Of a stretch of 45,496 nucleotides of DNA, positions 1 to 45,496 are shown one piece after another. The stretch is from positions 1 through 45,496 of the forward strand of contig JAEUWI010000054.1 in assembly GCA_016791475.1 (NCBI GenBank). Reading direction: 5' to 3'. The DNA is from Candidatus Hydrogenedentota bacterium. GTDB taxonomy: Bacteria; Hydrogenedentota; Hydrogenedentia; Hydrogenedentales; JAEUWI01. The notes beneath the pieces are model-generated. The model did not search any database. It worked only from the letters and a program-made list of their open reading frames with translations, and had not been told where the DNA came from. Numbering within the stretch: the stretch's first letter is position 1; each line of letters starts with the position of its first letter. Position numbers and translations under genes: made by a program.

Positions 1-137
1 AGGTTTTGGCGCTAGATCGAAACTGCTCAGTCCATTTTTGATCAAATTTGGCGCTACGTCAACAGCTAACTATCTGCTACACAAACAATTGCAAAGAATC
101 GAAAACTGGGGATCACTCAGATTCTAGACTCATGCCA

Positions 138-167
138 TGGACAACCCCGTCTCCCAACCGCTAAAAT
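138..167 (+). promoter_or_regulatory. Putative sigma70 promoter for thiH
   Basis: TGGACA (138-143) and TAAAAT (162-167) are separated by 18 bases; each differs from the consensus at one position. Transcription would start near 175, leaving a leader of about 50 bases before thiH. Upstream, the 10-mer TTTGGCGCTA occurs twice, near 5 and 47, with no known role. No experimental support. Confidence 0.45.
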
Positions 168-226
168 ACGCTCTGTAGTGCGCGGGCCTCTCCCCACACC
201 CCGCTTCCATCGAAAGTACCCCTCCC

Positions 227-1351
227 ATGAGTTTCAAACCCCTTATCGAGCAGTGGCCCGCCGAGCGCCTCAAGCCCCTTTATCAGGAAGCCACCCAAGC
301 CGACGTTGAGCGCGCCCTCGTCAAAGATGACCTGGACGTCGCCGATCTCGCCGCGCTCCTGTCCCCGGCGGCCAGGAATTTTCTGGAGCCCATGGCCCGC
401 AAGGCCAACCGCCTCACGCGCTGGCACTTCGGCCGCACGATTTCGCTCTACGCACCCATCTACATCTCCAACCTCTGCGCGGCGGATTGCGTCTACTGCG
501 GCTTCTCCGTGCGCTCGGGCAATAAGGAAAAGCGCGTCACCCTGAAGCCGGCAGAAATCCACAAGGAGTGCGCCGCCCTCGCCGCCATGGGCTATGAGAA
601 CATTCTCATCCTCACCGGCGAAGCGCCCAAAGCGGTGGACGTGGAATACATCGCCGAGTCCATCGCCATCGCCCGCGAATATTTCAGCGGAGTCTCCGTG
701 GAGATCTACGCCGTGGACGAGCCGGATTACCAGCGTTTCGTCGAGGCCGGCCTCGAAGGCGTCACGCTCTACATGGAGACCTACCACCGGCCTACCTATG
801 AGCAGGTCCACCTCGAAGGCCAGAAATCGATCTACGATTACCGCCTCGACGCCACCGAGCGCGCTGGCAATGCCGGGGTGCGCAAGCTCAGCATCGGCGC
901 GCTCCTCGGCCTCCACCAGTGGCAGGAAGAGTTGCTCTGGGTCGGCCTCCACGCCCGGCACCTGCAAAAGCAGTGCTGGCAGTCGGCCATCTCCATTTCA
1001 TTCCCCCGCATTCTCCACATGCCCGAGCGCTTTCAGGTGCGCGACTTCGTGAGCGACGCCGATCTCGTCCAGGGCATGCTCGCCATGCGCCTCTTTCTGC
1101 CCGAGGTTGGCTTCAATCTTTCTACCCGCGAAGCTCCGTCCTTCCGCGACAAACTCATCCCTCTCGGCGTCACCCACATGAGCGCCGGATCCAGCACGCG
1201 CCCCGGCGGCTACGCCACGCGCGGCGTCGAAGTGCTCGAACAATTCGAGATCGAAGACACCCGCCCCCCCGCGGAAGTGATCGAAGTCATCCGCGCCGCG
1301 GGCTACGACCCCGTCTGGAAAGACTTCGACCGCGCCTTTGATCACGCCTAG
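227..1351 (+). CDS. thiH: 2-iminoacetate synthase ThiH (radical SAM)
   Basis: ThiH is the radical-SAM tyrosine lyase that makes dehydroglycine (2-iminoacetate) for the thiazole ring of thiamine, releasing p-cresol; it is the oxygen-sensitive alternative to ThiO. The 374-aa product has the CX3CX2C cluster motif at C84, C88 and C91 (CAADCVYCGF). The N-terminal ADVERAL and LLSP segments, STREAP/FRD, and the C-terminal PVWKDFD end all match E. coli ThiH (377 aa) closely. It is too short to be HydG, which has a longer C-terminal cluster domain. No thiG, thiS or thiF is in the window, so it looks detached from its pathway. The start has no strong ribosome-binding site. The stop codon TAG (1349-1351) runs into the repeat element that follows. 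Confidence 0.93.
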   Translation: MSFKPLIEQWPAERLKPLYQEATQADVERALVKDDLDVADLAALLSPAARNFLEPMARKANRLTRWHFGRTISLYAPIYISNLCAADCVYCGFSVRSGNKEKRVTLKPAEIHKECAALAAMGYENILILTGEAPKAVDVEYIAESIAIAREYFSGVSVEIYAVDEPDYQRFVEAGLEGVTLYMETYHRPTYEQVHLEGQKSIYDYRLDATERAGNAGVRKLSIGALLGLHQWQEELLWVGLHARHLQKQCWQSAISISFPRILHMPERFQVRDFVSDADLVQGMLAMRLFLPEVGFNLSTREAPSFRDKLIPLGVTHMSAGSSTRPGGYATRGVEVLEQFEIEDTRPPAEVIEVIRAAGYDPVWKDFDRAFDHA

Positions 1352-1652
1352 GGACTGACGCACCCACAGTGCCCCATGGAAAGGGGGTGCCCCCTCAGAC
1401 CCGATCAGCACGGTGTATTAACGTCAGGACGTCGCCGGGTGTGGCTGTCCCGTCGTGCGCGAGGTCAACCCGGTTGCATCGATCGCAACTTCAACAGGCG
1501 ACACGTCGTCTGCTTGCGTGACGATAGGTATCGTGGTCACCTCCCCCGACAACGGGACAGCCACACCCTGCGACATCACGTTCACGCATTCGAGTAATGG
1601 ATTGATTGTGGCCAACGAAGGTCTTCAGCTTTACCGTGGGTGCGTCAGTCCC
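1351..1652. repeat. Nested-palindrome intergenic element, copy A
   Basis: A 302-bp element sits between the convergent ends of thiH and rmuC. Its outer inverted repeat is GGGACTGACGCACCC (1351-1365) against its complement at 1638-1652, with imperfect pairing running inward to about 1370/1633. An inner inverted repeat, GGGTGTGGCTGTCCCGT (1437-1453), pairs with 1552-1568. TA dinucleotides flank both outer ends (1349-1350 and 1653-1654). The stop codons of both neighbours (TAG) are formed at the element border. Copy B at 9266-9566 has the same geometry. The spacers contain local hairpins but no credible protein. It could be a Tc1/IS630-type MITE with TA duplication, or a structured RNA/DNA element used between convergent genes. 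Confidence 0.8.
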
Positions 1653-3172
1653 TACGACGCATCATCCACCAGCCGCTTCGGCCCCTGCTCCACGCCCTCC
1701 AGTTCCGGGATATCCCCGCCCTTCGCCGCGCCGAGTTCCTTGAACTTCCGCGCACTTACCAGCACCCGGCTTTCGAAGGCGCCCGCCGCCTTGTTGTAGG
1801 CGTTGTTAGCACGATCCAGGCCCTTGCGCAGCTCGTGAAAATGCTCCGTCAGCGTGCGGAGACGCTCATAAAGCTGCTGACCCAGTTCGCTGATGGCCTG
1901 GGCATTCTCCGCGAGCTGTTCCTGACGCCAGCCAAAGGCCACGGCCTGCAACAGCGCGATCAGCGTCGTGGGTGTCGCGATGATCACCTTGTGCGCCACG
2001 CCCCGCTCGATCAAATCGGGCTGCTGCTCCAGCGCCGCGCCGAAGAAGTGTTCGCCGGGCAAAAAGAGCACCACAAACTCCGGCGACTGCTCGAACTGGC
2101 TCCAGTAGGCCTTCGCGCCCAACTGCTGCACGTGCGCGGCCACATGGCGCGCGTGCTCCTTCACGCAGAGCGCGCGTCCCGCCTCGTCGGCCATCTCAAG
2201 ACCGTCCAGATAGGCCTTCAGCGGTACCTTCGCGTCCACCACGATCCGCTTGTTGTTCGGCAGCTTGATCACCATGTCCGGACGTTGCCGCCCCTGCTCC
2301 GTGCCCTGGCTTTCCTGCTCCACGAAGTCGCACCACGCCACCATGCCCGCCATCTCCACCACGCGCTTGAGCTGGATCTCGCCCCAGCGTCCCCGCGACT
2401 GGGGCGCACGCAGGGCCTTCACCAGATTCGCCGTTTCCGCCTGCAACTGACCGTGGCCCGCCGCCAATACCTTCACCTGCTCCGTCAACTGCGCATAGGC
2501 CGAGGCGCGATCTTTTTCCACCGCATTGATCCGCGCGTTGACCTGTTCCAGCGACTCCTTCAGCGGCTTTACCAGATCGCCGATAGCGTTCTGCCGCGTG
2601 GTTAAATCGCCCTGGGCTTTCTCCTGAAACTGCGCAAGGTTCTCCCGCGCCAATTGGAGGAACGACTGATTGTTGGTCTTCAACGCTTCCGCCGAGAGCG
2701 ACGAAAACGCATCACGGAAATGGGACTTCGCCTCTTCCAGCATGGCGAATTTCTCGTCCGCCGCGCGGCGTTCATCGTCCAGCAGCGTGCACAATTCCGA
2801 GATGCGCGATTTGTGCGTTGAGTTCTCCTCCCGCAGCATGCGGTATTCCGCTGTGGCATTGGCCAGTTGCGCCTCCAGCTCCGGAACGCGCGTGTTGCGC
2901 TCCAGACTCGCCGCCAGCCGCGCCCGGGCCGTCTGCAACGCCTCTTGATACTGCTCCAGCGAGCGCCGCCCCTGTTCCGCGTTGTGCTGCAACTGGCCGA
3001 GATACTTCTCCAACTGACGGATGCGTTCTTCCGCCGCGCCCTGCGCCCGATCCTGCTGACCCGACAGCACCGCCTCCCGCGCCTGCGACTGGGCACGCAC
3101 CAGCAGCCACGCAAAGACACCACCCACCAGCGCGCCACCCGCCACACCCGCAAATAAATGCCACAATTCCAT
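1652..3172 (-). CDS. rmuC: DNA recombination protein RmuC homologue
   Basis: RmuC-family proteins limit DNA inversions and have a nuclease-like PD-(D/E)XK fold; their exact activity is not settled. The 506-aa product starts with one membrane anchor (about residues 5-25). A long coiled coil rich in Q, E, R and A follows to about residue 230. The RmuC domain holds RPDMVIKLPNN and the DAK motif at 313-315, as expected for the family. A GGGAG site lies just before the ATG at 3172. It converges on thiH, and its stop codon is contributed by the edge of the palindromic element. It is divergent from the Tat-exported gene at 3530. Confidence 0.92.
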   Translation of the reverse strand: MELWHLFAGVAGGALVGGVFAWLLVRAQSQAREAVLSGQQDRAQGAAEERIRQLEKYLGQLQHNAEQGRRSLEQYQEALQTARARLAASLERNTRVPELEAQLANATAEYRMLREENSTHKSRISELCTLLDDERRAADEKFAMLEEAKSHFRDAFSSLSAEALKTNNQSFLQLARENLAQFQEKAQGDLTTRQNAIGDLVKPLKESLEQVNARINAVEKDRASAYAQLTEQVKVLAAGHGQLQAETANLVKALRAPQSRGRWGEIQLKRVVEMAGMVAWCDFVEQESQGTEQGRQRPDMVIKLPNNKRIVVDAKVPLKAYLDGLEMADEAGRALCVKEHARHVAAHVQQLGAKAYWSQFEQSPEFVVLFLPGEHFFGAALEQQPDLIERGVAHKVIIATPTTLIALLQAVAFGWRQEQLAENAQAISELGQQLYERLRTLTEHFHELRKGLDRANNAYNKAAGAFESRVLVSARKFKELGAAKGGDIPELEGVEQGPKRLVDDAS

Positions 3173-3529
3173 ACATCACTCCCGTAACCGATCAACTCCG
3201 CGTCATCTTGCGCCATCATAACAATAAACCGATATCGGCTTTGTCTTGAACCACGGAGCCCACGAAGGCACGGAGAAGAGTGGGATAACGAGACACGGTT
3301 CTTGAAGAAAAGCATCTATGGATTCGAGCGTTCCACTCTCCATAGTTAACGCTCCGTGCCTCAGTGTGCTCCGTGGTCAAATCTCTTAGCGTCTTCGCGC
3401 CTTTGCGTGCAACACATCCCTGTTTCAATTCCGTGAAATTCCGTGCCCTTCCGTGGTTAAAGCCTTTCCATGGTATTCCCCAACCCAAAGATGCTACCCT
3501 GCGAAATCACCACACAGGAGCAGGAACCC
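3173..3529. repeat. Divergent intergenic region with phased short repeats
   Basis: No gene is seen here. A 25-bp arm at 3251-3275 (three CACGGAG-like units) pairs with 3352-3376 at 22 of 25 positions, giving a large hairpin with a 76-base loop. A third array, TTCCGTG repeated three times at 10-bp spacing, lies at 3429-3456. Between them, near 3385-3411, is an array of TAGCGTC/TCGCGCC/TTGCGTG-type units of period 8-9. These are dispersed intergenic repeats. Promoters for rmuC and the 3530 gene must lie here, but none is convincing. Confidence 0.7.
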
Positions 3530-5638
3530 ATGTCCCAACCCACGCGTAGAACCGTCCTGAAGCTCGGCGTCGCGAGCCTTCCCGCCGCCGCATTCCTCGC
3601 CCAGCCCAAGGCCCTGGCGGCGCCAACATCGCCTCTTGCAGGCCCGGACGCCATCGAAAAAGCCTCCGTCTGCTTTCGGATCGGACAGCCCATCTGGGCC
3701 AACGAAGCACGCTTCAACGAACTCCTCGATCTCTTCGATGCCCATCGCGGCGTGACCGACGAGGTCACCCTTTTCACCTCCGAGACCCATCCGCCCCTGC
3801 CGCTTGATGTGATGTTGGCGCGCATGACCGTGCTCCAGGCGCGGATGGTATCGGCCCGCGCGCGGGGCTATCGCTCGGGCGTCAACATTCTCGCGACCAT
3901 CGGACACCACGAAGAGAATCTGCCCAATTCCCTCCAGGGCGACTTTACCCCGGCCACCGATCCCAACGGCAACGTCTGTCGCGGATCCATCTGCCCCAAC
4001 GATCCGGCGCTGCATGCGTATGCCGTCAAAGTCTACCAGGCCCTCCCTTCCACACAGCCCGACTACATCTGGATCGACGACGACGTCCGGCTTTTCGGCC
4101 ATTCTCCCGTTCGGGCCACGTGTTTCTGCGACCGCTGCGTGGGGATATTCTCGAAACAGGTAAGAACGTCCTATACGCGCGACAGCCTCCGCGAAGCCTT
4201 CGGCGCGGGCACCTTGGAAGAGCGCCTCCAACTTCGGCGCGCCTTCCTGCAGCACAATCGCGACACGCTGAGCCGGCTGTTTGCCCTCATCGAGGGCACG
4301 GTGCACAAGGCCGCGCCGGGCATGCCCCTCGGCTTCATGACCGGCGACCGATTCTACGAAGGCTACGACTTCGACACCTGGGCCGAGGTGCTCGCGGGCC
4401 CGAGTCATTCCCCCGTGCTGTGGCGGCCCGGCGGCGGCGCCTATCGCGAAGATCGTCTCGACGACTTCCCCGACAAGGCCCACGCCATGGGACGCCAGGT
4501 GGCCCTGCTCCCTCAGCACGTCCGCGTGATCCAATCAGAAGTGGAGAGCTTCCCCTATCAGCGCCTGAAGAAGAGTATCCACACCACGGCCATGGAAGCC
4601 GCCGCCTACATCGCAGCAGGCTGCACCGGCACCGCCTTCAACGTGCTATCCATGTACGACGAGCCGCTGGACGAATATGCGCCCTTGGTCGCGGGCTTGA
4701 AAGAAGCGCGACCCTTCCTCGATCTACTCGCCGCCCACCAGGGCCGCGTCGCGCCCACGGGCCTGCACAGCGGCTGGGTGAAGGACACCTATGCCGCATC
4801 CAACCCCGACGGCCCTTGGCTCGGCGATCCCGGCTCCCCCAACTACTGCAACGAACTCTGGGCCACCGGCCTGCCCGCGGCCTACGCGGCGGAGCACGCC
4901 GCCGTCACCGCCCTCTCCGGCGATGGCGTCCTCGCCCTCAGCGCGAACCAGATCGAGTCGGCACTCGCGGGCGGACTCTACATCGACGGACCCGCCCTCA
5001 CGCGCCTGAACGATCTGGGCTACGGCGAACTCACCGGCTTCGCCGTGGACAAGGTCGAGCACATCGACTGCATCGAAGAGTTGACCAGCCACGTTCTCAA
5101 CGGCGACTACGCCGGACGCCGCCGCAACGGCCGTCAGTCCTTCTACAAATCCCCCGCCAGCCTGCTGCGCCCAACCGCTGAAGGGACGATCTCCCTCTCC
5201 CGCATCGTGGACTATACCTACAACGAAATCGCCCCATGCTGCACGGGGCTCTTCGAGAACAAGCTTGGCGGCCGCATCTGCGTCGCGGGCTACTACCCCT
5301 GGGAACAAATGCAGAACCTCAGCAAGTCCTCTCAGCTCAAAGCCGTCATGCAATGGTTATCGAAAGATACCCTCGCCGCCCACATCGCCTCCTTCCACCG
5401 CATCAACCTCTGGGTGCGCGAGACCGCGCCCGACCGATTCGCCATCGCCCTCTTAAACGCCTACGGCGATCCCGCCGAGGCCATCGAAATCATCGTGCGC
5501 ACCCAACAGCCAACACTGACTTTCTACGACAACCACGGCACCCAGAGCGCCGTCGCCGCAAGCGCAACACAATCAGGAGAGTCCCGTTTCACTCTCCCAA
5601 CCATCGAGCCCTGGGGCATGGCTTTCTTGAGCATATGA
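3530..5638 (+). CDS. Tat-exported glycosidase-like protein, function unknown
   Basis: I chose the ATG at 3530, with AGGAG at 3516-3520, over an upstream in-frame ATG at 3470. It begins a clear twin-arginine signal (TRRTVLKLG, then a hydrophobic stretch and AQPKALAA). The mature protein of about 670 aa has the feel of a TIM-barrel glycoside hydrolase: DYIWIDDDVR near residue 185, a CFCDRC cysteine cluster just after it, and a C-terminal beta-rich region ending with EPWGMAFLSI. It resembles uncharacterised hydrolase-like proteins of Planctomycetes and relatives by general pattern. I cannot assign a GH family or catalytic acids. It stands alone, upstream of recQ. Confidence 0.75.
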   Translation: MSQPTRRTVLKLGVASLPAAAFLAQPKALAAPTSPLAGPDAIEKASVCFRIGQPIWANEARFNELLDLFDAHRGVTDEVTLFTSETHPPLPLDVMLARMTVLQARMVSARARGYRSGVNILATIGHHEENLPNSLQGDFTPATDPNGNVCRGSICPNDPALHAYAVKVYQALPSTQPDYIWIDDDVRLFGHSPVRATCFCDRCVGIFSKQVRTSYTRDSLREAFGAGTLEERLQLRRAFLQHNRDTLSRLFALIEGTVHKAAPGMPLGFMTGDRFYEGYDFDTWAEVLAGPSHSPVLWRPGGGAYREDRLDDFPDKAHAMGRQVALLPQHVRVIQSEVESFPYQRLKKSIHTTAMEAAAYIAAGCTGTAFNVLSMYDEPLDEYAPLVAGLKEARPFLDLLAAHQGRVAPTGLHSGWVKDTYAASNPDGPWLGDPGSPNYCNELWATGLPAAYAAEHAAVTALSGDGVLALSANQIESALAGGLYIDGPALTRLNDLGYGELTGFAVDKVEHIDCIEELTSHVLNGDYAGRRRNGRQSFYKSPASLLRPTAEGTISLSRIVDYTYNEIAPCCTGLFENKLGGRICVAGYYPWEQMQNLSKSSQLKAVMQWLSKDTLAAHIASFHRINLWVRETAPDRFAIALLNAYGDPAEAIEIIVRTQQPTLTFYDNHGTQSAVAASATQSGESRFTLPTIEPWGMAFLSI

Positions 5639-5690
5639 TAAGGGATATACAACGGGCATAGACGAGTCTTATGTCATTCACGAAAGTCTG

Positions 5691-5712
5691 CCGAAGGTTA
5701 ACCCACCTTCGG
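5691..5712 (+). terminator. Hairpin downstream of the Tat-exported gene
   Basis: CCGAAGGT (5691-5698) pairs perfectly with ACCTTCGG (5705-5712) around a 6-base loop, about 50 bases after the stop codon. A second small hairpin, ACCATT/AATGGT, follows. There is no U-run, so it is at best a weak or Rho-assisted terminator. Confidence 0.35.
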
Positions 5713-5822
5713 TAACCATTCCATCTCAAATGGTCATACAGCTTCGGAGCGTGCCTCGCTGCGCGGGATGACGGTACCTCAGAGCGCACCCAAGGCCCTG
5801 CCTGTGCTAAAGTATCGCCGTC

Positions 5823-8003
<2,181 letters not shown>

Positions 8004-8020
8004 CGTCTGAAATTGAAATA

Positions 8021-8084
8021 ACCTCAAAGGACTCAAATAGAACGATAACAGGCTCACTTTTGTGCTCTTTGAGTTCTTTGAGGT
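8021..8084 (+). terminator. Repeat-derived hairpin after recQ
   Basis: ACCTCAAAGGACTCAAATAG (8021-8040) pairs with 8065-8084 at 18 of 20 positions. Each arm is itself a tandem of CTCAAAG-type units with period 9. It lies 18 bases after the recQ stop and could stop transcription or protect the 3' end. There is no long U-run. Confidence 0.45.
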
Positions 8085-8406
8085 CTATCCCCCTCTTTGT
8101 TGTCTGGCTGCTGAGCGGTGGGCCTGTGAAAAAGCTAATTTCGAGGACGCGATCCCGATTTCTTATTCGTGTGGGTTCGTGTCCATTCGTGGTTGAGTTT
8201 TCTGCCTGACTTCAGACGACTGAAATATTACGGCCTTTCCTTTTTCCGAGAAATTCCGTGCCCTTCCTTGGTCCCGATCTTATTGACCACGGAATGACAC
8301 GGAAGTTCACGGAAAAGACCGCGTCTTCCAAAACCCGGTTGCGCTTTTGCTGGTCCGTATATTACTGTTTAGCGGTTCAACCTACCCCACAGGAGATTTT
8401 CTTCCC
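8085..8406. repeat. Intergenic region with further phased repeats
   Basis: No gene is seen. TTCGTG occurs three times at 10-bp spacing at 8166-8191. TTCCGTGCCCTTCCTTGGTC (8254-8273) pairs with 8285-8304 at 17 of 20 positions, the right arm being CACGGAA units of period 10. The layout matches that in 3251-3456, with related but different core units. The ribosome-binding site of the next gene (AGGAG at 8391-8395) is at the right end. Confidence 0.65.
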
Positions 8407-9273
8407 ATGCAGAAGCAGATAGCAATCTTAACAGCCGCCCTTCTCACCGCCACCTTCACCTTCACCGCCGCCCACGCGGACTTCGACAAGCCCGTCGTTA
8501 AGCGCTGGACCAAGATGGAGAAGAACGACAAGGGCGAGATGGAAGAAGTGAAGTACATGACCATCGACGGAATCATGGTTCACGAGACCGACCCGAAGAT
8601 CGTGCCCCAGCCGCCCATCGTGACGCCCGGCCCCGCGCCGGAGAGCGGTGTCATCACGCCCGCGCCGTCCGATGCCATCGTGCTTTTCGACGGCACGAGC
8701 CTGGACAACTGGACGGCGACGGACGGCTCGGCGACGAAGTGGATCCTGAAGGACGGCGTGATGCAGCCCACGGAGGACTCCGGTTACATCCAGTCGAAGC
8801 AGCAGTTCGGCTCGTGCCAGTTGCACGTGGAATTCGCCACGCCCGCCGTGCCCGAGGGCGAAGGCCAGGGCCGGGGCAACAGCGGCGTGTTTCTCATGGG
8901 CCAGTACGAAGTGCAGGTTCTCGACTCCTACAACAACACGACTTATCCCGATGGCCAGTGCGCCGCGCTCTATGGACGCAATGTGCCGCTGGTGAACGCC
9001 TGCCGCAAGCCCGGCGAATGGCAGAGCTACGACATCATCTTCCACCGCCCGATTTTTGAAGGCGACAAGGTTGTGAAGCGCGCCACCTTCACCGTAATTC
9101 AAAACGGCGTGCTGGTCCACGACAACATCGAGCTGAGCGGCGGCAACGGGTGGGAAGGCAGCCATTCCATCAGCGAATACGTCGCCCACGGCGACAAGGG
9201 CCCCCTCCAGTTCCAGGACCACGGCAACCCGGTGTCCTTCCGCAATGTCTGGGTGCGGGAACTCAGGGACTGA
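8407..9273 (+). CDS. Secreted DUF1080 (3-keto-disaccharide hydrolase-type) protein
   Basis: The domain now called 3-keto-disaccharide hydrolase (DUF1080) is a concanavalin-like jelly roll common in planctomycete-like genomes and linked to sugar processing. The 288-aa product starts at ATG 8407, preceded by AGGAG at 8391-8395. It has a Sec signal ending near AHA-DF, a charged linker, and the DUF1080 core from about residue 95 (IVLFDGTSLDNW) through GNSGVFLMGQYEVQVLDS, GEWQSYDIIFHRP and FRNVWVREL. The usual C-terminal REL is followed by Arg-Asp-stop, encoded by the first bases of repeat copy B, so the last two residues come from the element or its junction. Substrate cannot be told. Confidence 0.9.
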   Translation: MQKQIAILTAALLTATFTFTAAHADFDKPVVKRWTKMEKNDKGEMEEVKYMTIDGIMVHETDPKIVPQPPIVTPGPAPESGVITPAPSDAIVLFDGTSLDNWTATDGSATKWILKDGVMQPTEDSGYIQSKQQFGSCQLHVEFATPAVPEGEGQGRGNSGVFLMGQYEVQVLDSYNNTTYPDGQCAALYGRNVPLVNACRKPGEWQSYDIIFHRPIFEGDKVVKRATFTVIQNGVLVHDNIELSGGNGWEGSHSISEYVAHGDKGPLQFQDHGNPVSFRNVWVRELRD

Positions 9274-9566
9274 CGCGCCCATATACGCCGGGGTGATCGA
9301 CGTACCCCTAGATTGCAAGTCCTTTTGCGATGGATGGGCGTGATGCCGTTGGGCGTGGCTGTCCCGTCGTCAGCGGGGAAGTCTTCACTTTTCGGCAATA
9401 CTTCGCGCGGTACATGTTGCCTGTTGCAATGGCGTGCAGAAAGAGCGGGGTCTACTTCCCGCGCGACGGGACAGCCACGCCCGGCGACGTATCATGCTCG
9501 CGTTGCCGAGCGTGTCTGGTTCCGGGGCCACTGGATCTGCCTGGTATCGTTGGGCGCGTCAGTCCC
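9266..9566. repeat. Nested-palindrome intergenic element, copy B
   Basis: This 301-bp element has the same plan as copy A. The outer arms are GGGACTGACGCGCCC (9266-9280) and its complement at 9552-9566. The inner arms are GGGCGTGGCTGTCCCGT (9351-9367, extending to 9369) and 9466-9482. The inner pair spans 132 bp in both copies, and the flanking intervals are 85 and 84 bp against 86 and 84 bp in copy A. Outer stems differ as GCACCC/GGGTGC versus GCGCCC/GGGCGC, and inner stems as GGGTG/CACCC versus GGGCG/CGCCC, so pairing is kept. Spacers are mostly diverged. It supplies the TGA stop of the DUF1080 gene. No TA flanks are seen here. Confidence 0.8.
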
Positions 9567-9570
9567 CTGG

Positions 9571-11094
9571 TCACTCCAGTGCCTTCAGCACTTCGGCCGC
9601 CTTCGCCTCATACAGCGCCTGCCACTCGGGGGCCAGCAGGCACTCCACGGCTTCATAGCCACCCATGGCGTATTCCGAGGCCGGCGGGCCGTAGTGGATG
9701 TAGCCGTTGCTGTAGGCGGAAATGAACGTGTGCTCGAAGGGCGACGCGCCCTTCACATTCAGCCCCACCGTCGTGAGCATTTCCGTGGGCGAGCTCACCA
9801 GCACGAAGTCGCCGATGCGCAGGCCCATGACTTCCGTGGCCACGGTGGTCTCGCCCGAGTCCGCGTTGATCTTCTGGTGCCGCCGCAGCGTGGCGATGTC
9901 GTCCTGGATCCGGGTCAGTTCTTCCATCGTGCGGATGTTCTTCATGTACTTCGCGAGGTAATCCCGATTCTGCTGGTCGATCATGCCGAATTCGTTCTCG
10001 CCGATGGACGCAGACTGCAGGTAGCGGTAGGAATAGTCCAGGGGATGCTCCGGGTCCATCAGGTGCTTCATGTACAGCGGCACGAAGGTCTTGAAGTTCA
10101 GGCTCATGCCCCGGAGGGAAGCGAGCAACTGAGTCTCTTCCTCCTTAAACGCCGCGATGCGCTCTTCGAAGTCGGCCTTGCGCGGCAGGGGCAGCGCTTC
10201 GTTGACGACCTTCAGGTTGGCGGGCTTTGTTTCGACCGCCCGCACGGCCTTCAGCGTGCTCAGCCCGAGGATGCGCCCTTCCGGCGCCGAGTCCCGCGCG
10301 CGGTTCACGTCCTTGTAGAGAATCGGCGTGATATCGCCGCCCGCGCCCTGAATGAATATCGCCATGGCGCCGGGCAGGTTGTCTTCGATCACCTCCGAGG
10401 CAAAGCCGGGGTAGTCCGAAGTCACGCCGCCCTCCGGCACGGTGACATAAGGGTGGCACGCGAAGTTGTAGAGTACGGCCAGGGTCGAGCCGTCGGCGCG
10501 ATCGAGCCGCAGCACGCCGATCTCCGGATCCACCGGCCCCACGCTCTCCACCACGTCGTCCGGCGGAGAAGGATTGCTGTGGCGGATGGTCCAGCCCGTG
10601 CCATCTTTCAGGCGGAGCGTGCGGTTCATGGAGATGCGCTTTTCCTCGCCCGCTCCCGCACCCGCGGTGACGGGTTCCAAGGCGTCGTGGGCCCGCTTAA
10701 CGGCGTCAAAAGCCCGGGCCACCTGCTCCTCGTGGGAGCACAGGAAATTAAGGGGCGGATGGTTGTGAGAGGCGTTCACCAGCACGTGGAGCGGTGGGAT
10801 GCCCAGCTCCGCTTCAAGCCTGGCGCGCAGCTCCGGAAGGAAGGCGTCGGTGACTTCGCCAATGCCGCCGATGGCCGTGACGTCCATCGCGATGATCGCA
10901 ACCTTCGTATCGCCCTGCGCGAGCACGAGGGCCTTGGCGTATACGGGGTCGTTGATTCGGAGGCCCGCCTCCACGCGGGAGATATCGCTCTTCGCCGCGC
11001 CCGCCCGCAGCGGCGCGGTGGGCTGGGCGAGGGCGGGGCGCGCCGTAAGCGTGGAAAGAAGGAGCAGTGCGAGACTGAAATAACGCAGGCGCAT
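9571..11094 (-). CDS. Exported neutral-ceramidase-fold protein
   Basis: It matches the N-terminal domain family of neutral/alkaline non-lysosomal ceramidases, zinc amidohydrolases, but is commonly a generic exported hydrolase in this type of genome. I start it at MRLRYFSLALLLL (11094), a clear Sec signal ending near ALA-QP, not at the upstream ATG at 11139. The mature protein is about 485 aa. Metal-binding histidine motifs NASHNHP and NFACHPYV are present. The ceramidase GDxSP nucleophile motif reads GGDITP, with Thr in place of Ser, and the C-terminal ceramidase domain is missing. Ceramide is therefore a doubtful substrate. Convergent to the DUF1080 gene across repeat copy B; the stop is 4 bp outside the element. 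Confidence 0.78.
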   Translation of the reverse strand: MRLRYFSLALLLLSTLTARPALAQPTAPLRAGAAKSDISRVEAGLRINDPVYAKALVLAQGDTKVAIIAMDVTAIGGIGEVTDAFLPELRARLEAELGIPPLHVLVNASHNHPPLNFLCSHEEQVARAFDAVKRAHDALEPVTAGAGAGEEKRISMNRTLRLKDGTGWTIRHSNPSPPDDVVESVGPVDPEIGVLRLDRADGSTLAVLYNFACHPYVTVPEGGVTSDYPGFASEVIEDNLPGAMAIFIQGAGGDITPILYKDVNRARDSAPEGRILGLSTLKAVRAVETKPANLKVVNEALPLPRKADFEERIAAFKEEETQLLASLRGMSLNFKTFVPLYMKHLMDPEHPLDYSYRYLQSASIGENEFGMIDQQNRDYLAKYMKNIRTMEELTRIQDDIATLRRHQKINADSGETTVATEVMGLRIGDFVLVSSPTEMLTTVGLNVKGASPFEHTFISAYSNGYIHYGPPASEYAMGGYEAVECLLAPEWQALYEAKAAEVLKALE

Positions 11095-11682
11095 GGGGAG
11101 ATTCCTGTCTGGAAATAGGGCAGCCAATAGACCATTCACTGCGTTGAGTCTACTGGCCGACGGCGGACAGGGTCAAACCCTGCGAAGGGTCTGCGGCGCG
11201 GTGCAATCCGGGGGCAGGGCCCGGCGCGGGGGCCATCCGTGTATCAAATCGGGACGCGTTCGGGCGAGTGTCAGTCTCAAAATCCTGCTAAACGAGGATT
11301 AGGCAGATTCCATGCAACACAGTATTCGAGAACGGAATAAAAGTCCTTGACATTTTCCCTCGACAGGTATAGATTCGAATTCAGCGGCACATGTCGCGGC
11401 AGTATCAGAAGAATATCGGGCTCATAACATCAAGGAAGAGGGCTTCCGCCATGTTCCTGTTCGTACGCCATCATGTCATACTCCGTAGCGCCTTCGTCTT
11501 CACGTGCCTTATTCCCTCATTTGACCATGCTCATATTGCCATCCAGCCTATCTGTATGCTGGGATGTAACTAGAGAAGGTATTCAGATTGATAGTATGAC
11601 GGCAGTTTACACAATAGTGAACTTCGAGCGGGTTGAGATTAGGGAATGAAAAACGACAATGTCTTAGTTTGGGAGAAAAACG
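11095..11682. other. 588-bp gap with a promoter but no convincing gene
   Basis: The base composition becomes more AT-rich from about 11270 on. A 60-codon reading frame at 11391-11573 begins right after a promoter-like site, but it has no ribosome-binding site and no recognisable sequence, so I do not call it. TGGGAGAAAAACG before 11683 is the ribosome-binding region of the next gene. No repeats of the kinds seen in other gaps are present. Confidence 0.5.
11347..11375 (+). promoter_or_regulatory. Putative sigma70 promoter
   Basis: A perfect TTGACA (11347-11352) is followed after 17 bases by TAGATT (11370-11375; four of six consensus bases). It would give a leader of about 300 bases for the gene at 11683, or drive a small transcript in the gap. 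Confidence 0.45.
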
Positions 11683-12798
11683 ATGTCACGATTCAACACT
11701 CTACTTCTTTCCTTAATCTTCTCCCCCTGCGTTACCTTTTTCTCCCCCGCATTTGCTCAGGTCCCGGCAATCACTGAAGAGCAGGACGCACTCCTCAAGA
11801 CCCTCATCACGCAAAACGAGGCAACCGTCCGGAAGATCGAGTCGAGCCCGCTTTATGTAGATTTCTCCTGGCACACAACCCAAACCATGGAACTCGTTTC
11901 CGTGGGCGTTGGGAAAGCGCTTTCCGGTGCCATGGTGACCGATGGAAGATCAAAGTATTGGAAACACAACGGTCTCTTTCGACAAGACCAGAGAATGAAG
12001 CATACGTGGACGGATACCGGCGAAATACGCGAGCGAAACACGATTACCGTCCTAAATGATACGTACTGCGCGCTCTATATCGAGGATGGTCGACAGCTCC
12101 AGCTCTATCGAATCGACGATCGGGCCAATCTGTATCCGGCGTTGAACCAAGTGCTCGAAACGTGTCCTGTCCCGGATATTTTCGAATTCGGAATGCGATA
12201 CAGCACCACTCGCAGTCTCAGGAAAGCTTTTGAGTTCGAGATGCTCCATGAGCCGCCAGCCTTCCAATGGACCCCACTCGAATCTTCCGCCGCCGGGCGG
12301 TCACAATACACGATTAAGAGCGACTATATAACGGAGGGGTTTGCAAGACCATGCTCGGTAACGGTACTAGATCCTCAATGCGGTTTTCTTGTATCGGAAT
12401 CTTCTACATTCAATGAAAAGGGCGAAGCATTTTATATTGTCAAGACGCAGTTTCAGGACTTGGGTGATGGAGTCTGGTTCCCGAAATCCGCCACACGTAG
12501 TATTTCAGAGCGAGACGAAAAAATGTCGCTGCAAGTCAATGAAGTGCACGTGGGAAACCTGAAGGTCGACGAAGAGTTTACGCTGGAGGCCATGGGTTTC
12601 GACAAAGAGAAGGCGATTATGTATGAGTACTCGAGTAGAGGAAGACAACGAACTGTAAAAGGTTTTTGGGAAGGGCAATGGGTGCCGTGGGAGATTCTCC
12701 CAAAGGAAAGGAGGGAGGCAATTTCTGAAGCGCAACATGAAGTCGAGAGTAATGTGTCGGGTATGAAGAAACCAACCCTAAAGGAGATTGAACCATGA
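11683..12798 (+). CDS. Secreted protein of unknown function
   Basis: I do not recognise this 371-aa protein. It has a Sec signal (MSRFNTLLLSLIFSPCVTFF, cleavage near AFA-Q). The rest is rich in beta-type segments with paired phrases such as SKYWKHNGLFRQDQ, FGFLVSESS-like strands and DGVWFPKSATR. This pattern is reminiscent of the LolA/LppX-like lipoprotein-carrier fold often seen in planctomycete-type outer-membrane proteins; that is a guess. A good site, GGGAG, lies 8 bases before the ATG. Its stop overlaps the next start by 4 bases (ATGA at 12795), implying translational coupling. Codon use and GC are lower than in most neighbours. Confidence 0.65.
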   Translation: MSRFNTLLLSLIFSPCVTFFSPAFAQVPAITEEQDALLKTLITQNEATVRKIESSPLYVDFSWHTTQTMELVSVGVGKALSGAMVTDGRSKYWKHNGLFRQDQRMKHTWTDTGEIRERNTITVLNDTYCALYIEDGRQLQLYRIDDRANLYPALNQVLETCPVPDIFEFGMRYSTTRSLRKAFEFEMLHEPPAFQWTPLESSAAGRSQYTIKSDYITEGFARPCSVTVLDPQCGFLVSESSTFNEKGEAFYIVKTQFQDLGDGVWFPKSATRSISERDEKMSLQVNEVHVGNLKVDEEFTLEAMGFDKEKAIMYEYSSRGRQRTVKGFWEGQWVPWEILPKERREAISEAQHEVESNVSGMKKPTLKEIEP

Positions 12799-13383
12799 AC
12801 ACTAGAAAATGGATGTGTGTCGCGGGGGACAGTCGTTAGAACTCTGGATTTTCCATGGCCAGCAGGCGCAGATTTTAGAATTGAGGACATCCGTTACGAC
12901 AAAGAAATTGGTGAGGCCGATCTCCAAAACTATTCAATGGAAAGAATGAGCACAGTAAGTCTTAAACCCGCCTCAACTTTGGGGTATGGGACTTTTACCT
13001 CTACAGTAGAAATAGTCACAAATGATCGTGAGCAGTTGATCTATACACTGCCTGTTAAGGGATATGTTGAATGTCCCATCGAAATCGTCAGTGATAGACT
13101 GGCTGCAGGGCTGATCGAGCGCAATAAGAAAACGATGGTTACTGCAGAGTTCAGGTCACCTTACGGTAATCCGATCAGTGTGTCCAAGGTTGAATACTTG
13201 AAGGGGACCGCAAGTAGTTGGCGTTTGCTGGAAGAGAGGAATGGCATCTACCCATTGGAGTTTGAGCTTGTTCCTCCTGACGATCCGAAGAGTAAGGTGT
13301 CTATTGCTTTGTTGCGAGTCGAGGTATCTGCCGGTACCTACAAGAGAACATTCGAGATAGAAGCGATGGGCATCATCAACTGA
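12795..13383 (+). pseudogene. Decayed DUF1573-like secreted protein
   Basis: The coupled ATG at 12795, preceded by AAGGAG, opens MNTRKWMCVA, a credible signal-peptide start. It hits a stop after 14 codons, at 12837-12839. From 12817 another frame runs on for 188 codons to 13383 and carries an Ig-like, DUF1573-like C-terminal half (phrases such as GTFTSTVEIVTND and LPVKGYVECPI). The part that should lie between, the rest of the signal peptide and the first domain with its usual cysteine motif, is absent. This looks like an internal deletion plus frameshift. The only start for the long frame is a GTG with no ribosome-binding site. It could still be made at low level, but I favour a pseudogene. 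Confidence 0.6.
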
Positions 13384-13452
13384 CCAGGAGCCCGTGGAGT
13401 TGATCGTCCGAAGTGAAGAATCACGACGCGCGAGTTCTACCAGGATTCTCGT

Positions 13453-16116
13453 ATGAGCAGAGTCAGGACTTTGCTGTTTGTGTGTATCGCTGCAATCGTG
13501 ATCGCTGTCGTGTTCGCCCTTTCGTCGCGTCGCAATCTGTCACCGGTTCAGAGCACTTCCCAGTTGGATGGGTACCAGGTGAGGACGCCGCTGGCACCGA
13601 CTGTACCGCCGGTGCCCGAGGCCCAGCGGGCCATGTCTTCCAGGCCGATTTCCGCGAATTCCAATCCATGTACGCTTCGAGGCAGAGCCTACCATAGTGA
13701 TGGGACACCAGGTGCGGGAGTTGGTGTTAGTGTCCGCTTGGTCTCCGAGGAAGTGTTCGGTACGACCCACGGTGCGGATGGTGGCGACGCGCTGATCCAG
13801 CCGAACGAACAGGGTGAATTCACCATCGAGAACCTGCCTTACGGCCGCTATGCGGTGGAGGCCGAGGCGGAAGGCCAAATTGCCTGGGCGACCTGCTCCC
13901 TCACCCGCGAGACTCCGGTGGCGGACGTTCTGCTCGTCCTTCACGATCCCACCGGGATTGCAGGGCGCGTAGTAGATGCTACCGGCACAGGCTTGGCTGC
14001 TGCGGTGGTGTACCCGCTGCGTCATGACGGAATCGCACTACGGCGCGAGGAAATACAAAGCAACGGGGTGGTGACAGACGGACAGGGAAAGTTTTCATTG
14101 CTCCACTTGGAGGAGGGAGACTGGGTGCTTCAGGCGGCGGCGCAGGGTTTCGCCGCGACCACTTCTGCTACATTCCCATCCGGTACGCGAGAGGCCCTGA
14201 TCCAACTGGACGCGGGGGTTTCCGTGTCTGGGCGGATCGTGGAGCGGTCTGCACCTGCAATGGATGTAAGGCTGACGCTGGCGACTGCCGGGAGCAATGC
14301 ACCCGAAGTGGCGGCGCGCTCGGATGAAGAAGGTGTCTTCACCTTCGAAACAGTAGGGCCGGGGAATTACGAATTGCGCGGGGAAAAGGCGGGCCGAATT
14401 GTAAAGGATGCCCCCGTCCGAATCTCTGTTGCCGACAAAGCGCAGGAGGGCCTGGTGCTCGAACTGGTGCAGGGCGGAACGCTCCATGGGCATGTGATCG
14501 ATCAGGACAGCGGTAGCGGAGTTCCCGAGGTTATCGTAAAGGCCCTTCTGGAGGATGGGAGCAGACTCAGCCACCTGTCGGAAGCGTCGGATGGCGAGGG
14601 ACGCTTTGCGGTCATGGGACTGAATCCGGGTACGTATCAGGTATATCCCAAGGAAGCCCCGGGATATTCTCGTTCCGGCCGTGGTTTGAATCCGCTGATG
14701 GTTACGGTCATGCCCGGCGAGAACATTGAGGGGGTAACCATTCTGCTGGGGCGCGGCATTGTGGTGTCGGGCCATGTCGTTGATACCGGAGGCAATCCGG
14801 TTGAGGGGGCCTTTGTTCACGGGAGGCAAGCGGGATGGCAGGATCAGCAGACCACGGGGAAGGATGGCGCGTTTACGCTGGCACGCTTGAATGGCGGCGA
14901 GACGATCAAGGTTCTGGCCAGTACCACAAGCGCACGTTCTCCCGAATACACCCTCGACATTCCGCCCGAGGGATTGTCGGAGGTGGAGCTGGTTTTGGAA
15001 ATCCCGTGCGAAGGACTGATTGCGGGTGTCGTGGTGGACAGTCGAAGCCAACCTTTCCGCGGCCAGCTTTCTCTCTCATTAGCGGATGAAGGCAGTTACC
15101 ACACGACGAACCGCACAGCGACCGATGCCAAGGGCCGCTTCCTCTTTCCAAATGTGGCGGCAGGCAGCTATCGGATCGGCGCCCTGCCCGAGCAGGGTAC
15201 TGGACAATCCATTTTCGAGATTCACATGAAGGAGGGCCAGCAGATCCGCGATTTGCGGCTGGTTTTCCAGCAGGAAGATTTCCTGGAGATCGCAGGACGT
15301 GTGGTTGACGACGGAGGTTCGCCGCGAGCCGCCAATCTCCGTCTGGATCAACAAGACGGTCTGAATACCTCCTCACAATCCATGGGCCAGACGGCGGTCG
15401 ACGGCACCTTCCGCTTCAAGGGGCTGTCCGAGGGCACCTATGCCATCACCGCATCCGCAACTGGCTATTCCGATGCTGTCGTACGCGATATTCAGGCAGG
15501 GGCCAGAGACGTCAACATCGTACTTTCCAGTCGATTGAGCATCCGCGGCTATGTAGTCACAAAGAAGAATGTTCCCATCACGGATTTTGAAGTCGTGGTT
15601 GTTCAATCAGGTGTTGATGTCGATTCTTTGGGTCTCTTCGTTGTGCCCTTTAAGTACTTCTCGAATTCCGAAGGGGCCTATAGTCTCGCCGTGGACGAAG
15701 GAGACTACGATGTGGTCGCGCGGGCATCGGGCTACGCCATGGGCCGGGCCACGGTGGGTCGGGTAGCGCCCGGCTACGAAGCCGATGATGTGATCATCGT
15801 GCTGGAGAAAAGATCACCCATTCTAGGGCGCGTGATCGATGGGGAGGGTCGTCCTGTCCCGGGCACAGCCATTTTTCTGGGGGCCCTTCCAGACGGGGCT
15901 GAGCGGCTCACCGGATATGCCGCGATGGTCACGGATTCGGAAGGGCAGTTCGAACTGTGGGCACCGGAAGCGGACCGTGTCGTGCATTTGAGCGCTTTCC
16001 ATCGTGCGGCGGGCATCGGCGAGTTCGTAGGAAGCATTGACTCCGACGGCATCGTCGAAATCGCGCTGATCCAGAGCGGTACTTCGCGCGAACCCGAAAC
16101 CGTGGAAGCGGAGTAA
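13453..16116 (+). CDS. Membrane-anchored protein of carboxypeptidase-regulatory-like repeats
   Basis: The 887-aa product has an N-terminal hydrophobic segment (residues 7-25) acting as anchor or signal. The rest is about eight or nine consecutive beta-sandwich repeats of the CarboxypepD_reg/CNA-B type. Each carries a G.V.D..G.PV or G.VVD start, a DG.F.F or EGQF..ENL middle, and a Y.V.A.A.G end, for example FTIENLPYGRYAVEAEAEG, FTFETVGPGNYELRGEKAG and FRFKGLSEGTYAITASATG. Such stacks usually serve as extracellular spacers or adhesive stalks; no catalytic domain is visible. AGGA precedes the ATG at 13453. The start is 69 bases after the decayed DUF1573-like frame and in the same direction. Confidence 0.82.
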   Translation: MSRVRTLLFVCIAAIVIAVVFALSSRRNLSPVQSTSQLDGYQVRTPLAPTVPPVPEAQRAMSSRPISANSNPCTLRGRAYHSDGTPGAGVGVSVRLVSEEVFGTTHGADGGDALIQPNEQGEFTIENLPYGRYAVEAEAEGQIAWATCSLTRETPVADVLLVLHDPTGIAGRVVDATGTGLAAAVVYPLRHDGIALRREEIQSNGVVTDGQGKFSLLHLEEGDWVLQAAAQGFAATTSATFPSGTREALIQLDAGVSVSGRIVERSAPAMDVRLTLATAGSNAPEVAARSDEEGVFTFETVGPGNYELRGEKAGRIVKDAPVRISVADKAQEGLVLELVQGGTLHGHVIDQDSGSGVPEVIVKALLEDGSRLSHLSEASDGEGRFAVMGLNPGTYQVYPKEAPGYSRSGRGLNPLMVTVMPGENIEGVTILLGRGIVVSGHVVDTGGNPVEGAFVHGRQAGWQDQQTTGKDGAFTLARLNGGETIKVLASTTSARSPEYTLDIPPEGLSEVELVLEIPCEGLIAGVVVDSRSQPFRGQLSLSLADEGSYHTTNRTATDAKGRFLFPNVAAGSYRIGALPEQGTGQSIFEIHMKEGQQIRDLRLVFQQEDFLEIAGRVVDDGGSPRAANLRLDQQDGLNTSSQSMGQTAVDGTFRFKGLSEGTYAITASATGYSDAVVRDIQAGARDVNIVLSSRLSIRGYVVTKKNVPITDFEVVVVQSGVDVDSLGLFVVPFKYFSNSEGAYSLAVDEGDYDVVARASGYAMGRATVGRVAPGYEADDVIIVLEKRSPILGRVIDGEGRPVPGTAIFLGALPDGAERLTGYAAMVTDSEGQFELWAPEADRVVHLSAFHRAAGIGEFVGSIDSDGIVEIALIQSGTSREPETVEAE

Positions 16117-16421
16117 AAAAAACGTCGCGAACAACGCGGAGGTCTTGCCGCGACATTTCTTTCACGGGTACGGTCCTCCTGCCGCGGATCTTCGACCCCG
16201 ATTCACCGACCACCTCACCCGCAATACTGACGACACGAGCCCGCCGGCCGCAGTCCCCATCCTCGGTGCCATCTCAACGTCCATTTTCCACCGCACAGCA
16301 CCCTAGCCCCATATCCGCCAATCCCTTCCCCGCGCGCCACGTCAACGTCCGATCCCAATCTATAGGGAGGTACATCAATTCCTCCCCACAACCGGACTCA
16401 TTTTCAGGGAGGGAAAACCCC
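16117..16421. other. 305-bp gap left of the rearrangement scar
   Basis: No gene, tRNA or nested-palindrome element is found. A small hairpin, GGGAGG (16365-16370) with CCTCCC (16381-16386), lies upstream of a strong ribosome-binding site at 16406-16413. The gap likely holds the promoter of the truncated plus-strand gene at 16422. Confidence 0.4.
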
Positions 16422-16550
16422 ATGCAGATGCCCCGACGCTACGACCCCACCAAGGGCGCCAAGTTCCACGTTTCCATCGCGACGTCCGTGCGCCGGAGTA
16501 CGATGTCGAGGGGATCGCGGTCTGTTTCCAGGATTAGGACGATCGGTTGA
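16422..16550 (+). pseudogene. 5' stub of a truncated plus-strand gene
   Basis: A strong ribosome-binding site, AGGGAGGG (16406-16413), stands 8 bases before ATG 16422. The first 20 or so codons (MQMPRRYDPTKGAKFHVSIA) look like a genuine protein start. At 16483 the reading frame runs into a 43-bp segment that is the antisense of an HzsA-like coding sequence, giving an arginine/serine-rich tail and a stop at 16548-16550. The remaining gene has been lost. I cannot name the family. Confidence 0.45.
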
Positions 16551-16924
16551 TCGCCGTCGCTAACGAGGCGGCAGAAGGCATAGGCCACTGCCGGGGCTTC
16601 CGAGGCGATTTCGAAGATTCGGTTGAAATTCAGCAGGCCGGAGGCTTCACTGAATACGCCCCGCCACGCGATCTCCCCTCCCGAGTCCAGGGCGATGTTG
16701 TCGCCTTCGGCGGGATTGGCGCCGCTTTCACCGCCGGCTTTTTCCAGATAGTCCTTGTAGAAGCCCACGCACTGCTTGCCGTGAGCCATGATGGGTCCGT
16801 TGGGCAGGGGGCCGGCCACGTTCCACAGGGTGATGGAACCGTCGGCGCGGAGGGGCAGGGGCTCCTGGGCGCTGGCCCCGAGAACAAGAGCCAAGGCAAT
16901 CAGGACGAAGAACAGATTTCTCAT
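16439..16924 (-). pseudogene. Truncated exported protein with chimeric C-terminus
   Basis: Starting at ATG 16924, the frame encodes a good Sec signal (MRNLFFVLIALALVLGASAQ) and a roughly 110-aa domain (LRADGSITLWNVAGPLPNGP..., FNRIFEIASEAPAVAYAFCRL) typical of the N-terminal sandwich domain of larger exported proteins. At ILE it changes abruptly to TDRDPLDIVLRRTD, encoded by the 43-bp copy from the HzsA-like gene, and then to 14 residues read antisense to the plus-strand stub. Only about 160 aa remain. The reading frame stays open through the scar, so a fragment could still be exported. Immediately downstream of, and co-directional with, the HzsA-like gene at 16968. Confidence 0.6.
16483..16525. 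repeat. 43-bp exact copy of an HzsA-like gene segment
   Basis: This segment is identical to 19148-19190 over 43 bases and lies in the same orientation. It encodes, on the minus strand, TDRDPLDIVLRRTD. At 19148 this is native, since a sister protein has PTDVHPVDVVLRRTR at the same place. Here it is foreign filler joining two broken genes. Confidence 0.85.
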
Positions 16925-16967
16925 TTCGGAACACCTTGTTGTGATCCACTCCTGCGACGATGGATCC

Positions 16968-19409
16968 TTACTGCAGGGTGGGATGGACGATTTCGCCCCG
17001 GAGCTGGGCCGCGCCACCTTCCTTCTCATACACGCCGTAGAATACCGAGCAGGAATCCAGCCACACCGTCAGGCGGTGCAATTCCTCATCCGAAAGTTCC
17101 ACGCCGTAGTGGCCTTCGGTCAGGAGGGCATAGAGGCGCGAGGCCCTCGCACCGAATTTTCCGGGCGTGGTGCGATGGGGGTTTCCGTACTGCCAGTATC
17201 CGAAATCGGGCGCAAGACTATGATAGGAGGCCGTCCATATTTTGGCCCCGTCCGCCACCACTTCGCCATCGAGGCGCGGGGCCTTCTCATTCTCCTGATG
17301 ACACTTCACGCACTTGCTGTCCAGCACCGGTTGAACCAGGCGCGGGTAGCTGAAGGGATTGGTTCCGTCCACATCCGGTGTGAGGGGCAGGGCCGCGCGC
17401 TGAAGAGCAATCGGCTTGTTGTTGGTGATGGCAGGCGCTGCGGACTTCTGCTCGTGGCAGCCGTTGCATGAGAGCCTCTCGCCGGGTTTCAGATAGGTGG
17501 AGGAGCGCATGGACTGGACGGCGAGGCCGTTTTCGTCGAGCGCTTGAAAGAAGAGTTCCACATTGGGCGGCACGATGAAATGAGCGCTTCCGTCGGCCTC
17601 CACAGGCGTGGTGCCGAGAACATAACGCGCGAGGATGACGGAGTCCGCGCCTTCCTCTCCGGGCAGTCGCATGCCGATTTCGTGGGGTGGTTCGCCCGAA
17701 GGCACCGACATGGGGATGATCTGGTAGACGCGCAGCGCGGCGATTTTCGCTCCCTCAGGCCAGGGGGTCTGGCTTTCATAGACATTGACGAGCGCCACCG
17801 TGGCCTGCGCGGTGGGGTCGTCGGGGAGGGGCGAGGGGATTACGGGCGGTGTAACGCGGGCCCGCATGGGGATGGGGTTCTGGCAGGAGATTTCCGGATC
17901 GCGGTAGAGGAGTTCGCGGTTCCCGAAGGCGTCCACGAGGTAGATGCCGTAGTTGCCCACGAGATCCTCGTTGCCCTGCCGCCCCTGCTCCGGCTTCATG
18001 CGCCCGTCATAGGCGCAGAGGAAGTAGTTCTCGCTCAGAGGCCACGGCGTGCCGTAGACCTGGGCCCCGCCCTGCGATTCCGGGAAGTCCACCTCGGGCG
18101 TCACCCGTTTTACCGGGGCCATACCGTCGTCGTCCTTTACCCGGGGATCCACCAGAATGATCGAACCGAAGGCCTGGCCGTGATGGGGCGCCGCTGTAGC
18201 CGCATATTTGTGGGAGCCGGGAACAGCGCGGATGTCCAGTTCCATATCGGCCCGCGATTTGCGCGGACTGAAGTTGCCATGGACGGCCCGGGAATCGCGT
18301 CCGTCCGGCGTGGTGATCCAGGGGTGGTGGGCGACGCAGCCATGGCGGTCGACATAGTCCCAGCGCGTGTAGATAAGCTTGCCATCGTGGGTGACGCTGG
18401 GATTCCACTCGTTGGTCTCGTGGGGACTGAGGCAGCGCATGTCCGCACCATCCGGGGCCATGTCGTAGAGCGTGTAAGTGGGGCAGACCCGCCCGCAGCG
18501 GAGGTAGCCGCCCCGGCGTTCGGAAATAAACGCGACCCGGCCATCCGGCATCCAGCAGGGATCAAAGTCGTTCCAGGTGCCGTCGGTTAGTTGGGAGAGC
18601 CCGGAGCCGTCGGTATTGACCTTGAATAGGTGGAAGCTCCGGCCCTGACTCCAGTGGCCCCGGGTCGCGTCGGTGTGAAACTGGTGGGCGGTATCTTCGG
18701 TGCACTCCGTGTACGCGAAGAGAATCTGCTGACCATCCCAGGAGAGATCGGGGGAGAGAAAGGAGCCTCCCGCAAGCGACTGACCCGCCAGCCTTCCGCT
18801 TTCTACGACGGAGGCGCTGAGGATATCGGTCGCGGCGGACGTATTATCAAAGGGCGCGGCCAGTTTGAAGAGTCCGCCGCCGGGTCGGGCATTGACGCCA
18901 TAGTACTGGTCGCACATGTGATTGAAAGTCGCGCGGTGGCGCTTCAGGAAGAGCAGGTTGTCAAAATCGAGGAGGGGGTTCGAGAAGGCAATTGTCCGGC
19001 GAAGTTGACAGGCCTCGTAATACAGGGCGCGCCGCGCCTCCAGAGACTCAACCGGGACGCTGGCAGCGCGCAGCACCAGTGCATCAAGCCTGTCCTTGAG
19101 CGCGGGCAGTTCGGGTGTGGGGTTCGCAATGAGATCCGACAGCAGGGCGTCCGTGCGCCGGAGTACGATGTCGAGGGGATCGCGGTCTGTCGCCTGGATG
19201 AGGGCCGCCGTATGGAGCACCTGAGGTCCCAGCGCGGCAATGGCCTCGCGGCGCCCCAGGTTCTGAAGGAGCAATTCATACTGGAGGTCCGCCTCCGCGA
19301 TTGGAGGATCCTCGGCCGTGGCCGGAGCGCCCGTGAAAGACGAGATTACCAGCAGCAGGCCCATACAGGCCAACGTCGGGCGCAGGGGGGATCGCGAATA
19401 GCGTTTCAA
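16968..19409 (-). CDS. HzsA-like (hydrazine synthase alpha-like) dihaem propeller protein 1
   Basis: An 813-aa exported protein related to the hydrazine synthase alpha subunit middle-domain family. It starts at TTG 19409, chosen because AAGGAG lies 8 bases upstream and a Sec signal follows. Order: signal; helical region with LRRTIAFSNPLLDFDNLLFLKRHR; WD40/PD40-type propeller (LTDGTWNDFDPCWMPDGRVAF, ERRGGYLRCG); HzsA middle domain (EADGSAHF...LSCNGCHE) with the first CXXCH at C648; C-terminal haem domain with CVKCH at C700. HzsA of anammox bacteria also binds two c-haems. The residue four after the first CXXCH is Ser, not the Tyr I recall as haem ligand in true HzsA, so hydrazine synthesis is not implied. 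It probably acts in the periplasm in electron transfer or oxidative chemistry. Confidence 0.82.
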   Translation of the reverse strand: MKRYSRSPLRPTLACMGLLLVISSFTGAPATAEDPPIAEADLQYELLLQNLGRREAIAALGPQVLHTAALIQATDRDPLDIVLRRTDALLSDLIANPTPELPALKDRLDALVLRAASVPVESLEARRALYYEACQLRRTIAFSNPLLDFDNLLFLKRHRATFNHMCDQYYGVNARPGGGLFKLAAPFDNTSAATDILSASVVESGRLAGQSLAGGSFLSPDLSWDGQQILFAYTECTEDTAHQFHTDATRGHWSQGRSFHLFKVNTDGSGLSQLTDGTWNDFDPCWMPDGRVAFISERRGGYLRCGRVCPTYTLYDMAPDGADMRCLSPHETNEWNPSVTHDGKLIYTRWDYVDRHGCVAHHPWITTPDGRDSRAVHGNFSPRKSRADMELDIRAVPGSHKYAATAAPHHGQAFGSIILVDPRVKDDDGMAPVKRVTPEVDFPESQGGAQVYGTPWPLSENYFLCAYDGRMKPEQGRQGNEDLVGNYGIYLVDAFGNRELLYRDPEISCQNPIPMRARVTPPVIPSPLPDDPTAQATVALVNVYESQTPWPEGAKIAALRVYQIIPMSVPSGEPPHEIGMRLPGEEGADSVILARYVLGTTPVEADGSAHFIVPPNVELFFQALDENGLAVQSMRSSTYLKPGERLSCNGCHEQKSAAPAITNNKPIALQRAALPLTPDVDGTNPFSYPRLVQPVLDSKCVKCHQENEKAPRLDGEVVADGAKIWTASYHSLAPDFGYWQYGNPHRTTPGKFGARASRLYALLTEGHYGVELSDEELHRLTVWLDSCSVFYGVYEKEGGAAQLRGEIVHPTLQ
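19148..19190. repeat. Source of the 43-bp duplicated segment
   Basis: Native location within the HzsA-like gene 1, identical to 16483-16525. The separation is about 2.6 kb in direct orientation. Confidence 0.8.
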
Positions 19410-19487
19410 GGCTGGAACTCCTTATTCACCGCCCTGTGTGCCCGCGCGGGAAGCCGCAGGGCGTTGGGCGTGATCGTGTTCAGTCGA

Positions 19488-20435
19488 TCAATGCAATACC
19501 TCCCCGGCGGTCGGGTCGCCGGGCACGTCGAGAATCTGGACGCTGGAGATGGTCTTCATCGTCTTGTGGTCCTGGAAGGTCCACACCACTTTCTTGTCCG
19601 GAGTGACTTCGATGAGGTGGGGCGCTTTCCCGAACTGGTTGTGGCCGACCCAGTTCGACAGGACGGTGTTGCCATTGGGCAGGCGGTGGATACCGGCGAT
19701 GAACTTGAGGGAAATGCCGGGAAGCTCGTCATGCTCCACTTTCCAGACGACCTTGCCGTCCGGGTCCACTTCCATGGCCATGGCGGCCTGGTGCATGTCG
19801 CCGCAACTGATCAGGGTGTTGCCGTTGGGCAGGCGGATGGCGGTGTGGGGGCCGCCGGGGGCGGGAATTTCCCGAAGCACCTTGCCGTCCGGCCCATACT
19901 CCCGCACGATCTCTTCACCGGAATGGGCAACGAGAAAGTTGCCGTTCGCCAGCTTGCGCGCATTACGCATGTAGACGTGTCCGCCGTCCGTGCCCTCGGG
20001 CAGGAGGCGCAACTCGCTCACGACTTTCCCTGCGGGATCCACTTCGAGCAATCGCCCGGTGTTGCATTCGCCGATGAAGGTGTTGCCATTGGCCAGGCGC
20101 TGGCAGGCGTAGATCTCGGCCTGGGCGCTGTAGCGGAAGACCACTTCTTTGGCCTGATTCACTTCAGTCACGCCGGTGCCGGTGTTGAAGAGCAGGTTGC
20201 CGTTGGGCAGCATCCAGATCTCATCGCAGGCACCGCCGGTATCGTACTCCCATTCCACCGCGCCATCCGCATTGACCACGAAGACTTTGCTGCCGCTGTA
20301 GTCGGCAGCGGCAAAGCGATGACCTTTACCGGTCTGAATGGACTCGGAAGCGGCGCTTTCCTGGGCTGGGGCTTGGCCCGTCAAGAAAACGAACAGGGCC
20401 AGGGCCCCAGTCAATGAAGGTAGTACACGACGCAT
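19488..20435 (-). CDS. Exported PQQ/ASST-like beta-propeller protein
   Basis: A 315-aa protein with a Sec signal (to about residue 25, APA-QE). About six repeats follow, each with a LPNGN or LANGN phrase and a following strand (WMLPNGNLLFN, RLANGNTFIGE, KLANGNFLVAH, RLPNGNTLIS, RLPNGNTVLSN), alternating with VxP.GKVVxE or VDPDGKVVWK strands. This is the pattern of PQQ-like and arylsulfotransferase-type propellers. No haem motif and no clear catalytic histidine pair are seen, so it may be a binding or scaffold protein. It lies between two HzsA-like genes on the same strand, 78 bp upstream of one, and probably shares their transcript. Confidence 0.75.
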   Translation of the reverse strand: MRRVLPSLTGALALFVFLTGQAPAQESAASESIQTGKGHRFAAADYSGSKVFVVNADGAVEWEYDTGGACDEIWMLPNGNLLFNTGTGVTEVNQAKEVVFRYSAQAEIYACQRLANGNTFIGECNTGRLLEVDPAGKVVSELRLLPEGTDGGHVYMRNARKLANGNFLVAHSGEEIVREYGPDGKVLREIPAPGGPHTAIRLPNGNTLISCGDMHQAAMAMEVDPDGKVVWKVEHDELPGISLKFIAGIHRLPNGNTVLSNWVGHNQFGKAPHLIEVTPDKKVVWTFQDHKTMKTISSVQILDVPGDPTAGEVLH

Positions 20436-20654
20436 TTGATCATTCTCCCGCCTGAACGTTGAACCGCAAATTTACGCAAATCCGCGCAAATTTTTATGGC
20501 ATGTGATGAAAAGAGTTTGGAACCGCGAATGAACGCGAATAAACGCGAATTGTTGGTGATCGAACTTCATGGGAAACTTCGCTGAAATCTTTGCAATGTG
20601 GATTCGCTACGTTCACCGATCTGTCGGCGGTCGATGGGGTACATGATCTTGAAA
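20436..20654. repeat. Intergenic phased triplet repeats
   Basis: Two arrays are present: CGCAAAT three times at 10-bp spacing (20465-20492) and CGCGAAT three times at 10-bp spacing (20523-20549). Each is led by GAACC. No gene. They separate the NPCBM-HzsA-like gene from the propeller gene. Confidence 0.7.
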
Positions 20655-23600
20655 TTACTCCAGCGCCGGCCCTTCGATGCGCTCGCCCCGTTGCTGGCGC
20701 GCCTGGTCTTCCGGCGAAAAGGTGCCGTAGAAGAGGGCGTTGGCATCCATCCACGTCACTAGACGGTCGAAGTCTTCCTGCTGAAGCTGGACGCCTTCGT
20801 GTCCGGCCCGGAGCATGGTCATGAGTTCGCTGGCCCGCGCGCCAAAGCGGTCGGCGCCGGCGGCGGGTTCGCTGTTGGCTTCCAGGCTCGGGCCCCACGC
20901 GGAGAAGGGTACGCGCCGCGCCAGGACCTCGTAGGATTTCGTGTAGTGCCCCTCCGGCGCGCCGGTCAGCACGATGGGGGTTTTGCCGGGTACGGCCTCC
21001 TGATTCTGACCGTGGCACGATACGCAATGGCGATCGAGCACCGGTTGGACCAGGATCGGATAGCTCAGCGGCCTGGAGCCGTCCGGCCCCGGCGTGATGG
21101 TGGAGGGCGGACGGTTCAGGGCGATGCCCGCGGGCACATGGGGTGGCGCAGTCATGCGATTCTCATGGCAGCCCACGCAGGAGGCTTTCTCGCCCGGCTG
21201 AAGATAGGTGACGCTGCGCATGGTGTGGATGGACTGTCCGTGTTCGTCCAGCACCTGAAAACTCAAAGGTATGCCCGCGGGCGCGCGGAAATAGGCGGAG
21301 CCATCGGGCTCGACGGGCACGGTGCCGAGCACTTGCTTGCCGGGCGACGCGTTGGCGAGGCCCACGGAGGGGTTGTTCGCATTGGGCGTGGTCTTGGGCA
21401 GCACCTGAAGAATGCGCATGGCCTTGACAGCACCGGCGGGAAGCGCAACGTTGCTCTCGTAAACATTCTGCACGTAGTAGGTGCCTTCCTGTCCCAGTCC
21501 GGGATCCAGCATGCCCGGAAGCACGTGGGGCCGGGGGCGCGGACGGATCGGTACGGGCCACTGGCTGGCGATGTTCAGATCCCGGTAGAGGAGTTCCTTG
21601 TTGCCGAAGGCGTCCACCAGGTAGAGCCCAAACATGTTGGCGCGGTTTCCGTCGGGTTCGCCGATGAGCGCGTCGAAGCTGTACGCCGCGAGGAAGTAGT
21701 CTTCTGAGAGGGGCCAGGGGCTCCGATAGCAGTGACCGGGCCAGCGCTTTTCCTCCTCCGGCGTGACGTATTCCGCGGGGCTTCCCGGTGCGTGCCAGTT
21801 GCTGGGGCGCACGTGGGTCTCGCTCTCGGGGAAGGGCGCGTCCGGGGTGAGGCGCGTGATGGGCTCCGCGCCGTCGATCCCCTTGGTGGTATCGAGGAGA
21901 ATGATCGAGCCGGCGGTCATGGCGTGGTGGGCGGCGGCCGTCGCCATCACGTGGGGCGAGCCGGGGACCGAGCGTGCCTCCCACACGCCCACGGGGCTGA
22001 GGGTATTGTTGCCATAGTAGGCCAGGGGCGAAGTGCCGTCGGGGCGTGTGGTCCAGAGCTGCTGGTAGTGAACTGCGTTGCGATCCACATAGTCCCAGCG
22101 CGTGTAGATGACCCGGCCATCCTCCAGAACGGCGGGATCCCACTCCTGGGTCTCGTGGTAGGAGATGGTGCGCGGATTACTGCCATCGGCTTCGGCGGTG
22201 GCCAGGGTGTAGACATCGCAGGGGCCCGCGCCGCAGCGGTGGAAGCCACCGCGCCGCGTGGAGATGAAAATGAGCTTGCCACTGGGAAGCTCTTTAGGGG
22301 AAAAGTCGTTATAGGGCCCTTCGGTTATCTGGCGGAGTCCCGTGCCGTCGGGCTGGATCTCGTAGAGGTGATAGAAGCGCTGGAGTCGCCCCGGATCGGT
22401 TTTCGGGATCATGCTCGTCACCGCGCAGAAGGCAAAGAGAATTCGGTCGCCCGCATAGGAGACCTCGGGCTGCATGTAGCTGCCTTCCGGGAGCTGGCCC
22501 GCCGTGAGGCTGCGGGCGGCCATGCTTTGCCCCGGGGTATCCAGCACGAAAAGCCCGCCGCCCGGCCGGGCGCATCGGCCATAGTACTGGGTGAGTTGGT
22601 GACTCATGTCCGAAGAGACATGCTTGGTGAAGAGGAGCGGGCCCACATCGGCCAGGGGATTGGCCAGGGCGATCTGGCGACGGAGCTGGTGGGCTTCCCG
22701 CCACAGTTGCTCCCAGGCCGGATCTTGCGCATCGGTCGCGGTGCTGGCGAGGGTGGAATAGCGGTCGCGCAGGGCCTGCCAGGCTGTCAGCGTCTCCACG
22801 GGGAGCGTGCTGCCTCCCTGGAGATCCGCCACGAGGCGATCGCCCCGCGTGAGGAGTCGCTCGATGGCGGTCCCATAGGTCACAGGTTCACGCTCGGTGC
22901 CGATACCGTCCTGCATGCGCCAATCCCATTCGACGAGCATGGATTCCATGGCGGGGCGCAGGGTGGGGAGCACGGGCGGCGGATAAACCTCTCCGGCGGA
23001 AGCCTCGGGCAGGGCGTGGAGCGGGAGCGTCCCCGAAGGGCCGACCCACTGAAGATTTCGCCAACGCACGAGGCACTCCGCGCCGCTGCCCCGGGTGCGC
23101 AGGCGCAGCGCGAGATCCTTGCTGGCCCCATTCACCGCGAGGGCAATTTCATTGGCGCCGGGCTTCAACAGCTTGGACTGGATTGTGCCGCCGTCGATAG
23201 CCAGACTGGCGTCCACGCCGTCGCCCTGGAGCAGATCAAGGGTGGCCTTCACCGTGAAGGATTCCGGCGCATTCGCAACGGGAATGAGCGATTCGACGGT
23301 CTCACCATCGCGCAGGCAGAGTGCGAAGGCGTCGCTGCCCAGCCGCGCGGCCTGGGGGCCTTGATCGTTGGCGATGAGGGAGAAGCCCGCCACCTCGGCG
23401 CTGGGTGCCGGGGCCGCGGCTCCGCCGAAATGAAGAGAGGGCGGGTCAAAGCGGAGGGCATCGGGATCGCGGTGGAGTCGCGCCAGGGCCCAGTTGGCCA
23501 TATCGCAACTGATGCCGTCGCCGCCGTCCGCCGAAACGAGTCGTAACTCGCGGGCCCCCGCCAGGGAGACCTCGACCGCCTTCGGTGCATCGCTATCGGT

Positions 23601-23990
23601 CATGAGGCCGCTGTCGAAGCGCAGTTCGGCATCGACATAGGCCTGAAACACCACACTGCCCTTTCCGCCGCCCTGCCATTGGACACCGACCTCGGCGGTA
23701 AAGGCTGTCCAGGTTCCGGAAGGCAGGGTGTACACGAGTTCGCCCGGCGCGTGGTGGCCGATACCGTGATCGTAGACCGTCTCGCCAATTCGAAGGGGGG
23801 CGGGCGGTTTGCCGGGCGCGGCGGTGGCGGTGTCCATCCCCAGTGTGCCCCAGCCCTGAACCGTTTTCGTCAGGACGGGTTGGTGGACTTCCCCGAGGCA
23901 ATCATGTGCCTGGGTAAGGGCGGGCTGGGCGACGAGGGCCGCCAGCATGGGTACCCAGTGTACGTAGAAGCGCGTTGCGTTCATGTACAT
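20655..23990 (-). CDS. NPCBM + HzsA-like dihaem protein 2
   Basis: The longest of the four HzsA-like proteins, 1111 aa from ATG 23990, which GGGGGAGG precedes. A Sec signal (to about TQA-HD) is followed by an NPCBM-type sugar-binding module (about 33-180: WGTLGMDT, YDHGIGHHAPGELVY). A second beta domain (about 180-360) and a helical region come next. Then follow a PD40-like propeller (LRQITEGPYNDFSP, TRRGGFHRCG), the middle domain with SCVGCHE (C938) and the C-terminal CVSCHG (C989). It differs from the other paralogues by the added N-terminal module, which suggests binding to polysaccharide or to the cell surface. Divergent from the next HzsA-like gene at 24386. Confidence 0.82.
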   Translation of the reverse strand: MYMNATRFYVHWVPMLAALVAQPALTQAHDCLGEVHQPVLTKTVQGWGTLGMDTATAAPGKPPAPLRIGETVYDHGIGHHAPGELVYTLPSGTWTAFTAEVGVQWQGGGKGSVVFQAYVDAELRFDSGLMTDSDAPKAVEVSLAGARELRLVSADGGDGISCDMANWALARLHRDPDALRFDPPSLHFGGAAAPAPSAEVAGFSLIANDQGPQAARLGSDAFALCLRDGETVESLIPVANAPESFTVKATLDLLQGDGVDASLAIDGGTIQSKLLKPGANEIALAVNGASKDLALRLRTRGSGAECLVRWRNLQWVGPSGTLPLHALPEASAGEVYPPPVLPTLRPAMESMLVEWDWRMQDGIGTEREPVTYGTAIERLLTRGDRLVADLQGGSTLPVETLTAWQALRDRYSTLASTATDAQDPAWEQLWREAHQLRRQIALANPLADVGPLLFTKHVSSDMSHQLTQYYGRCARPGGGLFVLDTPGQSMAARSLTAGQLPEGSYMQPEVSYAGDRILFAFCAVTSMIPKTDPGRLQRFYHLYEIQPDGTGLRQITEGPYNDFSPKELPSGKLIFISTRRGGFHRCGAGPCDVYTLATAEADGSNPRTISYHETQEWDPAVLEDGRVIYTRWDYVDRNAVHYQQLWTTRPDGTSPLAYYGNNTLSPVGVWEARSVPGSPHVMATAAAHHAMTAGSIILLDTTKGIDGAEPITRLTPDAPFPESETHVRPSNWHAPGSPAEYVTPEEEKRWPGHCYRSPWPLSEDYFLAAYSFDALIGEPDGNRANMFGLYLVDAFGNKELLYRDLNIASQWPVPIRPRPRPHVLPGMLDPGLGQEGTYYVQNVYESNVALPAGAVKAMRILQVLPKTTPNANNPSVGLANASPGKQVLGTVPVEPDGSAYFRAPAGIPLSFQVLDEHGQSIHTMRSVTYLQPGEKASCVGCHENRMTAPPHVPAGIALNRPPSTITPGPDGSRPLSYPILVQPVLDRHCVSCHGQNQEAVPGKTPIVLTGAPEGHYTKSYEVLARRVPFSAWGPSLEANSEPAAGADRFGARASELMTMLRAGHEGVQLQQEDFDRLVTWMDANALFYGTFSPEDQARQQRGERIEGPALE

Positions 23991-24385
23991 AAATCCTCCC
24001 CCGTAATAGGCCGTGGAGCGGGGCAGCGTGTGAATCACCTGCGGTAGTGGGCGATTCGTCGGGCGGGCGTTGGATACCTGGCGTCGGGGTTGCGTCGGGG
24101 GCCGTGGTGCTCGAGCGTTAGATGATTCTGTCCCCTGTCATCCTCGATCATGATACGCCTTTCCTGAGGCGGGCGCAACGGTAAGAGTGAAGGCGCCGCC
24201 AGTGTCCGCATATATAGGAATGGCGGGTCCCCCTTCTGCGCCACAACGGCCCGCTGGGAATGTGTTGACGCGCGCTGCATTCGTGTGCGACCATGAAGTC
24301 AGGGGACGGGGGAACCCAAGCGTCCCAGTTGCGCCGTGTGCGGGTTGTTTTCAGAGAGCGTCCCGCACTTGAAAACGAAGTAGCC
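23991..24385. promoter_or_regulatory. Divergent promoter region between two HzsA-like genes
   Basis: About 395 bases with no gene between oppositely directed HzsA-like genes. It must carry promoters for both arms of the cluster. TTGACG near 24263 resembles a -35 element for the rightward gene, but the matching -10 is poor. No operator palindrome stands out. Confidence 0.4.
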
Positions 24386-26842
24386 ATGTCTGCCCGGCTT
24401 ATTCAGACGGTACTTTTCACGATTCTCGTGAACGCCGGCGGGATAGCTCCCGCTACCGGTACCGCCCCTTCCATTGATGCCGGTTGTCGCATCGAGTTTG
24501 AGGCCATTTCCCAGCAGATGGCGGAATTTCGCGCCCACCCCGAGGGCGAAGACCGGCTCCGAAAAGAGAGCCTTCACCCGGCGGCATTGATCGAGCCCAC
24601 CGATGTTCATCCCGTGGATGTGGTGTTGCGCCGGACGCGGGCACTGATTCAAGATCTCGAAACGATGCAACCTGCCCCGGATCTCAGCCAGGAGAAGGAA
24701 GCGCTTACCCTGCTTGCCGCGCGGCGTCTGGAATCTCTCGCCAGCGGCGTGACGGGCGATTCGGGCGGGCAGTTCGTTGAGGCTTGCGCCCTCCGGCGGC
24801 GCATTGCCTTCAAGAATCCGTTGTTGAATTTTGACCGGATTGCCTTCCTCACGCACCAGCGCGCGCGCTATGAGCACATGGTCGATCAGTACTATGGTTT
24901 TCACGCCGAGCCGGTCGGTGGCCTCTTCGTTTTGGAACAACCCTTTTCGGAAGATCCCGTGCTGCGCGAGCCCCTGAAGGACGTCCCCATTGCGAATGGT
25001 CGACTTCAGGGGAGGACACTGGCTGACGGATCCTTTATTTCGCTGGATCTTGACTTCGAAGGGCAGACTTTTCTCTTTGCCTGGTCCGAGGCTCGCGTAC
25101 CGGTTCCGCCGGAAGATCTCACGCCGCGAGAGAAGCTCTTCACACCGGAGAGCACCTACCATATCTTCAAGGCGGACGTGGCCGGGACGACCCTTACGCA
25201 GTTGACGGACGGGCCGGTGAATGACTTTGACCCGTGCTGGCTGCCGAATGGGCGGATTGCTTTCGTTTCGGAGCGTCGGGGTGGCTATCTGCGCTGCGGA
25301 CTTCGTCCCAACCCCACCTTCACGATCCACGGCATGGGCGCGGACGGCTCCGACATCATTCCGCTGAGCTTCCACGAGACCCACGAGTGGCACCCGAGTG
25401 TGAACAACGACGGCATGATCGTGTATTCGCGCTGGGACTATGTGGATCGGGACTCCGACATTGCCCACCACCTCTGGCTGACCTATCCGGACGGTCGCGA
25501 TCCGCGTACGTCCCACGGCAACTATCCAGCTTTCCGCGAGGCCCGCCCCTGGATGGAGCTTTCGATTCGCGCCATACCCGGTTCGAGGAAGTATGTGGCT
25601 GTATCCACGCCGCATCACGGCCAGAACTACGGATCGATGGTCCTCATCGATCCGGCGATCCCCGACGACGGCGCGATGGCGCAATTGAAGCGTATCACGC
25701 CCGACGCGGCCTTTCCCGAGTCCGAAGTGTGGCCGGGTGTATCGTGTGAGCCTCACAAGGGCAAGAACCTGCGCCGCGCGGAGCGCTACGGAACGCCCTG
25801 GCCCTTGAGCGAAACGTACTATCTCTGCGTGTATGATCCCGGCCAGCGGCACTATGGGCTCTACCTGGTGGATGCTTTTGGCAATCGGGAATTGCTCTAT
25901 CGGGATCCCGCCGTGGCCTGTTTGGATCCCATGCCCCTTCGGCCTCGCAAGAAGCCCCCGGTCATACCATCGCGCACGCAGCAGGCTGCGGAAGACCGTG
26001 CTGGTGACGCGCCGAAAACGGGCTATCTCGCGGTGATGAATATCTACGAAAGCGGCTTCGCCTGGCCCGAAGGCACAAAGATCACAGCGATGCGTGTGAT
26101 CCAGTTGTTCCCCAAGACGACCCCGGCGGCGGACGATCCCCAGATTGGCGTCGGGGCGCAGTCGCTCGTCCGGGGGGTGCTGGGCACGGCGCCTGTGGAG
26201 GCCGACGGCAGCGTGTACTGCGAAGTGCCGGCCGGGATTCCCATTTATTTTCAGGCCCTCGATGAACGGGGCCGCGCCGTGCAGACCATGCGTTCGGATA
26301 CCTACGTGCACCCCGGCGAGTTGCTATCGTGCGTGGGCTGTCATGAAGACAAACAGAAGGCCCTGCCGGTGGCCACGCCCGCCACGCCGCTGGCGATGGG
26401 GCGGCCGCCGTCCATTCTCCAGCCCGAGGTGGAGGGGGCTTACCCTGTCTTCTTTCCGAAGCTGGTGCAACCGGTTTTGGACGCGCATTGTGTGGATTGC
26501 CACGCGAAAGAGGCGTCTGCGCCCAGCCTGGCTGGAAACAACTTTGGAAAATGGGGATGGCCCGAGTCCTACCAATCGCTCGCGCCCTTCGCGTGGGCGA
26601 AGCATGGCGGCAATGGCGCACTGGCGAAAAACAAAACTTCCTACTCCGTTGCTGGAGACGTGGGCGCGCTGGGCTCCGCCCTGTTGCCCATCCTCGAAGG
26701 CGAGCATTATGGCGTGAGCTTGACCGACGCCGAACGACGCCGAATTATGCTCTGGCTCGATTGCAACAGCGTCTTCTATGGCGCGTATCACGACGCGGAA
26801 AAACAGGCGAAGGGCGAAACCGTGATGCCCTGGCTGGAATAG
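24386..26842 (+). CDS. HzsA-like dihaem propeller protein 3
   Basis: An 818-aa exported protein from ATG 24386 (MSARLIQTVLFTILVNAGG signal); an in-frame ATG at 24293 gives an implausible basic extension. The layout matches HzsA-like protein 1: helical part with PVDVVLRRTRALIQ and LRRRIAFKNPLLNFDR, propeller (LTDGPVNDFDPCWLPNGRIAF, ERRGGYLRCG), middle domain with LSCVGCHED (C649), and CVDCH (C702). Spacing between haem motifs is the same as in protein 1. The residue four after the first CXXCH is Gln, again not Tyr. Its stop is 8 bases before the next ATG, so the two are co-translated. First gene of the rightward operon. Confidence 0.82.
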   Translation: MSARLIQTVLFTILVNAGGIAPATGTAPSIDAGCRIEFEAISQQMAEFRAHPEGEDRLRKESLHPAALIEPTDVHPVDVVLRRTRALIQDLETMQPAPDLSQEKEALTLLAARRLESLASGVTGDSGGQFVEACALRRRIAFKNPLLNFDRIAFLTHQRARYEHMVDQYYGFHAEPVGGLFVLEQPFSEDPVLREPLKDVPIANGRLQGRTLADGSFISLDLDFEGQTFLFAWSEARVPVPPEDLTPREKLFTPESTYHIFKADVAGTTLTQLTDGPVNDFDPCWLPNGRIAFVSERRGGYLRCGLRPNPTFTIHGMGADGSDIIPLSFHETHEWHPSVNNDGMIVYSRWDYVDRDSDIAHHLWLTYPDGRDPRTSHGNYPAFREARPWMELSIRAIPGSRKYVAVSTPHHGQNYGSMVLIDPAIPDDGAMAQLKRITPDAAFPESEVWPGVSCEPHKGKNLRRAERYGTPWPLSETYYLCVYDPGQRHYGLYLVDAFGNRELLYRDPAVACLDPMPLRPRKKPPVIPSRTQQAAEDRAGDAPKTGYLAVMNIYESGFAWPEGTKITAMRVIQLFPKTTPAADDPQIGVGAQSLVRGVLGTAPVEADGSVYCEVPAGIPIYFQALDERGRAVQTMRSDTYVHPGELLSCVGCHEDKQKALPVATPATPLAMGRPPSILQPEVEGAYPVFFPKLVQPVLDAHCVDCHAKEASAPSLAGNNFGKWGWPESYQSLAPFAWAKHGGNGALAKNKTSYSVAGDVGALGSALLPILEGEHYGVSLTDAERRRIMLWLDCNSVFYGAYHDAEKQAKGETVMPWLE

Positions 26843-26850
26843 GAGGCCCC

Positions 26851-29391
26851 ATGGGTCAACGCGCACTCTTTCATGTACCGATCGCGGCGGTCCGAAGCCT
26901 GATGGCGATGCTTTTCTTATGCTGTTTGCAGTCCGTGGGCGCGGCCGGAATACCCCTTCCCGTCCTGGATTCCACTACCGATACACTTCTGGCGCAGGCG
27001 CTGGCGGGCCCCATGTCCGCGGCGGATGAGATCGTATTTGCGCTGCGTAAACCCGGCAAAGACGGGCATTGGTATGCCAACTTCAGCTATTACGCCGAGG
27101 GGCCGCAGCGCGTGACCTACGAGCCCGGCGGCAAGCTGCTTAAGCTCAATCTGCGGACGGGGGTATTGACCACGCTGCTGGACGACCCCGAGGGCGGTAT
27201 TCGCGATCCCCAGGTGCACTACGGCGGAAAGAAGATTATCTTCTCCTATCGAAAGGGCCAGGGCACCCACTACCATCTCTATGAAGTTGGGGTCGATGGA
27301 ACAGGTTTGCGTCAGTTGACGGACGGCGACTACGATGATATCGAGCCCGTGTATCTGCCCGATGGCGGGATCATGTTCGTATCCAGTCGCTGCAAACGCT
27401 GGGTGAACTGTTGGCTCACCCAGGTGGCGGTGCTGCACCGCTGCGACGCCGATGGCACAAACATCCGGCAGCTCTCCAGCAACAACGAGCACGAGAATAC
27501 ACCGTGGCCCCTCCCCGATGGGCGCATCCTCTATCAGCGCTGGGAGTATGTGGACCGCAGTCAGGTGCATTACCATCACCTATGGACCACAAATCCCGAC
27601 GGCAGCGGTCAGATGACCTACTACGGCAACATGGAGCCCGGCATCCTGATGATCGACGCCAAGCCCATCCCCGGCACGGGGAAGGTGCTGTCCCTGTTCT
27701 CGCCGGGCCACGGGAGCCGCGAGCACGCGGGCAAACCGACCATCATCGACCCCAAGGCCGGGCCCGACGCCCTCGGATCCGCCCGCACCGTGCACGAGGA
27801 TGCGAACTTCCGCGATCCCTACCCCCTGTCGGAGGACCTCTTTCTCATCGCGCGGGACCAGCGCCTCTACCTGATGGACGGGTCCGGTGCGCTTCAGGTG
27901 ATCTATGAGATTCCGGAAGCGGAGCGGGCCGCAGGCTTTACATGCCACGAGCCGCGCCCCATTCAGTCTCGCCCTCTCGAACTGGTGATTCCGCCCCGGA
28001 GCAAACCGGGGGAGAGCACCGGTCGATTCGTCCTCGCGAATATCTACGAGGGCCGCAACATGGCCGGCGTGGCACCCGGCGAGATCAAGAAGCTCCTGGT
28101 GCTGGAGTCGCTGCCCAAGCCCATCAACTATACCGGCGGCATGGAGCCCCTGAGTTATGGCGGCACCTTCACGCTGGAGCGGGTCATGGGCACTGTTCCG
28201 GTCGAGCCCGACGGGTCGGCCTATTTCGAAACGCCCGCCCTGCGCAGCCTGATTCTGGTCGCCCTCGACGAAAACGATCTGGCCGTGAAGCGGATGCAGA
28301 GTTTCTTCACGGTGCAGCCGGGCGAAGTGATGAGTTGCGTGGGCTGTCATGAGCAGCGGACCCGTACGGTGCTTCCCGCGTCGGGCCTGGAGGCCATGAA
28401 TCGGGAGCCGAGCCACATCGAGCCCATCGCCGACGTGCCGGATGTGTTTGATTTTCCAAGGGACATTCAGCCCATTCTCGATCGACTCTGTGTGGACTGT
28501 CACGACTATCGACCGGGGATGCAGGGCGGCCCCATGGCGGGTCACGTAATACTGACGGGGGATCGGGGACCACTCTACTCCCACAGCTACTTTACGTTGA
28601 GCGCCCTGCGCCAGTTTTCCGATGGGCGAAATGCCCCGAAGAGCAACTATGCGCCGCGAACCCTGGGCAGCGCCGCCAGTCCTCTGCTGAAGATGCTCGA
28701 AGGCACCCACCACGGTGTGCGGGCCACCGAGCGGGAACGCAAAATGGTGCGCCTGTGGATCGAGACGGGCGCGCCCTATCCAGGCACCTATGCCGGGCTT
28801 GGCTCGGGCATGGTGGGCGGCTACGCGGAGAATATCATCGATCGGCGCGACCTGTCGTGGCCCTGGGTGGAGACAGCCCGGCGTGTACTCGGCAGTCGTT
28901 GCGCTGCCTGTCACAGCGGTCCGCTGGCCTTACCCGAGTCTCCCTCGGACAACATGGGAATGCCGCCCTGGGAAATCAAGTACGGCGACCCGCGCCTTCG
29001 GTTTTCCCGGCACATTCTCTACAATCTGAGTCGGCCCGAGCGCTCTCTTCAGATTCTGGCGCCCCTCGCGGTGGAAGCGGGCGGGCTGGGCATCTGCAAG
29101 GGCACGGACGGGTCGGCGGTTTTCAAAGACACGGGCGACAACGACTACCGCACGCTGCTGGCGGCGATTGAGGAGATCAAAGCCTATCTGGACACGGTCA
29201 AGCGCTTTGATATGCCGGGATTCCAGCCGCAGAAGCCCTATATACGTGAGATGCGGCGCTATGGCATTTTGCCTGCGGACTTCCCGGATGACGGCACGGT
29301 CAATCCCTACGAAACCGATCGCGCTTACTGGGAGTCGCTGTGGTGGAAACCACCCGCACCAGTCCAGCCCCTGGCCAGCCGGGCGCAATGA
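26851..29391 (+). CDS. HzsA-like trihaem protein 4
   Basis: An 846-aa exported protein; ATG 26851 follows AGGAGG by 4 bases. It has a signal near residues 12-32, a propeller (LRQLTDGDYDDIEPVYLPDGG, SSRCKRWVNCW, RWEYVDRSQVHYHHLW), the HzsA-type middle domain with SCVGCHE (C496), CVDCH (C547), and a further CAACH (C684) in a long C-terminal extension. It is thus a diverged member: no LRR.IA..NP helical region, the GGY.RCG loop is replaced, and a third haem site is added. Second gene of the rightward operon, 43 bp before the propeller-peroxidase fusion. Confidence 0.82.
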   Translation: MGQRALFHVPIAAVRSLMAMLFLCCLQSVGAAGIPLPVLDSTTDTLLAQALAGPMSAADEIVFALRKPGKDGHWYANFSYYAEGPQRVTYEPGGKLLKLNLRTGVLTTLLDDPEGGIRDPQVHYGGKKIIFSYRKGQGTHYHLYEVGVDGTGLRQLTDGDYDDIEPVYLPDGGIMFVSSRCKRWVNCWLTQVAVLHRCDADGTNIRQLSSNNEHENTPWPLPDGRILYQRWEYVDRSQVHYHHLWTTNPDGSGQMTYYGNMEPGILMIDAKPIPGTGKVLSLFSPGHGSREHAGKPTIIDPKAGPDALGSARTVHEDANFRDPYPLSEDLFLIARDQRLYLMDGSGALQVIYEIPEAERAAGFTCHEPRPIQSRPLELVIPPRSKPGESTGRFVLANIYEGRNMAGVAPGEIKKLLVLESLPKPINYTGGMEPLSYGGTFTLERVMGTVPVEPDGSAYFETPALRSLILVALDENDLAVKRMQSFFTVQPGEVMSCVGCHEQRTRTVLPASGLEAMNREPSHIEPIADVPDVFDFPRDIQPILDRLCVDCHDYRPGMQGGPMAGHVILTGDRGPLYSHSYFTLSALRQFSDGRNAPKSNYAPRTLGSAASPLLKMLEGTHHGVRATERERKMVRLWIETGAPYPGTYAGLGSGMVGGYAENIIDRRDLSWPWVETARRVLGSRCAACHSGPLALPESPSDNMGMPPWEIKYGDPRLRFSRHILYNLSRPERSLQILAPLAVEAGGLGICKGTDGSAVFKDTGDNDYRTLLAAIEEIKAYLDTVKRFDMPGFQPQKPYIREMRRYGILPADFPDDGTVNPYETDRAYWESLWWKPPAPVQPLASRAQ

Positions 29392-29434
29392 GCGATGAGG
29401 CTGTCATGTCGCCAATGATTCAGGAGAACAGCGA

Positions 29435-31258
29435 GTGAGACATACGATGATTCAAAGCGTTTGCCTGCTGCCGGCCGCGCTGATTGCGGTACTGGTCGCA
29501 GGAGTGGCCTGCGGCGAAGATATGTATCATTCGCCCCTGGCCCTCGCGGCGTCTGGTGACCGTGTGTATGTGGCGGACCACACGGCGAACCAGGTGGTTG
29601 TCTTTGATGTCGCGGGGAACGTGATAGTGGGCGCCATCGCGGTGCCCGGACCGCCCACCGGACTGGTGGCCGCGCCCGACGCGACGCTCCTCTATGTCAC
29701 CACCGGCGGGCCGGACGGGCAGGTCTGTGTGATTCGTCTCAGCGACGGGGGCATCGTGTCCACCTGGCCCGCAGGGCATACCCCGGGCGCGCCCACGGTC
29801 ACACCAGACGGCAAAACACTCTTTGTCTGTAATCCGTTCAACAACAGCGTCACGGCCCTCAATCTATCCGGGGGGACGATGGAGCAGACGATTTCTGTGG
29901 GCCATGAGCCGTCTGCCGCAGTGATGACGCCCGATGGCGCACGACTCCTCGTGGTCAATCTTCTTCCCGCGAGCCGCGCCGATGGCGATTATGTCTCCGC
30001 CACCGTTGATGTTGTTGATGTCGCTGGAAGGATCCTTCTAGGTTCGGTGAAGCTTCCCAATGGCAGCAGCAGCCTTCTGGGTATTGCGCTGTCGCCTGAT
30101 GGACAGTTTGCGTATGTGACCCATATCCTTTCCCGCTATCAACTGCCGACCACCCAGCTCGAACGGGGCTGGATCAATACGAATGCCGTTACCATTATCG
30201 ACGTGGCGCGAATGGAGCCGTTGAATACCATTCTGCTGGATGACGTGGACCTTGGCGCGGCCAACCCCTGGGGTATTGCCTGCACCGCCGACGGGAAGTG
30301 GCTTTGTGTTGCCCACTCCGGTACCCACGAACTCAGCATTATTGACCGAGCCCGCCTGCATGAAAAGCTGGCGGCGTCGGCCGCCGCAGGTGTAGCGCGG
30401 GACGTGCCCAATGATCTCTCTTACATACTGGATCTGCGCCGGCGCGTTCGATTGGAAGGGAAAGGTCCGCGGGGTATGGTCGCCCTCGGTTCGCGCGTGT
30501 TCGCCGCCGAGTACTTCAGTGGCACGGTCGCGTCCGTCGATCTGGCCGTTGATGGGGTGCCACGGAGTCAATCCTTTGCGATCGGCGCCCAGCCTGCCGC
30601 GTCAGCCCGGCGCGCGGGCGAGCTCTTTTTTCACGACGGCACGGTCTGCTTTCAACAATGGCAGAGCTGCGCCAGTTGCCATCCGGGCGACGCCCGCGTG
30701 GACGGACTTAACTGGGATCTGTTGAACGACGGTATGGGCAATCCGAAGAATACCAAGAGCCTGCTTCTCTCCTACGAAACACCGCCCACGACGGCAGTGG
30801 GTGTGCGGGAAGACGCCATGATTTCCACACGATCGGGCATACGCTACATACTGTTCAATCAAGTGTCCGAAGAGCATGCCGCCGCGGTGGATGAATACCT
30901 TAAAGCGCTCAAGCCGGTGCCGAGTCCCCGCCTGGTGCAGGGCGCGCTTTCGCCCGCGGCGGAGCGGGGCAAAGTTCTCTTTGAGCGTGCGCAGTGCGGC
31001 GTCTGTCACCCGGCTCCGCTTTACACGGACCTTCAGACCCATGACATCGGTACGGGCCGCGGCCGGGAAGCGGAAACGCCCTTTGATACGCCGACGCTGA
31101 TGGAGATCTGGCGTACTGCCCCCTACCTTCATGACGGCCGCGCGGCGACGTTGAAGGAAATGCTGACAACCTTCAACGAGAAGGGCGCGCACGGGGACAC
31201 CGCGTCGCTGAGCGCCAACGAAATGGACGAACTTATTGAGTATGTGCTTTCCTTGTAG
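29435..31258 (+). CDS. YVTN propeller fused to dihaem cytochrome c peroxidase-like domain (HzsBC-like)
   Basis: A 607-aa exported protein; GTG 29435 is chosen because AGGAG lies 8 bases upstream (ATG 29447 is possible). After the signal, residues about 30-385 form a YVTN-type seven-bladed propeller (RVYVADHTANQVVVFDV, TPDGKTLFVCNPFNNSVTALN, SPDGQFAYVTH). Residues about 395-607 form a MauG/CcpA-like dihaem domain with CASCH (C412), CGVCH (C521) and the family end DTPTLMEIWRTAPYLHDGRAATL. In anammox hydrazine synthase the beta subunit is a propeller and gamma is a dihaem peroxidase-like cytochrome; a fused beta-gamma has been reported in some species. Proteins of this layout also occur in unrelated settings, so only the combination with HzsA-like neighbours is telling. 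Confidence 0.8.
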   Translation: MRHTMIQSVCLLPAALIAVLVAGVACGEDMYHSPLALAASGDRVYVADHTANQVVVFDVAGNVIVGAIAVPGPPTGLVAAPDATLLYVTTGGPDGQVCVIRLSDGGIVSTWPAGHTPGAPTVTPDGKTLFVCNPFNNSVTALNLSGGTMEQTISVGHEPSAAVMTPDGARLLVVNLLPASRADGDYVSATVDVVDVAGRILLGSVKLPNGSSSLLGIALSPDGQFAYVTHILSRYQLPTTQLERGWINTNAVTIIDVARMEPLNTILLDDVDLGAANPWGIACTADGKWLCVAHSGTHELSIIDRARLHEKLAASAAAGVARDVPNDLSYILDLRRRVRLEGKGPRGMVALGSRVFAAEYFSGTVASVDLAVDGVPRSQSFAIGAQPAASARRAGELFFHDGTVCFQQWQSCASCHPGDARVDGLNWDLLNDGMGNPKNTKSLLLSYETPPTTAVGVREDAMISTRSGIRYILFNQVSEEHAAAVDEYLKALKPVPSPRLVQGALSPAAERGKVLFERAQCGVCHPAPLYTDLQTHDIGTGRGREAETPFDTPTLMEIWRTAPYLHDGRAATLKEMLTTFNEKGAHGDTASLSANEMDELIEYVLSL

Positions 31259-31263
31259 CGTAG

Positions 31264-31287
31264 CCGGACGTCCTTGCTCGCGTCCGG
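31264..31287 (+). terminator. Hairpin after the propeller-peroxidase gene
   Basis: CCGGACG (31264-31270) pairs with CGTCCGG (31281-31287). It lies 5 bases after the stop and upstream of the next ribosome-binding site. No U-run, so possibly an attenuating or 3'-protecting hairpin inside the operon. Confidence 0.4.
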
Positions 31288-31325
31288 GATGATGCAAGTG
31301 CGATTTGAAGTACTGAGGAGTGTGT

Positions 31326-32414
31326 ATGAAGACGGAACAACAGGGCGTGCAGATCGCGTCGCCTCAGGGGGCTGGTTGCGGTTCCCATTTCATCACGGTG
31401 CCCCGTGCGCCGGGGGAGTCCCTCACCGGGGTTCTCGAGCGCGCCATGGCGGCCTTGCAGGAGACCGGCGCCGCGCTCGTGTCCATGGATATCCTGGGAC
31501 TTCCTTTCGCGTCCGGGCTTCCCGCGGTGGAAGCCGTGACCGGCCCGGTGACGTGGCCCCTGCTCTGGATTGCCGGGCCGCGCCTGGCGGAATCGGGAGG
31601 GATCCAGCTCTGGGCCGAGCGTGATGCCACCGTGAGCCCTGTGCAGCTTCGCGGCCAGGTGGTGGGGTCGGTGGTGGATCTGCCCGCCGCGACGCTCTGC
31701 CGCCTGGGCGGAATCAACGGACGAATCCCCACCCGGACTGAAGCCGAGCAGACCCTCGCCGCGCTGAACCAGATGGAAGACGCCCTGCATGCGGTCGGTA
31801 TGGACTTCACCGATACCCTGCGCACCTGGTATTACAACTGCGATATCGTTTCCTGGTATGGCGATTTCAACCGGACCCGTAACGAGTTTTTTTCAGCGCA
31901 CCGGGTTTACGAGGGCCTGCTGCCTGCCAGTACGGGCATTGGCGCCTGCAACGTGAGCGGATCTTCCATCGTCAGCGGGTTAATCGCCGTGAAGCCGAAG
32001 AACGAGCAGGTCCGCATGGCCGCCGTACCCTCGCCGCTCCAGTGTTCCGCCACCGACTACGGCAGTTCCTTCAGCCGCGCGGCCGAGCTCGTGCTGCCCG
32101 ACTGGCGCCAAGTCTTTATCTCCGGTACGGCCAGCATAGAGCCTCACGGGAAGACGATTCACGAGCGTGATATCGACGGGCAGATACAGGTCACGATGGA
32201 CGTCGTCGAGGCGATCCTCCAGTCCAGGGACATGGGGTGGGGCAACGTGACCCGCGCCATTGCCTACGTCAAGCATCCCAAAGATATTCCGCGATTCGAT
32301 CAATACCGAGTCGACCACGGACTGGAGTCGTTGCCCATCATCACGATGACGGCGGAGGTCTGCCGCGACAATCTGCTCTTCGAAATGGAAGCCGACGCGA
32401 TCAGTACCACTTAG
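31326..32414 (+). CDS. Rid-superfamily / chorismatase-like protein
   Basis: A 362-aa cytoplasmic protein; ATG 31326 follows GAGGAG by 5 bases. The C-terminal half (about residue 255 on: RQVFISGTASIEPHGKTIHE, VTRAIAYVKHPKDIPRFDQY) is a clear RidA/YjgF-type domain. With the N-terminal half (ASTGIGACNVSG, TWYYNCDIVSWYGDFNRTRN) it has the double-domain length of chorismatases such as FkbO and Hyg5. Those split chorismate to dihydroxybenzoate-type or hydroxybenzoate products, whereas plain Rid proteins hydrolyse reactive imines. I cannot decide between these. It follows the exported cytochrome operon on the same strand but has no signal peptide. Confidence 0.7.
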   Translation: MKTEQQGVQIASPQGAGCGSHFITVPRAPGESLTGVLERAMAALQETGAALVSMDILGLPFASGLPAVEAVTGPVTWPLLWIAGPRLAESGGIQLWAERDATVSPVQLRGQVVGSVVDLPAATLCRLGGINGRIPTRTEAEQTLAALNQMEDALHAVGMDFTDTLRTWYYNCDIVSWYGDFNRTRNEFFSAHRVYEGLLPASTGIGACNVSGSSIVSGLIAVKPKNEQVRMAAVPSPLQCSATDYGSSFSRAAELVLPDWRQVFISGTASIEPHGKTIHERDIDGQIQVTMDVVEAILQSRDMGWGNVTRAIAYVKHPKDIPRFDQYRVDHGLESLPIITMTAEVCRDNLLFEMEADAISTT

Positions 32415-32477
32415 CAAATCGCCGCCCTCGTTGCGCCCGGATATCGGGATGCTTCGCACCGCGGGAGTTCGCGGGGC

Positions 32478-32509
32478 AAAAAAAACCGCGCAGAGAAGCT
32501 CTGCGCGGT
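32478..32509 (-). terminator. Rho-independent terminator of tRNA-Val
   Basis: On the minus strand, a perfect 11-bp stem, ACCGCGCAGAG (32485-32495) with CTCTGCGCGGT (32499-32509), and a 3-base loop are followed by eight U. This is a textbook intrinsic terminator, 11 bases after the tRNA 3' end. Confidence 0.9.
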
Positions 32510-32520
32510 ACGTGTTTAAA

Positions 32521-32597
32521 TGGTGGGCGATACAGGACTCGAACCTGTGACCTCTGCCGTGTGAAGGCAGCGCTCTAACCAGCTGAGCTAATCGCCC
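32521..32597 (-). tRNA. tRNA-Val (anticodon CAC)
   Basis: 77 nt on the minus strand. Acceptor GGGCGAT/ATCGCCC, D-arm AGCTCAGCTGGTTAGAGC, anticodon stem CTGCC/GGCAG with loop TTCACAC (anticodon CAC, codon GTG), T-arm ACAGGTTCGAGTCCTGT, discriminator A and encoded CCA at 32521-32523. All arms pair well. Confidence 0.96.
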
Positions 32598-32657
32598 GAA
32601 GGACCCAAATAGTAGCACAGGCCAGACGTGCCGCGCAAAACTTTGCCCGGCGGGGGG

Positions 32658-33314
32658 CTATTTGCGCGACGCGACGCTGACCGCGAGGCAGAGTTGGGCG
32701 GCGTAGTAGAGGGGGAGGCCGATCAGGGGATTCCAAGGGCTGGGGGTTGCGAATTTCTGCCGCGCGACGAAGAGGTCGGAGGCGTAGAAGAGAGCCGCGC
32801 CGATGAGGATGAGCGGGGTGGCCCCGCGACCGCGGGTGCCTGTTGCAAGGGCGAGCATGAGGCTGATGACTGCGATGTAGGCGCAGACCGGCAGCTTCAT
32901 GGGGCCGAGGTGTTCTTCGAGCCAGAGGTAGACAGCGGTCGCGGGGATGAGCAGGAGCACAGCGGCCGCGAAGGTCCAGCGGGTGTTGGCGCCGTGGATC
33001 ATGAAGGCGACGGCAAAGCCGAGGTGCCCCAGGAGAAAGGCGACAAGCCCGAGAAGAAATGAAGTGTCCGATCCCCTCGTGAGGAAGTAGTCGCCCCACC
33101 AGCAGAACACGAGTGCGGCCAGGATCGTTCGTCCGTAACTTCCGCGCAGGGCGCCCGCCGCCAGTGCCGTTGCGAGGAATCCCGTGGATGCGGCCATCTT
33201 GACCCCGGCGCTGGACATGAATCCGCTCCAGCCGCCGGCCAGCATAAGGGCCAACGCGGCCGTCGTGAAAATTATCGTGGCCGCGATGACCCTGACCTGT
33301 TTCTGATCGTTCAC
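32658..33314 (-). CDS. Lysoplasmalogenase / YhhN-family membrane protein
   Basis: A 218-aa integral membrane protein with about seven or eight transmembrane helices. The family cleaves the vinyl-ether bond of lysoplasmalogens in characterised members. Start GTG 33314 is chosen because it overlaps the stop of the upstream metallophosphoesterase by 4 bases (GTGA), implying coupling. Family-like features are GDYFLTRGSDTSFLLGLVAFLLGHLGFAVAF and the C-terminal LFYASDLFVARQKF...NPLIGLPLYYAAQLCLA. Substrate is unproven here; plasmalogens are mainly found in anaerobes, which would fit a ThiH-using organism. Confidence 0.82.
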   Translation of the reverse strand: MNDQKQVRVIAATIIFTTAALALMLAGGWSGFMSSAGVKMAASTGFLATALAAGALRGSYGRTILAALVFCWWGDYFLTRGSDTSFLLGLVAFLLGHLGFAVAFMIHGANTRWTFAAAVLLLIPATAVYLWLEEHLGPMKLPVCAYIAVISLMLALATGTRGRGATPLILIGAALFYASDLFVARQKFATPSPWNPLIGLPLYYAAQLCLAVSVASRK

Positions 33315-34132
33315 GATACGGCGATGAACTCGTGCGTTACGGTCTCGCCTTCCATGGTGAAGACGCGAAATCCCTTCTCCTCCGTGCCGTCGTCGTTGTC
33401 CACCGTGGCGCTGCAACAGGCCGTGGTCACGAAGAGCACGCCGTCCCGTTCCTCCTCCTGATTGCCGTGGTAGTGGCCCGAGGCCACCAGCTTGAGGTTG
33501 TAGCCCGCAAAGAGGGCAAGCACATCGTCGGCGTTGGTGGCGCGCTCCCCTTTCGTGTTCGGGGCGAGGGGGTGGTGGGTGAAGAGGGCGAGCGGCTTCT
33601 TCTTTTCCGTGTGGGCCAGTTGATCCCGGAGCCAGTCCAGGCTGGACTGGGGCACGGTGGTCTGGCTCGCGGTGCCGTCGCAGGTATCCAGGCCGAGAAG
33701 CACCCATCCCGCGTTGCTCTCGCGCCACTGCGTTTTCTTGAAGGCGCGCTGATAGAACTCGTACTTGTTTTCCGTGGCCGGGTTGTTGTCGTGCTCGCCG
33801 GGAATGGCGTAACAGGGCTTCACGAGGCGACCGAGGGCCTGCTGCGCCAGGTTCGTTTCCGGCAGCGTTCCATGGGTGGTGAGATCGCCCAGCACCACCG
33901 TGAAATCGATGGCCTCGTCGCTGTTAATCCGGTTCACCGCGCGGCCTACGATGCCCCCGCTTCGCGAGTCGAGCATGTGGAGGTCGCCGAGGGTGGCGAA
34001 CTTGAGAATGCCGTCGTCACCAAACTCGAATTCGGGGGTAATCTTACCCAGCTTGCTGTTCTCGATTCGGGCGCAACCCGCCAGGCCGGCCAGGGCCGAA
34101 TAGCCCAGGAAATTTCTGCGAGAAACCTTCAT
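33311..34132 (-). CDS. Exported metallophosphoesterase
   Basis: A 273-aa calcineurin-like phosphoesterase. ATG 34132 begins MKVSRRNFLGYSALAGLAGCA, a twin-arginine signal with a lipobox-like LAGC, so it is probably a Tat-exported lipoprotein. Metal-binding motifs are all visible in order: GDLH, VVLGDLTTHG, GEHD (for GNHD), THHPL and SGHYHGN. The family ranges from phosphodiesterases to purple-acid-type phosphatases; the substrate is unknown. Coupled by a 4-base overlap to the YhhN-family gene. Divergent from glycerate kinase at 34236. Confidence 0.88.
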   Translation of the reverse strand: MKVSRRNFLGYSALAGLAGCARIENSKLGKITPEFEFGDDGILKFATLGDLHMLDSRSGGIVGRAVNRINSDEAIDFTVVLGDLTTHGTLPETNLAQQALGRLVKPCYAIPGEHDNNPATENKYEFYQRAFKKTQWRESNAGWVLLGLDTCDGTASQTTVPQSSLDWLRDQLAHTEKKKPLALFTHHPLAPNTKGERATNADDVLALFAGYNLKLVASGHYHGNQEEERDGVLFVTTACCSATVDNDDGTEEKGFRVFTMEGETVTHEFIAVS

Positions 34133-34235
34133 GCAATCGCTCCTTGTAACCCAGTTCTGAAAACGGGTATTGTTCGCATACCCGTGTCCCTGCACAGCGG
34201 ACCGGTATTGTACCACCTTTGGATTGGACCTGCCC

Positions 34236-35372
34236 ATGCGCGTAGTCGTCGCCCCGGATTCGTTCAAGGAATGTCTGCGCGCGAGCGAAGTGGCCGACGC
34301 GGTCTGCGCCGGCTGGCTGGAGGGCATGCCCGATGCCGAAGTGATCGCTTTTCCCATGGCGGACGGCGGAGAAGGGACGGTGGAAGCGGTTGTCCGTGCG
34401 GCGGGCGGCACATTGATCACGCGGACGGTATCGGGCCCGCTGGGCGCGCCGGTGGAAGCGAGCTACGGTCTTATACAGAACGGAAAAGTGGCGGTACTGG
34501 AAATGGCGGCGGCCTCGGGCCTGGCCCTGGTGTCGCCGGAAAAGCGGGATCCATGTCGTGCGTCGACGCGCGGCACCGGTGAGCTCATTGCCCACGCGCT
34601 GGAACAGGGCGTGGACGACGTGATCATGGGCGTGGGCGGCAGCGCCACCAACGATGGAGGCGCGGGCATGGCGCAGGCTCTGGGCTATCGCCTGTTCAAC
34701 AAGCGAGGCGAGGAGCTGGACGGGGGCGGCGCTCGGCTTGTGCAACTGGATCGCATCGACGCCTCGGAACGGCACCCCCGACTAAACGAGGTGAACTTCT
34801 ATGTCGCCTGCGACGTGGACAATCCGCTCTGCGGCCCGGAAGGTGCGAGCGCCGTCTACGGCCCGCAGAAAGGGGCGACGCCGGAGGATGTGCTCATCCT
34901 CGACCATGCCCTGTCGCACTTCGCCACCGTGGTGGCGCGGGACATGCGGGTGAGTCTGGGCGACATGCCCGGTGCGGGTGCGGCGGGTGGATTGGCGGGC
35001 GGACTGATGGCCTTCGCCGGGGCCAAACTGGAAAACGGCCTCGATCTCATCGCAACGCTATGCGGCCTCCACCAGGCCCTGGCCGGTGCGGATCTCGTGA
35101 TAACCGGCGAAGGTAGCCTTGATCACCAGAGCACCTTCGGGAAGACCCCATCGGGAATAGCGAGGATCGCCCGCGCGTTCAACGTACCCGTCATCGCTTT
35201 GGGCGGTCGCGTGGCCCACGAGGCCGACGCTTTGCGCGATCACGGCGTCACCGCCATTTTCTCCATCTGTCCCGGCCCCATGAGCCTGGAAGAGGCCCGT
35301 GCGGCGGCGGTGGAGAATCTCCGATTTACCGCGCGACACCTGGCCCGTCTCTGGCGCGTGGCGCGCGGCTGA
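34236..35372 (+). CDS. Glycerate 2-kinase (GlxK/GarK family)
   Basis: A 378-aa kinase that phosphorylates D-glycerate to 2-phosphoglycerate. It starts at ATG 34236 (MRVVVAPDSFKECLRASEVADA), as usual for the family; an upstream in-frame ATG at 34170 adds a poor extension. Further family blocks are FPMADGGEGTVEAV, EMAAASGL, RASTRGTGELI, GVGGSATNDGGAGM, ACDVDNPLCGPEGASAVYGPQKGA, GAGAAGGLAGGLMAF and ITGEGSLDHQS. Normal length. Its stop is only 5 bases from the stop of the convergent channel gene. Confidence 0.93.
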   Translation: MRVVVAPDSFKECLRASEVADAVCAGWLEGMPDAEVIAFPMADGGEGTVEAVVRAAGGTLITRTVSGPLGAPVEASYGLIQNGKVAVLEMAAASGLALVSPEKRDPCRASTRGTGELIAHALEQGVDDVIMGVGGSATNDGGAGMAQALGYRLFNKRGEELDGGGARLVQLDRIDASERHPRLNEVNFYVACDVDNPLCGPEGASAVYGPQKGATPEDVLILDHALSHFATVVARDMRVSLGDMPGAGAAGGLAGGLMAFAGAKLENGLDLIATLCGLHQALAGADLVITGEGSLDHQSTFGKTPSGIARIARAFNVPVIALGGRVAHEADALRDHGVTAIFSICPGPMSLEEARAAAVENLRFTARHLARLWRVARG

Positions 35373-35377
35373 GCCAT

Positions 35378-36214
<837 letters not shown>

Positions 36215-36345
36215 GGTTCACAATCTCCGTTGGGCGGGCCGCCGCGTCGGGGCGCGGTGACAATACCGACAGCGTACACTACACCACCTGACATCACTTC
36301 ATTCAGCCCGGGCGCCCCGCGCGGGAATACGAAAGCCACGGGAGT

Positions 36346-37419
36346 ATGCAAAAGGCACCCGCCATCCGTAAAGCCCTCCTGCGCTGGTTTCGCGAGGAAG
36401 CCCGCGATCTCCCCTGGCGTAAGACGAAGGAACCCTACCACGTCTGGCTGTCGGAGATACTGCTTCAGCAGACCCGCGTGGATCAGGGGCTGCCGTACTA
36501 CGAACGATTCCTCGCCGCCCTGCCTACCCTCGAATCCCTGGCCGCCGCGTCGGAGCACGACGTGCTCAAGCTCTGGGAAGGACTGGGCTACTACACGCGC
36601 GCGCGGAATCTGCACAAGGCCGCACGCCAGGTCATGGAGCAGTACGGCGGTCGCCTGCCCGAACGGGCCGACTTGCTCCAACTGCTCCCCGGTGTGGGCA
36701 AATACACCGCCGGGGCCATCGCCAGCATCGCGTTCAACGAGCGCGCGCCCGTGGTCGATGGCAACGTCAAGCGTGTGCTCAGTCGGCTTTTCAACATCGC
36801 CCAGTCCATCGATGACACGGCGGTGGATAAGAAGCTGTGGGCCCTGGCCGACGCCCTTGTGCCCGAGAGCGACCCCGGAGATTTCAATCAGGCCATGATG
36901 GAGTTGGGGGCGCGCATCTGCACACCGAAGAAGCCGGACTGCGGCTCCTGTCCCGTCGCCGGTGAGTGCGAGGCGCATAAACGCGGCGTGCAGGAGAAGC
37001 GCCCCGTGCGCAAGGCGAAGAAGGCCGTGCCCCACAAAGAGATCGTCGTGGCGGTTATCGCGAAGGATGGGCGCTATTTGATCGGCAAGCGCCCGGCGGA
37101 AGGGATGCTCGCAGGGCTGTGGGAGTTTCCCGGCGGCAAGCTAGAAGCGGGGGAAAGCCACCAGGACGCCCTTCGACGCGAGTGCGAGGAAGAACTCGGG
37201 GTGAAGGTCAAAGTGGGGGGGATGATTGCTTCGGTGAACCATGCCTACACGCACTTGAAGGTGACCTTGAACGTGTATCGCTGTACGATCGAGAAGGGGA
37301 AGCCGAAATCAAAGATCCACGATGAACTGGCCTGGGTCACGGCGGATGAGTTCGACCAGTATGCCTTTCCGAAAGGGAATCACAAGTTTCTGAGTCTGTT
37401 GAGAGAACAGTCATTTTGA
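36346..37419 (+). CDS. mutY: A/G-specific adenine glycosylase MutY
   Basis: MutY removes adenine mispaired with 8-oxoguanine. The 357-aa product has catalytic Glu37 (LSEILLQQTRV) and Asp138 (VVDGNVKRVL), the helix-hairpin-helix LLPGVGKYTAGAI, and the [4Fe-4S] cysteines C192, C199, C202 and C208 with family spacing. The C-terminal half is a NUDIX-like 8-oxoG recognition domain with GLWEFPGGKLEAGE...RECEEELG, an unusually complete Nudix box, so residual nucleotide hydrolase activity is conceivable. No strong ribosome-binding site precedes the ATG. Confidence 0.94.
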   Translation: MQKAPAIRKALLRWFREEARDLPWRKTKEPYHVWLSEILLQQTRVDQGLPYYERFLAALPTLESLAAASEHDVLKLWEGLGYYTRARNLHKAARQVMEQYGGRLPERADLLQLLPGVGKYTAGAIASIAFNERAPVVDGNVKRVLSRLFNIAQSIDDTAVDKKLWALADALVPESDPGDFNQAMMELGARICTPKKPDCGSCPVAGECEAHKRGVQEKRPVRKAKKAVPHKEIVVAVIAKDGRYLIGKRPAEGMLAGLWEFPGGKLEAGESHQDALRRECEEELGVKVKVGGMIASVNHAYTHLKVTLNVYRCTIEKGKPKSKIHDELAWVTADEFDQYAFPKGNHKFLSLLREQSF

Positions 37420-37428
37420 GAATCGGTG

Positions 37429-37458
37429 CCATAGGACCTGTGGGACTGATAGGACTTA
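37429..37458. repeat. Degenerate 9-bp repeat, three units
   Basis: ATAGGACCT, GTGGGACTG and ATAGGACTT follow each other between the convergent ends of mutY and the BFN gene. They are the same family as the ATGGGTCTT array at 45414-45496. Confidence 0.6.
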
Positions 37459-37479
37459 TCCCACTAGGTAAGGCGCTCT

Positions 37480-37953
37480 TCAAAACGGGCTATCGTCATC
37501 CCCATCCGTATCGTCGTCTTCATCATCGGCCTCACCGAGGATGGAGGCGTCCTGTGCCGCGCTTTCCATCACTTCTTCGGCGACCATGATGGGACAACCA
37601 ACGCGTACGGCGATGGCGATGCCGTCGCTGGGGCGGGTGTCGATGCGTAGGATTTGCTCGATGTGTCCTTCGTCGTTTTTCTGTTCCACGTTGAGGTGGG
37701 CGAGAAAGGTCTCGTTTTCGAGTTTGTAAATGTTGACGGAGGTGAGTTCGCCGCGCAGGCCCACGAGGAGGTTGCAGATAAGGTCGTGGGTCATGGGCCG
37801 GGCGGTCTTCTCGCCCAACAGACCGATTTGAATGGCACTCGCTTCCGGGAGGCCGACCAGAATGGGGAGCACCTTATTTTCGTGGCGCAACAAAACCAGC
37901 GGATACTGATGTTCTTCGGCCTGGCTTACGCCCAGGATCTCAACTTCAAGCAT
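37480..37953 (-). CDS. BFN-domain (bifunctional nuclease family, DUF151) protein
   Basis: A 157-aa protein with the BFN fold named after plant bifunctional nucleases. Bacterial members are widespread and poorly characterised. Core motifs are LPILVGLPEASAIQIGL, RPMTHDL, and RPSDGIAIAVRVGCPI. The tail (DDEDDDTDGDDDS) is strongly acidic and probably disordered. AGGAGG is well placed before ATG 37953. Cytoplasmic; it stands alone, convergent with mutY. Confidence 0.9.
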   Translation of the reverse strand: MLEVEILGVSQAEEHQYPLVLLRHENKVLPILVGLPEASAIQIGLLGEKTARPMTHDLICNLLVGLRGELTSVNIYKLENETFLAHLNVEQKNDEGHIEQILRIDTRPSDGIAIAVRVGCPIMVAEEVMESAAQDASILGEADDEDDDTDGDDDSPF

Positions 37954-38259
37954 GGCTACCTCCTGTCCTTGGCGTGATTATACAGAAAAGTATCGTGGAC
38001 TGCCTCATGCGCTTTGGGTGATCTGGGCGCGTGAGCGGAAGAGCGTGGGTGTGAAGCGGGTTACTTTACCCCATGGAGAGGCATTGCGGAGGGACTTTAG
38101 TCCTTGGCAGGACAACTCTTCAATTCAAGGTCGTGACGTCAAACGACAGGACAGGCCCGCCGGTCAGGAGGCGCGACGCGGGGGATAGTGGCGTTGGTGA
38201 CGGCGAATCTACTCCACGAAGCGTCCTCGCGAGGCGACCCTGTCCCTACGCATGTGTCC
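37954..38259. other. 306-bp gap with an 11-bp direct repeat at its right end
   Basis: No gene is seen. TGTCCCTACGC occurs at 38241-38251 and 38255-38265, and the second copy contains the stop codon of the EF-hand gene (as TAG on the minus strand). The palindrome CCTCGCGAGG lies at 38225-38234. The left end holds the promoter of the BFN gene. Confidence 0.5.
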
Positions 38260-39579
38260 CTACGCGATGTAGTTCAACAGCGCGTCGGCGACCTGGCCTT
38301 TGCTGCCGTCGTTCTTGAGGTAGGAGGCAATCTGGGTGATTCGATTGCCGCCGGCGGCATTCTGGTCCACATCGCGATAGTTGAGCAGGATTTCGTCGAT
38401 GCCCGCATCCGCGAGCCCGATCAGTTCACCGGCTTCGGTCTGGCCGTTACCGTTGTCTTTGAAAAGTTTCAGCTCGTTGAATATGGCGTCATTGCGGTTG
38501 ATCGTGCCGTCGCCGTTCAGATCGAATTTGCGGAGTTCCTCGAAACCATTGCGCGCGCCATGCTGCTCGCCGAATAGCTCCAAGCCGCTGTTGATCCGGC
38601 CATCCTTATTGCGATCAAGGGCGAGGAAGGCGTCGCCACCATTTACAAAAGCCGTCTGCTGGGCGCGCCCGGTGCCCATGAGGTCGAAGCGCGCGCCCTG
38701 CCGGTAGTTGCTGAGTTCGACACCGTCATTGTCCAGATCGAATACGATGGGGTCGCCCTGCTGCACTTGGGTTTCGGTGGTGGTGACGGAAGCGCTGAAT
38801 TCAAACTTGAATTCGAGCTGCACGGAGGTGGACTGTGCGGTCGTTCCCGATTTGCCCGATTGACCGGCGGCGTTGCCCAGGCCCGGGGCCGCGCCAAAGT
38901 CGCCCGAGAGGGCCTCCAGGAAGCCGGACACGAATTCATTGAAGAGTTCGTCCAGGGATTCGGCGTTGAAGGCGCCATCCGTGCCGTCCAGTTGGGAAAA
39001 GAACTGATTGATAAACTCGTCCGCTTCGCCCAGCAACTTCTCGGTGGCGGCGAGCAATTTGTCCATGAGCTCGTTGGAGCCATTCGCCCCCTCGGCGGTC
39101 TTTGCGAAGCCGTTCAGCGCCGCGCCGGAGATGGAAAGGGAGAACTCGAATCGCGTGGAGATTTCGCGGCTGGCCGCATAGAGGGAGGTCTGGCGTTCGC
39201 CGTCGAGGTTTTCGCCCGCCTTCTCCGTGCGCTGCTGGAAGAGGGCCAGTTCCTCGAAGCGCGTCTCCTCGAAGAAGTCAAAGGTGAGCTGGGTTGTCTC
39301 AAGCGAGGCGCCCGAGCCGCCCTCGGCCCCGCCCTGGCCCAGTTTAAGCTGGGTGGAAGAGAGTTGCAGCGAGAGGGATTGCCGGGTTTCCAGGGAGCGG
39401 TAGACCGCCCCTTCAAACGCTTCCGTGAGGGCCTGTTCCTGGTTGGGTTGGACTAGGGCGGCATCCCGTTGCGGGGCGGGACGTGAAGGAAGGAGTGCGG
39501 CAGCGGTACCGCTCCCTGGAAAGTTGGAAAATCGGGGGGCATAGTTGCTTGCCAGAGAGGATAGCGCAATGGTTCCCAT
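38260..39579 (-). CDS. EF-hand / RTX-like calcium-binding protein
   Basis: A 439-aa protein starting at ATG 39579 with GAGGAG upstream; the open frame extends further but only as a shadow of lptF. The first 290 residues are Gln/Ser/Glu-rich and lack a Sec signal (MGTIALSSLASNY). From about residue 300 a calcium-binding region appears: PIVFDLDNDGVELSN, FLALDRNKDGRINSGLELFGE, KFDLNGDGTINRND and DNGNGQTEAGELIGL, i.e. DxDxDG loops as in EF-hand/dockerin and in large secreted RTX-like proteins. Lack of a signal could mean type I or flagellar-type export. Function unknown. Divergent from lptF. Confidence 0.75.
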   Translation of the reverse strand: MGTIALSSLASNYAPRFSNFPGSGTAAALLPSRPAPQRDAALVQPNQEQALTEAFEGAVYRSLETRQSLSLQLSSTQLKLGQGGAEGGSGASLETTQLTFDFFEETRFEELALFQQRTEKAGENLDGERQTSLYAASREISTRFEFSLSISGAALNGFAKTAEGANGSNELMDKLLAATEKLLGEADEFINQFFSQLDGTDGAFNAESLDELFNEFVSGFLEALSGDFGAAPGLGNAAGQSGKSGTTAQSTSVQLEFKFEFSASVTTTETQVQQGDPIVFDLDNDGVELSNYRQGARFDLMGTGRAQQTAFVNGGDAFLALDRNKDGRINSGLELFGEQHGARNGFEELRKFDLNGDGTINRNDAIFNELKLFKDNGNGQTEAGELIGLADAGIDEILLNYRDVDQNAAGGNRITQIASYLKNDGSKGQVADALLNYIA

Positions 39580-39738
39580 GTGTATAGTCTCCTCAATGGA
39601 AGAGTGAGTCTTAAAATCCGTCGCAAACCGTTTATCGGCGGATCGGGGCGATTCTTTAGCCCAAATACAGCGGCGAGGTGAGCCGGGGGGCCGATTTCCG
39701 GTATACTCCCCCCTCAACCCCCTGAAAGTAGAGCCCGA
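39580..39738. promoter_or_regulatory. Divergent promoter region for the EF-hand gene and lptF
   Basis: TATACT (39702-39707) is a good -10 for lptF, 31 bases before its GTG. The -35 at the expected place is poor. The leftward promoter is not clear. Confidence 0.35.
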
Positions 39739-40875
39739 GTGACCCTTCTCACCCGTTATACCCTCCGACAGATCTGGATCCCCGCCCTGATGGCCGCCGT
39801 GGTCATCAGTTTTGTCGTATTGCTCGGGACCATCGGCGAAGAGGTTCAGAACCTGCTGGAAAAGCTGCCGGTCGCCCAGCTTACCGTCCTCGACATTTCC
39901 CGTATTTCCCTCTACTCCCTGCCCTCGCTCGCCGGACTCATCGTGCCCGTGACCTTCCTGCTGGGCATCATGATGGCCTTCGGACGGATGGCCCAGACCA
40001 GCGAGTTGACCGCCGCGAAGGCCGCCGGCATCCCCCTGCGCCGCCTGGTGCTCCCGATTGTGGCCACCGGGGCCATTGTCAGTGCCGCCTCCTTCTTCCT
40101 GCTCGATCAAGCTCAGCCCTGGGCCTTTCAGCGCCTGTCTTATCTTATAGGCAGTGAACTGCCCCTGCGCGTCACGCTGGATACGGTCCCCACCGGGGTG
40201 ATGCACGAATACGGTGGCTGGCGGGTCTACATCGGCAGCCGCGATGCGGATCGAACCCTGCACAACGTGATCGTGCTCCAGGAACGGGAGCAGAATATTC
40301 ATGCCCACTATGCCAAGTCGGCCCGGGTTATCGACGAAAACGGTGTCGCGCGCCTCGAAATGAAGGACGTCTGGCCGATCCAGGAAAATCAGATGACGGT
40401 CAATGTGGAGTCTTCCCGGATCACCCTGCCCCGCCTCCAGACCTTCGAGCGGGAAGGACAGCGCCAGGGGTGGACCCTGGCCCGCCTGCTCCACGAAGAG
40501 GGCGTACTTCGAGAGACCGCCAAAGCGGGCAACAAAGTTATAAAAGTGGAACTGGCCAAGGTCCGCAGCGAGATCGGCGACCGGCTTGCCTTTCCCCTCA
40601 TGTGTCTCGCGGTCAGTGTGGTTGCGGCGCCTGTTGGCGCGCGGGCCCGCCGTTCCGGGCGCTCCTTCACCTTTTCCAGCGGCCTGATCATTGTTGTGGC
40701 CTATTTTGTACTCCGGTCGATGCTCAACGGAATCCTCGGCACCGTTGCCGAAGCCGCCATCATGAAGGGCGGCGAATTGCCGGATTTGACCGTGGTGGTC
40801 CTTCTTTCCCAGGTGCCAAATCTGGCCCTCATCGGCGTGGGGCTGCTTTTCCTGTGGCGGGTGGATCGCGTATGA
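39739..40875 (+). CDS. lptF: LptF/LptG-family LPS export permease (LptF position)
   Basis: A 378-aa inner-membrane permease of the LPS transporter LptB2FG. GTG 39739 begins MTLLTRYTLRQIW, typical for the family; no ATG lies near. Three transmembrane helices at the N-terminus (about 12-35, 60-80, 103-125), a periplasmic beta-jelly-roll region (about 130-260), and three helices at the end. GRMAQTSELTAAKAAGIPLRRL is the coupling region facing the LptB ATPase. The stop overlaps the next gene by 4 bases (ATGA). I name it lptF by position; F and G are hard to tell apart. Confidence 0.85.
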   Translation: MTLLTRYTLRQIWIPALMAAVVISFVVLLGTIGEEVQNLLEKLPVAQLTVLDISRISLYSLPSLAGLIVPVTFLLGIMMAFGRMAQTSELTAAKAAGIPLRRLVLPIVATGAIVSAASFFLLDQAQPWAFQRLSYLIGSELPLRVTLDTVPTGVMHEYGGWRVYIGSRDADRTLHNVIVLQEREQNIHAHYAKSARVIDENGVARLEMKDVWPIQENQMTVNVESSRITLPRLQTFEREGQRQGWTLARLLHEEGVLRETAKAGNKVIKVELAKVRSEIGDRLAFPLMCLAVSVVAAPVGARARRSGRSFTFSSGLIIVVAYFVLRSMLNGILGTVAEAAIMKGGELPDLTVVVLLSQVPNLALIGVGLLFLWRVDRV

Positions 40876-41960
40876 ACCTCTATGACCGCCGACTCGCCGT
40901 CAGACTCCTCGGGGCCCTGGCCAGGACCCTGCTGGCCTTTGTACTGCTCTATATCGTCATCGATCTGCTCACGGCCCGCCAAAGCTCCATCGTGAAATAT
41001 GATATCCCCTGGCCCATCGTGGTCCAGTATTATGCCAGCCACGTGCCCACCTTCATGTTCAAGTTTCAGGCCCTCGCCCTCGCCCTGCTCGTCGCCACGC
41101 TCCTGGTGCTGGGCAAAGCCGCCCAGGACCACGAGATTACGGCCCTGCTGGCCGGCGGGGTGAGTCTCGGCCGTATCGCACGCGTGCCCATTCTGCTTGC
41201 CCTGCTCCTCGCGGTGGCTGTCTTTGCCTTTGAGAACACCCTGGGAATCGAGTCCGCCCGAACCGCCAACCGCATCGACCGGGAGTACTTCCGTCGATTT
41301 ACCCAGGCCGACGGGGCCGGGCCGAGCTGGACCAATCTGGGGGAGAAGAAGTGGTCCTGCCACATCCTGCGCTTCAATCCCGTGGCCCTCACCGGCAAGG
41401 ATGTGTTTATTCACGCCTTCACGGAGAACGGCATGGACGAAATCCGCGCCAACCGGATTTACTGGGATCCCGAGCGAAACCAGTGGATTCTGGAAGACGG
41501 CCGCTGGGCCTCGTTCCGTCGGGACAAGTCCACCCGCAGCACCGCCCTGATCAGCCAGCAGCCCGCGCCCTTCAGCGAATCACCCGAGATGCTCTTCGCC
41601 CTGAGCCAGCCGGCGGAGGGCAAGTCCGTCACCACGCTCTACCACGACTTGAAGAGCGCCGAGGGCATGGGCGTACCCGCCGACAAAGGGTGGGTGGCCT
41701 TCCACACCAAATTTTCTCGACCGATCCTCTGCTTTGTCATCGTTTGGCTCGCCATACCGTTTGCATTGAAGATACGCCGGGGCGGGATCTTTATCAGCTT
41801 CGGCATCAGTATCGCGCTGGGACTCGCCTACGTGATGCTCTATGCCATCTCCGTGGGCCTGGGCACCATCGGTCTATTGCCGCCGCTGGTGGCGGCGTGG
41901 CTGGCGACGGCGGTGTTCATGGTGGCGGGCATCTATTTGTTCCGGCGCATGCCAACCTGA
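40872..41960 (+). CDS. lptG: LptF/LptG-family LPS export permease (LptG position)
   Basis: A 362-aa partner permease translated from ATG 40872, coupled to lptF. Same plan: helix near 12-33, then helices near 55-80 and 100-120, with the coupling segment AQDHEITALLAGGVSLGRIARV, a periplasmic part (about 130-270) and three C-terminal helices (PILCFVIVWLAIPFAL, GISIALGLAYVMLYAISVGLG, LVAAWLATAVFMVAGIYLF). LptF and LptG together bring LPS to LptC-LptA. Their presence argues for an LPS-containing outer membrane. Confidence 0.87.
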   Translation: MNLYDRRLAVRLLGALARTLLAFVLLYIVIDLLTARQSSIVKYDIPWPIVVQYYASHVPTFMFKFQALALALLVATLLVLGKAAQDHEITALLAGGVSLGRIARVPILLALLLAVAVFAFENTLGIESARTANRIDREYFRRFTQADGAGPSWTNLGEKKWSCHILRFNPVALTGKDVFIHAFTENGMDEIRANRIYWDPERNQWILEDGRWASFRRDKSTRSTALISQQPAPFSESPEMLFALSQPAEGKSVTTLYHDLKSAEGMGVPADKGWVAFHTKFSRPILCFVIVWLAIPFALKIRRGGIFISFGISIALGLAYVMLYAISVGLGTIGLLPPLVAAWLATAVFMVAGIYLFRRMPT

Positions 41961-42054
41961 TACCGTGTGGGGTACTGCGGGCGCGCCTGCGGACTTAGCG
42001 GAGCTGTCAGGCTGGCAAAGTGAGAAATTCAATACTAGATGCACACAAAGTAGC

Positions 42055-42083
42055 TTGACACCCCACAAGATGTAGAATAAACT
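42055..42083 (+). promoter_or_regulatory. Putative sigma70 promoter for mltD leader
   Basis: Perfect TTGACA (42055-42060), then 17 bases to TAAACT (42078-42083). Predicted start is near 42090, about 330 bases before the mltD ATG. Confidence 0.5.
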
Positions 42084-42089
42084 ATCCGA

Positions 42090-42421
42090 AGTTCACGGGA
42101 GGACCAAGTCTTCTCGATACCCGGCGGGTCCCAAACCGGATCACGAGCGCAAGGCCGCTCGGTTCCACCCACCGCGCGGCCGCGGGTGCCAGTTATGTTC
42201 TGGAGGATACTTGGAGATGGGCCCAATCGTTTTGCCAGGGGGAGGTATTACCCGGCGAAGCGACCACGGGGAGGTGACACGGGAGGAAAGCCCCCAAGGC
42301 GACCACCGCGCCCACCCGCGATGAAGGTGTGGCCGATCCACACAGACAGGGTCATGCGCTAAAGGCAGGCCTCGGATCGCCACGCAATGCCCTCACTAAC
42401 TAAGGAGCTTTTCAGCCTTCT
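42090..42421 (+). ncRNA. Structured, GGAGG-rich leader or small RNA upstream of mltD
   Basis: No protein is encoded. Local hairpins include GAGCG/CGCTC (42145-42160), CACCGCG/CGCGGGTG (42170-42187) and GTGTGG/CCACAC (42327-42343). GGAGG occurs five times within 42098-42287, with several of these in ACGGGAGG-type contexts. Ribosome-binding-like AAGGAG (42402-42407) is 14 bases before the ATG, longer than usual. It fits no RNA family I know; RNase P, tmRNA, SRP and 6S signatures are absent. It could be a regulated 5' leader, or a separate RNA with unpaired GGA motifs for a CsrA-like protein. Confidence 0.3.
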
Positions 42422-44926
42422 ATGAAGAACTATCACTTTTTTACCCTATGCATACTAACACTGGCGCTCACTTTCGTTTCCGGATGCGCCACCACCAGCA
42501 AGAATGCCGCACGGGACACCGAACAGTTCGAGCCCCTGCCCCCCACGGCCGCCGTGGAGGCCGAGACGCTGGAGGCCCTTGAAAACGCCGGTGCGCCCGG
42601 CACGACCGGCGCCAGCCGCTCGGTGACCGACCTGCTCCGGGAAGCGGACCGGGCCTTCCAGGCCGCCAATGCCGCCCAGGAAGCCGGCGACGAGGAGGCG
42701 GCCCTCCGCCAGTATGTCCTCATGCTGGAATTGTTGACCGAAGCCGACCTGGACCCCAAGATTTTCTATTCGTTGCGGGAGGAGTTCGGGGCAATCCTGA
42801 ACGGTTCCACCCAGAACGCCGGGCTGTATCAGGCCCGCAGCGCCAGCCCGCTGGACGATGGGGCCGTGGCGCCCACGCCCGCCCAAGGTACACCGGGCGA
42901 TCTTTCCGCGTTCCAGATCCCCTTTCCCCTGCCGGAACCCGTGTTGCAGGAGATCGACAAGATCCAGAACAGCTATCCCAAGAATTTCCAGATATTCCTG
43001 GACCGCAGCCACAAGTATCTGCCCCATATCCGCCAGCGACTTCGCGAAAACGGCATGCCGGAAGAGTTGGCCTACCTGGCCCTCATCGAGAGCGGATTTC
43101 AGCCCAAAATCGTATCCCGCGCCGGTGCGGGCGGCATGTGGCAGTTCATGCGCCCGGCAGCCCAGCGCTTCGATCTCCGCGTGGACTCCCATGTGGACGA
43201 GCGCTACGACTGGATCAGCGCGACGGACGCCGCCATCGAGTATATGAAGGCGCTGTACACCCATTTCAATGGGAACTGGCCGCTCGCCCTCTCCGCCTAC
43301 AACATGGGCGAAGGTGGTCTGGAGCGGGCCATCGCCTCCAACGGCGGCGAAACCGACTTGTGGAAACTGTTTGAGACGCCGCCCGCGTCCAACCGGATCC
43401 GTCTCGAAACCAAAGAATACTTCCCCCGCTTTGTGGCTTCCGTAATCGTCGCCCATTCTCCCGAGCGCTACGGATTCAAGGTCAACCCCGTTCCCCCGGA
43501 AGAGGTGGTCCAGGTTCCGGTGAAGGGGGCCTATTCCCTCAGCCGCCTGGACGAGCAGATGGGTTACAGCGAAGGCACGCTGGCCCGACTCAACCCGGCC
43601 CTCCTGAACGAGACCACGCCGCCCACGGGTTCCTATCACGTTCTGGTTCCCAAAGCGGACACGGAACGCTTCGCCAGCGCTTTGACCAGCTCCGAGCCGG
43701 TTACGGTCCAGTATGCGAGCGACACCTATAAGGTGAAGCGCGGCGAGACCGTATCTCAGATTGCCACGCGCCATGGCGTTTCCGCCACGGAACTCATGCG
43801 CATCAACGGCATCCGCACGGCCCGGGGCCTGCGCGCCGGCGAAACCCTGAAGCTGCCCGGTGGCGCCTCCGAAGGCGTGGGGGGGAATCCCGGCGACGCG
43901 CTTGAATCCGTGCAGCCGGAAGAGGTCGTCGTGGCCAAGGCGGACAAAGCGAAATCCACCTCCGACCGCAAAGCGGGCAGCGTGGGCAAGTCCAGTCGCA
44001 CCAAAGCAACCTACACGGTGAAGCCCGGCGACACCCTGTTCGATATCGCCAAGGCGCACAAGGTGTCCGTGGCCGATCTTCAGGCCTGGAACAACAAGGG
44101 GCGCCGCGAGCGACTAATCGTGGGTGAAAGCCTGCAGGTTGGCGACACGGTCGTGGCCGAAGCGGAAGTCGAGCCCGCCGCCGAGTCCAGCGCGCCGGTT
44201 AAGGTTGCCGCAAACGATAGCGGCGAGTTTCATGAAGTGAAACCGGGCGACTACCCGGCGAAGATCGCCCGCGACTACGACGTGCCGCTGCGCGATTTCC
44301 TGGCCTGGAACAACCTCGGTTCGAAGTCCACGATCAAGGTGGGCGACAAGCTGGTGGTTGCCGCCGGTACGCCCGAGCAGGTCCGTGGCGGCGCCGAGCC
44401 CGCCGCCAAACAGGCGGCCGAAAAGGCGCCGGAGGCGAAGGCCTCCACGAAGAAAGAAGAAACGGGCAAGAAGGAAAAGGCCGAAGAAAAAGAGCTGAAG
44501 CTCGCCTCCGCCGCGCCCGACAAGAAAGCCTCCGGCGACAAGTCAGCCGAGAAAAAGAAGACTTCAAGCGCCAAGACCGAAGCCACCATGCACACCGTCA
44601 AGAAAGGTGAAAGCGCCGGCGTCATCGCCGAGAAATACGGCGTGAAGTTGAGCGAATTCCTTGCATGGAATGGCCTCACCTCCAAGTCCGTGCTGCAGGC
44701 GGGCAAAGCCTATAAGGTCTCCGGCGGCGGCGAAGCGGCGACCCCGCCCTCCAAGCGCGCGGCCGCGGCGCCCGCCGAAACGACGCACAAGGTTTCCACC
44801 GGTCAGAATCCCACCACGATCGCCCGCCGCTATGGTGTAAAGATCAGCGATCTTTACAAGTGGAACAACTGGCCGAAGAACCACGTGCTCCAGGTGGGCG
44901 ACACCGTGGTGATCCGCAAAGGCTGA
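42422..44926 (+). CDS. mltD: Lytic transglycosylase MltD with multiple LysM domains
   Basis: An 834-aa lipoprotein (lipobox VSGC, Cys22) that cuts peptidoglycan to 1,6-anhydro muropeptides. After a linker with a short helical repeat, the SLT domain lies at about 190-335 with catalytic Glu223 in LALIESGFQP, followed by GAGGMWQFM and ALSAYNMGEG. A degenerate LysM (about 365-410) and five clear LysM domains follow, starting near 436, 531, 604, 723 and 788, each with a K.GE/GD.....IA..(Y/H).V pattern. A Lys/Glu/Ala-rich linker (about 655-720) separates the last two. E. coli MltD has only two LysM (452 aa), so this version is much extended. Confidence 0.92.
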   Translation: MKNYHFFTLCILTLALTFVSGCATTSKNAARDTEQFEPLPPTAAVEAETLEALENAGAPGTTGASRSVTDLLREADRAFQAANAAQEAGDEEAALRQYVLMLELLTEADLDPKIFYSLREEFGAILNGSTQNAGLYQARSASPLDDGAVAPTPAQGTPGDLSAFQIPFPLPEPVLQEIDKIQNSYPKNFQIFLDRSHKYLPHIRQRLRENGMPEELAYLALIESGFQPKIVSRAGAGGMWQFMRPAAQRFDLRVDSHVDERYDWISATDAAIEYMKALYTHFNGNWPLALSAYNMGEGGLERAIASNGGETDLWKLFETPPASNRIRLETKEYFPRFVASVIVAHSPERYGFKVNPVPPEEVVQVPVKGAYSLSRLDEQMGYSEGTLARLNPALLNETTPPTGSYHVLVPKADTERFASALTSSEPVTVQYASDTYKVKRGETVSQIATRHGVSATELMRINGIRTARGLRAGETLKLPGGASEGVGGNPGDALESVQPEEVVVAKADKAKSTSDRKAGSVGKSSRTKATYTVKPGDTLFDIAKAHKVSVADLQAWNNKGRRERLIVGESLQVGDTVVAEAEVEPAAESSAPVKVAANDSGEFHEVKPGDYPAKIARDYDVPLRDFLAWNNLGSKSTIKVGDKLVVAAGTPEQVRGGAEPAAKQAAEKAPEAKASTKKEETGKKEKAEEKELKLASAAPDKKASGDKSAEKKKTSSAKTEATMHTVKKGESAGVIAEKYGVKLSEFLAWNGLTSKSVLQAGKAYKVSGGGEAATPPSKRAAAAPAETTHKVSTGQNPTTIARRYGVKISDLYKWNNWPKNHVLQVGDTVVIRKG

Positions 44927-44954
44927 TTCAGTCGTACGACCGTCCAATTCCATC

Positions 44955-44985
44955 GCGCCGCATTGCAGTTTCAGCAATGCGGCGC
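44955..44985 (+). terminator. Strong hairpin after mltD
   Basis: A perfect 12-bp stem, GCGCCGCATTGC (44955-44966) with GCAATGCGGCGC (44974-44985), has a 7-base loop and begins 28 bases after the stop. The trailing CTTGTG is only weakly U-rich. Confidence 0.7.
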
Positions 44986-45016
44986 TTGTGTATCGCGGAA
45001 CAGAAAAGGGGACGTT

Positions 45017-45403
45017 ATGAGCCGAAACAGGACATTCATTGGCGCGGTTGGATTTATGGCGTTCACGGCGCTGATGGCTGCCGGGTGCGCCAGCGGCAAG
45101 GCCCCGCGCTTCCGGGAGAATTCCCCGATGGAAATCGCCTCGGCCCGACTTGTTCTGGAGCAAATCAAGGAGGGCCTGAGCCGGAGCTACCCCACGGGCG
45201 CCGCACAGTTCGACATGGGCGAACTCGACGAGGGCTGCGCCGTGCTGCTGGTCGAAATAAACGGAAAACCCATCGGCGCCGCCTTCTGGACGTCCCACGA
45301 CATCGTGCACTATGTCAACGAACCCGCACGGGCGCTTAATCCCGCCTTGCCCGCGGCGCCGAAGCACATAACGGAGAAACGAGTGCGCTCAGTCGCGCAC
45401 TGA
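45017..45403 (+). CDS. Small lipoprotein of unknown function
   Basis: A 128-aa protein; ATG 45017 follows AAGGGGAC by 4 bases and is preferred to the in-frame ATG at 44963, which lies inside the hairpin. Lipobox MAAGC near residue 25 marks a lipoprotein. The rest holds a helix (IASARLVLEQIKEGLS) and a short beta part (GCAVLLVEINGKPIGAAFWT). I do not recognise a family. The end of the gene contains a hairpin, GTGCGC/GCGCAC (45383-45400), possibly serving as terminator. Confidence 0.7.
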   Translation: MSRNRTFIGAVGFMAFTALMAAGCASGKAPRFRENSPMEIASARLVLEQIKEGLSRSYPTGAAQFDMGELDEGCAVLLVEINGKPIGAAFWTSHDIVHYVNEPARALNPALPAAPKHITEKRVRSVAH

Positions 45404-45413
45404 GGCGGGCGAA

Positions 45414-45496
45414 ATGGGACTTATGGGTCTTATGGGTCTTATGGGTCTTATGGGTCTTATGGGTCTTATGGGTCTTATGGGTCTTATGGGTCTTAT
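45414..45496. repeat. 9-bp tandem array ATGGGTCTT, running off the window
   Basis: The first unit is ATGGGACTT (45414-45422), followed by eight full ATGGGTCTT units and a partial one to 45496. The units after the first are identical. It starts 10 bases after the lipoprotein stop. Its true length is unknown because the window ends within it. Confidence 0.95.

Follow-up and report, generated by a model that had tools for sequence, protein, structure and literature searches.

Full-length relatives of all three hydrazine synthase subunits are encoded together in a Hydrogenedentota bacterium

Hydrazine synthase is the signature enzyme of anammox bacteria, and to our knowledge it was long believed to have no relatives. 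The DNA analyzed here (the window, 45,496 nucleotides in its whole length) is contig C54 (JAEUWI010000054.1) of the 7.7 Mb genome of a Candidatus Hydrogenedentota bacterium (GCA_016791475.1), and it raises the question of whether the exported haem proteins encoded in it are truly related to this enzyme and, if so, what they might do. A sequence-only reading had drawn attention to four exported proteins with the architecture of the alpha subunit, HzsA, and to one protein joining a YVTN propeller to a dihaem domain, the architecture of the beta and gamma subunits, HzsB and HzsC, and had proposed a haem complex of the same fold class, probably with a different reaction. These proteins are referred to as alpha1 to alpha4 and betagamma.

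All open reading frames described in that reading were found in place, and each of the four alphas scores above the cut-off of the Pfam model HZS_alpha (PF18582; 72-85 bits versus 26.6); contig C100 of the same genome carries a fifth copy with a weaker match. On the minus strand, alpha1 (16968..19409) is an exported HzsA-like dihaem protein consisting of a propeller, an HZS_alpha middle domain with a CXXCHE motif, and a C-terminal CXXCH, and alpha2 (20655..24038) is an HzsA-like dihaem protein with an N-terminal NPCBM/NEW2 glycan-binding module (residues 58-188; 23475..23867, minus strand; E 1.1e-32), as had been suggested for one paralogue. Between them lies an exported Mala_s_1 or arylsulfotransferase (ASST)-like propeller (19488..20435, minus strand). 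This layout is retained within the genus (loci L062 and L059, with alpha1 orthologues at the matching place), and the propeller is a genus-level companion outside the wider core. On the plus strand, the dihaem protein alpha3 (24293..26842) opens the betagamma operon and is followed by alpha4 (26851..29391), in which the additional C-terminal CXXCH expected of one paralogue is present; its true start was corrected to the ATG at 26851. The haem alpha-I motif of alpha4, CVGCH (28336..28350, plus strand), is followed by a glutamate and has no tyrosine at +4, and its haem alpha-II motif is CVDCH (28489..28503, plus strand). Members of the alpha4 clade adjoin betagamma in Hydrogenedentota, Verrucomicrobia, and Opitutae. 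The gene directly upstream of the alpha cluster (13453-16116) encodes an exported protein in which about nine domains are carboxypeptidase-regulatory-like and for which no homologue was found near other betagamma loci, and a 3-keto-disaccharide hydrolase (DUF1080) gene lies close by (8347-9273).

The betagamma protein (29435..31258, plus strand) consists of a YVTN propeller and, fused to it, a dihaem domain of the MauG/CCP type. It matches the NCBIfam hydrazine_BC model at 4.8e-43 (beta model 4e-30, gamma model 1.9e-25) and is colinear with chains B and C of the hydrazine synthase structure from Kuenenia (PDB 5c2v), which bears out the architecture proposed for it; it also matches the MauG/MbnH families. 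Among its nearest named relatives is a homologue from a Hydrogenedentota MAG (JAJRPE010000019.1; 68% identity), which agrees with a Hydrogenedentota host rather than an anammox bacterium. The protein contains only two CXXCH motifs, CASCH for haem gamma-I (30668..30682, plus strand) and CGVCH for haem gamma-II (30995..31009, plus strand), and no gene separates it from alpha4. In blade 6 of the propeller, the loop LPTTQLERGW (30143..30172, plus strand) aligns without gaps with the HzsB loop LPVCEAENGQ, which approaches the tunnel between alpha and gamma in hydrazine synthase (PMC12607021, PMC12758564). The loop is nearly invariant among homologues and is among the best-conserved stretches of the propeller; its sequence differs from that of HzsB, with one of the two hydrazine synthase glutamates retained in the window. 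Seven residues before the gamma-I motif, Cys405 (30647..30649, plus strand) is found in 100 of 101 homologues and in none of the aligned hydrazine synthase sequences; it may form a third haem link. Two variants were seen elsewhere. One betagamma (L213:4618-7188) is divergent, contains six CXXCH motifs, and lies near an alpha that has a single motif; it is possibly close to published clades with extra haems. The other is a betagamma in a longer open frame of 771 amino acids in one genus (L050 and L105, genomes G048 and G052), located beside an ASST-like propeller without the chorismatase-like gene described below, in genomes where alpha is absent or only weakly present.

A profile built from 50 alphas retrieved HzsA (5c2v_A) at 1.6e-50, with the next match at 4.6e-8, and the aligned stretches cover the propeller, the alpha-I domain, and the alpha-II domain. 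The corresponding profile, built from 54 betagammas, retrieved HzsB at 8.8e-51 and HzsC at 1.9e-38, compared with 2.5e-13 at best for dihaem peroxidases. AlphaFold models, computed as single chains without haem (pLDDT 90.2 for betagamma and 86.8 for alpha4), ranked 5c2v as the top fold: the betagamma propeller superposed on 5c2v_B with Z 45.8 over 335 residues at 1.9 Å (next Z 34.6), and alpha4 on 5c2v_D with Z 34.5 over 552 residues at 2.7 Å (next TolB, 26.8), with Foldseek giving alpha4 8.8e-31 to 5c2v versus 1.6e-11 for the next match. A generic YVTN protein (1l0q) was level with HzsB by sequence and well below it by structure. Because of these E-values, chance similarity between propellers and cytochromes was rejected, HzsA, HzsB, and HzsC being full-length matches that are either the best or clearly separated from the rest. 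The window thus holds full-length relatives of all three hydrazine synthase subunits.

Homology across all subunits could mean that the window encodes an unrecognized hydrazine synthase, and the genome does contain a HAO-like multihaem cytochrome. To examine the residues involved, reference HzsA, HzsB, and HzsC sequences fetched from anammox genomes were aligned with the family, taking residue roles from PMC12607021 and PMC12758564. The position of alpha-Tyr591, the haem alpha-I ligand of hydrazine synthase, is Y in seven of seven HzsA sequences and T, Q, M, and S in the window alphas, in keeping with the tyrosine reported missing four residues past the first CXXCH. The zinc ligand alpha-Cys303 is replaced by M, Y, N, and F in the window, a position at which HzsA itself varies (C in 3/7). 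Both alpha haem CXXCH motifs are kept in all 81 chosen homologues, and 74 of the 81 have a histidine one alignment column off HzsA His772 (the near-invariant H620 in alpha4), so haem alpha-II may still be bis-His. In the gamma part, His144 (8/8 in hydrazine synthase) is S, I, V, A, W, T, or G in homologues and A in the window; Cys165, a third haem link (8/8), is G in 100 of 101 homologues; and Asp168 (8/8) is mostly F, H, or Y. In addition, the curated NCBIfam cut-offs are far from reached (38-66 of 800 bits for the alphas, 147 of 1250 bits for betagamma), and in the alpha tree HzsA forms a monophyletic group whose separating branch measures 2.3 substitutions per site. With Tyr591, gamma-His144, Cys165, and Asp168 lost across the family, hydrazine synthesis was rejected on residues, cut-offs, and tree, and we regard an unrecognized hydrazine synthase as highly improbable. 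The expectation of a shared fold class with a different reaction agrees with these replacements. The HAO-like gene itself (PF13447, 5.7e-24; L182:4663-6249, contig C12 of genome G000) lies downstream of NrfC-like and NrfD-like genes and is not linked to the window; this set is possibly a reductive octahaem system.

The arrangement of the genes bears on whether the proteins work together. Alpha3, alpha4, betagamma, and a further gene, R (31320..32414, plus strand), which lies directly downstream of betagamma, follow one another head to tail on the plus strand. As the alpha4 ATG lies only eight bases past the alpha3 stop codon and behind a GGAGG, alpha3, alpha4, and betagamma look like one operon. 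The cluster of 16439-31258 outlined previously therefore holds the reading frames assigned to it and ends too early, since the operon runs on to R. Across 60 relatives, betagamma and alpha were found together in 35 genomes, betagamma only in two, alpha only in four, and neither in 19. Within Verrucomicrobiota, alpha was present in 32 of 35 betagamma-positive genomes and in 1 of 20 betagamma-negative genomes tested (G097, G086, G064, G065, and G092 being among the genomes counted). Fisher p values for co-occurrence were about 1e-9 to 1e-10, to be read with the caution that the trials are not independent because the genomes are related. No alpha was detected in 3 of 35 Verrucomicrobiota betagamma genomes or in 3 of 41 others, many of these assemblies being incomplete. 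For 23 of 29 betagamma genes an alpha lies within 5 kb, where 0.5 would be expected. The conserved co-occurrence and adjacency that had been put forward for checking were thus observed, and alpha and betagamma remain linked in many bacterial phyla. This adjacency, with R as third neighbor, suggests a widespread secreted haem enzyme.

R is a chorismatase-like protein of the FkbO/Hyg5 type (RidA fold) with no visible signal peptide. Overall similarity is low (1e-9 to Hyg5, PDB 5ag3; 55 bits to TIGR04444 against a 325-bit cut-off); the catalytic glutamate (E355) and the Hyg5-type residues G206, G269, and C348 are retained, residue roles being taken from PMC7170507. Among R homologues the catalytic glutamate is present in 47 of 47, and the G, G, and C of the 3-hydroxybenzoate type in 44, 47, and 47 of 47, respectively. 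R is therefore predicted, from these residues, to be a cytoplasmic chorismatase-type enzyme making 3-hydroxybenzoate. It shares the catalytic glutamate and the G-G-C signature with Hyg5-type (CH-II) chorismatases, and its neighbors are haem genes instead of a natural-product cluster. R was present in 33 of the 60 relatives, 32 of them betagamma-positive; the same query found R in none of 12 anammox genomes.

In compact Verrucomicrobiota operons the order is alpha, betagamma, R, with overlapping reading frames. Alphas in compact Verrucomicrobiota genomes (L211:4200-7754 and L215:2720-7672) end in an FGE/SUMF1-like domain, as read by eye for L211, at the place that the third haem occupies in alpha4; the L215 alpha has a single CXXCH. 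A natural fusion of alpha and betagamma was found in a 3111-residue open reading frame (L188:997-10332), containing in one frame LamG-like repeats, alpha, an FGE/SUMF1-like domain, PKD-like repeats, and betagamma, with the domains other than alpha and betagamma read by eye. This fusion, the operons with overlapping frames, and the blade-6 loop that aligns without gaps lend indirect support to a putative physical complex of alpha and betagamma. The alternative is that the parts are independent, with betagamma a stand-alone MauG/CCP-like peroxidase or protein-modifying enzyme, the alphas separate exported cytochromes, and their adjacency only co-regulation. Each domain type does occur alone, a few genomes contain just one of the two, and the majority of alphas are encoded at a distance from betagamma and may therefore never encounter it. 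Tight overlapping alpha-betagamma-R operons, a single polypeptide containing both parts, and the conservation of the very loop that approaches the tunnel in hydrazine synthase argue against independence, which we consider rather unlikely. It is not necessary that the four alphas share a single complex, since they belong to a large family of paralogues and, among them, just alpha3 and alpha4 are encoded in the betagamma operon.

The extent of this family is considerable. Counted as domains in draft assemblies, alpha copies reach 21 per genome in Hydrogenedentota; a Kiritimatiellia MAG has 87 and a Verrucomicrobia MAG 68. Those tested Hydrogenedentota genomes that carry betagamma have one full copy of it each, and elsewhere there are one to six matches per genome, some of them split. 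Among cultivated bacteria, Oligosphaera ethanolica carries betagamma (at L133), with four alphas counted in genome G086. NPCBM, LamG, F5/8C, and CBM6 modules occur at the N-terminus of a minority of alphas. No consistent partner of the stray alphas emerged among 73 neighboring proteins, in which no family occurred more than four times. One or few betagammas facing up to 87 alphas could also be explained if betagamma matured the alphas in the manner of MauG, by oxidative modification of conserved residues in many of them, and its matches to MauG/MbnH families and the conserved Cys, Trp, and Tyr of the alpha propeller fit this idea. Against it, the tryptophan at the MauG/CCP position occurs in only 5 of 101 betagammas, with alanine in the window, and the precedent of hydrazine synthase is a stable complex; such a maturation role appears improbable.

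Taken together, homology, fold, residue losses, linkage, gene order, and one fusion point to a secreted redox enzyme with two haem sites and a hydrazine synthase-like build as the most likely interpretation. We assign a probability of roughly 0.6 to a conserved system of three parts, a distant paralogue of hydrazine synthase, that comprises a betagamma core, docking alphas, and R and carries out two-site redox chemistry. In this system betagamma would be the fixed core, an exported propeller positioning the MauG/CCP-type dihaem domain, in which gamma-I is likely catalytic and gamma-II would relay electrons. By analogy with HzsA on HzsBC, alpha would dock on betagamma and contribute alpha-I as a second haem site, placed at the opposite end of a path that the conserved blade-6 loop lines; the proximal ligand of haem alpha-I is probably the ordinary CXXCH histidine rather than a tyrosine. 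Because one to a few betagammas face often many alphas, some with different N-terminal modules, the alphas are probably alternative, interchangeable substrate-facing subunits; that many of them share one betagamma core, and that small molecules pass between the haems, is speculative, and glycan-related substrates are a guess. The reaction would be two-site redox chemistry other than hydrazine synthesis, possibly driven by peroxide, NO, or another small molecule. A far bolder proposal, to which we give little credence, is a new class of secreted two-site haem enzymes in PVC and neighboring phyla, in which a betagamma core takes any of dozens of alphas, some glycan-binding, and the chorismate-derived phenolic made by R, 3-hydroxybenzoate, serves as redox mediator, cofactor precursor, or substrate.

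With hydrazine synthase the window family has in common an alpha fold with two haem sites at matching places, a beta propeller with the blade-6 loop, a dihaem gamma part, and an alpha gene beside betagamma. The family differs in lacking the Tyr591 ligand, Cys303, gamma-His144, and the gamma-Cys165/Asp168 segment, in having a different Cys before gamma-I, the R gene, and multiple alphas, and in placing alpha upstream of betagamma. The occurrence of such genes outside a known anammox setting, to which the sequence-only reading had pointed, had already been published: in December 2025, Hagglund et al. described homologues of HzsA and of a fused HzsBC that are encoded together in bacteria other than anammox organisms and have lost catalytic residues (PMC12758564). 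The central idea is thus not a new one. Their homologues share with the window the kind of gene pair, the lost catalytic residues, and the fused betagamma. Clade I of that study has eight extra N-terminal betagamma haem motifs and an intervening FG-GAP gene, neither of which is found in the window; clade IV, compared by description only, may be the most similar to the window group, whose gene layout fits it (alpha and betagamma co-located, no FG-GAP gene, variable order). The window group differs from the published homologues in keeping haem alpha-II with a nearby His and in having no conserved Trp at gamma-144. MauG and bacterial cytochrome c peroxidase share the C-terminal dihaem domain; betagamma is far closer to HzsC than to these peroxidases, mostly lacks their inter-haem Trp, and has a fused propeller. 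Planctomycete PSCyt/PSD cytochromes likewise show copy-number expansion of c-type haem proteins in PVC bacteria, some with LamG, NPCBM, and CBM6 modules (PMC5615132), and are different families, with no PSCyt/PSD Pfam match at E 0.01 in the four window alphas.

Finally, what is added here is R, the adjacency of alpha, betagamma, and R, the alpha expansion, the natural fusion, and the family-specific Cys. No mention of R, and none of an alpha expansion with carbohydrate-binding modules or of Hydrogenedentota, was found in the main text of PMC12758564, and no paper on the alpha expansion was found among the open-licence PMC articles searched; descriptions of R, the scale of the expansion, the fusion, and Cys405 were likewise not found in either source. 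The expanded alphas make up a major family of exported haem proteins in bacteria of gut, lake, and sediment, and many of them likely carry an annotation name that wrongly suggests anammox. A family sharing the whole architecture of hydrazine synthase offers a route to ask which role this fold had before hydrazine synthesis and how a haem enzyme with two active sites switches from one reaction to another, and the compact alpha-betagamma-R operons provide small, expressible test objects.
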